This document shows positions 1-64,000 of a DNA stretch of 64,000 bases, one piece after another. Each line of letters opens with the position of its first letter. The first letter of the stretch is position 1. Source of the DNA: Vibrio gazogenes (GTDB taxonomy: Bacteria; Pseudomonadota; Gammaproteobacteria; Enterobacterales; Vibrionaceae); assembly GCF_002196515.1 (NCBI RefSeq), contig NZ_CP018835.1, forward strand, positions 2,294,001 to 2,358,000, in the 5' to 3' direction. The notes under the pieces are model-generated. The model saw only the letters and a list, made by a program, of their open reading frames with translations. It had not been told where the DNA came from and did not search any database. The position numbers and the translations under genes are program-made.

Positions 1-1
1 T

Positions 2-829
2 CGATTAGATCATGCGTTAGACGGAATTGCTGCAACGGGGGCCAATACGGTGCGGATAGTTCTGAGTAATGGTCAGCGTTGGAATAAAAATGGTCCTGCC
101 GATGTGGCGAATGTGATTCGGCAAGCCAAAGCAAGACATTTGATCACGGTGCTTGAAGTCCATGATACAACAGGCTTTGGTGAAGAGTCGCAAGCGGCAA
201 GTTTAGATTCAGCAGCCGATTATTGGATCGAACTAAAAGATCAACTCGTCGGTCAGGAAGATTATGTCATCATCAATCTGGGCAATGAACCGATGGGGAA
301 TGGGGTGAGTGCCAGTGTGTGGGTCAATGATCATATCAATGCGATTCAGCGCTTAAGAAAAGCCGGGCTAACGCATACACTAATGGTTGATGCGCCAAAC
401 TGGGGGCAGGACTGGCAACAGATCATGTTGAGTCGTGCCCAGTCTGTATTTGATGCTGATCCGCTGCACAATACGATATTTAGTGTCCACATGTATCAGG
501 TTTACGGGGATTACCCGACAGTGAACCATTACATTTCGACATTCCTCAATCAAGGTTTAGCACTGGTTGTGGGCGAATTCGGCGCGAGTCATCAAGGTGA
601 GGATGTGGCTGAGGACGCGATTATGGAACGGGCTGAGACCTTGAATATCGGTTATATCGGCTGGTCATGGTCGGGTAATAATCAAGATGTTGCGGATTTG
701 GATATCGTCAATCACTGGGATAATCATGCATATAGCGAATGGGGGAATATCCTGATCAATGGTGTGAACGGTATCAAGTCCACGTCGACACTCGCCACAA
801 TCTTTACCTGTGGCGCATCGTGTCAGTAA
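2..829 (+). CDS. GH5 (subfamily 8-like) endo-beta-mannanase, 5' end outside window
   Basis: Secreted glycoside hydrolase of clan A, probably cutting beta-1,4-mannan. The frame is open from base 2, so the N terminus and signal peptide lie upstream of the window. The visible protein follows the bacterial GH5_8 mannanase pattern: an ATGANTVRIVLSNG strand, LEVHD, then NLGNEP, whose Glu is the expected acid/base, HMYQVYGDY, and VVGEFGA, whose Glu is the expected nucleophile, followed by GWSWSGN. The chain ends shortly after the TIM barrel with a Cys-containing tail (FTCGASCQ) and carries no C-terminal binding module; one could lie upstream. It sits beside a GH44 enzyme, which suggests a plant-polysaccharide locus. 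Mannan rather than cellulose as substrate is inferred from family resemblance. Confidence 0.85.
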   Translation, partial: RLDHALDGIAATGANTVRIVLSNGQRWNKNGPADVANVIRQAKARHLITVLEVHDTTGFGEESQAASLDSAADYWIELKDQLVGQEDYVIINLGNEPMGNGVSASVWVNDHINAIQRLRKAGLTHTLMVDAPNWGQDWQQIMLSRAQSVFDADPLHNTIFSVHMYQVYGDYPTVNHYISTFLNQGLALVVGEFGASHQGEDVAEDAIMERAETLNIGYIGWSWSGNNQDVADLDIVNHWDNHAYSEWGNILINGVNGIKSTSTLATIFTCGASCQ

Positions 830-862
830 TGCAATGAGTGTTTATCTAACCTATCTTTCACC

Positions 863-888
863 GGACAGCGATGATCACATTGCTGTCC
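863..888 (+). terminator. Possible terminator hairpin after the GH5 gene
   Basis: An 11-bp stem with one G-T pair (GGACAGCGATG against CATTGCTGTCC) and an ATCA loop begins 33 bases after the stop codon. It is followed only by a short T-rich stretch, so termination is plausible but not strong. Confidence 0.5.
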
Positions 889-1395
889 AGACTTTTACCA
901 ATATACCTCGTTATTTATCAGTTAGATGAAGGTGAATTGGGAGCAACCATACAGATTGGGAATAATTACAAAATTCAATATATCTCAGCTCGATGATAAG
1001 CAATTTGTTGTACTAATATGCTAAGTGTTCCATTTTGTCTTTATCGTCAGATTCTGGATGGCGTGATTGATATGGCAAGGCACTGTTTTTATCACCAACA
1101 AGAAAATAGTGCGTATGAGCTTGCATGAATTTTCACGCATAGAAATCGCCAGACTGAAAGAGAGGCAGTAAGGGAGAGAATGAATGTTGACGGATAAAAC
1201 TCTTTCGTGATTAATCCTGAATCTTCATCAATACCATGCCCGAATACCAAGACGTATAACGAGCTGGTTTGGTACGTTTTTGCCACTGTCGGTATACCTG
1301 ATGTTTGATGAACTTTTCGTTTGTAGAGCTTTGCTCTGATCGAGTTTTGTTCCGGTTGAATCACTTATAGCAACAGTAGCAAAGGAGAACATCTT
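889..1395. other. Intergenic region before the GH44 gene
   Basis: About 500 bases without a convincing gene. A minus-strand frame (1092-1364) has no family resemblance and no good ribosome binding site. An AGGAG at 1383-1387 serves the next gene. The GH44 promoter presumably lies here, but I cannot place it with confidence. Confidence 0.6.
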
Positions 1396-3363
1396 GTGAT
1401 GAATGAATCAAGTCATCGACACGGACTAGCCAGACCTAAAATTCTATCTGTATTGATTTTTGCAGCGTTAGCCAGTAGCGCAGCCTCTGCTCAGGTAAGT
1501 ATCGATTATTCGATTTCACCTGACGAACAAAATCATAAAATCAGCGAGTTAATTTATGGTACCAATCATCGAATGAATATGACGGGCCATGAAAACTTTG
1601 GTTTCTATCGCCTCGGCGGCAACCGGACAACCGCTTATAACTGGGAGAATAACTACTCCAATGCAGGCTCTGACTGGGTGCATTCCAGTGACACCTATAT
1701 GGTACCGGATGGTGCCGATGAAACCATTCCGGGGATTACGCTGACCGATTTTGTCGATAATGACGCAGCCGGGGCGAAAACGATGCTGACCGTGCCATTG
1801 GCTGGCTACGTTGCCGCGGATAAGAATGGTACGGTACAGGAAGGGGAAGTTGCCCCGTCATCTCGCTGGATTCCGGCCATAGCGAAAAAAAATGCCCCGT
1901 TCTCATTAACGCCAGATCTCACCGATAATGCGGTGTATACCGATGAAATGGTCAACTTTTTAGTTGAGCGATACGGACGAGCAGCCGATGGTGGCGTATT
2001 TGCTTACTCACTGGATAATGAGCCCAGCCTGTGGTACCACACCCATTCACGAATCCATCCGGACAAACCGGGCGCCAAAGAGCTGGTGGACCGCTCTATT
2101 GAAGCGGCTCAGGCCGTCAAAGGCGTAGACCCGACAGCGACTATCTTTGGCCCTGCTTTGTATGGTTTTACCGCATTTGTATCGTTGACTGATGCACCGG
2201 ATTGGACGAACTATTCAGATCAGTATCACTGGTTTATCGACTACTATCTGGCACAGATGAAAGCGGCTGGTGAATCATCCGGTATGCGCTTATTGGATGT
2301 TCTCGACCTGCACTGGTATTCCGAAGCGAGAGGAGATCAACGTGTCACCGATGGCAATGCTGACTCCGTGAAAGATAAAAATGCGCGGATGCAGGCTCCT
2401 CGGACATTTTGGGATCCTGAATATCAGGAAGATAGCTGGATAGCCCAATGGAATATGGCTGAGCTACCATTGATACCGCATATTCAAGACTCAATCGATA
2501 TGCATTATCCGGGAACCAAGATGGCCTTCACTGAGTACGGCTTTGGCGGTGGTGATGATATTACCGGTGCGATTGCTGAAGCGGATGTATTGGGTATTTT
2601 CGGTAAATATGACGTCTATGCTGCAAACAGTTGGATTTTAAATGATGAAGAGAAATATTTAGCCAGTGCCTATCGTCTCTATCGTAACTATGATGGTGAG
2701 AATGGGACATTTGGTGATACCAGTGTCACCGCAACAATGAGCGATAAAGAAAACAGCTCTATTTATGCGTCGGTTGATTCAGAAACTGGATTACTTCATG
2801 TCATTGTGTTGAATAAGAATATGAACGAGTCAATCAATGGTGTGTTCAATATCGATTCAACAACCATCTATAAGTCAGGAAAGACTTATGTCTTGAATTC
2901 CGATTCAGTTGAGATCCAGGATAAAGGTGAGGTTGAGGTGACGAATAATCAGCTCAATTATGATATTCCAGCCTTGTCTGCTTATCATATTGTCTTTAGT
3001 ACAGCAGACGCCACTGACCCGACAGATCCAACAGATCCAACAGATCCAACAGACCCGACGGATCCGACAGACCCAACGGATCCAACCGACCCAACGGATC
3101 CCGGCACTGATGGTGTCACTGTGTCTGTGAACATTCCACAAGATGGTAGCGCATCATACTGTTCTGATATCGTTGTTACCAATAATGGTTCAGAAGCCGT
3201 TGAATGGCAGACTAATTTTGACGTCGAAGGTAGTGTTTATGCGTTATGGAATGCAAATTGGGAACAATCAGGTACGACAGTAACCATTAGCGGTGTTGAA
3301 TGGAACAAAGTGCTGCAACCGGGTGCCAGTACCAGTTCTATTGGGTTCTGTGCGAATCGTTAA
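1396..3363 (+). CDS. GH44 endoglucanase/xyloglucanase with DPT linker and C-terminal CBM2-like module
   Basis: Secreted beta-1,4-glucanase of family GH44, which attacks cellulose and xyloglucan. A cytoplasmic leader and hydrophobic signal segment end near ASSAASA (about residue 32). The catalytic region (about 35-530) shows the family marks FYRLGGNRTTAYNWENN, SLDNEPSLW with Glu209 as expected acid/base, and FTEYGFGG with Glu380 as expected nucleophile. Residues 541-567 are nine Asp-Pro-Thr repeats forming a linker. The last 85 residues resemble a CBM2-type cellulose-binding module, with Cys residues near both ends and spaced Trp residues (VEWQTNF, WNANWE, VEWNKV). GTG at 1396 and ATG at 1399 are both possible starts behind AGGAG at 1383. 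The domain order matches a cellulose-anchored enzyme; the exact substrate is inferred. Confidence 0.92.
   Translation: MMNESSHRHGLARPKILSVLIFAALASSAASAQVSIDYSISPDEQNHKISELIYGTNHRMNMTGHENFGFYRLGGNRTTAYNWENNYSNAGSDWVHSSDTYMVPDGADETIPGITLTDFVDNDAAGAKTMLTVPLAGYVAADKNGTVQEGEVAPSSRWIPAIAKKNAPFSLTPDLTDNAVYTDEMVNFLVERYGRAADGGVFAYSLDNEPSLWYHTHSRIHPDKPGAKELVDRSIEAAQAVKGVDPTATIFGPALYGFTAFVSLTDAPDWTNYSDQYHWFIDYYLAQMKAAGESSGMRLLDVLDLHWYSEARGDQRVTDGNADSVKDKNARMQAPRTFWDPEYQEDSWIAQWNMAELPLIPHIQDSIDMHYPGTKMAFTEYGFGGGDDITGAIAEADVLGIFGKYDVYAANSWILNDEEKYLASAYRLYRNYDGENGTFGDTSVTATMSDKENSSIYASVDSETGLLHVIVLNKNMNESINGVFNIDSTTIYKSGKTYVLNSDSVEIQDKGEVEVTNNQLNYDIPALSAYHIVFSTADATDPTDPTDPTDPTDPTDPTDPTDPTDPTDPGTDGVTVSVNIPQDGSASYCSDIVVTNNGSEAVEWQTNFDVEGSVYALWNANWEQSGTTVTISGVEWNKVLQPGASTSSIGFCANR
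3016..3096 (+). repeat. Nine 9-bp repeats encoding (Asp-Pro-Thr)9
   Basis: Tandem 9-base units of the type GAY-CCN-ACN encode nine Asp-Pro-Thr triplets. Codon choice varies between units, so the tract is not a recent perfect expansion. It is a typical interdomain linker in secreted glycosidases. Slippage could vary its length between strains. Confidence 0.95.
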
Positions 3364-3401
3364 TTGATACCTTTTAAACAATTACATGAGAACGGAAACG
3401 C

Positions 3402-3435
3402 AAATCCCCTGTGAAATATACAGGGGATTTTTTTA
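3402..3435 (+). terminator. Intrinsic terminator after the GH44 gene
   Basis: Perfect 11-bp stem (AAATCCCCTGT with ACAGGGGATTT), 7-base loop, followed by a T run. It begins 39 bases after the GH44 stop. Confidence 0.92.
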
Positions 3436-3619
3436 TGACTGATAAAAATAATGATAAAGTTATCTATAAATATTTAATTGTTTTGATTTTGAATCAATAT
3501 AAAATTAGGGTGTGGCTCTAAAATAGAGGCTTGTCTGTGAATTGGTTGGATGCGATGCAGCATATAAATCGATGTGCTGACTCTATCCTAAAGTAATATA
3601 AGTATGAATAGGAACAACA

Positions 3620-3961
3620 ATGAAAAAATTAACGTTAAGCAGTATCCTGTTAGGCTCTCTGTTATCTTTTACTGCTTTTGCCGGGACGGGGACAGGAACG
3701 ATTACTCAGGTTATTGTTCATCGAGATGACTCGGGACATGGGGTGGTCATGTTTAGAACACAGGGTAATGTCGATAAGGCACCTTGTAGTAAAATTACAG
3801 ATGAATGGGCATTCTCTCTAAATAATGAACTGGGAAAAGCGATGTATTCCTTGGTGCTTTCAGCACAAGCGCAAGCTAAGCCAGTCGAAGTGAAAGGAAT
3901 GCATCAATGTAATGACTGGAGTGACAGAGAATCACCGTTTTATATTGCTGTGCATAATTAA
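3620..3961 (+). CDS. Small exported protein of unknown function
   Basis: A 113-residue protein with a clear signal peptide (MKKLTLSSILLGSLLSFTAF, cleavage near AFA-G). The mature part of about 90 residues is beta-rich, with a start of TGTITQV, a Cys in KAPCSKITDEW and a second in MHQCNDW, so one disulfide is possible. AGGAA at 3609 is well spaced to the ATG. The next gene encodes a protein of the same layout (signal, G-x-V/I-T-x-V strand, Cys near a Trp, an Ala-rich helix followed by K, late Cys), so the two look like divergent paralogues. I do not know the function; a periplasmic or secreted place is inferred from the signal peptide. Confidence 0.8.
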   Translation: MKKLTLSSILLGSLLSFTAFAGTGTGTITQVIVHRDDSGHGVVMFRTQGNVDKAPCSKITDEWAFSLNNELGKAMYSLVLSAQAQAKPVEVKGMHQCNDWSDRESPFYIAVHN

Positions 3962-3990
3962 TGTTTTTAAATTTAAATTCAATTTTAAAA

Positions 3991-4012
3991 GGGAGAAGAT
4001 ATGACTTCTCCC
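3991..4012. terminator. Hairpin between the two small secreted-protein genes
   Basis: Perfect 8-bp inverted repeat GGGAGAAG / CTTCTCCC with a 6-base loop, 30 bases after the stop at 3961. There is no T run on the plus strand, so termination is uncertain. Confidence 0.4.
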
Positions 4013-4116
4013 AATGTGTTCATGTTTCAATGAATGAACTGCGGATATTATTCTCTTGAGGTATAATTACCTTAAGGTGGATCCGTAAATATATGGCTTA
4101 TTAACTGGGAATGAAT

Positions 4117-4437
4117 ATGAGAAAGAAATTATCTGCATTGTTGATCTTATGTGCTGCCAGTGCATTTTCTGTGAATGCAACTGAGACATTAATTACAGGG
4201 AAAGTGACAGTTGTTGAGGCGACTTACATGCCGGGAAGCATCTCGTTCCAAATGAATGTTGGGACGTCACTTTGCCCGGCAGGAAAATGGTTGCAATGGC
4301 GTAAAAATGAAGAAAATAATAAAGTGGTTTATTCGACATTGATGACAGCACTTGTGAGTGGCAAAAAAATCAATTTCTATCTGGTCGATGGTGATAGCGG
4401 TTGCCATGGAAGTTTTATCCATCTCTTATCCAGCTAG
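4117..4437 (+). CDS. Small exported protein, possible paralogue of the preceding one
   Basis: A 106-residue protein with a signal peptide (RKKLSALLILCAASAFSVNA). The mature part begins TETLITGKVTVVEA and contains SLCPAGKWLQW, an YSTLMTALVSGKK helix and DSGCHGSF near the end. This Cys-x-(Trp)...Ala-rich helix...Cys pattern also occurs in the preceding gene. The ATG at 4111 is directly next to GGGA (4107-4110) and has no room for a ribosome, so the in-frame ATG at 4117, 6 bases downstream of GGGA, is the better start. The function is unknown. Confidence 0.78.
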   Translation: MRKKLSALLILCAASAFSVNATETLITGKVTVVEATYMPGSISFQMNVGTSLCPAGKWLQWRKNEENNKVVYSTLMTALVSGKKINFYLVDGDSGCHGSFIHLLSS

Positions 4438-4555
4438 TTCATTCGTTAAATTAACATGAATTTTCATCATGTTTAGTTTGAGTAAATCTCTCTTTTCTCA
4501 TGTGGAGAACAGAGTAGGCTATGAATATGATTCAATAACAACCTGAGAAAATATC

Positions 4556-5716
4556 ATGTCTTTATCTGTTCCCCCATTTCGTGCCGATGTAGTCGGCAGC
4601 TATCTGCGCCCCACCTATCTTCATCAAGCTCGTCGGCAATTTGCCGAAGGTCAGCTGACACAGCAACAACTGACTGACATTGAAGATCAAGCCATTACGG
4701 AACTTGTTGCCCGTCAGAAAGCGGCTGGCTTACAAGTCATCACCGATGGCGAGTTTCGTCGAAGCTGGTGGCATCTGGATTTTATGTGGGGCATCCATGG
4801 CGTCGAAAAATCTGAGATTGAGCAAGGTTATCTTTTTTCTCAGATGGAAACACGTCCGGAGAGTGTCCGTTTGAGCGGAAAAATCAGCGGTGAGAACCAC
4901 CCCTTTCTTGCGCATTTCCGGTTTTTGATGCAATTTGCCGAAGCGGGGATTGTTCCTCGCCTGACGATTCCGGCGCCTGCTCAGTTTCTAAAAGAGCTAC
5001 AGCGTCCGTGTAACCTAGAACAGACACAAGCCATATATCCGAATGAAACTGAGTTACTCGATGCGATTGTGCAGGTTTATCAAACGTTCATTGAGGAATT
5101 GTATGCACTCGGCTGTCGTAATTTACAGATTGATGACTGTACATGGGGGATGTTAACCGACCCTAAAATTGCAGCAAAAGCGTCCGCCCCGATAGAAGCA
5201 ACCTGTGGCTGTGGTGATTCTCATGAATTTGACCATACCCAAAGTATTGCTTCACTGACGGAGAAGTTGTTGCAGGTCAATAACCGTTCTATCGCCAATG
5301 CACCCACAGACCTCATTTTGACGACACATGTTTGTCGTGGTAATTATCGTTCAACTTGGGCGGCATCAGGTGGATATGCACCGATTGCTGATGTCTTGTT
5401 TGCCAAAGAAAATGTCTCTGCATTTTATCTGGAGTTTGATACCGACCGCTCTGGTGACTTTTCACCATTAGCCAAGGTGCCACAAGATAAACAGGTGGTT
5501 CTCGGTCTCGTCTCTTCAAAAGTCGGTACATTAGAAAATAAAGAAGAAGTCATCGCCCGAATTCATGAGGCCGCGCAGTATGTGCCGTTAGAAAATCTGT
5601 GCCTGAGCACTCAGTGTGGTTTTGCTTCAACCGAAGAAGGGAATGAACTGACCGATGTACAGCAATGGCAGAAGATTGCTTTTGTAAAAGAGGTTGCTGA
5701 ACAGGTCTGGGGATAA
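4556..5716 (+). CDS. MetE C-terminal-domain-like zinc methyltransferase (YxjG/YxjH type)
   Basis: A 386-residue single-barrel relative of cobalamin-independent methionine synthase; it lacks the N-terminal half of MetE. It starts with the family block FRADVVGSYLRP and carries VITDGEFRRSWW. The zinc ligands known from MetE are recognisable: His258 and Cys260 in THVCRGN, Glu293 in YLEFD, and Cys354 in STQCGF. Such proteins transfer a methyl group to homocysteine or a related thiol, from methyltetrahydrofolate or another donor; which donor applies here cannot be read. An extra Cys-rich stretch (ATCGCGDSHEFDH, about residues 220-232) is not a zinc ligand in the family that I know of. The gene stands alone, with 182 bases before the TetR gene. 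A role in the biosynthetic cluster is possible but unsupported. Confidence 0.85.
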   Translation: MSLSVPPFRADVVGSYLRPTYLHQARRQFAEGQLTQQQLTDIEDQAITELVARQKAAGLQVITDGEFRRSWWHLDFMWGIHGVEKSEIEQGYLFSQMETRPESVRLSGKISGENHPFLAHFRFLMQFAEAGIVPRLTIPAPAQFLKELQRPCNLEQTQAIYPNETELLDAIVQVYQTFIEELYALGCRNLQIDDCTWGMLTDPKIAAKASAPIEATCGCGDSHEFDHTQSIASLTEKLLQVNNRSIANAPTDLILTTHVCRGNYRSTWAASGGYAPIADVLFAKENVSAFYLEFDTDRSGDFSPLAKVPQDKQVVLGLVSSKVGTLENKEEVIARIHEAAQYVPLENLCLSTQCGFASTEEGNELTDVQQWQKIAFVKEVAEQVWG

Positions 5717-5822
5717 GCTGAACGAAGTAAGACGAGCTTCCCTGTGTGGGGTTAAAAGTGGATGTGTTGGCTGATTCCTATTTTTAATATAGGATCTGCG
5801 TTTTATTTTGATGGTATTTGAG

Positions 5823-5851
5823 TTGAGATTATAGGTATTACGACCTAATAT
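5823..5851 (+). promoter_or_regulatory. Probable promoter of the TetR-family gene
   Basis: TTGAGA (5823-5828) and TAATAT (5846-5851) are separated by 17 bases, 48 bases upstream of the regulator's ATG. The spacer holds the palindrome at 5832-5847, which would let a bound repressor block RNA polymerase. Confidence 0.55.
5832..5847. promoter_or_regulatory. Probable TetR operator A (autoregulation)
   Basis: TAGGTATTACGACCTA is a 16-bp palindrome with one mismatch to the ideal TAGGTC-N4-GACCTA. The same pattern recurs at 6718-6733 in the cluster promoter, with an identical right half-site and similar flanking bases. Shared use by the TetR-type protein encoded between the two sites is inferred. 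Confidence 0.6.
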
Positions 5852-5898
5852 TATTTCTCATAAAACAGATAACATGAATTGAATCGAGTGAGAGTACC

Positions 5899-6474
5899 AT
5901 GCAACACCATCCCAAAGTAACCCAAATCGTCCAAAGCGGGCTGCAATTACTAAATGAACAGGGAAGTCAAGGGCTTACAATGCGTAAGGTCGCAAGCGCT
6001 TGTGGGATGTCACTGGGGAATTTGCAGTATCATTTTAAAGATAGAGATTCATTACTTAAAGGAATGATTGATTTTTATTTGCAGCAATTTATTCAGCTGA
6101 CACAATCAGTCATTCCACAGTTTCCTAAAAAAGATAAGATTCAGCAACAAGATATCGAGGCGATGATTCTCGGCATATTGAGTAATTCGATGATGGAAGA
6201 ATCATGTCAAACATTCAGAGAGTTTTGGGCTCTTGCATCAAGGGACAAAACAATTGAAGACTATTTACATCACTATACTTTGCAGTGTAGCAATATGATT
6301 GCAACTATGTTTACGCCATTAGCACCGGATAAACCTATTTTAATTCAAAGCATTATCAGTCTTTTATTACCATACTTTGAAGGGTATACGCTCACTTATA
6401 AAGCGATTCCTTTTCGTGATGAGCAAGTCGCAGAGCTCTTGGGGAGAATTATATTTCAACTCATCCAAGAGTAA
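5899..6474 (+). CDS. TetR-family transcriptional regulator
   Basis: A 191-residue one-domain-plus-ligand-pocket regulator. The N-terminal helix-turn-helix lies at about residues 25-46 (GLTMRKVASACGMSLGNLQ followed by YHFKDRDSLL), the classic TetR signature including the YHF recognition-helix end. The rest is helical and poorly conserved, as expected for the ligand-binding domain. It lies immediately upstream of the ACP-ketosynthase cluster and in the same direction, separated by 357 bases. Matching palindromes in its own promoter and in the cluster promoter make it the likely local repressor. Its ligand is unknown; a cluster product or intermediate acting as inducer is a common theme for the family. 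Confidence 0.9.
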   Translation: MQHHPKVTQIVQSGLQLLNEQGSQGLTMRKVASACGMSLGNLQYHFKDRDSLLKGMIDFYLQQFIQLTQSVIPQFPKKDKIQQQDIEAMILGILSNSMMEESCQTFREFWALASRDKTIEDYLHHYTLQCSNMIATMFTPLAPDKPILIQSIISLLLPYFEGYTLTYKAIPFRDEQVAELLGRIIFQLIQE

Positions 6475-6540
6475 AAAAGCTGATTCTCGTCTCACTTTCT
6501 TTCCCGTGCTTCTTGTCTCCATTCATATGACTCTGAGAAA

Positions 6541-6571
6541 TGTTTTTATAGGTCGATTATCTATAAAAACA
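6541..6571. terminator. Perfect 11-bp inverted repeat after the TetR gene
   Basis: TGTTTTTATAG and CTATAAAAACA are exact reverse complements separated by 9 bases, 67 bases after the regulator's stop. The stem is A/T-rich and the downstream T run is poor, so it may be a weak bidirectional terminator or a binding site. Confidence 0.4.
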
Positions 6572-6709
6572 TCTTTCTATAGTCTCCCTTAATCTATAGC
6601 AATATTGCGCTCTTATCATAATGTATTGAGATTCAATACCTTTCTATTTTATTAGAAAATTCTCACATAAGCGTTTGTTTTTTTTATATGCACACATGCA
6701 ATTATACGG

Positions 6710-6737
6710 TTGACTTATGGGTCTTGTGACCTATATT
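6710..6737 (+). promoter_or_regulatory. Probable promoter of the biosynthetic cluster
   Basis: TTGACT (6710-6715) and TATATT (6732-6737) with a 16-base spacer, about 95 bases upstream of the ACP start. Both boxes are close to the sigma-70 consensus. The spacer is almost filled by the palindrome at 6718-6733. Confidence 0.65.
6718..6733. promoter_or_regulatory. Probable TetR operator B in the cluster promoter
   Basis: TGGGTCTTGTGACCTA fits TAGGTC-N4-GACCTA with one mismatch and lies between the -35 and -10 boxes. Site A (5832-5847) has the same geometry relative to its own promoter. Confidence 0.6.
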
Positions 6738-6757
6738 ATTGCTTTGCTTTCTAAGCA

Positions 6758-6779
6758 ATTAGGTTAATAAAAACCTAAT
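6758..6779. promoter_or_regulatory. Inverted repeat in the cluster leader
   Basis: ATTAGGTT and AACCTAAT form perfect 8-bp arms around AATAAA. The arms contain the TAGGT/ACCTA half-sites of operators A and B but two bases further apart, so it may be a third, weaker operator or an RNA hairpin in the 5' leader. A 10-base direct repeat, TAATGCTTAT, follows at 6776 and 6790. Confidence 0.4.
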
Positions 6780-6831
6780 GCTTATTATTTAATGCTTATG
6801 GATAAATAGTATGACTAGGAAGGGTTCTAAT

Positions 6832-7311
6832 ATGTTGATAGGAAAGGAAATTACTGAAAACGAAGTTATGGAAGAAATTGCTGAGGTTCTTGAGCTGGAA
6901 AGAGAAGAGGTTGAAATGGAATCATCTCTTATTGATGACTTAGGTGCCGATTCTCTAGATTTAGTTGATATATCTTTTTCTTTAGGGAAACGCTTTGGAC
7001 TGAAGCTACCCACTAAAACAACCTTGGTTGTTGCTCAGGAAATGATGCCGACCGACGGTGTTTTTATCGACCAAGGCAAGTTAACCGAATTGGGAGCGCG
7101 ACTCCTTCAAGAAAGTCCAAACCAATATTCTGAACAGGATATTCAGCCCAATATGAATGTCGATGTACTTCTGAGCCAAACATTGGTACGTCACTGGTAT
7201 GAGTTATGTGCCCATATTAATCATCATCCAAGTCAGGATGGCGATACGGCTATTCAGGAATATGTGGTGAGTTTTTTTGAAAAACATGGGCTGGATACCA
7301 AAGCCGCCTAA
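6832..7311 (+). CDS. Acyl carrier protein with long C-terminal extension
   Basis: The first gene of the cluster. Residues 1-75 are a standard type II ACP with LIDDLGADSLDLVD; Ser41 is the expected phosphopantetheine site. After the ACP helices, about 80 further residues follow, with no family I recognise (DGVFIDQGKLTELGARLL, then a His/Trp-containing part RHWYELCAHINHHPSQD and a helical end). A normal ACP is near 80 residues, so this is twice the usual length. A start at 6811 is possible, but AGGAAGGG at 6817-6824 is ideally placed for ATG 6832. The protein would carry the growing chain for the ketosynthases that follow and present it to the reductase of the aminotransferase fusion. No phosphopantetheinyl transferase is encoded here, so a housekeeping one must activate it. 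Confidence 0.88.
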   Translation: MLIGKEITENEVMEEIAEVLELEREEVEMESSLIDDLGADSLDLVDISFSLGKRFGLKLPTKTTLVVAQEMMPTDGVFIDQGKLTELGARLLQESPNQYSEQDIQPNMNVDVLLSQTLVRHWYELCAHINHHPSQDGDTAIQEYVVSFFEKHGLDTKAA

Positions 7312-7345
7312 TAAAACATCGTAGGAAAACTCAAAAGGATTTGTT

Positions 7346-8587
7346 ATGAGACATGTGGTCATCACCGGGCTAGGGGTGTGTGTACCGACGAAAAGGTCCC
7401 CGGACAATCTTTTTCAAGCACTATTTAACCAAGAATCATTGATTCATAAAGATAATAGACTTGAAAGTTTTGGTATTCATGATTTTGTTTGTGCAGCAAT
7501 GCAAGCGAGTGATCTCTCCTATTTGGATGAACACTATCCAGAATTAGCGAAGCACAACGTCAGTACCAGTGGAAAAATGGCTTACCATGCTTTAATAGAA
7601 GCTAAAAATCAGGCAGGGCTCGATGTAGGAGCCCATTCTGAGCGCTTTGGGCTATTTTTTGGGGTAAATAAAAATTTAATATCCCCTGAACAGATTCATC
7701 GTATGCATATGCTGGCAAAAGATTCAGCGCCATATGATGGACAGTCTGATTACTTACCGTATCGGCCTGATGCAATTGTAAAGGTGATGTCGGAAAAGTT
7801 GCAGGTCAATCAACCTATATTGGTGTGCTCTGATGCTTGCGCTGCTGGTTCCAGCAACATCCTTGCAGGCATGCGCCGTATCAGAAATGGTGACTTAGAC
7901 GTTGCTTTTTGTGGTGCGGCGGACGAAGGTTCACAGCCGATGATGCAGTTGGTTTTCCATAAAATCGGGGCTGTTGGTACACCTGTTTTTTCTGAGCCTC
8001 AAGAGGTCTGTCGACCTTTTGACAAAGACCGAAATGGCTGTGTACTTGCCGACGGCGCTGCATTTCTTGTGCTGGAAGCTGAAGAAACGGCTCTGGCCAG
8101 AGGTGCCCAAATTCTGGCAAGGCTTAGTGGCGGCAGCCGAGGTTCTGAAGCATATAAAATTACCGCGTCTAAACCGGACGGAAGCTATTATGCGTTAGCC
8201 ATGCAACAGGCTTTAAATGATGCTCACCTGACGCGTGATGAAATTGATCATATTAACGCTCATGGTACGGCAACAAAAAGTAATGATGCTGCAGAAGGAA
8301 GGGCGATTCATCAACTATTCAAAGATCAAGTACCGGTGACTTCAACGAAATCTGCACTTGGACATTCGCTGGCCGGAAGTGGTGCTCTTGAAGCGGTATT
8401 GAGTGTGCTGTCCTTAAATGAGCAAAAAATATTACCGACATTAAATTATACCGGGCCAGCAGAAGGTGAGGCTGAACTTGATATTGTCAGCCAGCCTCGC
8501 ACGACCGAAATGAACCATATTTTAAGTAATTCATTTGGCTTTGGCGGATTGAACACCAGCTTGATTTTTTCAAGGGGGAATATATGA
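7346..8587 (+). CDS. Beta-ketoacyl-ACP synthase, catalytically complete (KS1)
   Basis: A 413-residue FabF/type II PKS ketosynthase. The catalytic triad is intact: Cys165 in SDACAAGSS, His306 in INAHGTATKSND, and His340 in KSALGHSLAGSG. The N terminus (RHVVITGLGVCVP) and the GFGGLNTSL end are typical. It should decarboxylate malonyl-ACP and condense it with an acyl chain. AAAAGGA lies before the ATG at 7346. Its stop overlaps the start of the next gene by four bases (ATGA), suggesting translational coupling with the inactive partner as in KS/CLF pairs. No acyltransferase is present, so malonyl-ACP probably comes from FabD of primary metabolism. Confidence 0.92.
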   Translation: MRHVVITGLGVCVPTKRSPDNLFQALFNQESLIHKDNRLESFGIHDFVCAAMQASDLSYLDEHYPELAKHNVSTSGKMAYHALIEAKNQAGLDVGAHSERFGLFFGVNKNLISPEQIHRMHMLAKDSAPYDGQSDYLPYRPDAIVKVMSEKLQVNQPILVCSDACAAGSSNILAGMRRIRNGDLDVAFCGAADEGSQPMMQLVFHKIGAVGTPVFSEPQEVCRPFDKDRNGCVLADGAAFLVLEAEETALARGAQILARLSGGSRGSEAYKITASKPDGSYYALAMQQALNDAHLTRDEIDHINAHGTATKSNDAAEGRAIHQLFKDQVPVTSTKSALGHSLAGSGALEAVLSVLSLNEQKILPTLNYTGPAEGEAELDIVSQPRTTEMNHILSNSFGFGGLNTSLIFSRGNI

Positions 8588-9684
8588 ATCAGCCAGTTTA
8601 TTTACGTCGTGGAGAAACTCTCCTTCCTCATCATACAACGTTAACGTCACTGTTTTTGGGCGATCAATCCCTTCATTTTGAACCGATTGATTATGCCGAA
8701 TCTATCGAACGACATGCATTTGGTGCTTATCTTGCTGATGAGTCACTCAAGGATATTAATGCTGGGAGAATGATTCGAAAAACGAGTGAGAAACAGGCTC
8801 GGTGGCTCATCGCTACTGCTGTACGGACATGGCAATTGATTCATGGCGAGTCACAAGGCGGGCCTCAGACCGGCCTTTTTCTCGGACTCGGGACCATTGA
8901 TTACTGTGAAACGCCGGAACCCCATCAACTCGAAGAGAAAACATTGGCATGTTTCAGCGATGTGATGTGCCGAGAAAGTAATCCGTTAACTGGCTTAATC
9001 ATGCTTAACAGCTCTGCTGCAAGTCATATTGCTCAACTCACGGGAATTACCGGATGTAACAGTTGTTTTTCTCCTCATATTGATGCGGGTGCAGAAGCGA
9101 TATTTGAAGCGTATTCACATGTGCGAGAGGGGTTGGTTAGTCAAGCCTTGTTTGGTGGTGGCAGTCAGAAAATATCGCCATGGTATTTGCTGACTTATGA
9201 CCGTGATTTTGCTGACCAACAGACGCTTTATCTGACCGAAGCATCATCTTTTGCCGTGGTCACGAAAGAGCGAACAATGGCGGAGGCTGAGTTGCTTGCG
9301 GCATATCGTGGTCGACTATCGAATGGTGGGGATGCATTACATTTGTTGCTTGAGCGAGCGTTGAACGATAAAGGCGCAGAAGCAAACCACACCATTTCCC
9401 AAATCATCTGTACCGGAATCGGTGCGTACCAAGATGCATTATTACAAAGCGTCAAGACGCTGGGTATCGAGGTTCCGCTCATCTTCATTGAAGATCAACT
9501 TGGATATTGCGGTGCCAGTGCTCCTACGATTGCCTTGAATTTAAGTTTGGAACTGATGCAAGCGAAAATGAATTTGCACCATGACGCTTCATGCCAGCAT
9601 GGTGAAATGAATCGTGTGCTGATTCTCGCTTTTGGTCCCTCCGGTTTAGTGAACTATTTCCTTGTAGGAGGATTGCATGAGTAA
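8584..9684 (+). CDS. Degenerate ketosynthase, chain-length-factor-like partner of KS1
   Basis: A 366-residue thiolase-fold protein related to ketosynthases but without a recognisable active site. The region where the nucleophile should lie reads TGITGCNSCFSPHIDAGAEA and does not align its Cys to the usual position. The HGT histidine block is replaced by CTGIGAYQD, and the K-x-x-x-G-H block by EDQLGYCGASAP. It begins inside the KS1 stop codon and overlaps KS3's start by eight bases. In type II systems such an inactive subunit pairs with the active KS and shapes chain length, so this is the probable role. Decarboxylation or priming activity cannot be excluded. Confidence 0.75.
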   Translation: MNQPVYLRRGETLLPHHTTLTSLFLGDQSLHFEPIDYAESIERHAFGAYLADESLKDINAGRMIRKTSEKQARWLIATAVRTWQLIHGESQGGPQTGLFLGLGTIDYCETPEPHQLEEKTLACFSDVMCRESNPLTGLIMLNSSAASHIAQLTGITGCNSCFSPHIDAGAEAIFEAYSHVREGLVSQALFGGGSQKISPWYLLTYDRDFADQQTLYLTEASSFAVVTKERTMAEAELLAAYRGRLSNGGDALHLLLERALNDKGAEANHTISQIICTGIGAYQDALLQSVKTLGIEVPLIFIEDQLGYCGASAPTIALNLSLELMQAKMNLHHDASCQHGEMNRVLILAFGPSGLVNYFLVGGLHE

Positions 9685-10960
9685 CCGAGTATTAGTGACA
9701 GGCATTGGGATTGTCAGCGCATACGGTATCGGTCATGAATGTTATTGGCAGGGCATTCGTCATGGTCAGTCTTTAGTGAAGTCATGGAAACTGAAAGGTC
9801 TTGACGATTTCCCTGTGAAGTACGCAGCACCGATAGAAACGGATATTGAGCACCTCACACGGGACTATCCATCGCTCTTTAATCGAGACACACAACTTGA
9901 GCGGCGGGCTATTTTCGGCATGATCGCTGCGCAGGAAGCATTAAGAGATGGACAAAAGGCGCTTGATCGACATGACGTGATGGGGGTTTGTGCTTGTAGC
10001 GGTGTTCCGGATGCTGATGATTATACATTTACCCAAATTGGGACGATGTCGCCCCAAGACTCTCTGACCACCCTAATGCGTGAAAGAGACCAAATGATCC
10101 ATCATATCAATGGGCTTCGCGCGGGAAATGACATGCTTTCCCGACAGATTGCTGAACAGTTTGATATGAATGGCCCCGTGATGAATATCAGTGGAGCTTG
10201 TGCCGGAGCGACACAGGCCATCGGTTTAGCTTATCGGGCCATCGCTCGTGGAGAGTCTGACTGTATGTTAAGTGGCGGTGGCGACTCTGTACTGAATGTT
10301 AGAACGCTGAGTGCTCTCTATCTACTGGGAGCAACATCGACAACCGCACGTTGGGGGGATCAGTTATGCCGTCCATTCGATGTGGATCGTTCTGGTCTGG
10401 TGGCTGGTGAAGGTGCGTGTTTCTTGTTACTAGAAAGTGAAGACAGCGCTCTGAAACGTGGTGCCAAAATATATGGGGAGATTGTTGGTTACGGCAGTTC
10501 TTTAGATGCGTATAAAGTGACAGCACCTCACCCTGACGGAGAAGGGGCGATTGCATCGATGCAATGTGCACTTAACGATGCGGGATTAGCCCCAGGGCAG
10601 ATCGAATACATTAATGCTCATGGCACCTCGACACCGCTAAATGATGCGATTGAAACCCGAGCTATCAAATCTGTGTTTGGTCAGCATAGTCAGGATGGCT
10701 TAATGGTTTCTTCGACTAAATCGATGATCGGTCACTGGATTGCAGCAGCAGGAGCCCCAGAAGCAGCGGCATGTTTATTAGCGTTGAAGCATCAATGTGT
10801 TCCTCCGACCATGAATCTTGAATCTCATGATCCTGAATGTGATTTAGATTATGTCAAAGATCAGGCTCGGGATGTGAATGTGAACTACTGCTTATCAAAC
10901 TCTTTCGGATTTGGTGGGTTGAATGCAACGCTGGCGATGGGACGGTATATTCATGAATAA
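9677..10960 (+). CDS. Beta-ketoacyl-ACP synthase, catalytically complete (second KS)
   Basis: A 427-residue ketosynthase with intact triad: Cys175 in ISGACAGATQA, His315 in INAHGTSTPLND, and His353 in KSMIGHWIAAAG. It starts VLVTGIGIVSAYG and ends SNSFGFGGLNATLAMG. It is clearly distinct from KS1, so the cluster has two separate active condensing enzymes. GTAGGAGG lies just before the ATG at 9677. Its stop overlaps the start of the next gene. Together with its downstream partner it forms a second KS/CLF-like pair, perhaps for chain initiation or for a different length range; that division of labour is inference. Confidence 0.92.
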   Translation: MSNRVLVTGIGIVSAYGIGHECYWQGIRHGQSLVKSWKLKGLDDFPVKYAAPIETDIEHLTRDYPSLFNRDTQLERRAIFGMIAAQEALRDGQKALDRHDVMGVCACSGVPDADDYTFTQIGTMSPQDSLTTLMRERDQMIHHINGLRAGNDMLSRQIAEQFDMNGPVMNISGACAGATQAIGLAYRAIARGESDCMLSGGGDSVLNVRTLSALYLLGATSTTARWGDQLCRPFDVDRSGLVAGEGACFLLLESEDSALKRGAKIYGEIVGYGSSLDAYKVTAPHPDGEGAIASMQCALNDAGLAPGQIEYINAHGTSTPLNDAIETRAIKSVFGQHSQDGLMVSSTKSMIGHWIAAAGAPEAAACLLALKHQCVPPTMNLESHDPECDLDYVKDQARDVNVNYCLSNSFGFGGLNATLAMGRYIHE

Positions 10961-11954
10961 ACCTAATATTGCAATTCTCGGGTATGGGGCTGTTTTCCCC
11001 CGCGGAGAGTTTAACGTTAAATTTTCCACCCAAGAGACAACAAATGAACGGCAAAAGCCAATTTCACGCCAAATCAAAAGAGCGATGTCTCCCAGTGCAG
11101 CCAGCGCAATCACTGCAACGGAACATGCGCTCTCAATGGCAAAGTTTGATCCAGAGGATAAAAAGGGACGCGTCGGTTTATACGCCGGACAATATGGTTA
11201 TTTAAATCCGACACTGAGTGACTTTCAGGCTGCACTGGATGAAAGTGATTTATCAGACTCTGCCGATCATGTGCAGGTTTTTCGTGAACTATGGTATTCG
11301 AATCGTGTGAGTCCTTTCTTGCTGACCAATATTCTGAATAACAATATTCTGGGAATGTTGAGCCTGCATTGGGGGATTACTGGTGACTCCGGTGCTTTTA
11401 TTCGAGATAGCCTAGGAAGTACATGTGCTTTGCAGGATGCCGTTGATAATTTGCGATACGGTGAATGTGACATTGCCGTGGTCGCTTGTGCCGGCTCTCA
11501 AGAATCTGATCTTGGGCGGCAGTCGTTCACTCATCCTCACAGTGATGAATTTGGTGCAGTCACATTGATACTAGCGCGTGCTGATGAGGTTAAACCCGAG
11601 CATGTCCAAGGATATTTGGAGTTTTTTGATTACGGTTTTTCACATCTTCACTTATCTGAACAAATTCAATCTTATCTCAGCAGAGAAGATGTTCAGGGAC
11701 TCTCACATGACCTTCACCATTATGCTGGTTCTGATTCTTGGCTACAGGATATCCCCGCCACAGCATCATTAAAACAGTTTGATTTCTGTCAAGTCGGTGG
11801 AACACGTGGCTGCCCGGGGATTTTAGCCTCGATTGTTGCAGCACTCCAGTTTTATCAGAACCAATCGGAAGTTCATCGCTATATCACCGTCTCGGGGGAC
11901 AACCGAGATTACCTATCTGTCGCTGGTATACGGAAAGTATCAGGAGATTTTTAA
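10953..11954 (+). CDS. Shortened degenerate ketosynthase, partner of the second KS
   Basis: A 333-residue thiolase-fold protein beginning NKPNIAILGYGAVFPRG. The nucleophile position, judged from the spacing to LRYGECDIAV, falls at a Ser in RDSLGSTCALQDA; a Cys lies five residues later. The HGT block is missing and the K-x-x-x-G-H block reads QVGGTRGCPG. It is about 80 residues shorter than a normal ketosynthase. An upstream in-frame ATG at 10923 lies inside the preceding gene; ATG 10953 overlaps only the KS stop and gives the family-like N terminus, so I prefer it. A structural chain-length-factor role is likely. Confidence 0.72.
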   Translation: MNKPNIAILGYGAVFPRGEFNVKFSTQETTNERQKPISRQIKRAMSPSAASAITATEHALSMAKFDPEDKKGRVGLYAGQYGYLNPTLSDFQAALDESDLSDSADHVQVFRELWYSNRVSPFLLTNILNNNILGMLSLHWGITGDSGAFIRDSLGSTCALQDAVDNLRYGECDIAVVACAGSQESDLGRQSFTHPHSDEFGAVTLILARADEVKPEHVQGYLEFFDYGFSHLHLSEQIQSYLSREDVQGLSHDLHHYAGSDSWLQDIPATASLKQFDFCQVGGTRGCPGILASIVAALQFYQNQSEVHRYITVSGDNRDYLSVAGIRKVSGDF

Positions 11955-11957
11955 CCA

Positions 11958-14816
11958 ATGAATCGCTATCAAAAGTATTGTAAACCTCAGTTGGCGGAAG
12001 CCTTACACGCTTTGGGGTTGGATAAGGTATTTCATCGAGCTCAGGGCGCAAATCTTTACTATCGTAATGAACAAGATCAAGAACAGGAAGTTCTTGATCT
12101 GCTTGGCGGATACGGTGCCACGTTATTGGGGCACAATCACCCCGACCTGATTGAGGTTGCCAAGCACAGTTATGACCGATTACTGCCGTTCAATAATCAG
12201 TTCTCTTTACGGCAGGGGGCTGCTTTATTGGCCGAAAAGTTGAACCGGCTGTTGAAAGAAGAGACGGGTTGGGCGGAAGACTTTCTGTTTTCATTCACCT
12301 CTACCGGTGCCGAATCTGTGGAGATTGCCCTGACTCATGCGGAAAGAAAACGTTCTGAACACGTCGATCTAGTTGCAGAAGAAGCGGACTTTTCTCTTTC
12401 ATCTTTGGCGAAAGATGATGCGTTCACATTTGAATTGACGGATGAGCAATGTCAGTTGCTTGGTGTTGAAGGACATGAGGATTCTGAAAAGTTGATGACA
12501 TTGATTCGGCATTTTAATGCGGAACAAGTCGCGCGTCAGCCTCATTTTGTCGCTTTGAAAAATGCCTTTCATGGCAAACTGGCAAGTTCGATCCAACTGA
12601 CACATGGTTCGATGTACCGAGAGCACTACCATCATCTCGGTCTAAAAGTTCATTTCATGCCAATCGCAGAAATAGAACAGCGGATGGAGCCATTGCAAAA
12701 GGAAACCGCAGCATTTGTGTTTTCTGTGAAAAAGCGTGGCAATACGGTCTCGCTGATACAGAAAGATATTCCCATGATCTGCGCTATTCTTGCTGAGCCG
12801 GTTCAGGGGGAAGGCGGCATTCATTGTCTAACTGAAGATGATGCCCATCGACTCCATCAAGCACGTACATTTTGGCAGTGCCCATTAATTGCAGATGAAG
12901 TTCAATCAGGGTCTGGTCGTTGTGGCAGCTTGTTGGCAGGACGAGATATTGGTCTGCGCCCCGACTATGTTGTGCTTTCTAAGGCATTAGGCGGCGGTAT
13001 TGCGAAGATCGGTTTTGTGGCGATTCGAGCATCGATGTACTGTCATAAATTCGACTTGGTGCAAAGTTCGACCTTTGGTGAGGATGAACATTCAGCTGCG
13101 ATTGCCAGTGCCTATCTGGACCTATTGTATGCAGATAATAAGCAACGTTTACAGCAAGTTCATGAGTTGGGCGAAACGATTCAGTCTCGATTGACCCGAT
13201 TGAAAGAGGCCTATCCTGATGTGATTGCGGATGTCCGGGGTCGGGGACTATTAATTGGGATCGAGTTTAATTCTCAGGCTGACGCACCATCAATCATGTT
13301 TCGTGGTATGGATTACCAGGAGTCTTTGGGATATGTCGTGACCGGATTCTTGTTGAATCAACACCATATTCGAGTCGCACCATCATCGAGTGCGCCAAAT
13401 GTTGTCCGTTTAGAACCGAATTTGTGTCTGACTGCTCATGACATTGAGCGTTTAATTGCGGCTTTTGACGATGTCTGTCGGGTTATTCAGTATCAGGATG
13501 CTTACTATTTTCTGAAGCATTTATCGCAACCTGTGGCTACACGAAATGTACGTCAGTCACTGAAAGACTTTCGGTCTCATTTCCCTGAGTTACCGCCTCA
13601 ACCTGAAGCCGAAGCGGATGTGAAAGTGGCTTTTGTCAATCACCTGATCTCATCTGATTGGATGTGGCAGGTTGACCCTTCGATGGAAGGTGTGCCACCA
13701 GAAGAGAGTGATTACTTACTCAAACGGTTGGGTTTTGACTGGCGTGCTGCGCCATTTCCACCGATGCGAGTGACATCGGCAACCGGTGTCACGGGTGACT
13801 TTATTCTTTATCCGTTAGCGGTCACATCAGCAGAAATCGAACAGATGATGCAAAACAATGAGCTGGAAAAAATCCGTGAAGCGATTCGTGAACGGGTGGA
13901 AGCCGCCCGGGATGATGGTTGTAAAGTCGCAGGGCTTGGTATGTTTACATCTGTTGCGACAAATAACTGCAAGTCGGTCAAAGTCCCTGGGATTGGATTG
14001 ACGACCGGTAATTCGCTGACAGTTGGCATGGCGATTGAGATGGTATTGCAGACGGTCGAGGAAAAACAGTTAGCGATTCATAAGACGGCTGTTATTGGCG
14101 CTGCGGGGAATATTGGTACTGTTTATGCCGCGATAGCAGCAGATTTTAGTGAACAGCTGATTCTTATCGGCAGTGGACGTCATGGGTCACAAAAACGCTT
14201 GCTGAAGGCTGCCTACAGTATTTATGAAACGATCTGGTCAGAAGTCCTTGCAGGGAAGCGAGACTCTCGTCTGGGAATGCGAATGAGTGAACACCCCCAG
14301 TTGCAAGCGTGGCTCAATCAGCCAGAGCTTATCCCTGATGAAGCCATTGGTCAGCAGATTTTCGAGTTGATGCAAGATCAATCCATCCCCGCGCCGATTG
14401 TACTGAGTGACGATATTGAACTGATTCACCAGTGTGATTTAGTGGTCTGTGCAACCAATGCATCGTCTTCATTTTTAGATGTTGAATTGATTCGATCAAA
14501 TGCCATCGTCTGTGATGTCTCGGTTCCACATAACATCAGTCAGGAAGCGCTTGATACCCGCCCCGATATCGTATGTATCCGTGGTGGTGTCGTCAGCACG
14601 CCCGGCGGTGCCAGCCTTGATGCCAGAGCAAGAGCATATCTCAATGCCGGGGAAGTTTACGCATGTATGGCAGAGTCGCTCACGCTTGGTTTAGAAGGAG
14701 AATACGGACACTACTCTTATGGCGACTTGAGTAAATCTCAAGTGACACGAATCCTCGATATGGCAAAAAAACATGGATTTGGTCTCGCTGGAATCAAATC
14801 ATTGGAGTCGATGTGA
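11958..14816 (+). CDS. Class-III aminotransferase fused to acyl-ACP-reductase-like domain
   Basis: A 952-residue fusion. Residues about 30-490 are a PLP-dependent class-III aminotransferase: GGYGATLLGHNHPDL, STGAESVEIA, EPVQGEGGIH, IADEVQSGSGR, and the PLP-binding Lys342 in LSKALGGG. An insertion of about 50 residues (roughly 135-190, acidic) separates GAESVEIA from NAFHGK. Residues about 550-952 resemble the long-chain acyl-ACP reductases of cyanobacteria: GAAGNIGTV (NADPH site near 713-721), a conserved RGGVVSTPGGASLD, and CMAESL followed by KKHGF at the end. Cys831, Cys852 and Cys873 lie where a catalytic thiol might be; I cannot choose between them. The expected reaction is acyl-ACP to aldehyde, then to primary amine, as proposed for TamH in tambjamine biosynthesis. 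The gene is placed between the condensing enzymes and the reductases. Confidence 0.85.
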   Translation: MNRYQKYCKPQLAEALHALGLDKVFHRAQGANLYYRNEQDQEQEVLDLLGGYGATLLGHNHPDLIEVAKHSYDRLLPFNNQFSLRQGAALLAEKLNRLLKEETGWAEDFLFSFTSTGAESVEIALTHAERKRSEHVDLVAEEADFSLSSLAKDDAFTFELTDEQCQLLGVEGHEDSEKLMTLIRHFNAEQVARQPHFVALKNAFHGKLASSIQLTHGSMYREHYHHLGLKVHFMPIAEIEQRMEPLQKETAAFVFSVKKRGNTVSLIQKDIPMICAILAEPVQGEGGIHCLTEDDAHRLHQARTFWQCPLIADEVQSGSGRCGSLLAGRDIGLRPDYVVLSKALGGGIAKIGFVAIRASMYCHKFDLVQSSTFGEDEHSAAIASAYLDLLYADNKQRLQQVHELGETIQSRLTRLKEAYPDVIADVRGRGLLIGIEFNSQADAPSIMFRGMDYQESLGYVVTGFLLNQHHIRVAPSSSAPNVVRLEPNLCLTAHDIERLIAAFDDVCRVIQYQDAYYFLKHLSQPVATRNVRQSLKDFRSHFPELPPQPEAEADVKVAFVNHLISSDWMWQVDPSMEGVPPEESDYLLKRLGFDWRAAPFPPMRVTSATGVTGDFILYPLAVTSAEIEQMMQNNELEKIREAIRERVEAARDDGCKVAGLGMFTSVATNNCKSVKVPGIGLTTGNSLTVGMAIEMVLQTVEEKQLAIHKTAVIGAAGNIGTVYAAIAADFSEQLILIGSGRHGSQKRLLKAAYSIYETIWSEVLAGKRDSRLGMRMSEHPQLQAWLNQPELIPDEAIGQQIFELMQDQSIPAPIVLSDDIELIHQCDLVVCATNASSSFLDVELIRSNAIVCDVSVPHNISQEALDTRPDIVCIRGGVVSTPGGASLDARARAYLNAGEVYACMAESLTLGLEGEYGHYSYGDLSKSQVTRILDMAKKHGFGLAGIKSLESM

Positions 14817-15568
14817 TGACGAAGCAAACAAGTAATCGGACAGCATTGGTCACAGGTGCAACTCGCGGTATCGGACGGGGCGTCGCTCTCAGTCTTGCAG
14901 CAAAAGGATATGATGTTGCTTTTTGTTATCGTCGTGACGAAAACCTTGCCAATCAATTGGCATCAGACATTTCTCAATATGGTGTGAATGCACTTCCTAT
15001 TCAGGCTGATGTCGCGGAATACCAAGATATCGAATCCATGTTTAACCAGATTAACTACCGATTCGGACACTTGGATGTGTTGGTCAATAATGCCGGGATA
15101 ACTCGCGATGGGTTACTCGCAACTATGAGTGATGATGACCTGTGGGCGGTGATTCGGACGAATTTGATTGGCACGATGATGTGTAGCCGTGAAGCCGTGA
15201 AAATGATGATGACACAGCGACATGGTTGCATCATCAATATCTCTTCCATTTCTGCTACGAAACCGAATAAAGGCCAGAGTAATTACGCTGCAACGAAGGG
15301 CGGTGTTGAGTCGTTTACCCGCGCTTTAGCGGTTGAAGTCGCTCGGAAAAATATTCGGGTCAATTGTATTGCACCTGGTGTGATTCAAACGGAAATGGTC
15401 GGTGAACTCTTGGCTGACAGTGGTGATTTGATTCGTAAGAAGTTACTCGCGAAGCGTCTGGGTAATCCAGAAGATATCAGCAAAGCCGTGCTTTATCTTG
15501 CAGACCCTGAAAATGATTTCCTCACAGGAGAAATACTTTCAGTCAATGGCGGCATGATGCTGCTTTGA
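14816..15568 (+). CDS. FabG-like 3-ketoacyl-ACP reductase (SDR)
   Basis: A 250-residue classical short-chain dehydrogenase. It shows TGATRGIG at residues 14-20, NNAG, Ser144, and Tyr157-x3-Lys161 in SNYAATKGG. The residue after the second strand is basic (CYRRDEN), which favours NADPH. It ends LTGEILSVNGGMMLL, as FabG proteins do. It is the natural beta-ketoreductase for the two ketosynthases. A GTG at 14813 is possible; ATG 14816 sits 8 bases after GGAG and overlaps the preceding stop. No dehydratase or enoyl reductase accompanies it, so either housekeeping FabZ/FabI complete each cycle or hydroxyls remain in the product. Confidence 0.9.
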   Translation: MTKQTSNRTALVTGATRGIGRGVALSLAAKGYDVAFCYRRDENLANQLASDISQYGVNALPIQADVAEYQDIESMFNQINYRFGHLDVLVNNAGITRDGLLATMSDDDLWAVIRTNLIGTMMCSREAVKMMMTQRHGCIINISSISATKPNKGQSNYAATKGGVESFTRALAVEVARKNIRVNCIAPGVIQTEMVGELLADSGDLIRKKLLAKRLGNPEDISKAVLYLADPENDFLTGEILSVNGGMMLL

Positions 15569-15593
15569 AGTGGTGAGTCGTTTTGAGGTGATT

Positions 15594-16355
15594 ATGGTGT
15601 GTAAAACAGCATTAGTGACCGGTGCCGCGAATGGTATCGGTTCGGCAACAGTGAGGAAATTAGTCTCACATGGTGTCACGCATATTTTAGCGTTGGATAG
15701 AGACGAGAGCGGATTGGCGTCGCTTGTGTCAGAGATGGCCGGTTCAGTCAATATTATTCCGGTTGTGCTCGACCTGAAAGATATGGATGTTTATGAGCAG
15801 TTACTCGGGCCTTATTTAAACGACATTGAGCAGTTGGATACAGTGGTGATTAGTCACGGTGTCTCTGATGAGAACGCACTGGCGGATCATCAGGTTTGGG
15901 ATAAGGTGATGAATATCAACCTCAATGCAACCCGTTATCTCCTGTCCTTGCTTGAGAATAAATTGGGACAGGGTAGCAGTGTGGTGGTGATTGCCTCGAT
16001 ATTGGCGAAAGTCGGCAAACTGAGAAATACCGCCTATTGTAGTTCGAAGCACGGACTCATGGGCTTAGTGAAAGGGCTTGCGTTGGACTGGGCCAGACAG
16101 GGGATTCGTGTCAATGCGGTTCTCCCGAGTTGGGTTGATACGCCAATGCTGCGTCGAGAACTGCAAAAACAAGGGGATATGACCGGGACATCGATGAATC
16201 AGATGCTGCGTCAAATCAAAAAGCGGATTCCGCTTCGAGCTTTGGTGAGTGCAGAAGATATTGCCGATAGCATTATTTTTTTGGCATCACCACAAGCCAA
16301 GATGATTACCGCACAGTCACTCATTGTTGATGGAGGTGATGGATGCGGCGTCTGA
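15594..16355 (+). CDS. Second short-chain dehydrogenase, NAD-type
   Basis: A 253-residue SDR with TGAANGIGS, ISHGV in place of NNAG, Ser135, and Tyr148-x3-Lys152 in AYCSSKHG. An Asp after the second strand (LALDRDESG, Asp35) predicts NAD(H), unlike the NADPH-type FabG-like enzyme before it. It may oxidise an alcohol or act on the released chain; its substrate cannot be read. An upstream GTG (15570) is in frame, but GAGG at 15585-15588 points to ATG 15594. Its 3' end overlaps the outer-membrane gene by 13 bases. Confidence 0.85.
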   Translation: MVCKTALVTGAANGIGSATVRKLVSHGVTHILALDRDESGLASLVSEMAGSVNIIPVVLDLKDMDVYEQLLGPYLNDIEQLDTVVISHGVSDENALADHQVWDKVMNINLNATRYLLSLLENKLGQGSSVVVIASILAKVGKLRNTAYCSSKHGLMGLVKGLALDWARQGIRVNAVLPSWVDTPMLRRELQKQGDMTGTSMNQMLRQIKKRIPLRALVSAEDIADSIIFLASPQAKMITAQSLIVDGGDGCGV

Positions 16356-17551
16356 TCATTGGCGCGCTGGCAATGTGCTTTATGTCAGTTGCATCTGCCA
16401 AGGCTTACATTGAACCTCGGGTGGGTGCCCGGGTTGGTTACCATTTGAGTGGGGGGGATGATCCTTTTACGGTTCAGCAGTTATTTGCCGGATTGAAGTA
16501 TGAGAATGAGTTTGAACAAGTCGAGTTTAAACTGGATACCGAGTTCAGCCATGACTTTGTTTACGACAGTCAGAATAACTACAGCACTCAGGCAGAAGAT
16601 GACCTTGAAGATTATTGGAAGGTTGATGATGCCTACTTTTCCTTTGAACTCTTCGATGCCTATTGGACGCTAGGCTATCAAAAAGTGGTGTGGGGGGAAG
16701 CGGATGATTTGCGCGTTGTTGACGTCGTCAATCCGCTCGACCTGCGAGACTTCGTCTTGTTTGATGTGGATGAGTACCGAGTCGCCTTGCCAATGCTGAA
16801 AGTCGAACAATATATCGGTGATGAATCGAATCTCAGCTTCCTGACCGTTTTTCAGTATCAGTCTAATCGCTATGCACCGGCTGGTGCAGAATTTGGTGAT
16901 ACGGCATTTTCTGGATTAGATGAACGGAAAGCCGGTCATCTCGAATTCGGAATCCGGTTCAATACCTATTGGATGGAAACCGATGTCAGCTTGTATAGCT
17001 TTTATGGGTATGAAGATGATCTTTTCAGTATCCCTGACAGTGCCGGAAATATCCAAAAGCCACTCAATCGATTCAAGATGTTCGGGCTCAGTACCAGTAA
17101 GGCAATTGATAACTGGGTTATTCGTACTGAATGGCTGTATGAAGATGATTTGAAGGTGATGGATTCGTCAGCAAACTTGGTGGCAGTGAATAAATATCAA
17201 GGGTTGCTTGGGTTGGACTATCGCTATCGGGACTGGACAGCAACGTTTCAGTATACCGACAGGCGATATGATGACTGGCAGCAAACACTAACGGTCACGC
17301 ATACCGATCCGACGATTACGTTCTCACTTGAACGTGAATATCTCTCGGGACGTCTCAGTTCTCGTCTGGCAATAACCTATATGGATGTTTCCGGCGGCGG
17401 TCGTTTGGATCAGCTCAAGTTGACATACAAATACAACGCAAAAACTAAGTTCAACCTCAATTTGGATAGTCTGAGTGGCAACCAAAATAACCTGCTCGGT
17501 CACTTCCGTGAGCAGGACAGAGTTTGGTTGGCTTTGACATATTATCTCTAA
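16343..17551 (+). CDS. Outer-membrane beta-barrel protein, DUF1302-like
   Basis: A 402-residue exported protein. A signal peptide (RRLIIGALAMCFMSVASA) is followed by many alternating amphipathic strands rich in Tyr and Trp (VGYHLSGGDD, DAYWTLGYQKVVWGEADD, LDYRYRDWTATFQY), ending in a hydrophobic strand VWLALTYYL. The YQKVVWGEAD block is typical of DUF1302-type proteins that occur beside LolA-like and RND genes. GGAGG at 16332 lies before the ATG. Its place between the enzymes and the transporter suggests an outer-membrane exit or acceptor for the product. Family assignment is from memory of such gene neighbourhoods and is moderately sure. Confidence 0.72.
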   Translation: MRRLIIGALAMCFMSVASAKAYIEPRVGARVGYHLSGGDDPFTVQQLFAGLKYENEFEQVEFKLDTEFSHDFVYDSQNNYSTQAEDDLEDYWKVDDAYFSFELFDAYWTLGYQKVVWGEADDLRVVDVVNPLDLRDFVLFDVDEYRVALPMLKVEQYIGDESNLSFLTVFQYQSNRYAPAGAEFGDTAFSGLDERKAGHLEFGIRFNTYWMETDVSLYSFYGYEDDLFSIPDSAGNIQKPLNRFKMFGLSTSKAIDNWVIRTEWLYEDDLKVMDSSANLVAVNKYQGLLGLDYRYRDWTATFQYTDRRYDDWQQTLTVTHTDPTITFSLEREYLSGRLSSRLAITYMDVSGGGRLDQLKLTYKYNAKTKFNLNLDSLSGNQNNLLGHFREQDRVWLALTYYL

Positions 17552-17560
17552 GGGTCTGTT

Positions 17561-18394
17561 ATGAAACACTATTTAATAATTGCAGCTTTACTTTACGCAG
17601 GCTTATCTGTTGCCAGCGAGAATGTGAATACGATTTTAACCAAGGTCAGAGATCGAAATGATGGCCATGACTATGTCTCTCAATTGACGCTGGTGAATAA
17701 AACGGAAGGCCGTATGGTCAATAAGCGTCAGATGTTGATGTTACAGAAGGACATTGATACGGACGAGGTGATGGTCTTAGCTGTACAAGCGCCGGTGGAT
17801 GTCCGAGATGTGAGTTTTCTGATTAAAACCTATCAGGAAGCCAAAGGAGAGGAGGACGAACAGTGGATGTTTTTACCTGCGTTCCGTAAGGTTCGCCGTA
17901 TCTCGTCTCAGGATAAGCGCGGCGCCTTTATGGGCAGCGAATTTGAATATTTTGATTTGGATAAGTTACGGGTGTCTGACTTCAACTCGAAGATCTTAAG
18001 AGAGGAGAAAGTTGGCGAACGGCCCGCTGTCGTCATTGAACGGATTCCCGTCTCTCAGGATGTCATCAATAAATCTGGATATCACCGTGTGATTGTTTGG
18101 ATCGACAAGGAGAGAGAGATCGTATTGCGCCAAGATTATTACAATGCCAAAGGGATTTTATTTAAACGACAACATACCGAGTCGGTGGAACAGATTCAAA
18201 ACATATGGACCATTATGCATTCAGTGATGGATAACCTTGTCGAAGGAAAAAGTAGTGAACTTATCTACAAGCAGACCCAATACAATGTCGGACTGGATGA
18301 CAAACTATTCCGAAAAGGTAAGTTAAAGCGGGGCTATAAGATGAGTGATTTGCCCGACTCCGTTAGCTTTTCGACAGCGCAGGAGAATAAATGA
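17561..18394 (+). CDS. LolA-like outer-membrane lipoprotein-sorting family protein
   Basis: A 277-residue periplasmic protein with a signal peptide (KHYLIIAALLYAGLSVAS). The mature part resembles the LolA-like (pfam17131-type) fold: repeated TLVNKTEGR-like strands, WMFLPAFRKVRRISSQDKR, MGSEFEYFDLDKL and YHRVIVWIDKE. Such proteins form a hydrophobic half-barrel and are usually encoded next to RND/MMPL transporters. It probably takes a lipid-like product from the transporter and hands it to the outer membrane. Its stop overlaps the start of the transporter gene. Confidence 0.82.
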   Translation: MKHYLIIAALLYAGLSVASENVNTILTKVRDRNDGHDYVSQLTLVNKTEGRMVNKRQMLMLQKDIDTDEVMVLAVQAPVDVRDVSFLIKTYQEAKGEEDEQWMFLPAFRKVRRISSQDKRGAFMGSEFEYFDLDKLRVSDFNSKILREEKVGERPAVVIERIPVSQDVINKSGYHRVIVWIDKEREIVLRQDYYNAKGILFKRQHTESVEQIQNIWTIMHSVMDNLVEGKSSELIYKQTQYNVGLDDKLFRKGKLKRGYKMSDLPDSVSFSTAQENK

Positions 18395-21024
18395 TGGCTG
18401 AGCGTTATCTCAATTTTGTTTTTCGTTATCCGAAATCTATTTTGGTTTTGCTCGTTTTAATTACCGGCTATTTTTTGATGGCTTTGGGAAATTTGAGTGA
18501 AGACAACAATCCTTATTTTTTACCGGAGAGCCATCCAGCTCGACATGCTATTTATGAAATCAGGGAGGAGTTCACCGGCACTTATGATTCAGTTTTAATT
18601 GTTCTCTACAATCCAGATACGATTTTTAATCAAGCCAGTCTTGATGCGATTTTTGAACTGACGAAGCAGTCACGTGTGATGACATTTGTTGATGAGACCG
18701 ACGAACAACGCTTGATTGCGATTCGGGATCGTTACACGGATCAGCCTCAACTTGGACAGGTCATTGATCAAATTTTGGCTGATGGCCTGACACAAAGTGA
18801 TGGCTATCTTGCCCGTGACCTGTATGAGCAGAGTGCTGAATGGGGAATCCGTGATGAAGACCGCCGTTATATTTCGGTCTTTGCTGAGCGAGTAGAGCCG
18901 ATACGGGAAATGGCGGGTTTGGCTGCGACGGAAAATGTATTCATTGATGATGACGGGACAATTATTGCGCGTAAAACCATCAATAATTATGGCCAAGACC
19001 CAGAAGTCATTAAAGGTGCTGTCCTCGATAATGAATTGATGGAAAAGGGGACCGTTGATCCGTCGGGTCATGTCGCGATGATTACGGTTGAGCTTAGTCT
19101 GCATTCTGATGACGCTTATGGACAGGTCAGAGCTTACGAACAATTTAAGCAGATGGTTGCGGATTACCGGGCAAGTCATCCAGAATTTAAGGATGAGGTT
19201 TATGTCGGTGGGGTCCCGGTATTTTTTGCGGCTCAAAAACAAGTTATCGATCATGATTTCGGAACATTACTTCCTTTGGTCTTATTGCTGATTGCGGTCA
19301 TTCTTGCTGTCTTTTTCCGTTCAGTGTTAGGCGTCGTTCTCCCTCTACTCAATGTCGTGATGTGTACGATTTGGACTTTGGGGATGATGGCGATTATCCA
19401 GGCACCATTGGATATTATTACTGCTGTATTGCCTGTATTTTTGATTACCATTTGCTCGTCAGACGCCATCCATATGATGGCAGAGTATTATCATCAGAAG
19501 AAAATTCAGAAAAGTCGCCTTCCTGCACTCAGAAAGGCCACGTTGTTGATGATCTCTCCGGTTGTTCTCACGACTGTGACGACCTGTTTTACGTTCACTC
19601 TTTCCACATCAACAAGTATCGAGAGTTTACGCAATTTTGGTATTTTCATTTCTTTTGGGATGTTTGTTGCACTGATCATTTCTTTATTGTTAATCCCTGC
19701 TTGTCTGGCGCTGTTCCCTGGAAAATCAAAGGGGGTCACTGAGCACACCGAGGTGGAGGAAAGTGAAGAAAGGGCCGTTGCGAGAAAATATTTGATTAGC
19801 CGTATCTTGATTGCTGCATTGCAACCCGTGATTCACAATCGCGGCATTTTTACGGGGATTTTCATTCTGCTACTTGGTGGTGCATCATTTCTCGCCACGC
19901 AGGTGAAAATTGATGACATGGGAAGTGGCTATTTTGCAAAAGATAGTGTGTTTCGCATTGCAGATACTTTCATCAATGATCATATCGCAGGCACAAGTCC
20001 GGGATGGGTTCAGGTTGATTCCGGTAGCGCAAATGGTGCACTCAGTTTAAAAATGCTTCGTTTTATAGATCAACTGGAAACGTTTATCCATCAACAAGAG
20101 TATGCCACATATAGCTATTCGGCTGCGCGCTATGTTCGTCGTATTAACTACACCTTGAATGATTTTGAACCGTCATATAATCGTCTTCCTGAGGATGTTG
20201 AGCGGTTTGTTGAAATTGATCCGGATACCGGAGAAAAATATGACGTTGAGATCTCTGGGCGTGACATTGTCCGTCAGTCGATTCTGATGTACGAAAATAG
20301 TGGCGGAACGGATACGACAAATGTGTATAACGAAGATTTCTCTAAAACCGTATTGTTGTATACATTAGGGACGACAGTTGCGAGTGACTATCAAGCATTT
20401 TTGGGCAAACTACGGCCGTGGTTAGCAGAAAACACCCCACAAGGCTATCAAGTGAAACTGGCTGGCTCTCCCGTGATTTGGACCGCAGTGCTTGATGCTT
20501 TGGTGATGAGCCAAACTCAAAGCGCTGTAATCGCATTGTTCATTGTCTTGGCTGTCATGAGTTTGTGGATGCGTTCGCTTAAATTGGGAATTGCCGGCAC
20601 GTTGCCCTTAGTGACGACTGTCATGTGTTATTTCTCGCTCATGACAATCTTGGACATTGAGCTGAATATCGGGACTGCGATTATCTCATTTTTGGTGTTA
20701 GGGATCGTCGATTACTCCGTGCACTATATCTTGCGAATTCAATTAGAGCTCAAGCAGGGGGGAACGATTGATGAAGCGCTGTTAAATGCGGTGAGTGTTT
20801 CTGGACGAGCGATTATTGCGAATGTTTTGGTTTTCAGTATAGGGTTTGTCGCACTGTTATTCTCTCAATATAAGCCTTTAGTGGATCTCGGTACATTAGT
20901 TGGTTTATCCCTGTTGATTAGCGGCATTATGACGTTGTTTGTTGTCACGCTATTCGCCCCTTGGTTCTTTTCAGGCATGCAGCGGGAAAAAGTGAATGAA
21001 AAAGAAGCTTTGTCAGTGAACTGA
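18391..21024 (+). CDS. RND/MMPL-family lipid exporter
   Basis: An 877-residue inner-membrane protein of the MMPL/HpnN type. Residues near 15-35 form the first membrane helix; a periplasmic loop follows (about 40-280) and then a cluster of helices including VLLLIAVILAVFFRSVLGVV. The pattern repeats in the second half (loop near 500-690, then helices to the C terminus). An Asp-containing helix typical of proton coupling (ICSSDAIHMMAEYYH) and its counterpart (LGIVDYSVHYILRI) are visible. It should extract a hydrophobic product from the inner membrane. ATG 18391 and ATG 18394 are both possible behind AGGAG at 18381. It is the last gene of the cluster. Confidence 0.88.
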   Translation: MMAERYLNFVFRYPKSILVLLVLITGYFLMALGNLSEDNNPYFLPESHPARHAIYEIREEFTGTYDSVLIVLYNPDTIFNQASLDAIFELTKQSRVMTFVDETDEQRLIAIRDRYTDQPQLGQVIDQILADGLTQSDGYLARDLYEQSAEWGIRDEDRRYISVFAERVEPIREMAGLAATENVFIDDDGTIIARKTINNYGQDPEVIKGAVLDNELMEKGTVDPSGHVAMITVELSLHSDDAYGQVRAYEQFKQMVADYRASHPEFKDEVYVGGVPVFFAAQKQVIDHDFGTLLPLVLLLIAVILAVFFRSVLGVVLPLLNVVMCTIWTLGMMAIIQAPLDIITAVLPVFLITICSSDAIHMMAEYYHQKKIQKSRLPALRKATLLMISPVVLTTVTTCFTFTLSTSTSIESLRNFGIFISFGMFVALIISLLLIPACLALFPGKSKGVTEHTEVEESEERAVARKYLISRILIAALQPVIHNRGIFTGIFILLLGGASFLATQVKIDDMGSGYFAKDSVFRIADTFINDHIAGTSPGWVQVDSGSANGALSLKMLRFIDQLETFIHQQEYATYSYSAARYVRRINYTLNDFEPSYNRLPEDVERFVEIDPDTGEKYDVEISGRDIVRQSILMYENSGGTDTTNVYNEDFSKTVLLYTLGTTVASDYQAFLGKLRPWLAENTPQGYQVKLAGSPVIWTAVLDALVMSQTQSAVIALFIVLAVMSLWMRSLKLGIAGTLPLVTTVMCYFSLMTILDIELNIGTAIISFLVLGIVDYSVHYILRIQLELKQGGTIDEALLNAVSVSGRAIIANVLVFSIGFVALLFSQYKPLVDLGTLVGLSLLISGIMTLFVVTLFAPWFFSGMQREKVNEKEALSVN

Positions 21025-21092
21025 TTCGGTTTGAGCTGAACAATTAACGTCAACAGCCCCTAGTAAAATCAGTGTCATACCAGTATTGAAGA

Positions 21093-21124
21093 GAAGTAGC
21101 CGAGGTTCGGTTACTTCTTTTTTA
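21093..21124 (+). terminator. Intrinsic terminator closing the biosynthetic cluster
   Basis: An 11-bp stem with one G-T pair (GAAGTAGCCGA with TCGGTTACTTC), a 3-base loop and a T run. It lies 69 bases after the transporter stop. Confidence 0.9.
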
Positions 21125-21205
21125 TTATCTGACGATTCTTGATTTCTTGCTTCTATCCTGCACAATAGCGACCTGATTTCGGCAGTCGTGTGGCGTAGGA
21201 TCTTC

Positions 21206-21784
21206 ATGTTACTCATTATTGATAATTATGATTCGTTTACTTACAACCTGTATCAGTATTTCTGTGAACTGGGGGTAGAAGTCAACGTGGTCCGTAATGA
21301 CCAGATTGATATTGCCGGCATTACGTCTCTCAGCCCTTCCCATCTCGTGATTTCTCCGGGGCCATGTACTCCGAATGAAGCGGGGATCTCGCTTGATGTC
21401 GTCAAACATTTCGCGGGTCAGCTTCCTTTACTTGGCGTTTGTCTCGGCCATCAGGCGATTGCACAGGCTTTTGGCGCTAAGGTTGTCCGTGCCAAGCAAG
21501 TTATGCATGGGAAAGTCTCACCGATATGTCATCGTGGTCAGGGACTCTTTCATGGTTTAAATCATCCATTGACGGTGACTCGCTATCACTCTTTAGTTGT
21601 TGAGCAACAGAGCTTACCGGATTGTTTTGAAATCACCGCTTGGACTGAAACCGTCGAGGGTGATGTTGAGGAGATCATGGGATATCAACACCGAACCCTC
21701 CCCATTGATGCCGTTCAGTTTCATCCGGAATCGATCAAAACCGAACAAGGTCATGCGTTGCTGGCGAATTTTTTACGTCGTTAA
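21206..21784 (+). CDS. pabA: Aminodeoxychorismate/anthranilate synthase component II (glutaminase)
   Basis: A 192-residue class-I glutamine amidotransferase that supplies ammonia to the PabB or TrpE partner for folate or tryptophan synthesis. It begins [14 protein letters not shown] and carries the nucleophile Cys79 in [10 protein letters not shown], plus FHPESI near the end for His and Glu. The upstream GTG (21188) adds six residues not found in the family, so ATG 21206 is chosen. In vibrios pabA commonly stands before argD/astC, as here. It does not look like part of the preceding cluster, which ends at a terminator. The trp operon is not in this window. Confidence 0.9.
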
Positions 21785-21838
21785 GTCTGTATGGCGTGCC
21801 ATCGTGACAACAACAATTAAATAAAAAATCATTTTTAT

Positions 21839-21852
21839 TGCATATTTATACA
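21839..21852. promoter_or_regulatory. Possible ArgR box before argD
   Basis: TGCATATTTATACA resembles the ARG-box core TGAAT-N4-ATTCA with two differences. It lies about 200 bases before argD. A single weak site is low evidence. Confidence 0.3.
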
Positions 21853-21896
21853 TGTAGAATGAGTTGTGACAGAATCATCTGACAAGTCTCTATGTG

Positions 21897-21929
21897 AATG
21901 ATATTGTCTATTTGTAATGATATTGTCTA
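21897..21929. repeat. Two 14-bp direct repeats upstream of argD
   Basis: AATGATATTGTCTA occurs exactly at 21897-21910 and 21916-21929, a 19-base period close to two DNA turns. This spacing suits a protein binding twice on one face, but the pattern is not one I recognise. Confidence 0.7.
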
Positions 21930-22048
21930 CTGACATTGAATGTATCGTATCTTCAACCACGCCAATACAGTCAGTATGAACAGATCATCTATACTGGTGA
22001 ATATTGGGATGGGTCGGTTGTAAGCTCACGAGCGAAGAGGGAGTGTGA

Positions 22049-23260
22049 ATGGCTACACAAAATAATGTCGATCGGGCGCAATTTGATGAGGTCATGGTGC
22101 CTTGCTACAGCCCGATGGAAGTGATTCCGGTGAGGGGAAAAGGATCTCGGTTGTGGGATCAAGCAGAAAAAGAATATGTCGATTTTGCCGGGGGGATTGC
22201 GGTCAGTTGTTTAGGTCATTGCCACCCTGCGATGGTTGATGCATTGACTGACCAAGCTCAGAAGCTTTGGCATTTGAGCAATGTGATGACCAATGAGCCG
22301 GCATTGCGTTTGGCCAGAAAACTGACAGAACTGAGTTTCGCTGAGAAAGTATTCTTTGCCAATTCAGGGGCTGAAGCGAATGAAGCGGCACTAAAATTGG
22401 CTCGCCGTTGGGCGGCAGATAATTATGGACCGGAAAAATCGGAAATTATTGCTTTTAAACAGGGATTTCATGGCCGGACATTTTTTACGGTGACTGTTGG
22501 GGGGCAATCGACTTATTCTGATGGCTTTGGTCCGAAACCTTCGGATGTCGTTCACTTACCTTATAATGATCTGGCGGCGTTCAAGGCTCAAATTTCAGAT
22601 CGGACGTGCGCTGTGATGATGGAGCCGTTACAGGGCGAAGGTGGGATTATTACTCCGACAACAGAATTTATTCAGGCTGTCAGAGCGCTGTGTGACGAAC
22701 ATAATGCCTTATTGATTTTTGATGAAGTTCAGACCGGTAATGGCCGGACTGGTGACTTCTATGCGTATCAGGGAACCGACGTGATACCGGATATCCTCAG
22801 TACAGCGAAATCATTGGGCGGCGGATTCCCGATTGGTGCGATGTTAACGACAACAGCGATTGCATCTCACTTTAAGGTCGGTGTGCATGGATCAACGTAT
22901 GGTGGTAATCCACTTGCCTGTGCAGTGGCAGAAGCTGTCGTGAATATAACATCTCAACCTCAGGTGCTGGATGGCGTCAAAGAGAAAGAAGCGCTGTTCC
23001 GTGACGGGCTAGAGCGAATTAATGCCAAGTATCCGATATTCAGTGAGATCCGTGGCAAAGGTTTATTGCTCGGGGCGGTGTTGACGGAAGATTGGCATGG
23101 CCGGGCGCGTGACATACTACAGGCTGCCGGTAAAGAAGGTGTGCTCGTTTTAGTTGCCGGGCCAAATGTGGTTCGCTTCACACCGTCACTGGTGATTGAG
23201 GATGACGATATTCAAGAAGGCTTGTTACGTCTGGAAAAAGCCATTGCATCATTAACTTAG
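22049..23260 (+). CDS. argD: Acetylornithine/succinylornithine aminotransferase
   Basis: A 403-residue class-III PLP enzyme. It transaminates N-acetylornithine in arginine synthesis and succinylornithine in the AST arginine-degradation route. Marks are [52 protein letters not shown] and PLP-Lys254 in [11 protein letters not shown]. It is followed by astA, so in this setting it probably also serves as astC. The ATG at 22049 has GAGGGAG upstream. In many vibrios this one gene covers both roles, which is why argD and astC are both used as names. Confidence 0.93.
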
Positions 23261-23269
23261 TTTAAATTT

Positions 23270-23298
23270 TAGCTCAGGTTCGCAACGATCCTGAGCTA
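23270..23298. other. 9-bp hairpin between argD and astA
   Basis: TAGCTCAGG and CCTGAGCTA are exact reverse complements with an 11-base loop, just after the argD stop. No T run follows, so it may be an RNA-processing or stability element rather than a terminator. Confidence 0.5.
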
Positions 23299-23353
23299 TG
23301 CTTATAGTCAGACTGGTTTCATTTCGAACTCAGGTTTTCAGGGAGAGACATCC

Positions 23354-24376
23354 ATGCTTGTGGTTCGTCCCATAACAATGACTGACTATAATGCGCTCTA
23401 TCATTGTGCGATAGAATCTGGTTATGGTTTTACATCACTACCTGTCAATGAGGCGCTGTTATCTCACCGCATTGAACATTCAGAAGCGAGTTTTGCAAAA
23501 ACGGATGTTCAGTCTCCGACAGATGAAAGTTACTTGATGGTCGGGGTGGATAGCGAAAGTGGCCGGATTGCCGGTACAACTGCAATCGAAGCCTACGTCG
23601 GCTGGGATACGCCGTCCTACTCTTATCATATTAGTACTATTCTTCATTCCTCCCGCCGTTTAGGCGTCAACAAAATCGTGAAATTACTGACGCTTGGCAA
23701 TAACTATACCGGGAGCTCCGAGTTGTGCACGCTGTTCCTTTTACCCGAATATCGTACCGGACTCAACGGACGGTTGATGTCAAAATGCCGCTTCCTGATG
23801 CTGGCGGAACACCGGGAACGTTTTGCTCAAACAATTATTGCTGAAATGAGAGGCGTCTCTGATGAACAGGGAAACTCTCCGTTCTGGCAATGGTTGCAGG
23901 AACATTTCTTCTCCATTGATTTTTCTCTGGCAGATTATTTGACGGGGTCGGGGCATAAAGGATTTATTGCTGAACTGATGCCAAAATTACCGATCTATAT
24001 CAATCTGCTTAGTCCTGAAGCCCAAGCCGTAATCGGGAAGGTGCATGATAAGACGAAGCCGGCTTTGAAATTATTGGAAGAAGAGGGGTTCTCCTGCCGT
24101 AATTATGTCGATATTTTTGATGCGGGCCCAACCGTTGAATGTGACTTACGCCATATTGAATCGGTCCGGCATTCGGTGTCTGCGACGGTCAAAGTCGCCC
24201 AGCATCAGAGTCGGCAGAAAGTCATACTCAGTAATACTTCATTTGAATTTTTCCGGGCGACGGTTGCTGAGGTCGACTTCCACCCGGAATCTGAGACTGT
24301 GATTATCACGCCTGAAGTTGCTCAGGCTTTGTTGATTCAGTCTGGTGATCGGGTTCGTTTTCTGATGATTCGTTAA
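23354..24376 (+). CDS. astA: Arginine N-succinyltransferase
   Basis: First enzyme of the AST pathway, adding a succinyl group to arginine from succinyl-CoA. A 340-residue protein beginning LVVRPITMTDYNAL, with the family blocks SYSYHISTILHSS, LGNNYTGSSELCTLFL and FLADYLTG-like (FSLADYLTGSGHKGFIAEL). GGGAGAGA precedes the ATG at 23354. astD, expected next in related genomes, is absent from the 68-base gap to the following gene; astB and astE are also not in the window. Confidence 0.93.
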   Translation: MLVVRPITMTDYNALYHCAIESGYGFTSLPVNEALLSHRIEHSEASFAKTDVQSPTDESYLMVGVDSESGRIAGTTAIEAYVGWDTPSYSYHISTILHSSRRLGVNKIVKLLTLGNNYTGSSELCTLFLLPEYRTGLNGRLMSKCRFLMLAEHRERFAQTIIAEMRGVSDEQGNSPFWQWLQEHFFSIDFSLADYLTGSGHKGFIAELMPKLPIYINLLSPEAQAVIGKVHDKTKPALKLLEEEGFSCRNYVDIFDAGPTVECDLRHIESVRHSVSATVKVAQHQSRQKVILSNTSFEFFRATVAEVDFHPESETVIITPEVAQALLIQSGDRVRFLMIR

Positions 24377-24444
24377 TCCCTCCCCTGAATCTGAAGGCAG
24401 GAACGCGATGGTAGCCCAAGATAATTGATAAAGAAGGAGGCGCT

Positions 24445-25239
24445 ATGACGCTGGACTCATTGTTTGCCGCATTATGGCAAGATTATACAACCAGACTTTG
24501 TCCATCAGCGCAGCGGATTCATGAATTACTTCAAGAAGATGAGCCGTTAAGCAATGATCATATTGCGTTGCGGACATTTAATTTACCGCAAGTGAACCTT
24601 GATGTGATGGCGGAACCATGGGTTCGACTGGGATATGTCTCGAAAGGGCATTATCAGTTTGAAGGAAAAATGTTAGCCGCACAGCACTTTGAGCATCCGA
24701 ATCCCAAGTTACCCAAAGTGTTCATCAGTGAGCTGGAAGTGGAACGCTGTTCTGAATCTTTGCAAAAGATCGTGAGAAGTTTGGTCTCTCATGTCCGGCC
24801 CGAAATGGTTGCTGATGCTGACTTCCTTTATGGTGGACGTTTATGGCCAGTGTCACTCGAGCAGTATTATCTATTGGCTGAAGAAAGTGAGTATGCCGCT
24901 TGGGTTGCTGCACATGGTTACGGTGCGAACCATTTTACCGTGAGCGTGAATCAGCTGGCTCGTTTTAGTCAGGTTGCGGACGTGAATACTTATCTGCACC
25001 AGCATGATTTTGCAATCAATTCATCAGGGGGCGAAGTAAAAGGCTCTCCAGCGTTATTTCTGGAACAGTCATCGACGATGGCTGATCGAGTGGCGGTTGA
25101 ATTTGATGAGGCGGCGTTGTTGGTTCCCGGTGGCTTTTACGAATTTGCCAAACGTTACCCGATGGCAAATGGCATCTTGTATCCCGGATTTGTTGAAGCC
25201 TCTGCGGACAAAATTTTTGAAAGTACCAATAACCAGTGA
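24445..25239 (+). CDS. DUF1338 (HglS/YdcJ-type) 2-oxoacid dioxygenase-like protein
   Basis: A 264-residue member of the DUF1338 family. In Pseudomonas, HglS of this family turns 2-oxoadipate into 2-hydroxyglutarate. Expected metal ligands are visible: His39 in NDHIALRTF, His163 in GANHFTVSV, and Glu233 in GGFYEFAKRYP. It is considerably shorter than HglS, so the substrate may differ. AAGGAGG lies ideally before the ATG at 24445. It shares the direction of astA and lies 68 bases after it, suggesting a link with amino-acid breakdown. It converges on crp across a shared terminator. Confidence 0.8.
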   Translation: MTLDSLFAALWQDYTTRLCPSAQRIHELLQEDEPLSNDHIALRTFNLPQVNLDVMAEPWVRLGYVSKGHYQFEGKMLAAQHFEHPNPKLPKVFISELEVERCSESLQKIVRSLVSHVRPEMVADADFLYGGRLWPVSLEQYYLLAEESEYAAWVAAHGYGANHFTVSVNQLARFSQVADVNTYLHQHDFAINSSGGEVKGSPALFLEQSSTMADRVAVEFDEAALLVPGGFYEFAKRYPMANGILYPGFVEASADKIFESTNNQ

Positions 25240-25263
25240 TGTATTCTTTCAATCGTCGTAAAT

Positions 25264-25292
25264 AAAAGAGCCATCGCGAGGATGGCTCTTTT
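25264..25292. terminator. Bidirectional terminator between the DUF1338 gene and crp
   Basis: A perfect 12-bp stem (AAAAGAGCCATC with GATGGCTCTTTT) and 5-base loop between convergent genes, with T runs in both directions. Confidence 0.92.
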
Positions 25293-25312
25293 GTTGGTTC
25301 AAGCTGAAAAAA

Positions 25313-25945
25313 TTATCTTGTACCGTAAACAACGATTGTTTTTCCGTGGGCTGAAATCAGGTTTTGCTCTTCAAGCATCTTCAAAATACGGCCAACGGTT
25401 TCACGAGAACAGCCGACAATCTGACCGATCTCCTGACGAGTAATCTTGATTTGCATTCCGTCTGGATGCGTCATTGCATCGGGTTGTTTTGCCAGATTTA
25501 ACAGTGTCTGGGCAATCCGACCAGTCACATCCAGAAAAGCCAGATCACCGACTTTTTGGCTGGTGACTTGAAGGCGGCTTGCCATCTGTCCTGCCAGACG
25601 CATTAAAATGTCTGGGTTAACCTGAATTAACTGACGGAATTTTTTGAAGGAAATTTCTGCAACTTCGCAGGGAGATTTCGCTCTGACCCAAGCTGTCCGC
25701 TCTTGACCTTCTTCGAATAAACCAAGTTCACCGATGAAGTCACCCTGATTGAGATAGGAAAGGATCATCTCTTTTCCTTCTTCATCCTTGATCAGAACTG
25801 CAACAGATCCCTTCACGATGTAATAAAGCGTTTCCGCTTTTTCGCCTGCATGAATCAGCGTACTCTTTGAAGGGTATTTATGTATGTGACAATGTGAAAG
25901 AAACCACTCTAATGTTGGATCGGTTTGAGGTTTACCTAGAACCAT
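25313..25945 (-). CDS. crp: cAMP receptor protein (catabolite activator)
   Basis: A 210-residue global regulator that binds cAMP and TGTGA-N6-TCACA sites. The cAMP domain shows [20 protein letters not shown] with Glu and Arg for the phosphate and ribose. The C-terminal helix-turn-helix reads [19 protein letters not shown], as in E. coli CRP. Starts upstream of 25945 add non-family residues; [18 protein letters not shown] is the normal N terminus. A purine-rich binding site (GAAGAGAG) lies upstream on the minus strand. Its upstream region carries unusual direct repeats, listed separately. Confidence 0.96.
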
Positions 25946-26005
25946 AATATCTCTCTTCCTCTGCAGGGTATGCTTGCTGCTTTCCATGTTTTCGCGAAGC
26001 TTTTG

Positions 26006-26032
26006 AACTGAACATGTTTAAACTGAACATGT
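26006..26032. repeat. Direct repeats upstream of crp
   Basis: AACTGAACATGT occurs at 26006-26017 and 26021-26032, period 15, with a partial third copy (GAACTAAACA) from 26037. The array lies 60-100 bases upstream of the crp start, within its probable promoter or leader. Confidence 0.7.
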
Positions 26033-26229
26033 CTCTGAACTAAACACTTAGCATAAAAGCACTTGAGAAAGCCTGCAAGTTGTCTTCTGTTTCGGTATCA
26101 AATAGTATCCTTTTTCTTACACAATTTCTTGACTTTAATCGTGTCATGACCGTGATTTGGTACGCAAAAACGTGCGCATGGTCACGGTATGGAAACTAAA
26201 AGAACCCGATTCGTACCATTGAATCGTGA

Positions 26230-27099
26230 TTAGCCAATTTTTCCTGTTTCAATCAATTGCTGGAGAATCGGACGGACTATCAATTCCATGGCAAAACTCA
26301 TTTTCCCTCCGGGGACAACAATCGTGTTATGACATGACATAAATGAACCATCAATCATTGCCAATAGGTAAGGGAAATCGACTTTTTTGATGCCAAGCAA
26401 GCGGATGACCACAAAGCTCTCATCCAGACTCGGAATTCCTTTTGCACTCAGTGGGTTCGATGTATCCACTGTCGGAACTCGCTGAAAGTTAATATGCGTC
26501 CGGGAAAACTGAGGCGTAATATAATTTAAGTAATCATCCATTGAGCGGACGATAGAATCCATCACTGCTTCTCTGGAATGACCTCTGTCCCGGGTGTCCC
26601 GGACATATTTCTGGATCCACTCCAGATTGACGATCGGTACCATGCCAATGAGGAAATCGACATGTTGGGAGACGTTGGTCTGGCCATCAACCACGCCGCC
26701 ATGGAGCCCTTCATAAAAGAGCACATTGGTATCATTGGGGAGATCCTGCCATGGCGTGAAGGTTCCGGGCATCTGATTATAGGGAACCGCTTCATCAAAT
26801 GTATGCAGATAGCGGCGAATTTTCCCTGTTCCGGTGCGGCCATATTCCCGAAAAAACTCTTCCAAAGCAGGGAAATCATTCGCCTGAGGACCGAAATAAC
26901 TGATATGGCGACCTTGTTCTCTGGCCTTACGGATTTCGACGTCCATTTCCGGTCTGGTGAAACGGTGAAAACTGTCACCTTCAACCCAGGCAGGCTTGAT
27001 TCGCATCATGTTAAACATTTTGCGAAAAGCTTCTGAAGTCGTTGTTGTTCCGGCGCCTGAAGAGCCGGTTACGGCAATAATCGGATGTTTTGCTGACAT
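26230..27099 (-). CDS. prkB: Phosphoribulokinase-like protein PrkB
   Basis: A 289-residue P-loop kinase of the uridine/phosphoribulokinase superfamily, the same length as E. coli PrkB (YhfV-region homologue). The nucleotide site is VTGSSGAGTTTTSEAF at the N terminus, followed by EGDSFHRFTRPEMD and FYEGLHGG. The bacterium has no sign of a Calvin cycle here, and the natural substrate of PrkB is unknown. An upstream extension to 27141 is in frame, but MSAKHPIIAV at 27099 matches the family start. It is next to crp in many gammaproteobacteria. Confidence 0.92.
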   Translation of the reverse strand: MSAKHPIIAVTGSSGAGTTTTSEAFRKMFNMMRIKPAWVEGDSFHRFTRPEMDVEIRKAREQGRHISYFGPQANDFPALEEFFREYGRTGTGKIRRYLHTFDEAVPYNQMPGTFTPWQDLPNDTNVLFYEGLHGGVVDGQTNVSQHVDFLIGMVPIVNLEWIQKYVRDTRDRGHSREAVMDSIVRSMDDYLNYITPQFSRTHINFQRVPTVDTSNPLSAKGIPSLDESFVVIRLLGIKKVDFPYLLAMIDGSFMSCHNTIVVPGGKMSFAMELIVRPILQQLIETGKIG

Positions 27100-27217
27100 G
27101 ACATACCTTGTCTTATCATTCCTTGTCGTGCATTCAATCAACAGATTTCACAAAAAAAACGAGAAATCGATTCCACTATATCATGGAAATTGATGCTGTC
27201 ATCGGACAATTCATGAA

Positions 27218-27430
27218 TTAACGATATCTGTTTTGTTGAATATCCACGGATTCGTGAAGCTCGGAATAGACGATGACCGCTTCTCCGGATTGAATCTGTT
27301 GTTTGACCTGGGCGACTTTCTCTTCAAGAGAGATTTCGTGCTCACCGTAGTCGGTCCCTTCTCGGAGGATAAACTCTTGGATCAGGTTATCGAGTGTATC
27401 CGGTTCGAGCGTTTGCCAAGGAATAATCAT
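27218..27430 (-). CDS. yheU: UPF0270 family protein YheU
   Basis: A 70-residue conserved protein starting [20 protein letters not shown] and containing [18 protein letters not shown], the UPF0270 signature. It is acidic and without membrane segments. Its role is unknown; it sits in the conserved prkB-yheU-yheT order. Confidence 0.9.
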
Positions 27431-27555
27431 GATGATGACTCTCTATACTATCACTCGGGGATTTCTGTATAGGGGGTATATTAACGGATTTCGTGTGATG
27501 TTTCGCAATAATCGTGATTTTTCGTGTAAGTGATGATATTCACGTTCGTGCCTGT

Positions 27556-28566
27556 TCACGATACCCGTGGTTGCTCACGATAATAGAGAGGCAGCATGTC
27601 TTCCAACCAGAAGCGGGGTTTGAGAAGCGTCCCGCTCAAAAAGCCCACATGTCCGCCATGTTTCAGCAGTTGATAATTGATCGTTTCAGGGAGTGGCTGG
27701 GTTGGTATCACGGCATCAGTCATAAACGGATCATCTTGTGCGTGAAGAATTAACGTTGGCAGACGGATTTGCCCCAGTTTCGAGATTGCCGAACAGCGTT
27801 GGTAGTAGTCCTGTGCATCATCAAATCCGTGTAATGGTGCCGTAATCAAATCATCGAATTCTTGTAATGTTTTCAGCTTTCGAATCAAAGGTTGGGTGAT
27901 AGGAATCGCTTGTCGTAGGGTGCCCAATTTACGACAAGCATTCTGCTTGAGTGAGTGGAGGAGATAAGCCTGATAGATGCGTGAGGCCCCTTGATTGATA
28001 CGGCTTGAGCTGTCTTGCAAATCAAAGGGGGCAGAGATAATGGTTGCACTATCAACAAGTGGTTGTCCGGCAAACTCTGCCAGATAATTCGCCAGCATAT
28101 TCCCCCCGAGCGATACACCGGTCACCATCTTGTAATTTGACGGGAAACGGTGATGGAGCTGCGTCAGAAAATAGCGTGGATCGCTGGTTTCTCCGGAATG
28201 GTAAGCGCGGGGACGTCGATTCGGTTGTCCGTTGCATCCGCGAAAGTGCATGATGACAGACAACCAGCCTTGTTGCGCGAAAGCATGCATCAGGCCATTG
28301 GCATAAGGGCTGTGAAAACTACCTTCCAGACCATGAAATAAAATAAACAGCGGTTTTGTTCGGGCGCTGGGCTGCTTCGGATCTTCACTCCAAGCCAGAC
28401 TCAGAATATCATCATCCGGTGTCGTCAGCGTTTCCCAGTGTGGTGAAAATAAAGGGGCTCGTCGCACCCATCTGGGGAGCACCGTCTGAATGTGTGGAGC
28501 TGCGCCACCTGACGCCGGGTTGAATGTCAGTGATTTAGGGTTCACGTTTTGTATCGTAGTACTCAC
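27556..28566 (-). CDS. yheT: YheT-type alpha/beta hydrolase
   Basis: A 336-residue hydrolase of the UPF0017 family. FHGLEGSFHSPYA is the oxyanion block, GVSLGGNMLANYLAE holds the nucleophile Ser, and LHAQDDPFM and KHGGHVGFL carry the late Asp and His. The frame extends further upstream into the next gene, but GTG 28566 behind AAAGGA is the more likely start. The substrate is unknown; esterase activity is the family expectation. Confidence 0.85.
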   Translation of the reverse strand: MSTTIQNVNPKSLTFNPASGGAAPHIQTVLPRWVRRAPLFSPHWETLTTPDDDILSLAWSEDPKQPSARTKPLFILFHGLEGSFHSPYANGLMHAFAQQGWLSVIMHFRGCNGQPNRRPRAYHSGETSDPRYFLTQLHHRFPSNYKMVTGVSLGGNMLANYLAEFAGQPLVDSATIISAPFDLQDSSSRINQGASRIYQAYLLHSLKQNACRKLGTLRQAIPITQPLIRKLKTLQEFDDLITAPLHGFDDAQDYYQRCSAISKLGQIRLPTLILHAQDDPFMTDAVIPTQPLPETINYQLLKHGGHVGFLSGTLLKPRFWLEDMLPLYYREQPRVS

Positions 28567-28580
28567 CGCGATAACGTCCT

Positions 28581-29069
28581 TTATTTTTTGTGTTTGGTAT
28601 GTGTCGATGAAAATGATGCGGGTTTTGCAAAGATCTGCGCCAGATGGTCGGCTGCCAGTTCTTTGCAATAACGTTGCGTCATGAATTGTGAGTCTCCGGG
28701 CTGTAATTGGAGCTGATTAATACAGTCCACCAGATCGGACTGTTGTTGTTTTTCCAATTGCAGCTCAAATTGCAGTGACTCGCGATAGAGCGTATCCGGT
28801 AGATGAACTTTGAGCTTTCTCCGCAGTTCCCGATAGCTGTTCAGCAGTGATTCGGTTGAGCTAATGCTGGTCAGTACGCAGTGCCAGTCTTGTTGTTCGA
28901 TACTGAGTTGCTGTTCATCGAGCCATTTCAGAAGTAAGAGTAAATTGACGTTACCGTGGTAGTTGTTTTGTAGGCTGAGACAGGCTTCTTTGACTTCCCG
29001 GACACTGTAATATTGCAAACTAAATTGCCAAAGTCGTTCCAGTGTCAGGGACGTCGGTGTCTGAATCAT
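28581..29069 (-). CDS. TIGR02444 family protein
   Basis: A 162-residue protein of unknown function. The start ATG at 29069 overlaps the stop of the ABC protein gene by four bases (ATGA). The sequence is helical: LERLWQFSLQYYS, NNYHGNVNLLLLLKWLDEQQ, then a Gln-rich middle and KELAADHLAQIF. This matches the family found between yheS and yheT in vibrios. Translational coupling with yheS is likely. Confidence 0.85.
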   Translation of the reverse strand: MIQTPTSLTLERLWQFSLQYYSVREVKEACLSLQNNYHGNVNLLLLLKWLDEQQLSIEQQDWHCVLTSISSTESLLNSYRELRRKLKVHLPDTLYRESLQFELQLEKQQQSDLVDCINQLQLQPGDSQFMTQRYCKELAADHLAQIFAKPASFSSTHTKHKK

Positions 29070-30988
29070 AAAGTGTTGAACTCCTGTTCCATCTGTTCTA
29101 GGCGCTCTTGGTGTTCCATCCATTGAGACTCAACCTCCTCAAGGTCAGATTTGCTTTGAGCCTGAAGTGCGAGTACCTGAGTAAGTTTAGCTTTATTCTG
29201 CGCGTCATACAGAGACGAATCGCCTAATTGCTGCTCTGCATCGCTGAGCGTGATCTGTAATTTATCGATTTGCTGTTCTAATTGTGTCAATTTCTTGCGA
29301 ATTGGTGCAGTTTGCTGACGTAGTTCTGCTTCTTTACGCTTTTGCTCTTTTTTCGCTGCGGCACTGAACGGGCTGTCTTTGGTTGGCGTTTGCTCTTTTT
29401 TATCCTGTTTTTCTTGTTTTTGCTGATCGGTAAGCCAACGGTAGTAATCGTTGAGATCACCATCGAATGCGGCGACTTTGGCATCATGCACCAGATAAAA
29501 ATCATCTGTGGTTGCCCGAAGCAGATAGCGATCATGGCTGACGATGACCATTGCTCCTTCATAAGTTTGCAATGCGAGTGTCAGTGCCTGACGCATGTCA
29601 AGGTCAAGGTGGTTGGTCGGTTCGTCCAGTAACAGAAGATTGGGTTTCTGCCAGACGATTAACGCCAATACGAGTCTCGCTTTTTCGCCGCCGGAGAAGG
29701 GCGCGACTTTTTCGAGGGCTTTATCGCCTTGAAAGCCGAAGCTGCCGAGATAGTCTCTTAATTGCTGTTCGGTATGATTCGGTGCGATTTGCATTAAATG
29801 TTGTAAAGGGGTTTCTTCTGGATGAAGGGTTTCCAGTTGATGCTGGGCAAAATAACCGATTTTAACCCCTTGAGAATAGGTTAGGTCGCCACTCTGCGGC
29901 TGTAAATCTCCAGAGAGTAATTTGATCAGTGTTGATTTCCCCGCCCCATTACGGCCAAGCAAACCGATTCGACTGCCGGGCACCAGATTCAATTTGATCT
30001 GGTTGAGGATTGTGACGTGATCATATCCGGCAGCAACTTCATCCATCATCAGAATCGGGTTCGGCAGAGCCGTCGGTTCTCTGAATTCAAAACTAAAAGG
30101 ATTATCCAATTGCGCAGGCAGCACTTTTTCCATTCGTTCCAGTGCTTTAATCCGACTCTGTGCCTGACGAGCTTTGGATGCTTTGTAACGAAAACGGTCG
30201 ATGTAGCTTTGCATATGAGAAATCTGCTTCTGCTGTTTCTGATACATCGCTTGTTGAAGAACCAGTTTTTCGGCTCTCTGATTTTCGAATGACGAATAGT
30301 TACCGGTGTACTCGTGGAGTTGCTGATTTTCGATATGAATAATCCGGCCGACAATCGGGTCAAGAAAATCCCGGTCATGTGAAATTAAGATTAGTGTTCC
30401 CGGATAACTCTGGAGCCAACGTTCCAGCCACATAACAGCATCGAGATCCAAGTGGTTGGTTGGTTCATCGAGTAACAGTAGATCTGAGCGACATAACAAT
30501 GCCTGAGCGAGGTTCAGACGCATCCGCCAGCCACCGGAAAATTGCGTCAAATGCCATTGCATTTGTTCTTGACTGAATCCAAGCCCATCCAGTAATTCGG
30601 ATGCCCGGGCCCGAATGCTGTAACCCCCGATCGTTTCTATATGACCGTGCAGTTCTGCGACCCGAGTGCCTTCTTCACGTTGTTCTGCCTGTTGCAACTG
30701 TTTTTCCAACTGGCGGTATTCCCGATCACCATCGATCACATATTCTATTGCGCTACGTTCGAGTGCTGGTGTTTCTTGTGCGACCCAAGCTAATTCCCAC
30801 TGAGCCGGCATGTTGAATGAACCCGCATCAATACTGAGTTCATCTTTAAGTAATGCAAATAATGTTGACTTACCACAGCCGTTTTTACCGACCAGACCCA
30901 CTTTATCGCCCGGATGGATTGTCGCTGAGGTTTGTTCTAAAAGCGGTTTTCCGCCACGCAATAACTGAATATCAGAGAAGGTAATCAT
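29066..30988 (-). CDS. yheS: ABC-F ATPase YheS
   Basis: A 640-residue soluble twin-ATPase of the ABC-F class (E. coli YheS is 637). Two nucleotide-binding domains are visible: Walker A GLVGKNGCGKST and GLLGRNGAGKST, signatures FSGGWRMRLNL and FSGGEKARL, Walker B LLLLDEPTNHLDLD twice. A linker of charged residues lies between them and the C-terminal end is a basic coiled coil rich in Gln and Lys. Without membrane segments it acts on ribosomes rather than as a transporter. ATG 30988 (MITFSDIQLLRGGK) is the family start; an upstream ATG at 31012 is less likely. Confidence 0.94.
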   Translation of the reverse strand: MITFSDIQLLRGGKPLLEQTSATIHPGDKVGLVGKNGCGKSTLFALLKDELSIDAGSFNMPAQWELAWVAQETPALERSAIEYVIDGDREYRQLEKQLQQAEQREEGTRVAELHGHIETIGGYSIRARASELLDGLGFSQEQMQWHLTQFSGGWRMRLNLAQALLCRSDLLLLDEPTNHLDLDAVMWLERWLQSYPGTLILISHDRDFLDPIVGRIIHIENQQLHEYTGNYSSFENQRAEKLVLQQAMYQKQQKQISHMQSYIDRFRYKASKARQAQSRIKALERMEKVLPAQLDNPFSFEFREPTALPNPILMMDEVAAGYDHVTILNQIKLNLVPGSRIGLLGRNGAGKSTLIKLLSGDLQPQSGDLTYSQGVKIGYFAQHQLETLHPEETPLQHLMQIAPNHTEQQLRDYLGSFGFQGDKALEKVAPFSGGEKARLVLALIVWQKPNLLLLDEPTNHLDLDMRQALTLALQTYEGAMVIVSHDRYLLRATTDDFYLVHDAKVAAFDGDLNDYYRWLTDQQKQEKQDKKEQTPTKDSPFSAAAKKEQKRKEAELRQQTAPIRKKLTQLEQQIDKLQITLSDAEQQLGDSSLYDAQNKAKLTQVLALQAQSKSDLEEVESQWMEHQERLEQMEQEFNTL

Positions 30989-31263
30989 AAAAATGTATCT
31001 GGTTGAAAACAAACTGCCCGAAATAGTAGGTGGATTGATGACAAATGTCGATGATTAGCGGAGTGTGACGATTGGATCTACCGGTGGATCTTTCTTGATT
31101 TTCCTTCTTTATGTTTGTGTGAGTCAAAACCTGGGGGTGTCTATGATTTGAGGGGTCCCTTCGGATGTGACCATTATTATCATAGAAATCGTAGGGAAGA
31201 TTGGTACGGACAGATTACAATACGTTATGATTCAGTAAAATAGACAGAGGAGTGAAGTTAGTC

Positions 31264-31848
31264 ATGACTGATACGGTTTCGTGTACCACTGAATGCCCCA
31301 AGGTGTTAGTGATCTTTGCTCATCCAGAGCCTCAGAGCTCAATCGTTAATCAGGTCTTGATTGAAGCGATCAAGCCCCTTGAAAATGTCACAATTCATGA
31401 TCTTTATGCGACCTATCCAGATTTTTTTATTGATGTCGATGCAGAACAGAATTTGTTGATGGCGCATGATGTGATTGTTTTTCAACATCCGCTTTATATG
31501 TACTCTTGCCCTGCATTATTGAAAGAGTGGTTGGATAGGGTGTTATGTAAAGATTTTGCTTTTGGCTCTCAATGTGCGCTGGCCGGTAAAATCTGGCGTA
31601 GTGTGATTACCACCGGAGGCAAGAAGACGGCCTTTGGGAATAAAGGGTATAACAAATATCCACTGGACGAGATTTTACAACCGTTCGAGTTGGTTGCCTC
31701 GCTTTGTCGTATGGCATGGTGTGAGCCATTGATTTTATACTGGTCGCGTAATGTCACTGAAACTGAAAGATACCAACATGCCGAATCTTACCGCCGGTGG
31801 CTGAGTGCTCCTGAGATAATGGACACTCATCATTCAGAGGAGCAATAA
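31264..31848 (+). CDS. kefG: KefG quinone-oxidoreductase-like ancillary protein
   Basis: A 194-residue flavodoxin-fold NAD(P)H:quinone oxidoreductase family protein that is needed for full KefB activity. Marks include VLVIFAHPEPQSS, FQHPLYMYSCPALLKEWLD and TTGGKKTAFG. AGAGGAG at 31246-31252 precedes ATG 31264; a more upstream GTG at 31252 overlaps this site. Its stop is directly followed by the kefB ATG. The pair is divergent from yheS. Confidence 0.9.
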   Translation: MTDTVSCTTECPKVLVIFAHPEPQSSIVNQVLIEAIKPLENVTIHDLYATYPDFFIDVDAEQNLLMAHDVIVFQHPLYMYSCPALLKEWLDRVLCKDFAFGSQCALAGKIWRSVITTGGKKTAFGNKGYNKYPLDEILQPFELVASLCRMAWCEPLILYWSRNVTETERYQHAESYRRWLSAPEIMDTHHSEEQ

Positions 31849-33654
31849 ATGGCAGCATTGACGAACGATTTTTTACAAAGTGGTGCCGTGTTTCTGACCG
31901 CTGCTGCTATTGCTGTGCCGGTAGCCCAGCGAGCTGGGCTTGGGTCGGTGTTGGGCTATTTATTGGCTGGTGTGGCGATAGGTCCTTGGGGATTAGGATT
32001 AATCAGTGATGTTGACGCGATTTTGCATTTTGCAGAATTCGGTGTGGTTTTATTGCTGTTTGTGATTGGGCTTGAGTTGAATCCGCGCAAGCTGTGGCAA
32101 ATGAAATCACCGATTCTGGGGCTTGGTGGTGCTCAGGTTGTCGTGACCAGTACCGTGTTAGCCAGTCTGATTCATTTTTTTGTCGGCAGTTGGCAAGTTA
32201 GTTTGGTGATGGGGATGGGATTAGCGCTTTCTTCTACAGCCATTGCTTTGCGAGTCATTGAAGAGCAGGAGTTGGAGCGCAGCGAAACGGGTCAATCCGG
32301 CTTTGCGGTGTTGTTATTTCAGGATATTGCGGTCATCCCCATGCTGGCGTTGTTACCTGTACTGGCCGGGAATTCAGCAGGAGAGTGGATTGATGCGCTC
32401 TGGATGCTATGTGGCATTGTCGGCTTGCTGGTGGGCGGTCATTATCTTTTAAGTCCGTTATTTCGCTACATTGTGATGAGTGGTGTCCGGGAGTTGTTCA
32501 CTGTTGCGGCATTATTGTTGGTCATTAGTATTGCACTACTGATGCAATTTTTAGGACTGTCCATGGCGTTGGGGACTTTTCTCGCTGGAGTGCTCTTGGC
32601 AGAAAGTGAGTTTCGCCATGAGTTGGAAGTGTCTATTGAGCCGTTTAAAGGGTTACTGCTTGGGCTCTTTTTTATTGCCATCGGCATGGCTGTTGATTTA
32701 GGACTGTTGATCCACAATCCATTACAAATTCTTGCTGCGGTGACTGTACTGGTGGCGGTGAAAGCTGGCCTGCTCTATTTACTGGCTCGGTTGTTCGGAA
32801 CCCGTGCCAAAGCACGGAGTCGTATGGCTGCGATTCTGAGTCAGGGGGGCGAGTTTGCTTTTGTCATCTTTACCGCTGCACAGTCTGAAGGTTTACTACA
32901 CGCTGAGCAGACATCATTTTTGCTGGTGGTGGTCAGTTTATCGATGGTTACCACTCCCTTATTACTTAGTATTCAGAAACGTTGGTTTGCCCGAGAGTTC
33001 AACTCAGTCGATGATTTAGCGGTTGATGTCGAAAATAATGACCCGAGAGTGATTATTGCCGGGTTTGGTCGGTTCGGCCAAGTTGTTGGTCGTTTGATGT
33101 TTGCCAATAAAATCAAAGTGACTATTCTTGAAAGTGATGCGAGTCAGATCAAACTACTACGCAAGTATGGCTATCAGGTATTTTATGGTGATGCGACCAA
33201 CCTGGAGTTACTCCGTTCTGCGGGCGCTGAGGATGCTGAAGCGATGGTCGTATGCACCGATGATCCGGATGAGGTGATGGCGATTGTTGAATTGTGTCAG
33301 CATCACTTCCCGCAATTGAAAATTTTAGCGCGGGCACGCAGCCGGGTTGAAGCCTATCAATTGCTGAATCATGGCGTACCGCATTTCTCGCGAGAAACAT
33401 TCTTGGGAGCATTGGATCTGGGAAGGCAAACACTGATTGAATTGGGGATGCATCCCTATCAGGCAAAGCGGGCGGAATCACATTTTTGTCGTTTAGATAA
33501 TGCGATGCTGGAAGAGTTACTTCCTATGCATAATGAAGGCAAGCAACTTTCGTTGCGTGCCAAGGAAATTCGGCTAGAGTTGGAAGAAATATTTGGACGC
33601 GAGATGGAAAAAGATCATCAAGCTCGAGATTTTTGGGAAAGAGATCAGGATTAA
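31849..33654 (+). CDS. kefB: Glutathione-regulated potassium efflux antiporter KefB
   Basis: A 601-residue CPA2 antiporter for K+/H+ exchange, protecting against electrophiles. About twelve membrane helices fill residues 5-385; typical pieces are GLGSVLGYLLAGVAIGPWG, FVIGLELNPRKLW and ALSSTAIALRVIEE. A cytoplasmic RCK/TrkA-N domain follows with the NAD site VIIAGFGRFGQVVGRL and ATNLELLRSAGAEDAEAMVV. GAGGAG stands in the end of kefG. No odd features. Confidence 0.94.
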   Translation: MAALTNDFLQSGAVFLTAAAIAVPVAQRAGLGSVLGYLLAGVAIGPWGLGLISDVDAILHFAEFGVVLLLFVIGLELNPRKLWQMKSPILGLGGAQVVVTSTVLASLIHFFVGSWQVSLVMGMGLALSSTAIALRVIEEQELERSETGQSGFAVLLFQDIAVIPMLALLPVLAGNSAGEWIDALWMLCGIVGLLVGGHYLLSPLFRYIVMSGVRELFTVAALLLVISIALLMQFLGLSMALGTFLAGVLLAESEFRHELEVSIEPFKGLLLGLFFIAIGMAVDLGLLIHNPLQILAAVTVLVAVKAGLLYLLARLFGTRAKARSRMAAILSQGGEFAFVIFTAAQSEGLLHAEQTSFLLVVVSLSMVTTPLLLSIQKRWFAREFNSVDDLAVDVENNDPRVIIAGFGRFGQVVGRLMFANKIKVTILESDASQIKLLRKYGYQVFYGDATNLELLRSAGAEDAEAMVVCTDDPDEVMAIVELCQHHFPQLKILARARSRVEAYQLLNHGVPHFSRETFLGALDLGRQTLIELGMHPYQAKRAESHFCRLDNAMLEELLPMHNEGKQLSLRAKEIRLELEEIFGREMEKDHQARDFWERDQD

Positions 33655-33657
33655 TTT

Positions 33658-33858
33658 GTGCGAGTAAAGAAACGTTTTATTGCCGGAGCCAGTTGCCCGC
33701 AGTGTCACACTGCCGATTCACTTCGCTGGTGGGAGGATAATCATGTTGAGCATGTCGAATGTGTGGAATGTGATTATACCGAACAGAGGACCCCTCGCTC
33801 TGTTGAGCAAAGTACACATGCAGAAGAAGCGATGATTGGTATTTTTAAACCGGACTAA
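33658..33858 (+). CDS. yheV: YheV family putative zinc-ribbon protein
   Basis: A 66-residue protein starting at GTG directly after kefB, behind CAGGA. It carries CPQCH and CVECDYTEQ, a four-Cys zinc ribbon. The size matches E. coli YheV (66). Its role is unknown. It is co-directional with kefGB and probably co-transcribed. Confidence 0.88.
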   Translation: MRVKKRFIAGASCPQCHTADSLRWWEDNHVEHVECVECDYTEQRTPRSVEQSTHAEEAMIGIFKPD

Positions 33859-33979
33859 TTGAGGTTTAGGAGAGACTTCTTCATAATATCGCCCAGTTCT
33901 CCAAGGATTTCGAATCACTTGGACAGATGCAATACGGTCACAATAGGTGACAAAATACACTCGATGCCTTGGAGCGTTT

Positions 33980-34516
33980 ATGAAAATTGAAAAGAATGTT
34001 GTGGTGAGTTTAGCGTACCAACTCAAATTGGAAGACGGAGTTGTCGCTGATCAGTCAACCGCTGATGCCCCGCTTGATTACCTACATGGTCATCACAACT
34101 TGATCGTTGGCTTAGAGCGTGAACTTGAAGGTAAAGTTGCTGGCGATAAATTTACTGCGACAGTTGCACCTGCAGACGCATACGGTGAATACAATGATGA
34201 CTTGGTTCAGCGTGTTCCGGCCGATGTTTTTCATGGTGTCGATCAACTTGAAGCGGGCATGCGTTTTCTGGCAGAGACGGATCAAGGTCAGATCCCCGTT
34301 GAAATTACAGAAGTTGATGGCGATGAAGTTGTCGTTGATGGTAACCACATGTTGGCTGGCCAAACACTGACCTTTGATGTTGAGGTTGTCTCTGTTCGTG
34401 CTGCAACAGATGAAGAAATTGCTCATGGGCATATCCATCAAGGCGGCGGTAGTTGTGGACACGATCACGGCGAAGAAGGTGGCTGTGACGGAAATGGCGG
34501 TTGTGGCTGCCATTAA
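33980..34516 (+). CDS. slyD: FKBP-type peptidyl-prolyl isomerase SlyD with metal-binding tail
   Basis: A 178-residue chaperone and prolyl isomerase. The FKBP domain begins MKIEKNVVVSLAYQL and is split by the SlyD insert-in-flap (PADAYGEYNDDLVQRVP). The C-terminal tail after residue 145 is rich in His and Cys (HGHIHQGGGSCGHDHGEEG, then CGCH at the end), a nickel/zinc-binding tail as in other SlyD proteins. GGAG at 33971 supports ATG 33980 over an upstream in-frame start. In other bacteria it helps nickel delivery to hydrogenase. Confidence 0.95.
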   Translation: MKIEKNVVVSLAYQLKLEDGVVADQSTADAPLDYLHGHHNLIVGLERELEGKVAGDKFTATVAPADAYGEYNDDLVQRVPADVFHGVDQLEAGMRFLAETDQGQIPVEITEVDGDEVVVDGNHMLAGQTLTFDVEVVSVRAATDEEIAHGHIHQGGGSCGHDHGEEGGCDGNGGCGCH

Positions 34517-34548
34517 TTGTTCTGATTCGTTTCACTGAATCTAACCGG

Positions 34549-34580
34549 AAACACCTGCCGTTTTGTGCAGGTGTTTTTTT
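34549..34580 (+). terminator. Intrinsic terminator after slyD
   Basis: Ten-bp stem AAACACCTGC / GCAGGTGTTT with 8-base loop and T run, about 30 bases after the stop and 20 bases before the next gene. Confidence 0.92.
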
Positions 34581-34600
34581 ATGGTCTGACGGGGATATAT

Positions 34601-35545
34601 ATGAAGAAACCTTTTGCAATTGCAATCCATGGTGGTGCCGGCACGATTTTACGTTCTCAAATGACAGAAGAAATGCAGCAAGCGGTAGAACAGGCGTTAG
34701 ATCAAGCCGTTTCTCAGGGACATCAGTTATTGGCTGCGGGAGCAAGTGCTGTCGATGCCGCGGTCTGTGCGGTCAAAATTCTGGAAGACTCTCCTCACTT
34801 TAATGCCGGCAAAGGCTCTGTTCTGACGACAAAAGAGATGGTCGAAATGGATGCGGCAGTAATGTGTGGTAAAGGTCGACAAGCAGGCGCTGTTGCCGGG
34901 GTTCGTCATATCAAAAATCCAGTAATACTTGCCAGAGATGTGATGCAGCAGAGTGAGCATGTGATGTTAATGGGAGAAGGGGCGGAAGAGTTCGCGGCAC
35001 AGCTTGGCTATGACTATACCGAACAGGATTATTTTTTTACCGACAGACGTTACGAACAGCTGTTAGCCCTGAAAGCCGAAGGGCGTGTTGCGCTGTCTGA
35101 GTCCCGTTATCCTGATGATCATAAATTCGGTACCGTTGGTGCCGTTGCACTGGATCAGAATGGCAACCTCGCAGCTGCAACCAGTACCGGTGGCATCACC
35201 AATAAACGGTATGGACGCGTCGGAGATTCTCCGATTATCGGTGCCGGCACTTATGCAGAAAACCATAATGTCGCCATCTCTGCGACAGGCATGGGGGAAG
35301 TCTTTATTCGCTGTTGTGTTGCCAGTGATATTGCAGCGCGAATGCGTTACTTACAGGAAGATATACATACTGCTTGTACTGCAGTTATCCAAGGAGATCT
35401 CAAAACATTAGGCGGAGAGGGTGGCGTCATTGCCATTGACCAATTCGGTGAGATTCATTTCGGTATGAATTGCGAGGGAATGTATCGGAGTTGTATCGAT
35501 ATTCATGGCAGAAAACAGGTAAAAATCTACGCGGATGATGTGTAA
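34601..35545 (+). CDS. Isoaspartyl peptidase/plant-type L-asparaginase
   Basis: A 314-residue Ntn hydrolase. It starts AIAIHGGAGTILRSQM as the family does, and contains the autocleavage site HKFGTVGAVALDQNGNLAAA; the Thr becomes the N-terminal nucleophile of the beta subunit. TSTGGITNKRYGRVGDSPI and ATGMGEVFIR shape the substrate pocket. It should cleave beta-aspartyl dipeptides and asparagine (E. coli IaaA type). Short spacing to the slyD terminator means it has little promoter room and may depend on read-through or on a promoter within slyD. The gene is not part of the usual slyD-purA block I remember from vibrios, so that position may be specific to a subgroup. Confidence 0.93.
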   Translation: MKKPFAIAIHGGAGTILRSQMTEEMQQAVEQALDQAVSQGHQLLAAGASAVDAAVCAVKILEDSPHFNAGKGSVLTTKEMVEMDAAVMCGKGRQAGAVAGVRHIKNPVILARDVMQQSEHVMLMGEGAEEFAAQLGYDYTEQDYFFTDRRYEQLLALKAEGRVALSESRYPDDHKFGTVGAVALDQNGNLAAATSTGGITNKRYGRVGDSPIIGAGTYAENHNVAISATGMGEVFIRCCVASDIAARMRYLQEDIHTACTAVIQGDLKTLGGEGGVIAIDQFGEIHFGMNCEGMYRSCIDIHGRKQVKIYADDV

Positions 35546-35556
35546 ATCCGCATTTT

Positions 35557-35572
35557 ACGCAAACGATTTCTT
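35557..35572. promoter_or_regulatory. PurR-type operator before purA
   Basis: ACGCAAACGATTTCTT agrees with the E. coli PurR box ACGCAAACGTTTGCNT at all but two of the defined positions. It lies about 120 bases before purA, whose homologue in E. coli is under PurR control. Confidence 0.65.
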
Positions 35573-35671
35573 TTTGATTCTAAAATCGAACAAAAAGTGT
35601 TTTTTTATGAATTTTTTATGCTTAAAAAATGACTGCATCATCCAACATTCGGTGGTAGAATCCATTTTTAA

Positions 35672-36994
<1,323 letters not shown>

Positions 36995-37015
36995 CGAATA
37001 CGACTTCATTATCAG

Positions 37016-37041
37016 AGCCGGTCTTTAACGACCGGCTTTTT
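37016..37041 (+). terminator. Intrinsic terminator after purA
   Basis: AGCCGGTC / GACCGGCT stem with TTTAAC loop and a T run, starting 22 bases after the stop. Confidence 0.92.
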
Positions 37042-37102
37042 GCTTTTTTAGGGATTGTTATGTACAGTTGTGTTGTGCAAAAAATCAACAGTAACTTTCT
37101 CC

Positions 37103-37129
37103 TAAAGTCATTTGTTCGTCTGCCGATAC
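37103..37129 (+). promoter_or_regulatory. Sigma-28 (FliA) promoter before motX
   Basis: TAAAGTCA and GCCGATAC are separated by exactly 11 bases, matching the flagellar sigma-28 consensus TAAAGTTT-N11-GCCGATAA. It sits 65 bases before the motX ATG. Late flagellar control of motX fits its job in the motor. Confidence 0.85.
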
Positions 37130-37193
37130 GGTATTTAAGCCCGAGTCAAAGTGGGTGATATTGTTAAGCGATCGTTCAAAAAAGAGTATGTAT

Positions 37194-37829
37194 ATGAGGC
37201 TACTAAGCGTAGCAGCTTCGTTGTTAATGATGATGTTGAGCGTTTCAGTTAATGCCACTGTCGCTGATGTCGGGCCGCCAGTCCAAATCTATTCCGAAGC
37301 TGAGTTAATTCAACTGATCGAACAGAATAAGCATCTGGAGCGAGTGAAGGCTGATAAGTGTCAGTTGGTTGAAGATATCGTTGCCCGGGCTACGCGGATT
37401 AATTTGCCATCGTATGAGTTCTTGTATGGCGATATGTTGGCATGGGGCGTGTGTGTCGATCAGGACGCTGAACTGGGTCTATATTATATGGAAGCAGCTG
37501 CCAGTCAGGGATTGCCGACAGCACTTGAACAACTCGGTCGCTATTACGCTGAAGGCGTGCTTGTTCAACAAGATCGTGAGCGCGCCATTGTGTACCTGAG
37601 AGAAGCCTCCGCAATGGGGAATATAAAAGCCCGTGTGAAATTGGCTGAATTATTACTGCGGGATTACGGTAGTCCACTTGATTATGAAGACGCTTATCGA
37701 TGGTTATATCATTCTGTTACAGCCGATACGCGGATGCACAAACGTATTGCGATGTTGCGTCAGGGACTTGAACAGCGTATGCCAGAGAATATTATTGCTC
37801 GGGCGAAAATGAGAGAGACGCTTTGGTAG
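37194..37829 (+). CDS. motX: Sodium-driven flagellar motor protein MotX
   Basis: A 211-residue periplasmic T-ring component needed for stator assembly of the polar Na+ flagellum; 211 is the length known for Vibrio MotX. A signal peptide (RLLSVAASLLMMMLSVSVNA) is followed by two Sel1-like repeats, ELGLYYMEAAASQGLPTALE and RAIVYLREASAMGNIKARVK, with Cys residues in DKCQLVE and AWGVCVD. A frame extending to 37155 is open, but ATG 37194 with AAGAG before it gives the known length. Position after purA is as in other vibrios. Confidence 0.92.
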   Translation: MRLLSVAASLLMMMLSVSVNATVADVGPPVQIYSEAELIQLIEQNKHLERVKADKCQLVEDIVARATRINLPSYEFLYGDMLAWGVCVDQDAELGLYYMEAAASQGLPTALEQLGRYYAEGVLVQQDRERAIVYLREASAMGNIKARVKLAELLLRDYGSPLDYEDAYRWLYHSVTADTRMHKRIAMLRQGLEQRMPENIIARAKMRETLW

Positions 37830-38025
37830 CACTATATATTGATGTGTTCATTTCTGTTACAATTTACTGAAAACTTCCTTAGTTTAACCACCTGATTTTT
37901 GAAGAAATCACAACTTCCCGCTAATATATCTTCAATAAGTACTATTCATGCTTTCTGGATCGTCATTTAAAAATGGTTGATTCAGGCAGTATTTTAAGAG
38001 ATTACCTTCTTCCTTAGGACGACTT

Positions 38026-40467
38026 ATGTCTGACACTACTCAAAACGATCCGTTTGCAGATCGTGAAGCAAATAATTATGACAACCCGATTCCCAGCCGC
38101 GAGTTTATTTTGGAATTTCTGGCTCAGGCGAATGTTCCGATGAATCGCAATGACCTGTTCGAAGTGTTACAACTTTCAGGAGAAGAACAATACGAAGGGT
38201 TAAGACGACGTCTGAGAGCTATGGAAAGAGATGGGCAACTGGTCTTCACGCGTCGTCAGTGCTATGCATTGCCGGAAAAACTGGAAATGATTAAAGGGTA
38301 TGTCATCGGTCATAAAGATGGGTACGGTTGGGTCAGACCGGAGGGAATCCGAGGGAGAGATGAGGATATCCTACTGCCCCATCATCAGATGAGAACGCTG
38401 ATTCATGGGGATTATGTGCTGATTCAACCGAATGGCACGGATAAAAGAGGTCGGAAAGAAGGGCGGCTGGTCAGGATATTAGAAGAAAGAAACGGCCAGA
38501 TTGTGGGGCGGTTCTTCTTTGAACATGGGTATTCTTACGTTGTACCTGATGACTCTCGGATCAGTCATGATATTTTGATTCCCGATGAAGCGCGCGCCGG
38601 GGCCCGAATGGGCAATGTTGTTGTTATCGAGATTACCGATCGAGGTAGTCGCTCTCGTGGGATGATGGGTAAAGTGAGTGATGTCCTTGGTGAAAGTATG
38701 GCACCCGGAATGGAAACTCAGATCGCGATTCGAACTCACCAGATTCCTCATGAGTGGCCGGAAGCGGTCGAACAACAAGTGAAGCAGTTTAGTGAACACG
38801 TTCCAGAAGAAGCGAAACAGGGTCGGGTTGATTTGAGAACGCTGCCACTGGTTACGATTGATGGTGAAGATGCTCGAGATTTTGATGATGCTGTCTATTG
38901 TGAGGCGAAGAAGGGTGGTGGTTGGCGTCTCTGGGTTGCGATTGCCGATGTGAGTTACTATGTCAGAACCGATTCTGCGCTTGATAAAGAAGCAATCAAC
39001 CGTGGTAATTCTGTCTACTTCCCGTCTCAGGTTGTACCGATGTTACCGGAGGTTTTGTCAAATGGCCTCTGTTCTCTGAATCCACAGGTTGATCGACTAT
39101 GTATGGTCTGTGAGATGACCATATCTGCAACTGGGAGACTTTCAAGCTATAAACATTATGAAGCGGTGATGAATTCGCATGCGCGACTGACCTATAACAA
39201 AGTTGCCGCGATTTTAGCGGATGACGACGAGCTTCGGGAGCGTTATGAGCCGTTAGTCCCCCATCTGGAAGAGTTACACAAAATGTATCAGGTTCTGAAA
39301 AGTGAAAGAGAGAGCCGGGGTGCAATCGAATTTGAAACGGTAGAAACGAAGTTTATCTTTAATGCTGAGCGGAAAATTGATCGGATTGAGCCGTTAGTCC
39401 GGAATGACGCTCATAAGATCATCGAAGAGTGTATGATTCTAGCGAATATTGCATCAGCTTCTTTCGTGGAAAAAATGAAAGAGCCCGCTTTATTCCGAAT
39501 TCATGAAACACCGGGAGAAGAGCGTTTGATGGGATTCCGAGATTTTCTCGGAGAATTGGGACTGAATTTGACCGGTGGGTTAGAACCGACTCCGACAGAT
39601 TATGCCATGCTAATGAAACAAGTCGCGAATCGTCCCGATCATGAGCTGATCCAAACCATGTTACTTCGTTCGATGAAGCAAGCGGTATATAACCCTGATA
39701 ACTGTGGCCACTTCGGGCTGGCTTTAAAGCGATATGCACACTTTACTTCCCCGATTCGGCGTTACCCGGATTTGCTGTTACATCGGGCGATCAAATACTT
39801 GATTGCAAAACAGCAAGGCACAAATCAAGATCGTTGGACGCCGACTGGTGGCTATCACTATTCATTCGATGATATGAATTATTACGGTGAACAATGTTCA
39901 ATGACAGAACGTCGCGCAGATGATGCTACACGAGAAGTCTCCGACTGGCTGAAATGTGAATATATGCAAGATCATGTCGGTGAGGTGTTGGATGGCGTGA
40001 TTGCGAATGTTACTGGTTTTGGATTTTTTGTGCGTTTGACTGAGTTACATATTGATGGGTTGGTGCATATTTCCAGCTTAGCAAATGATTACTACCAGTA
40101 TGACCCGATTGGTCAACGTCTGATTGGTGAAAGTTTCGGACTGATTTACCGTTTAGGCGATGCTGTCAAAGTTAAAGTGCAGGCTGTGAACCTAGATGAA
40201 CGCCATATTGACTTTGAATTAGTCGAGACAAGCCGTAAGCTACGCGGTGAAGGAAAAACAGCGAAGAAGCGTGAAGCGGAAGCTAAACAAGGGAAAAAAG
40301 GATCGCCTCGACGTCGAGGAAAAGCGATACCGAATATTGAACCGGTGAAAAATCCTAATGATGAGAATCATCGGAATAAAACGGTCAAAAAGAAAAGCAA
40401 GGCTGAGAAAGTTCGTAAGAAAAAATCACGTCTTCGTAAATCAAAATCAGCCAAGACTGACAAATGA
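38026..40467 (+). CDS. rnr: Ribonuclease R
   Basis: An 813-residue 3'-5' exoribonuclease that degrades structured RNA. An N-terminal helix-turn-helix region (about 25-85) is followed by cold-shock domains, the RNB catalytic domain with [15 protein letters not shown] (the metal-binding Asp residues), and an S1 domain ([19 protein letters not shown]). The last 70 residues are very basic with many Lys ([20 protein letters not shown]), as in RNase R. Ten bases separate it from rlmB. Confidence 0.96.
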
Positions 40468-40477
40468 TAGGTAACAA

Positions 40478-41218
40478 ATGAGTAATGAATTTATATATGG
40501 CATTCATGCGGTGAGTGCTGTGTTGGAGAAAACCCCGGATCGATTGATCGAAGTCTTTGTCTTGAAAGATCGGCAAGACCGTCGTTTGCTTCCTGTGTTG
40601 AATGAGTTGCAAAGGCTCGGTATTTCAATCCAACAGATGAGCCGACAAGCGCTAGATAAAAAATCCCAAGGTGCAAGTCACCAAGGGATGATGGCAAGAG
40701 TGAAACCCGCCAAAACCTTGAATGAACATGATCTGGATGCACTTTTAACCGCAGTTGAACATCCGCTATTACTTGTTCTGGATGGTGTCACTGATCCGCA
40801 TAATCTTGGGGCGTGTCTTAGAAACGCAGATGCTGCCGGTGTTACAGCCGTGATTGTTCCCAAAGATAAATCTGCACCACTGAATGCGACCGTGAGTAAA
40901 GTCGCCTGTGGTGCCGCTGAAAGTGTCCCTTTAGTCCGGGTGACGAATCTAGCCAGAACAATGAAGGCCTTACAGGAACAAGGGGTCTGGTTTGTTGGGA
41001 CTGCTGGAGAAGCCACGCAAGATATTTTCCAGTCTAAACTGACAGGTTCGTTAGCCATTGTTATGGGTGCGGAAGGCGATGGGATGCGCCGCCTGACCAG
41101 AGAAACCTGTGATGCATTGGTTAAAATTCCGATGTCGGGAAGCGTTTCTAGTTTAAACGTATCAGTCGCAACGGGCATTTGTCTTTTTGAAGCAGTGAGA
41201 CAGCGTTTATCACGCTAA
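40478..41218 (+). CDS. rlmB: 23S rRNA Gm2251 2'-O-methyltransferase
   Basis: A 246-residue SpoU-class RNA methyltransferase. The N-terminal substrate domain starts [15 protein letters not shown]. The knotted SAM site carries [31 protein letters not shown] and [15 protein letters not shown]. It forms a conserved rnr-rlmB unit. A terminator follows. Confidence 0.96.
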
Positions 41219-41234
41219 GCTTCTTCGGATGACC

Positions 41235-41270
41235 ATCGGGCTCTGCAGAGATAACAGAGCCCGATTTTAT
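41235..41270 (+). terminator. Intrinsic terminator after rlmB
   Basis: A perfect 11-bp stem ATCGGGCTCTG / CAGAGCCCGAT with a 9-base loop and T-rich tail, 17 bases after the stop. Confidence 0.92.
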
Positions 41271-41292
41271 TTGATTATTTTTCCAGCGAACC

Positions 41293-41320
41293 TTGCATGT
41301 AACCATTCTATCTGTATAAT
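41293..41320 (+). promoter_or_regulatory. Promoter of the S10 ribosomal operon
   Basis: TTGCAT (41293-41298) and a perfect TATAAT (41315-41320) with 16 bases between. Transcription would start near 41327, giving a leader of about 250 bases before rpsJ. Confidence 0.85.
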
Positions 41321-41327
41321 ACCCGCC

Positions 41328-41890
<563 letters not shown>

Positions 41891-41905
41891 GGGGAGATTA
41901 GAAGA

Positions 41906-42535
41906 ATGATTGGTCTAGTCGGACGTAAAGTGGGTATGACCCGCGTGTTTACCGAAGAAGGCGTTTCCATCCCAGTTACAGTTGTTGAGGTTGAAGCGAA
42001 CCGTGTTGCTCAAGTTAAAACACTTGATAGTGACGGTTACACTGCAATCCAAGTAACTTCTGGTGCGAAAAAAGCCAACCGTGTATCTAAGCCAGAAGCT
42101 GGTCACTTCGCGAAAGCGGGTGTTGACGCTGGCCGCGGTCTTTGGGAATTCCGTTTAGAAAACGGAGAAGAGTTTTCAGTCGGTTCAGAATTGACTGTTG
42201 AACTTTTCAATGAAGTAAAAAAAGTAGACGTTACTGGTACATCTAAGGGTAAAGGTTTCCAAGGTGCTGTGAAGCGCTGGAATTTCCGCACTCAAGATAT
42301 GACTCACGGTAACTCATTGTCGCATCGTGCTCCTGGTTCTATCGGTCAATGTCAGACTCCAGGTCGTGTATTCAAGGGCAAGAAAATGGCAGGTCACATG
42401 GGTGCTGAGCGTGTAACGACTCAAAACCTAGAGATCGTACGTGTCGACGCTGAGCGCAACCTGCTTCTGATTAAAGGTGCAGTCCCTGGTGCTATCGGTG
42501 GTGACGTGATCGTTAAACCAGCTGTTAAAGCATAA
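41906..42535 (+). CDS. rplC: 50S ribosomal protein L3
   Basis: A 209-residue early assembly protein near the peptidyl transferase centre. It begins [19 protein letters not shown] and contains [12 protein letters not shown] and [16 protein letters not shown] with the Gln that is methylated in E. coli. Normal length. Confidence 0.97.
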
Positions 42536-42551
42536 CGTCTAGGAGTAAGTA

Positions 42552-43154
42552 ATGGAATTGATGGTTAAAGGTGCTGACGCACTAACTGTTTCCGAAACTA
42601 CTTTCGGACGTGAGTTCAACGAAGCTCTTGTACATCAGGTAGTTGTTGCTTATGCAGCAGGTGCTCGTCAAGGTACTCGTGCTCAAAAAACACGTTCAGA
42701 AGTTTCTGGCGGCGGCGCTAAACCATGGCGTCAAAAAGGTACTGGCCGTGCTCGTGCTGGTACAATCCGTAGCCCAATCTGGCGTACAGGTGGTGTTACT
42801 TTTGCTGCGAAACCACAAGATCACAGCCAAAAAGTAAACAAAAAAATGTACCGTGGCGCTATGAAGAGCATTCTTTCTGAGCTGGTTCGTCAAGAGCGTC
42901 TGATCGTTGTTGATGATTTCTCAGTTGAAGCTCCAAAAACTAAAGATCTGGTAGCTAAGCTTAAAGAACTTGAGCTTAACGATGTACTTATCGTTACTGG
43001 TGAAGTAGACGAGAATCTGTTCTTAGCTGCTCGTAACCTTTATAAAGTTGACGTACGTGACGCAGCGGGAATTGATCCTGTTAGCTTGATCGCGTTTGAC
43101 AAGGTTCTTATGACTGCTTCTGCAGTTAAGCAAGTTGAGGAGATGCTGGCATGA
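42552..43154 (+). CDS. rplD: 50S ribosomal protein L4
   Basis: A 200-residue protein lining the exit tunnel. The extended loop with [18 protein letters not shown] is clear. In E. coli L4 also represses its own operon through the S10 leader. The start of rplW overlaps its stop. Confidence 0.97.
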
Positions 43155-43453
43155 TTAGCGAAGAGCGTCTACTAAAAGTTCTGCGTGCTCCGCACATCTC
43201 TGAAAAAGCAACAATGGTTGCCGAGAAAGCAAACACTGTTGTTTTCAAAGTAGCGAAAGATGCAACGAAAAAAGAGATTAAAGCAGCCGTAGAAAAGCTA
43301 TTTGAAGTTGAAGTTGAATCTGTAAATACCCTAATTACTAAGGGTAAGACTAAGCGTCAAGGTATGCGCCAAGGCCGTCGTAGCGACGTGAAAAAAGCGT
43401 ATGTAACTTTGAAAGAAGGTCAGGATCTTGACTTCGTTGGCGGCGCGGAATAA
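43151..43453 (+). CDS. rplW: 50S ribosomal protein L23
   Basis: A 100-residue protein at the tunnel exit, docking site for trigger factor and [22 protein letters not shown] is the family N terminus. ATGA overlap with rplD. Confidence 0.97.
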
Positions 43454-43469
43454 CAGGAGTAGTTGAAAA

Positions 43470-44294
43470 ATGGCTATTGTTAAATGTAAGCCGACTTCGG
43501 CTGGTCGCCGTCACGTCGTTAAAGTTGTGAACAAAGACCTGCATAAAGGTAAACCTTATGCGCCACTTTTAGAGAAAAACTCTAAAAACGGTGGTCGTAA
43601 CAACAACGGTCGTATCACAGTACGTCATATCGGTGGTGGTCATAAGCAACACTATCGTTTGATTGATTTTAAACGTACTAAAGATGGCATTCCGGCAAAA
43701 GTTGAGCGTCTGGAATATGATCCAAACCGTAGTGCAAACATCGCTTTGGTTCTTTATGCAGATGGTGAACGTCGTTACATCATCGCACCAAAAGGTCTGC
43801 AAGCTGGTGATGTAATCCAGTCTGGTGTAGATGCGCCAATTAAAGCAGGTAACACTCTGCCGATGCGCAATATCCCAGTAGGTTCAACAGTTCACTGTGT
43901 TGAATTGAAACCAGGAAAAGGTGCACAACTTGCACGTTCTGCTGGTGCTTATGCTCAAATCGTCGCTCGTGACGGTGCATACGCAACAATTCGTCTGCGT
44001 TCTGGTGAAATGCGCCGAGTTCCTTCTGAAGGTCGTGCAACGATTGGTGAAGTTGGTAACTCTGAGCACATGCTTCGTGAACTTGGTAAAGCAGGTGCAA
44101 CACGCTGGCGTGGTGTTCGTCCTACTGTTCGTGGTGTTGTGATGAACCCGGTTGATCACCCACACGGTGGTGGTGAAGGTCGCACATCTGGTGGTCGTCA
44201 CCCTGTATCTCCTTGGGGTATGCCTACTAAGGGCTTCAAAACCCGTAAAAACAAACGCACCGACAAGTACATTGTACGTCGTCGTAATAAGTAA
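43470..44294 (+). CDS. rplB: 50S ribosomal protein L2
   Basis: A 274-residue protein required for subunit joining and peptide transfer. It carries [18 protein letters not shown], the [18 protein letters not shown] loop with the essential His, and a basic C terminus. Normal length. Confidence 0.97.
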
Positions 44295-44311
44295 TCTATT
44301 TAAGAGGATAA

Positions 44312-44593
<282 letters not shown>

Positions 44594-44603
44594 GGAGTAG
44601 ATG

Positions 44604-44936
44604 ATGGAAGCTGTTGCTAAACATAACTTTGCTCGTATTTCTCCACAGAAAGCTCGCTTAGTTGCAGATTTGATCCGTGGTAAGTCTGTCGATCAGGCTC
44701 TGGAAATTCTGACTTTCAGCAACAAAAAAGCTGCTGACTTAGTTAAGAAAGTTCTTGAGTCAGCTATCGCAAACGCGGAGCATAACGAAGGTGCAGATAT
44801 TGACGATCTAAACGTCGCAAAAATCTTCGTAGATGAGGGCCCTGTCATGAAGCGTATTATGCCTCGTGCCAAAGGCCGTGCGGACCGTATCTTGAAGCGT
44901 TCAAGCCACATTACTGTGGTTGTCGCAGATCGCTAA
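44604..44936 (+). CDS. rplV: 50S ribosomal protein L22
   Basis: A 110-residue tunnel protein. Two ATGs are adjacent (44601, 44604); GGAG at 44594-44597 is better spaced to the second, and this gives the family start [40 protein letters not shown] is the beta-hairpin region. Confidence 0.96.
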
Positions 44937-44955
44937 GAGACTAGGAGAGTAAGCA

Positions 44956-46081
<1,126 letters not shown>

Positions 46082-46082
<1 letters not shown>

Positions 46083-46273
46083 TGAAAGCACAAGATCTAC
46101 GCGAAAAGAGCGCTGAAGAGCTGAATGCAGAGCTATTGAATTTGCTACGTGAACAGTTCAACTTGCGTATGCAAGCTGCGACTGGTCAACTACAGCAGAC
46201 TCATACTCTGAAAGCTGTACGCCGTGATATCGCACGTGTGAAAACTGTTTTGACTGAGAAGGCAGGCGCATAA
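46082..46273 (+). CDS. rpmC: 50S ribosomal protein L29
   Basis: A 63-residue helical protein at the tunnel exit ([20 protein letters not shown]). ATG 46082 is preferred over an in-frame GTG three bases upstream. Coupled to both neighbours by overlap. Confidence 0.96.
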
Positions 46274-46527
46274 TGAGCGACAAAATTCGTACTCAACTCG
46301 GTCGTGTTGTTAGTGACAAGATGGATAAGTCTATCGTTGTTGTTATCGAACGTTTCGTAAAACATCCAATTTACGGTAAGTTCGTTAAACGCACGACTAA
46401 AATTCACGCACATGATGAAAACAACGAGTGTGGCCAAGGCGATACCGTTGAAATTCGTGAGTGTCGTCCATTGTCTAAGACTAAGTCTTGGACTTTGGTG
46501 AAAGTGGTAGAAAAAGCAAAAGTTTAA
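46273..46527 (+). CDS. rpsQ: 30S ribosomal protein S17
   Basis: An 84-residue primary rRNA binder ([19 protein letters not shown]). Last gene of the S10 operon; a terminator follows. Confidence 0.97.
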
Positions 46528-46546
46528 CTTTTATTTTTCAATCAAG

Positions 46547-46582
46547 AAACGGCTCCAATTATTTTTGGAGCCGTTTGTTTTT
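46547..46582 (+). terminator. Intrinsic terminator between S10 and spc operons
   Basis: A perfect 12-bp stem AAACGGCTCCAA / TTGGAGCCGTTT with a 6-base loop and a following T run. It separates rpsQ from rplN. Confidence 0.93.
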
Positions 46583-46606
46583 TGACTACCCAATCTGAGA
46601 AAAGGG

Positions 46607-46615
46607 TGTTACAAT
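46607..46615 (+). promoter_or_regulatory. spc operon promoter (extended -10)
   Basis: TGTTACAAT is an extended -10 element (TG-N-TACAAT). A TTGACT lies 22 bases upstream at 46582-46587, which is too far for a normal -35, so the extended element probably does the work. rplN starts 67 bases later, after a small GACCC-GAGA-GGGTC hairpin in the leader. Confidence 0.6.
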
Positions 46616-46682
46616 TCGCCTCCCTTTTTAAAGGCAGCCCGACCCGAGAGGGTCTAGTTTTAATATTTAGCGGAGCACTAAC

Positions 46683-47054
46683 ATGATCCAAATGCAAAGT
46701 ATGCTGGACGCAGCTGATAACTCAGGCGCTCGCAGCGTAATGTGTATTAAGGTTCTGGGTGGCTCTCACCGTCGTTACGCACATATCGGCGACATCATCA
46801 AAGTTACCGTGAAAGAAGCAATTCCTCGCGGTAAAGTTAAAAAGGGTGATGTCCTGAAGGCGGTGGTAGTTCGCACCCGTAAAGGCGTACGTCGTCCAGA
46901 CGGTTCTGTCATTCGCTTCGACCGTAACGCTTGTGTATTGTTGAATAACAATACTGAGCAACCAGTCGGTACACGTATCTTTGGTCCAGTGACTCGTGAG
47001 CTTCGTAATGCGAAGTTTATGAAGATTGTTTCACTGGCTCCAGAAGTATTGTAA
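46683..47054 (+). CDS. rplN: 50S ribosomal protein L14
   Basis: A 123-residue protein of the 30S-interface side ([20 protein letters not shown]). First gene of the spc operon. CGGAG lies before the ATG. Confidence 0.97.
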
Positions 47055-47066
47055 GGGAGCGCAGAG

Positions 47067-47384
47067 ATGGCAGCTAAAATCCGTCGTAATGACGAAATCG
47101 TTGTTCTTGCCGGTAAAGACAAAGGCAAGAAAGGTAAAGTAACTAAGGTTCTTGGAACTGGTAAAGTTATTGTTGAAGGCATCAACCTTGTGAAAAAACA
47201 TCAAAAGCCTGTACCGGCTATGGGTGTTCAAGGTGGAATCGTTGAACAAGAAGCAGCACTCGATGCTTCTAACGTTGCAATCTTCAATGCAGCTACTGGT
47301 AAAGCGGACCGTGTCGGTTTCCGTTTTGAAGACGGCAAAAAAGTCCGTTTCTTCAAATCTAACGGTGAAACCATTTCTAACTAA
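47067..47384 (+). CDS. rplX: 50S ribosomal protein L24
   Basis: A 105-residue KOW-domain assembly initiator ([20 protein letters not shown]). Normal length and position between L14 and L5. Confidence 0.97.
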
Positions 47385-47407
47385 TAGACGTAATTTGGAG
47401 TTCTACT

Positions 47408-47947
47408 ATGGCGAAACTGCATGATTACTACAAGTCGTCTGTAGTCGCTGAACTGACCAAACAGTTCGGTTACACAAGCGTCATGCAAGTCCCTAGGATT
47501 GATAAAATCACCCTAAACATGGGCGTTGGTGAAGCTATCAACGATAAGAAACTGCTTGAGAATGCAGCAGCTGACATGGCGGCCATTTCTGGTCAAAAGC
47601 CTCTTGTCACAAAAGCTCGTAAATCTGTTGCAGGTTTCAAAATCCGTGAAGGCTACCCAATTGGTTGTAAAGTAACCTTGCGTGGCGAACGTATGTGGGA
47701 TTTTTTGGAGCGTTTGATTTCTATCGCTCTACCACGTGTACGTGACTTCCGTGGTGTTAGCGCGAAATCTTTTGATGGTCGCGGTAACTACAGCATGGGC
47801 GTTCGCGAGCAAATCATCTTCCCGGAAATCGACTACGATAAAGTCGACCGTGTACGTGGTCTTGATGTAACAATCACGACTAGTGCGTCCACTGATGAGG
47901 AAGGCCGTGCTCTGCTGGCTGCCTTTAACTTCCCATTCCGCAAGTAA
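47408..47947 (+). CDS. rplE: 50S ribosomal protein L5
   Basis: A 179-residue 5S rRNA-binding protein of the central protuberance. [16 protein letters not shown] and [20 protein letters not shown] are family blocks. Confidence 0.97.
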
Positions 47948-47964
47948 GGTGAAGGGTTACTGTT

Positions 47965-48270
47965 ATGGCTAAACAATCAATGAAAGCACGTGAAGTAAAA
48001 CGTGCAAAGCTTGTCTCTCAGTATGCTGAAAAGCGTGCTGCGTTAAAAGCTACTATCAGCGACGTAAACGTATCTGAAGAAGAACGTTGGGATGCTGTTC
48101 TGAAACTTCAAACACTTCCTCGTGATTCAAGTGCATCACGTCAGCGTAACCGTTGTAACCAAACTGGTCGTCCACATGGTTACCTACGTAAGTTCGGTTT
48201 AAGCCGTATTAAAGTTCGTGAAGCTTGCATGAAAGGCGAGATTCCTGGACTTCGTAAGGCTAGCTGGTAA
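47965..48270 (+). CDS. rpsN: 30S ribosomal protein S14
   Basis: A 101-residue S14 of the long type without zinc Cys pairs ([40 protein letters not shown]). The long form is normal in gammaproteobacteria. Confidence 0.97.
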
Positions 48271-48299
48271 TTGCCACTTAATCATTTGGAGTAAAGTTT

Positions 48300-48692
48300 A
48301 TGAGCATGCAAGATCCGATTTCGGATATGCTGACCCGTATTCGTAACGGTCAGGCAGCAAACAAAGTTGCTGTAAAAATGCCTTCTTCAAAGCTGAAAGT
48401 TGCAATTGCTGCACTTCTAAAAGCTGAAGGTTATATCGAAGATTTCGCTGTTGAAGGCGATGTAAAACCTGAACTGGAAGTTACGCTGAAATATTTTCAA
48501 GCGAAACCAGTTATCGAGCAAATCAAACGTGTTTCACGTCCTGGCCTGCGCGTCTATAAAAGAAAAGACGAGCTGCCATCTGTGATGGGCGGTTTGGGTG
48601 TTGCTGTTGTATCCACTTCCAAGGGTCTGATGTCAGACCGTGCTGCCCGTAAAGCAGGTCTTGGTGGTGAAATCATTTGCTACGTAGCTTAA
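48300..48692 (+). CDS. rpsH: 30S ribosomal protein S8
   Basis: A 130-residue protein, [18 protein letters not shown], same start as in E. coli. In E. coli S8 represses the spc operon by binding near rplE mRNA. Confidence 0.97.
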
Positions 48693-48707
48693 TTATAGGA
48701 GTAGGAT

Positions 48708-49241
48708 ATGTCTCGTGTTGCTAAAGCACCTGTCGCTATTCCAGCTGGCGTAGAGGTGAAATTAAACGGCCAAGAGATCACTGTGAAAGGTGCAAAGGGT
48801 GAACTAACTCGCGTACTGAATAACGCAGTTGTGATTGCTCAAGAAGAAAGTAACCTAACTTTCGGACCTCGTGAAGGTGTTGCGAATGCTTGGGCACAGG
48901 CAGGTACTGCTCGTGCACTAGTGAACAACATGGTTGTCGGTGTGACGGAAGGCTTTACGAAGAAGCTTGTACTAAAAGGTGTTGGTTATCGTGCCTCAAT
49001 GAAAGGCAATGCTGTAGCGCTGACACTGGGCTTCTCTCACCCTGTTGAACATGAATTGCCAACAGGAATTAAAGCAGAATGTCCAAGCCAAACTGAAATT
49101 ACTATCACCGGTTGTGATAAACAACTTGTGGGTCAAGTTGCGGCTGATATTCGTGCTTACCGTGAGCCTGAACCTTATAAAGGTAAAGGTGTTCGTTACG
49201 CAGATGAAAATGTGCGTACTAAAGAAGCTAAGAAGAAGTAA
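48708..49241 (+). CDS. rplF: 50S ribosomal protein L6
   Basis: A 177-residue two-domain protein near the factor-binding site, with [20 protein letters not shown] and [20 protein letters not shown]. Confidence 0.97.
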
Positions 49242-49250
49242 GGTAACACT

Positions 49251-49604
49251 ATGGATAAGAAAGCATCTCGCATCCGTCGTGCCACTCGTGCACGTCGTAA
49301 GATTGCAGAACTGGGTGCCACTCGCCTAGTTGTACACCGTACTCCTCGTCACGTGTACGCGCAGGTTATCGCATCTAATGGCTCTGAGGTTATCGCTGCA
49401 GCTTCTACTGTAGAAAAAGCGATCCGTGAGCAATTGAAATTCACTGGAAACATCGAAGCAGCACAAGCGGTAGGTAAAGCTATTGCTGAACGCGCTCTGG
49501 AAAAAGGCGTGTCAGAAGTTGCTTTTGATCGTTCCGGTTTCCAATACCACGGTCGAGTAGCGGCGCTAGCAGAATCTGCTCGCGAAGCTGGTCTGAAATT
49601 CTAA
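49251..49604 (+). CDS. rplR: 50S ribosomal protein L18
   Basis: A 117-residue 5S rRNA-binding protein ([20 protein letters not shown]), ending [14 protein letters not shown]. Confidence 0.97.
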
Positions 49605-49618
49605 GGTAGGGTTGGAAG

Positions 49619-50119
49619 ATGGCTAAAGAATTACAACAAGCGAGTGATTTGCAAGAAAAATTAATCGCTGTTAACCGTGTTTCTAAAACGGTTAAAGGTG
49701 GTCGAATCATGAGCTTTACAGCACTAACAGTTGTTGGTGATGGCAATGGTCGTGTAGGTTTCGGTTACGGCAAAGCTCGTGAAGTACCTGCTGCGATTCA
49801 AAAAGCAATGGAAAAGGCGCGTCGTAACATGATTACAATCGCGCTGAACGAAGGCACACTTTTCCACCCGGTAAAAGGTCGCCACTCGGGCTCTAAAGTT
49901 TATATGCAGCAAGCTGCTGAAGGTACGGGTGTTATCGCCGGTGGTGCGATGCGTGCTGTACTTGAAGTTGCAGGTGTACATAACGTTTTGTCAAAAGCGT
50001 ATGGATCTACAAACCCAATCAACATCGTTCGTGCAACGATTGATGCTTTGGGTAGTATGAAGTCACCAGAAATGGTTGCAGCTAAACGTGGTCTAACTGT
50101 TGAATCAATTTCGGAGTAA
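49619..50119 (+). CDS. rpsE: 30S ribosomal protein S5
   Basis: A 166-residue decoding-fidelity protein ([40 protein letters not shown]). Normal. Confidence 0.97.
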
Positions 50120-50124
50120 GCACC

Positions 50125-50301
50125 ATGGCAACTATTAAAGTAACTCAAACTAAAAGCTCAATTGGTCGCCTGCCAAAGCATAAAGCTACTTTGCGTGGTC
50201 TAGGCCTTCGTCGTATCAACCACACTGTTGAACTTGAAGATACACCATGTGTACGTGGTATGATCAATAAAGTTCAATACATGGTTAAAGTTGAGGAGTA
50301 A
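50125..50301 (+). CDS. rpmD: 50S ribosomal protein L30
   Basis: A 58-residue protein read directly from the bases: [20 protein letters not shown] at the start and [12 protein letters not shown] at the end. CGGAG lies before the ATG. It fills the gap between rpsE and rplO, as expected. Confidence 0.97.
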
Positions 50302-50306
50302 TCAGA

Positions 50307-50741
50307 ATGCGTTTGAATACTCTATCTCCGGCTGCGGGTTCTAAGCCTTCTAAGAAGCGTTTAGGTCGTGGTATCGGTTCTGGCCTGGGTAAAACAGGTG
50401 GTCGTGGCCACAAAGGTCAAAAATCACGCTCTGGCGGTAAAGTTCGTGCAGGTTTTGAAGGTGGTCAAATGCCTTTGAAACAACGCTTGCCAAAATTCGG
50501 CTTCACTTCTCGTAAGAGTTTAGTGTCTGCTGAGGTTCGTCTAAGTGAATTAGCGAAAGTAACAAGCGAAGTTGTTGACCTGGATAGCCTGAAAGCAGCA
50601 AATGTTGTGACTAAAAACATTGAGAATGTAAAAATCGTTCTTTCTGGTGAGATCAACAAAGCTGTTACAGTAAAGGGTTTACGCGTAACTAAAGGCGCTA
50701 AAGCTGCAATCGAAGCTGCAGGCGGAAAAATCGAGGAATAA
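50307..50741 (+). CDS. rplO: 50S ribosomal protein L15
   Basis: A 144-residue late-assembly protein with the Gly-rich N-terminal arm [20 protein letters not shown]. Five bases after rpmD. Confidence 0.97.
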
Positions 50742-50759
50742 TCTCGAAACGAGGTACAG

Positions 50760-52097
50760 ATGGCTAAGAAACCAGGACAAGATTTTCGTAGTGCTCAGAG
50801 CGGCTTAAGTGAATTGAAGTCGCGCTTGTTATTCGTATTAGGTGCGCTTCTCGTATTCCGAGCTGGCTCTTTTGTGCCGATTCCTGGTATTGACGCAGCT
50901 GTACTAGCCGATTTGTTCGAACAGCAAAAAGGGACCATCGTAGAAATGTTTAACATGTTCTCCGGTGGTGCTCTTTCGCGTGCATCTATATTAGCGCTGG
51001 GAATCATGCCGTATATTTCGGCATCGATTGTTGTCCAGCTGCTAACTGTAGTTCATCCCGCGTTAGCTGAACTCAAGAAAGAGGGTGAAGCAGGGCGTCG
51101 TAAGATTAGCCAATATACGCGTTACGGCACGCTTGTACTTGCAACATTCCAAGCTCTTGGGATTGCGACAGGACTACCAAACATGGTCTCTAATCTGGTC
51201 GTTATCGATCAAACCATGTTTACGTTCATCGCAACAGTGAGTCTAGTAACCGGTACCATGTTCTTAATGTGGTTAGGTGAACAGATTACTGAGCGGGGTA
51301 TTGGTAATGGTATTTCATTACTGATATTTGCAGGTATTGTTGCTGGTCTGCCAAAGGCAATCGGACAAACGATTGAGCAAGCGCGTCAAGGTGAATTGCA
51401 TGTGCTTCTTCTCCTGCTGATTGCGGTAATCTCTTTTGCTGTGATTTATTTTGTTGTCTTTATGGAGCGTGGTCAGCGTCGTATCGTTGTTAACTACGCA
51501 AAACGCCAACAAGGTCGCAAAGTCTTCGCAGCACAGAGTACTCATTTGCCATTGAAAATTAATATGGCAGGGGTAATTCCAGCAATCTTTGCATCAAGTA
51601 TTATTTTGTTCCCAGGAACATTGGCACAATGGTTTGGTAATAGTGGTGGTGAAGGCTCAGCATTTAGCTGGCTGACAAAAGTGTCTTTAGCACTGAGCCC
51701 TGGTCAACCGTTGTATGTAATACTTTATGCAGTTGCAATTATCTTTTTCTGTTTCTTTTATACTGCGTTGGTATTTAACCCACGTGAAACAGCCGATAAT
51801 TTGAAGAAGTCTGGTGCGTTCGTACCCGGTATCCGCCCAGGTGAGCAGACTGCCAGATATATTGATAAAGTAATGACGCGTCTAACCTTAGCTGGTGCGT
51901 TATACATTACCTTTATCTGTCTGATCCCTCAGTTCATGATGGTCGCTTGGAATGTACGTTTCTATTTTGGCGGCACCTCACTACTGATTGTAGTTGTGGT
52001 TATTATGGACTTTATGGCACAGGTACAGACTCATATGATGTCAAGTCAATATGATTCTGTGTTGAAAAAAGCAAATCTGAAAGGCTATGGCCGTTAA
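50760..52097 (+). CDS. secY: Preprotein translocase subunit SecY
   Basis: A 445-residue, ten-helix channel of the inner membrane. The N terminus ([20 protein letters not shown]), [15 protein letters not shown] and [20 protein letters not shown] are conserved. It ends KANLKGYGR. Its place in the spc operon is universal in this group. Confidence 0.97.
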
Positions 52098-52124
52098 TTC
52101 AGATTTCTCTCACGGAGTTTAGCA

Positions 52125-52238
52125 ATGAAAGTTCGTGCTTCCGTTAAAAAAATCTGCCGTAACTGTAAAGTTATCAAGCGTAACGGTGTCGTTCGCGTGA
52201 TTTGCAGTGAGCCAAAGCATAAGCAACGCCAAGGCTAA
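52125..52238 (+). CDS. rpmJ: 50S ribosomal protein L36
   Basis: A 37-residue protein read from the bases: [20 protein letters not shown] followed by [17 protein letters not shown]. It keeps the zinc ligands Cys-x2-Cys, Cys and His, so it is the zinc-containing form. ACGGAG precedes the ATG. Confidence 0.96.
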
Positions 52239-52255
52239 TTAGCAGAATTTTTTAC

Positions 52256-52284
52256 TTGAAAAAACAAGGTCGGTCGAGTATATT
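52256..52284 (+). promoter_or_regulatory. Promoter of the alpha operon
   Basis: TTGAAA (52256-52261) and TATATT (52279-52284) with an exact 17-base spacer, between rpmJ and rpsM. A strong internal promoter fits the need for alpha-operon products. Confidence 0.75.
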
Positions 52285-52300
52285 CCTCGGCCTACCTTTT
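52266..52300 (+). terminator. Hairpin with T run overlapping the alpha promoter
   Basis: AAGGTCGGTCGAG and CTCGGCCTACCTT pair with one mismatch and one G-T pair, followed by four T. It would partly end spc transcripts while the alpha promoter lies in the same bases. Confidence 0.5.
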
Positions 52301-52312
52301 GCGTGCAAAAGA

Positions 52313-52400
52313 AGTAGTATCCCGCAACGTATCCTCTACGGGCTTTGTTGCGGATAATTCTTTGATGAAAGTACTAGGAGTGAATAGTGGCCCGTATAGC
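52313..52400 (+). promoter_or_regulatory. Alpha operon ribosomal leader (S4-binding pseudoknot)
   Basis: The segment has TATCCTCTACGGGCTTTG, GTTGCGG pairing back to CCGCAAC, then TAGGAGTGAATAGTGGCCCG over the rpsM GTG start. This is the order of elements of the E. coli alpha leader as I remember it, where S4 traps the ribosome at rpsM. Autoregulation by S4 (encoded two genes later) is inferred. Confidence 0.8.
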
Positions 52401-52743
52401 AGGCATTAACATTCCTGATCATAAACATGCTGTAATTGCACTAACTGCAATCTATGGCATCGGTAAGACTCGTTCACAAGCTATCTTGGCTGAACTGAGC
52501 ATTGCTGAAAGTGTTAAGATCAGTGAACTAACTGAAGAGCAGATCGATCAACTGCGTGATGGTGTAGCTAAGTACACTGTAGAAGGTGATCTACGTCGTG
52601 AAGTATCAATGAACATCAAGCGTCTTATGGATCTTGGTTGTTATCGTGGTCTTCGTCATCGTCGCAGTCTACCTCTACGTGGACAGCGTACTAAAACCAA
52701 CGCTCGCACCCGTAAGGGTCCGCGTAAGCCGATCAAGAAATAA
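52387..52743 (+). CDS. rpsM: 30S ribosomal protein S13
   Basis: A 118-residue head protein with GTG start, as in E. coli ([20 protein letters not shown]). [20 protein letters not shown] is the tail touching the P site. First gene of the alpha operon. Confidence 0.97.
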
Positions 52744-52755
52744 TCGGGAAGGTAG

Positions 52756-53151
<396 letters not shown>

Positions 53152-53178
53152 CGTTTCGAGGAAGATTGGAGAAAGATC

Positions 53179-53799
53179 ATGGCAAGATATTTGGGTCCTA
53201 AGCTGAAGCTTAGCCGCCGCGAAGGTACCGACTTATTCCTTAAGTCAGGCATTCGTGCGATAGATACCAAGTGTAAAATAGATAACGCACCAGGTGTACA
53301 CGGCGCTCGTCGCGGTCGTCTATCTGATTATGGCGTTCAGCTTCGTGAGAAGCAAAAAGTCCGTCGTATGTACGGCGTTCTTGAAAAACAGTTCCGTAAC
53401 TACTATAAAGAAGCAGCCCGTTTAAAAGGCAACACCGGTGAAAACCTACTTCAGCTTCTTGAAGGTCGTTTGGATAATGTTGTTTACCGTATGGGCTTCG
53501 GCGCAACTCGCTCAGAAGCACGTCAGCTAGTTAGCCACAAAGCTATTCTAGTGAACGGTAAAGTAGTAAACATTCCTTCTTTCAATGTTACGGCAAACGA
53601 CGTTGTTGCAGTGCGTGAGAAAGCGAAAAAGCAATCTCGTATCACGGCAGCTCTAGAAGTTGCAGAACAACGCGAAAAACCAACTTGGATTGAAGTGGAT
53701 GGCAGCAAAATGGAAGGTACGTTCAAGCGTTTGCCAGAACGTTCAGATCTATCAGCTGACATCAACGAACAATTGATCGTCGAGCTTTACTCTAAGTAA
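53179..53799 (+). CDS. rpsD: 30S ribosomal protein S4
   Basis: A 206-residue primary assembly protein and probable translational repressor of this operon. [20 protein letters not shown] starts it; an S4 RNA-binding region ([20 protein letters not shown]) follows. Confidence 0.97.
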
Positions 53800-53823
53800 G
53801 GTTTAAATTAAAGAGAGGACACA

Positions 53824-54816
53824 ATGCAGGGTTCTGTAACAGAATTTCTTAAGCCACGTCTTGTTGATATCGAACAAATCAGCACGACACACGCAAAAGT
53901 AACTCTTGAGCCGTTAGAGCGTGGTTTCGGCCATACTCTGGGTAATGCACTTCGCCGAATTCTTCTTTCGTCTATGCCAGGTTGTGCCGTGACTGAAGTT
54001 GAAATTGAAGGCGTACTACACGAGTACAGCACCAAAGAAGGTGTTCAAGAGGATATCCTAGAAATCCTTCTGAACCTGAAGGGTTTAGCTGTTCGCGTTG
54101 CCGAAGGCAAAGATGAAGTGTTCATTACACTAAACAAATCAGGCTCGGGCCCTGTTGTTGCAGGTGACATCACTCATGATGGTGATGTTGAGATCGTAAA
54201 CCCTGAGCACGTTATTTGTCATCTTAACGATGACAATGCTGAGGTCGCAATGCGCATCAAGGTTCAACGTGGTCGTGGTTATGTTCCGGCTTCTGCTCGT
54301 ATCCATACAGATGAAGATGATCGTCCGATTGGTCGCCTACTTGTTGATGCTACTTACAGCCCGGTGGATAAAATCGCCTATACTGTAGAAGCAGCACGTG
54401 TAGAACAGCGTACTGATTTAGACAAGCTTGTCATCGATATGGAAACAAATGGCACAATTGAACCTGAGGAAGCTATCCGTCGTGCAGCAACAATTCTTGC
54501 TGAACAGTTGGATGCATTCGTAGATCTACGTGATGTACGAGTTCCTGAGGAGAAAGAAGAGAAGCCTGAATTCGATCCGATCCTATTGCGTCCTGTAGAC
54601 GATCTTGAACTAACAGTTCGCTCTGCTAACTGTTTGAAAGCAGAAGCGATTCACTACATCGGTGATCTAGTACAGCGTACTGAGGTAGAATTACTTAAAA
54701 CACCTAACCTCGGTAAGAAATCTTTAACAGAGATTAAAGACGTGCTTGCATCACGTGGTCTTTCTCTGGGTATGCGCCTAGAAAACTGGCCGCCAGCATC
54801 TATCGCTGAAGATTAA
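53824..54816 (+). CDS. rpoA: RNA polymerase alpha subunit
   Basis: A 330-residue subunit. The N-terminal assembly domain contains [20 protein letters not shown]; a linker rich in Glu ([11 protein letters not shown]) leads to the C-terminal domain [20 protein letters not shown], which contacts UP elements and activators such as CRP. Normal length. Confidence 0.98.
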
Positions 54817-54830
54817 TCGATACAAGTTAG

Positions 54831-55223
<393 letters not shown>

Positions 55224-55239
55224 TCAGTTCGTCATTTAG

Positions 55240-55267
55240 AAAAGCCGAGCGTATGCTCGGCTTTTTT
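55240..55267 (+). terminator. Intrinsic terminator of the alpha operon
   Basis: An 11-bp stem AAAAGCCGAGC / GCTCGGCTTTT with GTAT loop and T run, 16 bases after rplQ. Confidence 0.94.
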
Positions 55268-55340
55268 ATTACCACTTAATTACTGCTTAGACAGTTTAGA
55301 CAGTGGTGATTCTTTCCCTGATTATGTATATTCCCCTGAA

Positions 55341-55835
55341 TTAATGTTGCCATAACTGAGTGAGCGAGCTCATTAATCCTTCACTGGCGCCCCGAGTATT
55401 GAGATATTTTAAAATGAGAGGGATGAATTTTGACACCATATCCGGACTTAATCCCAGCTGTTTGAACGTGCCGATGACCGCATTCATATCATTTATATTT
55501 GATAATCCATTCTTTATCCCAGTCTGATTGAGACTTGATAGATTTTCCATTCCGGGAATAAGTTGATTCAGTTCGGTATTATTCTGTTCGGATAATCGAT
55601 TCTGAGCTAACGACAATAATGCACCAATCCCACCGGTTGCTTGCTGACCGGAGACAGGAAGCTGCTCTGCGACCTGTGAAATTAGTGTGGAACTGTTTCC
55701 TGTGAGTCCCAGCGTTTTGCCGATAGTGCTGCTTAGACCTTCCGTATCATTACCGAGTTTGAAAAAAGCGTAGCTTGGGGATGTCAGTGTGGTACTTAAC
55801 ATCAGCGTCCATATCAGAGTGCGTGCTGTTGCCAT
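55341..55835 (-). CDS. DUF2780-type exported protein (VcgC/VcgE-like)
   Basis: A 164-residue protein with a signal peptide (ATARTLIWTLMLSTTLTSPS) and a helical mature part with repeated turn-helix units (TGGIGALLSLAQNRLSEQ; QTGIKNGLSNINDMNAVI). This fits the DUF2780 family common in vibrios. Its function is unknown. ATG 55850 is possible, but GGGAA just within that start suits ATG 55835. It lies on the opposite strand to rplQ and converges on it. Confidence 0.75.
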   Translation of the reverse strand: MATARTLIWTLMLSTTLTSPSYAFFKLGNDTEGLSSTIGKTLGLTGNSSTLISQVAEQLPVSGQQATGGIGALLSLAQNRLSEQNNTELNQLIPGMENLSSLNQTGIKNGLSNINDMNAVIGTFKQLGLSPDMVSKFIPLILKYLNTRGASEGLMSSLTQLWQH

Positions 55836-55877
55836 GAATGGTATTCCCATTATTGTGAGCTGATGTTTAAGTTTAAA

Positions 55878-55905
55878 TAAAAAAAAGCGGTGCTGAGCAC
55901 CGCTT
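55878..55905 (-). terminator. Intrinsic terminator after fklB
   Basis: On the minus strand AAGCGGTGC / GCACCGCTT with a 3-base loop and a run of T (eight A on the plus strand at 55877-55886). It lies 40 bases after the fklB stop. Confidence 0.9.
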
Positions 55906-55944
55906 GATGTTAATTCTTTGCTAATTTATGGATAGCAGATTCGC

Positions 55945-56565
55945 TTACAGAATGTCGAGTAACTCGACTTCAAAGACCAACGCTGCGTATGGTGGAATTG
56001 CAGCACCAGCGCCACGCTCGCCATAAGCAAGATCTTGAGGAATATAAAGTTTCCACTTTGATCCGACAGGCATAATTTGTAGTGCTTCTACCCAGCCTTT
56101 AATCACACCCGTTACAGGGAATTCGACTGGCTGACCACGAGTTACAGAGCTATCGAATACTGTGCCATCGGTTAGTTGACCATGGTAATGAACACGAACA
56201 GTCTTATCAGAAGTTGGGACTTCACCTGTACCTTCTGTTACGACTTCATACTGAAGGCCTGATTCTAAAACGGTCACTTCAGGACGGAGTGCGTTATCTT
56301 TCAGGAACGCTTCGCCATCAGCAGCAGCGGCTTTCGCAGCTGATTCACGCACTTCTTGAGCTTTTGCGTGAACGGCTTGCAATGCCTGATTAATGTCGTC
56401 GATTTCAATTGCTGGCATGTCACCAGTTAATGCTGTCGCAATACCAGCGGCGATCGCATCAACACTGAGTCCTTCTAAACCGCTACCAGCAAGCTGTTGG
56501 CCCATTTGCAAACCAATACCGTAGCTTGCCTTCTGTTCGTTTGTTTCAAGTTGTACGTCAGACAT
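55945..56565 (-). CDS. fklB: FKBP-type peptidyl-prolyl isomerase FklB (FKBP22)
   Basis: A 206-residue isomerase, the same length as E. coli FklB. The N-terminal part (about 1-90) is the helical dimerisation domain, with ASYGIGLQMGQQLAGSGLEG. The FKBP domain (about 95-206) has VRVHYHGQLTDGTVFDSS, VIKGWVEALQIMPVGSKW and IPPYAALVFEVELLDI. ATG 56565 gives MSDVQLETNEQKA. No signal peptide, so it acts in the cytoplasm. Confidence 0.94.
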   Translation of the reverse strand: MSDVQLETNEQKASYGIGLQMGQQLAGSGLEGLSVDAIAAGIATALTGDMPAIEIDDINQALQAVHAKAQEVRESAAKAAAADGEAFLKDNALRPEVTVLESGLQYEVVTEGTGEVPTSDKTVRVHYHGQLTDGTVFDSSVTRGQPVEFPVTGVIKGWVEALQIMPVGSKWKLYIPQDLAYGERGAGAAIPPYAALVFEVELLDIL

Positions 56566-56793
56566 AACTGTCACTCTTTTGCGTTAAAACGCTAGAGAAT
56601 AACAGTTATTAATAGATGATGAAATGAAGAACGGGGAGAATATTTCATTGCATAGCCTGATGTGACCTATCTCCAAACTTAAGTGAAATTTTTTCAAGAT
56701 TGTGTCAACATTTTAGTTATAGCTGTGATTCCCCTATACTCACTAAGCGCGAGTTTTTATACTAGCTGCAATAAGTATGGGAGATGTGAATTC

Positions 56794-57411
56794 GTGAATC
56801 GCCGACAGGAAAAAAAGGTGCAAGGTGGCTATCTTGCTGTAGTTCAGAGCAAATGGTCAGCTATGAATTTTCAGCAGTCATTTCAGTCCATTGTCAGACA
56901 GTGTCGTGGTCTATGGTGTGAATTACCGAAATTGCATCAACGTTTACTGATGGTTTTGGTGCCAGTCGTCATACTTCTTGTTTTGATACCTTGGCCGAAA
57001 GAGAAGCAAGTTGCATCTGAACAGCCCATCGAGGAACCGTCCGTTGGCGAGCAGCGTGTTGCGCTGGCGCTTGATCCCGATAGCCTGAAGGAACCCACTG
57101 AACCTGTCGTATCCCCGAAAGCGGTAAAATCGGCTTCAGAACCTCGTACCACGACATGGGTTAACTATACAGTAAAGAATGGTGACACGCTTTCTAAGGT
57201 ATTCCGTTCCAACGATCTATCATTGGCTGACCTCAATGTACTTGTTCAGGTTGAGGGAGGGGATAAGCCTCTCAGTAATATCAAGCCGGGGCAATTGATT
57301 CGTTATAAGCTGACGACGAAAGGTGAGCTGGATATTCTGCAAGTCGAACAAAAGGATCAATCGATCATGTTTTTCCGTTTATCCAATGGTGGATTTGGCC
57401 GGAGTAAATAA
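56794..57411 (+). CDS. OapA/YtfB-like cell-envelope protein with LysM-like domain
   Basis: A 205-residue protein. A short basic cytoplasmic part is followed by LPKLHQRLLMVLVPVVILLV, the OapA N-terminal motif and a single membrane helix. A Pro/Glu-rich spacer leads to YTVKNGDTLSKVFRSNDLSL, the LysM-like OapA domain expected to bind peptidoglycan. In E. coli YtfB is linked to division-site and adhesion phenotypes. GTG 56794 behind GGGAG (56779-56783) is chosen; the frame is open further upstream but without family residues. Confidence 0.82.
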   Translation: MNRRQEKKVQGGYLAVVQSKWSAMNFQQSFQSIVRQCRGLWCELPKLHQRLLMVLVPVVILLVLIPWPKEKQVASEQPIEEPSVGEQRVALALDPDSLKEPTEPVVSPKAVKSASEPRTTTWVNYTVKNGDTLSKVFRSNDLSLADLNVLVQVEGGDKPLSNIKPGQLIRYKLTTKGELDILQVEQKDQSIMFFRLSNGGFGRSK

Positions 57412-57517
57412 CGTCAGTCACATGAGGGGAGTGAGATAGGTTCTGTTCCCCCTCATCTATTGTTCTGGTTCGGTGTCCGTAAAGAGATCATCGTGTCGAT
57501 GCTTCCTTATCGAGCAC

Positions 57518-57973
57518 TTATTGACTTATTCTCTTCATATCGATGTGTGAAATACCATCTTCAAGGTAAGGTTCGGATGTCGGAACAAATCCATACTGGC
57601 GGTAAAATGTCTCTAATTGCGTCTGTGCGCCAATTTCGATGGGGGTCTCCGGCCACAGATGAACACATTGCTCAATGGCATAAGTCAGTAGCTGATGTCC
57701 GACACCTTCCCCTCGAACACATGTGTGAGTCGCTATTCGACCAATACTACTTCCCGGATAGCTGATACCGGCTGGCATTAACCGGGCACAGGCAACGAGC
57801 TTTTCATCTTGATATCCCAGTAGGTGATGGACTCCGGGCATATGATCTTTGTCGTCTAATTCAGGGTAAGGACAGGTTTGTTCGACAACAAATACGTCAA
57901 TCCGTAATTTGATTAACTGGTATAGCTGTGTTGTCGTCAGCTCAGGAAAGGAAAGTAGATGCCAAGTTATCAT
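57518..57973 (-). CDS. elaA: ElaA-type GNAT acetyltransferase
   Basis: A 151-residue N-acetyltransferase; E. coli ElaA has 153. The family blocks LIKLRIDVFVVEQTCPYPEL, SIGRIATHTCVRGEGVGHQL with the acetyl-CoA site, and EIGAQTQLETFYRQYGF are clear. In-frame starts upstream (58000, 58012) add non-family residues. The substrate is unknown. Confidence 0.9.
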   Translation of the reverse strand: MITWHLLSFPELTTTQLYQLIKLRIDVFVVEQTCPYPELDDKDHMPGVHHLLGYQDEKLVACARLMPAGISYPGSSIGRIATHTCVRGEGVGHQLLTYAIEQCVHLWPETPIEIGAQTQLETFYRQYGFVPTSEPYLEDGISHIDMKRISQ

Positions 57974-58157
57974 CGAAGTACCGACTAAGTGAATGAACAT
58001 GATGTCCGACAATCTACATCAACATGATGTGATTATCATTAAAAAATATTCCTCCACGCGTTGTCAAAAAGCACGGTTTCTCTGTCTGCCTCCCAAAGCA
58101 TGATCGCACAGCCGCCACTCTTGCTACGGCTGTACGATGATTCAGTCAGGTCTACTT

Positions 58158-60128
58158 TTATAGCTGAACCTGATAGACCGCAAAGCCAGTTTCATCTGTC
58201 ATGAGCTGCTTCATCGGGTAACGCCCATATTGCTGAATGAACTGTGAAGCCTTGTTTCCCGGAGCCGTCTCGAAGCGGATATCAAGGTTTTTGGTTGCTT
58301 GAATCGGTGCTAAACGCCAGTTGTTATCTGCTTTAGGATGAATTTCACCATGTTGCTTACTCATCTGAGTAATGTAATTGGCTAGAATTGTCCGGTTTTC
58401 ATCTGGTGCGTCAAAAGCGACATGTGAAGCCCCAGTGCCGGGAAACTTGTTGCTATAGGCGCGATAGTTGTTGGTGGCAATCAGGAATACTTGCTTATCT
58501 GGAATCGCTTTCCCTTGGTAAGACAGATTGACAATGCGTTTGCTATCAGGAGCAACCAATTGACAGTCACCGTCATATCGGGCTGGCTGCGTGACATCAA
58601 TTTGATATTCGATCCCATCAATGACATCAAAGTTGTAGGTTCTGAACCCATCCCAGTTGATGAGATATTGAGGTGTAGTTTGAGTCGGATCAATACGATT
58701 GAACTGACCAGCCGAGCATTCCAGCCATTCCTTTAGCTCTCGTCCGGTGACTTTGAGTGCTACTAATGTGTTGGGATAAAGGTACAGATCAGCAGCGTTG
58801 CGGAATGTCAGTTGTCCGGATTCAACTTCGGTATAGTTTGAGGGATCATTTTTTCGACCGCCGGCTTTAAATGGTGCAGCAGCAGACAGCACTGGCAGTC
58901 CATCTAAATCTGGATCGCCCTGAATCATTTTTTCAACGTAGGCTTTCTGTGCCAGATTGACAATTTGAATGGTCGGATCATCCTGAACGAGCGCCAGATA
59001 ACTATACATTTTATCACTGGCTTTGCCGATGGGTTGATTGACGAACTGTCGTGTTGCCTGATGATCCGATTGAACGGCTTGACGAAGCTGAGCGTCAGCG
59101 GATACCAAAGCATGATGTGCGATATTGTCATAAATCGGACGCGCTTCTGATTGGCTGTCAGTCACTTGCCAGTGGTGATCTTTTCTCTCTACTGTCAGGT
59201 CAATAATACCGACATGGCTGCCCCAGCGTCCGGGCATTACTGCTGCGACACCGTGAACTGTCCCTTTTTCGTTATTCACATCTGGCAGGTCATTAAAGTC
59301 TTTGCCGGGGAAAACTGCATGTGCGTGACCAAAAGCGATAGCATCAATACCGGGGACTTCTGCGAGATAGTAAACCGAGTTTTCAGCACCAACATGATAA
59401 GGTGTGGTGGCAATTCCCGAATGGGGAATGGCAACAATAATATCAGCACCTTGCTGTTTCATTTGAGGGATCAGGGCTTTCGCCGTCGCTTTGATATCTT
59501 TGGTATAAACGTTGCCCGCTAAATTTTTCTTATCCCACACCATAATTTGAGGCGGAGCGAAGCCAATATAGCCAACCTTTAGCTGCTGAGGTTTTCCATC
59601 GGTATCGGTCAATGTATATGATTTGATCAGGTAAGGACGGAAATAGTGCTGATCCGTTTTGGCGTCAAATATATTGGCATTGATATAAGGAAAATTAGCA
59701 TCATTAAGCGTTTCTTTAAGGTATCCGAGTCCGTAATTAAACTCGTGGTTACCAATATTGCCAACCTCGTAACCGAGGAGGTTCATCGCTTTATACACCG
59801 GATGAACCTCTCCCGCCTTGATCCCTTTAGATGCCATGTAGTCACCCATCGGGCTGCCCTGAATCAGATCACCGTTATCAATCAAAAGTGAGTTCGGATT
59901 CTCTTCACGTGCCTTTTTGACAAGACTTGCGGCCCGGAGTAAGCCAATTTTGTCTGACGATTTGTCTTTGTAGTAGTCATAGTCCATGACATTGGCATGG
60001 ATATCCGTTGTTTCTATGACACGAAGATGGATGGTTGCTGCATTGACTGAGAACGATAGTGCTGATGAAGCGAGTATCAGCAATTCGCTAAGTAATGACA
60101 GTGCGAGAATTTTTTTTGGCTGTTTCAT
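58158..60128 (-). CDS. cpdB: Periplasmic 2',3'-cyclic-nucleotide phosphodiesterase/3'-nucleotidase
   Basis: A 656-residue bifunctional enzyme for nucleotide scavenging. A signal peptide ([20 protein letters not shown] to SVNA) precedes the metallophosphatase domain: [42 protein letters not shown] and [11 protein letters not shown] carry the metal ligands. The C-terminal 5'-nucleotidase domain contains [20 protein letters not shown] and [14 protein letters not shown], which binds the base. An upstream in-frame ATG (60149) is less likely. Confidence 0.94.
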
Positions 60129-60361
60129 ACGCTGTCTGATCCATAACAAATAAATAATCTGGCTAATGTAGCAAATATGGATGAAACCTATATTTCAATA
60201 AGTTAGAAACTGTGATGCGTATCATCCAATGTATAAATAGGCTTTTTTGTTGAAAAAAATGTTTCCTTATCAGCTTTTCGAATAAAAAATGAAATTTTAG
60301 AATTTCATGTCATATGTAGAGGTCGCCATAATGCACATATTCAATTTAGGTGGAGTGTGTT

Positions 60362-61237
60362 ATGGCAAAGGATCAGGTTGTGACTCGTTTACCCGTCAAA
60401 CAAGTGCGTTCGTCTGTGAAGGTCGATGCGTCAGAACAAATCAGCTACCACTTCACGAAATCTCAGTTGCAGGCCGGAGAAGTCGCATTGGTCGGTGCTG
60501 GCCCGGGAGATCCGGAATTACTCACGGTCAAAGCAGTTAGCTTTCTTCAGCAAGCCGACGTCGTTTTATATGACTATTTGGTCTCAGAGGAGATTATGTC
60601 TCTGGTGCCGGACAGTACGATTCTGGTGTGTGTCGGGAAACGAGCCGGACATCATAGTGTGCCGCAGGAGAAGACCAATCAGCTATTGGTCGATTTTGCC
60701 AGACAGGGGCACCGAGTCGTACGAATTAAAGGCGGAGACCCGTTTATTTTTGGACGAGGCGGTGAAGAACTGGAACGTTTGTTCGATGCCAGTATTCGTT
60801 TTCAAGTGGTTCCCGGTATTACCGCTGCTGCCGGGGCGACCGCCTATGCCGGAATTCCCCTGACACACCGGGATTATGCGCAGTCTGCCATTTTCGTTAC
60901 CGGCCATGTCCGTGCAGAGCAAGATGAAATGGATTGGTCAACCCTGGCTCGGGGACGGCAGACCCTTGTGATCTATATGGGATTGATGAAATCCGGATAT
61001 ATCAGGGAGCAGTTACTTCAGCATGGACGGGATGGCGAGACACCTGTTGCCGTGATTGAACGAGGAACACAGGCCGCGCAGAAGCTGTTTCGAGGCACAT
61101 TGAATCATTTGCCACAGTTGGCTGCTCAGGCTGATTCGCCCGCTTTAATTGTGATTGGTGAAGTGGTTTCACTGGCCGACAAACTCAATTGGTTCAACAG
61201 TACACAGGAAGCAACAGCCAGTTCTTTGTATGCATAA
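60362..61237 (+). CDS. cobA: Uroporphyrinogen-III C-methyltransferase
   Basis: A 291-residue SUMT that makes precorrin-2 for siroheme, the cofactor of sulfite reductase. [37 protein letters not shown] and [20 protein letters not shown] are the SAM-binding blocks. About 35 extra residues precede the core. Upstream GTG 60350 is possible; GGAG at 60352 suits ATG 60362. It precedes cysDN by 96 bases, a link with sulfate assimilation. Confidence 0.93.
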
Positions 61238-61333
61238 ATAAATCAGTCATCCAGATTCAGTCATGGATGATTTATTCACTCAGAAACCGAATTGCATAAC
61301 ACACTCATCTTGTGAGTCAAAAGGAAGCAAGAG

Positions 61334-62242
61334 ATGGATCAACAACGATTAACTCATTTAAAACAACTAGAAGCTGAAAGTATTCACATTATTCGTGAAG
61401 TTGCAGCCGAATTCGGCAACCCGGTGATGATGTATTCCATCGGAAAAGATTCATCGGTGATGCTACATCTGGCTCGCAAAGCTTTCTATCCGGGCAAGAT
61501 TCCGTTTCCGCTCCTGCATGTCGATACGAACTGGAAGTTTCGTGAAATGATCGATTTCCGCGATAAAACCGCACAAAAGTACGGCTTTGAGCTTCTGGTC
61601 CATAAAAACCCCGAAGGGCTCGAAATGGGGATCAACCCGTTTGTTCACGGGAGTTCCAAACATACCGATATTATGAAAACCCAGGGCCTGAAACAGGCAT
61701 TGAACCAATATGGATTCGATGCTGCATTCGGTGGCGCGCGTCGGGATGAAGAAAAGTCCCGTGCCAAAGAGCGAGTCTATTCATTCCGGGATAAGAATCA
61801 TACCTGGGATCCCAAAAACCAGCGTCCGGAGATCTGGCATACCTATAACGGGCAGATTAACAAAGGTGAGAGTATTCGGGTGTTCCCTTTGTCAAACTGG
61901 ACTGAACTGGACATATGGCAATATATCTATCTGGAAGGCATTGATATTGTGCCACTTTACTTCGCTGAAAAGCGGCCTGTCGTTGAACGTGACGGGATGT
62001 TAATCATGGTTGACGATGATCGGATGGAGATTTTGCCGGGTGAAGTGATCGAGAATAAATCAGTCCGTTTCCGGACACTCGGGTGTTATCCGCTGACCGG
62101 AGCCATTGAATCGACGGCAAGCACATTGCCTGAAATCATCGAAGAGATGCTGGTGGCAACGTCCAGTGAGCGGCAAGGACGAGCGATCGACCATGATCAG
62201 TCCGGATCCATGGAATTGAAAAAACGTCAGGGCTATTTCTAA
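61334..62242 (+). CDS. cysD: Sulfate adenylyltransferase subunit 2
   Basis: A 302-residue PP-loop protein forming APS from sulfate and [23 protein letters not shown] is the PP-loop, and [20 protein letters not shown] is typical. It works with the GTPase CysN, 17 bases downstream. AAGGAAG stands before the ATG. Confidence 0.97.
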
Positions 62243-62259
62243 GGGGCGAGGGAAGTTTT

Positions 62260-63687
62260 ATGAATAGTGCAGTTCAAGCTCAGTTAACTGAGTTAGGTAT
62301 TGAAGGTTATTTGGATCAACACCAACACAAATCGTTACTTAGATTTCTGACATGTGGGTCTGTCGATGACGGTAAGAGTACGTTGATCGGTCGGTTGCTT
62401 CACGATTCCAAGCAGATCTACGAAGATCAACTGGCGGCTGTTCATTCAGATAGTCAGCGCGTCGGTACAACCGGTGAGCGTCCGGATCTGGCATTGCTGG
62501 TGGATGGATTGCAGGCTGAACGCGAACAAGGGATTACCATTGATGTCGCATATCGCTATTTTTCAACACAGAAACGTAAGTTCATTATCGCTGATACACC
62601 GGGACATGAGCAGTACACGCGCAATATGGCAACCGGTGCTTCGACATGTGATTTAGCGATTATTCTGATTGATGCACGGAAAGGCGTGTTGGATCAGACC
62701 CGTCGTCACTCGTTCATTTCCAATCTATTGGGTTTGAGACACTTTGTGGTGGCGGTCAACAAGATGGATTTGGTCGATTATTCTCAGGAGCGTTTTGAAG
62801 CCATTCGCCAAGAATATCTTGAATTCTCCCGACATTTACAGGGAGACACGGACATTCAGATCATTCCGATCTCAGCGTTGGAAGGGGACAATGTTGTTGA
62901 GAAAAGTCAGCACATGCATTGGTATCAAGGCCCCTCTTTGCTGGATTTATTAGAAACTGTCGATGTCGATCAGCTCAAAGGAACAGGAGCATTTCGTTTC
63001 CCTGTTCAATATGTCAACCGACCAAATCTCGATTTTCGTGGGTTTGCCGGTACCGTTGCATCAGGGGTTATCCGCCCCGGGGACAAAGTGAAGGTATTAC
63101 CGTCGGGTAAATCTTCCACTGTTGCCCGTATCGTCACTTTTGATGGCGATTTGGAACAGGCATATACCGGTCAAGCTGTAACGCTAACGCTGAATGATGA
63201 AATTGATATCAGTCGTGGCGATTTGATCGTCCTTGAGGATGCCCAACTCGATACAACCAACCATTTATTGGCAGACGTCGTTTGGATGACAGAGCAGCCA
63301 TTACAGGCTGGCCGGGATTACGACATCAAAATTGCAGGTCATAAAACGATTGGTCAGGTGACGTCGATCCGTCACCAATACGATATCAATAACCTCTCGA
63401 CTTATCAGGCCGAATCTCTACCGCTCAATGGCATTGGTTTATGTGAATGGCGGTTCAATCAGGCGATTGCTCTCGATAAATATCTCGATAGTGCTGATAC
63501 GGGGGGCTTTATTATTATTGACCGACTGACCAATGTAACTGTTGGCGCAGGTCTGGTTCGTGACAGCCTACAAACGGTGGCGCAAACGCAGGGCGATGTC
63601 TCTGAATTTGAGCTGGAACTGAATGCACTGATTCGTAAGCACTTCCCACACTGGGGTGCGAAAGATATCAGTCAATTACTGAAGTAG
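62260..63687 (+). CDS. cysN: Sulfate adenylyltransferase subunit 1 (GTPase)
   Basis: A 475-residue elongation-factor-like GTPase that drives APS formation. The GTP sites are [26 protein letters not shown] and NKMDLV. Two beta-barrel domains follow ([20 protein letters not shown]). The APS kinase is not fused; it may follow outside the window. Confidence 0.97.
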
Positions 63688-63694
63688 GCTGCTT

Positions 63695-63717
63695 GAAAGG
63701 GTGATTTTCACCCTTTC
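63695..63717. other. Hairpin after cysN
   Basis: Ten-bp stem GAAAGGGTGA / TCACCCTTTC, 3-base loop, no T run, 13 bases before the next gene. Probably a transcript-processing or stability element inside the operon. Confidence 0.6.
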
Positions 63718-63730
63718 TGAGGGATGTGAG

Positions 63731-64000
63731 ATGTGGGAACAAGGGGTGATAATTGCAATTCTATGCGGTGTGGTTGCCTGTTTGCTGCTTACGCGAGTTA
63801 AACCGAGTTTGATCTTTGCAGGTGCTGCTTTTATCACTTTTATTGCAGGTCTGATTGATATCAATGACTTAGCTGCAAATTTCACCAATTCATCCCTACT
63901 GACGCTGATTTTATTGATTCTGGCTTCTGCCGGACTGGAAAAGACACGACTCATCAGTTGGATCAGTAGCAATATCTCTGAAGGGCGGCTCGGCACTGTG
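63731..64000 (+). CDS. SLC13-type permease, 3' end outside window
   Basis: The first 90 residues of a membrane protein: MWEQGVIIAILCGVVACLLL is the first helix, followed by SLIFAGAAFITFIAGLIDIN and SLLTLILLILASAGLEKTRL. Vibrios commonly carry an SLC13/TrkA-C permease between cysN and cysC, so sulfate uptake is a plausible role. Start ATG 63731 with a purine-rich GAGGGATG upstream. Confidence 0.8.
   Translation, partial: MWEQGVIIAILCGVVACLLLTRVKPSLIFAGAAFITFIAGLIDINDLAANFTNSSLLTLILLILASAGLEKTRLISWISSNISEGRLGTV

Follow-up and report, generated by a model that had tools for sequence, protein, structure and literature searches.

Which reaction, and which pathway, does a Vibrio gazogenes protein serve that joins two catalytic domains in a single chain of 952 residues? 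Its gene lies in the window, by which we mean the whole 64,000-nucleotide stretch of DNA that was analysed, and the original prediction was that an ACP thioester becomes an amine through the joint action of both domains. Both domains are indeed present, and the chemistry itself is predicted by analogy: along the chain, a class III aminotransferase precedes an acyl-ACP reductase (AAR) of the cyanobacterial type. The protein is a fusion of the KecF/PP_2782 type, and it lies inside a type II polyketide cluster of the koreenceine (kec) type with its full set of genes. We consider it highly probable that it is the chain-releasing enzyme of this pathway, a view carried by which genes the cluster contains and how they are ordered, by predicted domain folds, by the conservation of active-site residues and by phylogeny; the chemistry would follow that of published relatives.

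Two domains in one chain

The gene and its parts are located as follows:

11958..14816, + strand: KecF-type aminotransferase/acyl-ACP reductase fusion (ATG start, 952 aa)
11958..13502, + strand: N-terminal class III aminotransferase part, residues 1-515, with PLP Lys342 and Asp313 (Pfam Aminotran_3, CrmG alignment, Foldseek)
12330..12560, + strand: residues 125-201, the stretch holding the CrmG/KecF-type insertion (77 residues versus 23 in ArgD)
12981..12983, + strand: codon of the PLP lysine Lys342 (conserved in 33/33 rows)
13617..14792, + strand: C-terminal acyl-ACP reductase part, about residues 554-945 (profile search, predicted fold)
14097..14117, + strand: GxxGxxG nucleotide-binding motif, Gly714/717/720 (sequence motif)
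14664..14666, + strand: codon of the predicted catalytic Cys903 in ACMAES (AAR/PigE alignment, 28/28 rows)

Pfam Aminotran_3 covers residues 26-505 of the fusion (E 1.3e-55), and the caerulomycin aminotransferase CrmG (5dds) aligns to residues 15-514, insertion included (E 1.4e-86). CrmG shares the whole aminotransferase part, along with the insertion before the FHGK motif, but it is a standalone protein without a reductase part, which the fusion is not. Foldseek with the full-length model placed CrmG chains at ranks 1-18. The 50 matches listed by VIA-align 2 for the whole model have the class III aminotransferase fold (Z 37.3-40.5) and include PigE; CrmG is absent among them, although Foldseek ranks it first. 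The PLP lysine, whose presence was decisive for the original prediction, is Lys342 in SKALGGG (341-347), kept in all aligned rows. Our conservation counts rely on 33 such rows, 28 of them with the reductase part aligned; a Bdellovibrionaceae row (L061) with an internal stop codon or frame break was left out of counts and trees.

About 50 extra residues had been noted between GAESVEIA (117-124) and NAFHGK (202-207), and they are found: 77 residues lie here versus 23 in the ArgD encoded at position 22049 of the window, our reference for the length of this stretch. The predicted model of the region contains a long helix (117-151) and helices 162-168 and 176-191. The insertion is, however, not unusual for the class as had been thought, since 21 of the 33 rows and CrmG have it; it is ordinary within the subfamily, and we rejected it as a peculiarity of the 952-residue protein. 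Its description as acidic holds for this copy (16 D/E, 8 K/R) but not as a family trait, which we likewise rejected: D/E minus K/R amounts to 8 here versus -6 to 5 in the other 20 insertion-bearing rows. Row L058, whose stretch is short, sits among long-stretch rows in the aminotransferase tree.

Profile searches of each half gave a divided result, with Aminotran_3 recognised in the N-terminal half and no Pfam family above the cut-off in the C-terminal half, whereas a profile built from ten C-terminal halves retrieved the cyanobacterial AAR entries 6jzq and 6jzu (E 2.3e-40 and 3e-40). As all 50 Foldseek matches listed for the full-length model fell on the aminotransferase part, the C-terminal half was folded separately. 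Its predicted model matches the AAR structure 6jzy with Z 35.6 (rmsd 2.6, 323 aligned), followed by carmabin TAD (Z 30.5-32.2), the next unrelated fold reaching 13.6. The proposed resemblance to cyanobacterial acyl-ACP reductases is thereby borne out, and structure prediction, which had been suggested as a check, confirms the AAR fold of this half at the level of the model. Cyanobacterial AARs (6jzq, 6jzu, 6jzy, 6jzz) share with it the fold, the Gly-rich region and the Cys294/Cys903 position at 18-20% identity over the fold; they are standalone enzymes of about 341 aa, described as feeding alkane synthesis (PMC9594044), whereas the AAR part studied here sits within a 952-aa chain. The linker between both parts (525-552) is modelled with low confidence.

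Alignments point to Cys903 as almost certainly the catalytic cysteine of the reductase part. This residue shares its alignment column with the cysteines of FACFAEA in AAR (Cys294) and of CMAE in PigE, and it is kept in all 28 rows with the reductase part aligned. The original prediction missed it and named Cys831, Cys852 or Cys873; all three exist, yet Cys903 fits. We rejected Cys852, which occurs in 27 of the 28 fusion rows but is replaced by isoleucine in AAR and PigE, and also Cys831 and Cys873, present in 10 and 3 of the 28 rows, respectively.

One might still suppose that the C-terminal half does not reduce thioesters and that the aminotransferase works alone. The lack of a Pfam reductase family above the cut-off for the 952-aa protein would agree with this, as would the part of the PP_2782 literature that describes thioester reduction as not determined (PMC10829540). 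Yet relatives from Photobacterium, Pseudomonas and Streptomyces, at a whole-protein identity of 37-49%, retain Cys903 together with the Gly-rich region and the AAR fold, and we regard such a loss of function as very improbable.

A koreenceine-type gene cluster around the fusion

The cluster spans positions 6811-21024 of the window, and its eleven genes encode, in this order, ACP, KS, CLF, KS, CLF, the fusion, two reductases and three envelope/export proteins. Apart from the fusion gene, the features are:

6811..7311, + strand: acyl carrier protein, kecA equivalent, with GADSLD phosphopantetheine site
7346..8587, + strand: ketosynthase, kecB equivalent, Cys-His-His present
8584..9684, + strand: chain-length-factor-like ketosynthase without catalytic Cys, kecC equivalent
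9677..10960, + strand: ketosynthase, kecD equivalent, Cys-His-His present
10923..11954, + strand: chain-length-factor-like ketosynthase without catalytic Cys, kecE equivalent
14813..15568, + strand: FabG-type ketoreductase, kecG equivalent, relative of PpFabG4/PP_2783 (PDB match 9ng1)
15570..16355, + strand: second short-chain dehydrogenase, kecH equivalent
16343..17551, + strand: 402-aa protein without Pfam match, kecI equivalent
17561..18394, + strand: LolA-like outer-membrane lipoprotein-sorting protein, kecJ equivalent
18391..21024, + strand: MMPL-family exporter, kecK equivalent
21088..21122, + strand: terminator-like hairpin after the last gene, 16 pairs then a T-run (consensus match only)

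The kecA-K genes of Pseudomonas koreensis, as outlined in PMC6498172, are the same eleven in the same order. The ACP, two KS and two CLF genes stand in kecA-E order, the fusion gene directly follows the kecE equivalent, and the kecG and kecH reductases come after kecF and are followed by the kecI, kecJ and kecK envelope/export genes. The only PDB match of the FabG-type protein at E <= 1e-60 is 9ng1, that is PpFabG4 (PP_2783), which is described as part of a cluster in KT2440 that matches the PKS for koreenceine (PMC12490732). The 402-aa protein matched no Pfam or NCBIfam family, and its counterpart at a Pseudomonas locus (L149) no Pfam family. Translation of the kecE equivalent may in fact begin further downstream, at an ATG near 10953. 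Scans of the cluster for promoters (16 matches versus 26.1 in shuffles) and terminators (18 versus 13.4) gave uninformative counts.

TamH and PP_2782 are characterised representatives of this enzyme type, and with an N-terminal class III aminotransferase bearing the PLP lysine and a C-terminal AAR-type reductase with a predicted catalytic Cys, our fusion adds a member to it. It shares domain order, insertion, active-site residues and the eleven-gene order with KecF/PP_2782 (PpKTFusion), as judged on the Pseudomonas-sample loci, but differs in its Vibrionaceae host, in an identity of 37-39% and in more diverged KS1, CLF1 and 402-aa genes. In the published account, PP_2782 measures 959 aa by its domain limits, has demonstrated aminotransferase activity and was negative in alcohol dehydrogenase tests (PMC10829540). 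TamH from the tambjamine producer Pseudoalteromonas tunicata is likened to our protein by its published description: 941 aa, an N-terminal aminotransferase with Lys340, for which CrmG is the structural relative with the highest coverage, and a C-terminal AAR-type reductase with the putative catalytic Cys887 (PMC9594044). Its setting is different, a tam cluster without type II PKS in which an adenylating TamA-ACP feeds a linear C12 acid.

TamH converts C12-ACP with NADH and L-Glu into a linear C12 amine (PMC9594044), and it can be asked whether the V. gazogenes fusion, by the same chemistry, yields a linear amine, of fatty or polyketide type, that escapes closure to a tetrahydropyridine by remaining open or by attachment to a second molecule. 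In comparison with Pseudomonas, KS1 and CLF1 rank with the most diverged parts, which would suit this idea, but the full kec gene set with both KS-CLF pairs and both reductases is present and the interval 6811-21024 showed no ligase gene; we judge a linear product unlikely.

Relatives of the cluster and the relation to PigE

Searched with the entire protein, 41 of 41 genomes gave matches that lay in the aminotransferase part only, except in the protein's own genome, where the match was full-length. Later searches used the reductase half as query. Gene content per locus was derived from combined blastp and tblastn results. Three of the five uncut kec-type loci in the Pseudomonas sample contain all 11 genes and the other two 10 of 11, with one CLF below the threshold in each; at a sixth (L135, P. 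tehranensis) the contig ends after FabG. All 11 genes were also found at both Photobacterium-genus loci and at L165, and 10 of 11 at L166. The Streptomyces loci L052 and L054 hold the first eight genes, the last three not being found there, which matches the published clade C; at two Pseudomonas-sample loci with weaker matches (L153, L154), the kec gene set was not seen. Apart from L135, the Pseudomonas-sample loci are linked to koreenceine by gene order, and L149 also by 9ng1, not by accession. Their fusion frames measure 956-1068 aa. Against Pseudomonas, divergence is greater than that of the fusion for the first KS (34-36%) and for the first CLF and 402-aa protein (27-29%); such low identities, the 37-39% of the fusion among them, suggest that product and chain length may differ.

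The fusions of the window, Photobacterium, Streptomyces and Pseudomonas form one clade in the trees of both the aminotransferase part (100/98) and the AAR part (100/99); the former also encloses three standalone actinobacterial aminotransferases. Two proteins with PigE domain order, from Thioclava (L050) and Methylocystis (L051), were cut by position for the trees. The domain-loss test covered 20 of the aligned rows, the group being defined after tree inspection. A contig scan with a single protein as query gave no match; one with the alignment gave at least 80 loci, mostly ordinary aminotransferases, a number that does not reflect distribution.

A 2011 review of Vibrionaceae metabolites (PMC3225927) names V. 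gazogenes and V. ruber as sources of prodigiosin, and the V. gazogenes genome holds a prodigiosin (pig) cluster. PigE (4ppm) joins the same two domains, its reductase and aminotransferase stretches align with the fusion, and the PigE profile NF053554 matches the fusion in four stretches, so that a role in prodiginine synthesis had to be weighed. PigE, however, carries its reductase N-terminally and its aminotransferase C-terminally, the reverse of the order seen here, and NF053554 scores 271 bits against a cut-off of 850; on both grounds we rejected PigE membership of the fusion. A true PigE (1392 bits) is encoded in the distant pig cluster at about 209 kb of the same contig, versus 2.31 Mb for the fusion, which is adjoined by kec genes and no pig genes, and PigE falls outside the fusion clade in both trees. 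A prodiginine role is thus largely refuted and extremely improbable.

Proposed chain release and its implications

For the preferred reading, release of a koreenceine-type chain, we envisage the following course. A medium-chain acyl group on the cluster ACP would be extended by the two KS-CLF pairs and reduced by the two short-chain dehydrogenases. The chain would then pass from the ACP to Cys903, and a nicotinamide cofactor would reduce the thioester formed there to the aldehyde. Handed to the N-terminal aminotransferase, the aldehyde would be converted by PLP on Lys342 into a primary amine, and an amino acid such as L-glutamate would recharge the PLP. With a ketone at the right distance, the amine may close spontaneously to a tetrahydropyridine, to be exported by the LolA-like and MMPL proteins.

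As regards Vibrio and koreenceine, only a table in PMC10829540, which lists kec-like clusters in Vibrio (2) and Photobacterium (3), bears on the matter among the consulted portions of that paper and of PMC6498172, PMC11888242, PMC12823289 and PMC12490732. The Pseudomonas gene set of the koreenceine type makes coniine-like antibiotic alkaloids. To our knowledge, no product of any Vibrionaceae kec-type cluster has been described. We tentatively propose, as a possibility somewhat short of an even chance, that the Vibrionaceae product is distinct from koreenceines A-D in starter, chain length or ring state, and that the cell releases two alkaloid chains through the same two domains, in KecF order here and in PigE order in the prodigiosin cluster.

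Collectively, our analysis locates an entire antibiotic pathway of the koreenceine type in a Vibrionaceae genome in which prodigiosin genes are present as well, and it fixes Cys903, the likely catalytic cysteine, as a target for mutagenesis. The enzyme class is useful for making fatty amines from carrier-bound acids, and fusions of opposite order in one genome provide a natural test of whether domain order affects the hand-over of the aldehyde.

Domain architecture and active-site residues of the fusion protein

The enzyme type considered here, its domain order and its gene cluster are already published. In Vibrio gazogenes, a class III aminotransferase part and an acyl-ACP reductase (AAR) part follow each other in one polypeptide.

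11958-14816, forward strand: aminotransferase/AAR fusion, single coding chain of 952 residues
Fusion residues 313-316: DEVQ motif, aminotransferase part
Fusion residues 341-347: SKALGGG motif, aminotransferase part

Pfam family Aminotran_3 covers residues 26-505 (E 1.3e-55), and Lys342 is kept in all 33 aligned rows. Pfam returned no family above cut-off for the C-terminal half. A profile built from ten C-terminal halves matched, in the PDB, the prodigiosin enzyme PigE (4ppm, E 3.8e-48) and the cyanobacterial AARs 6jzq, 6jzu and 6jzz (E 2.3e-40 to 4.3e-38). When modelled separately (mean pLDDT 88.7, pTM 0.89), this half aligned with AAR 6jzy (Z 35.6, rmsd 2.6, 323 aligned) and the carmabin TAD (Z 30.5-32.2), and the first unrelated fold after these had Z 13.6; Foldseek was concordant (6jzy, E 7e-20). 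The AAR-like character of the C-terminal half, proposed in the original prediction, is thus borne out by both profile match and predicted fold. In the full-length model (pLDDT 81, pTM 0.74), residues 525-552 between the two parts are of low confidence.

The catalytic cysteine had been sought among Cys831, Cys852 and Cys873. Where the reductase part could be aligned (28 rows), these are present in 10, 27 and 3 rows, respectively, and Cys903 in all 28. In profile alignments, Cys903 (ACMAES) pairs with the FACFAEA cysteine of AAR and the CMAE of PigE, and the position of Cys852 is an isoleucine in both. The three earlier candidates are therefore most likely wrong. The cysteine of AAR, Cys294, carries the acyl chain, and its equivalent in the tambjamine fusion TamH is Cys887, according to the sections consulted of PMC9594044.

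The stretch between GAESVEIA and NAFHGK spans 77 residues in the fusion and 23 in ArgD, encoded elsewhere in the window; its extra length and acidity in the fusion, as previously described, stand. It is not an oddity, since 21 of the 33 rows carry a long form of 72-82 residues (the other 12 a short one of 17) and the standalone caerulomycin aminotransferase CrmG aligns across the region with no large gap. The insertion is a subfamily mark. Its net charge, 8 negative, makes the window copy the most acidic, the other 20 long-form rows ranging from 6 positive to 5 negative. Just past it, F204, K207 and Y220 of the fusion align with F207, K210 and W223 of CrmG, which belong to the "roof" above the active site in the part of PMC7438487 consulted. 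Judged from these alignments, the role of the insertion is probably structural.

The gene cluster and a proposed route of chain release

The fusion gene is the sixth of eleven in a tight co-directional run.

6811-21024, in order: ACP, KS, CLF, KS, CLF, fusion, FabG, SDR, 402-aa protein, LolA-like, MMPL

This order is the one published for kecA-K of Pseudomonas koreensis, which yields the tetrahydropyridine alkaloids koreenceine A-D (PMC6498172, in part). Cys-His-His is kept in both KS, and the cysteine is absent from both CLFs. As annotated, the second CLF gene shares its first 38 bases (10923-10960) with the end of the KS gene before it; an ATG further along, near 10953, seems more likely to be its start. 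Two cellulase-type genes precede the cluster region: GH5 at 50-829, and GH44 at 1396-3363, the latter with CBM2 and a long linker of DPT repeats.

Using the window genes as queries (blastp and tblastn combined), we found all eleven in three of five uncut fusion-type loci of the Pseudomonas sample (L149, L151, L152); the remaining two, L148 and L150, each gave ten, without a match for one CLF. A sixth locus, L135, is cut at a contig end. At two weaker matches in this sample, L153 and L154, the kec gene set was not found. Both Photobacterium-genus loci (L036, L041) and locus L165 hold 11/11, and locus L166 holds 10/11. Streptomyces loci L052 and L054 carry the first eight genes only, as published for koreenceine clade C. 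For the window FabG, the sole PDB match at E <= 1e-60 is 9ng1, also matched by the FabG of L149 (E 7.6e-126); 9ng1 is PpFabG4/PP_2783, from a KT2440 cluster with a 100% antiSMASH match to the koreenceine PKS (PMC12490732, in part).

In the portion of PMC9594044 consulted, TamH reduces C12-ACP to the aldehyde with NADH, not NADPH, and then forms the amine with L-Glu; no amine arose from C12-CoA. The P. koreensis fusion KecF is proposed to act on a polyketide in two TamH-like steps, after which the ring would close spontaneously (PMC6498172, in part). Its KT2440 counterpart PP_2782 has demonstrated aminotransferase activity, and alcohol dehydrogenase tests were negative (PMC10829540, in part). 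Because the window protein retains all parts, the best reading, by analogy to TamH, is a two-step chain release in which acyl-ACP would be reduced to the aldehyde and then transaminated to the amine. The amine may subsequently undergo ring closure. This step and the identity of the product are more tentative here, since two of the cluster's proteins, KS1 (34-36% identity) and the 402-aa one (27-29%), differ considerably from their Pseudomonas counterparts. Comparable clusters are tabulated for two Vibrio and three Photobacterium genomes in the consulted part of PMC10829540, and in what we covered of the literature on koreenceine, Vibrio type II polyketides and Vibrionaceae metabolites we found no product for any Vibrionaceae kec-type cluster.

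Distribution, relationships and other genomic settings

Searches with the reductase half, E <= 1e-85 defining a KecF-type match, covered evenly drawn genome samples that share the V. gazogenes genome. Any match and KecF-type matches were found in 11 and 3 of 247 genomes of the family (the latter being our genome and two of the genus of Photobacterium sp. DA100), in 27 and 13 of 149 of the genus of Pseudomonas tehranensis, and in 9 and 3 of 394 of the order, our genome included; in the class, any match occurred in 7 of 369, KecF-type in our genome only. Trees of the two halves are concordant: the window protein groups with two Photobacterium-genus rows (support 100/100 and 99/96), and the Vibrio, Photobacterium, Streptomyces and Pseudomonas fusions form one clade (aminotransferase 100/98, AAR 100/99), separate from PigE and insertion-free fusions except for one long-branched row (L058). 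Three standalone actinobacterial aminotransferases with the same insertion (L055, L059, L040) nest in the aminotransferase clade beside the Streptomyces fusions. Constraining the fusions to one clade without them cost 17.3 log units (p-AU 0.037, for a group chosen after the tree). This nesting gives a hint that CrmG-like standalone enzymes derived through loss of the reductase part.

Aminotransferase-AAR fusions lacking the insertion occur on Rhodovulum (L037) and Haematobacter (L038) plasmids, in both adjoining a VPLPA-CTERM protein; PKS gene annotation is absent from the 26 kb around either. Locus L045:8033-17071 (genome G360) has a 3012-aa open frame with an aminotransferase-AAR module at residues 2030-2969 and an MMPL-like gene close by. 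Diverged fusions adjoin LolA-like and MMPL genes in L039:11602-15789 (1395 aa, Leisingera thetidis plasmid), L046, which also has two AMP-binding genes, and L047; predicted amine release and this export pair thus recur together.

PigE-order fusions lie within prodiginine-like clusters on Thioclava (L050) and Methylocystis (L051) plasmids, neighboured by PEP/pyruvate-binding, ACP, AMP-binding and ketosynthase/PKS genes. Six other family-sample genomes with a PigE-like match, assigned by pattern alone (G186, G188, G203, G239, G060, G070), have no KecF-type match. V. gazogenes itself carries a prodigiosin cluster (L048; G000:C1, about 201356-218645) with PigB, PigC, PigD, PigE and PigJ above NCBIfam cut-offs. 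As the domain order of this PigE is opposite to that of the fusion, both orders coexist in one genome.
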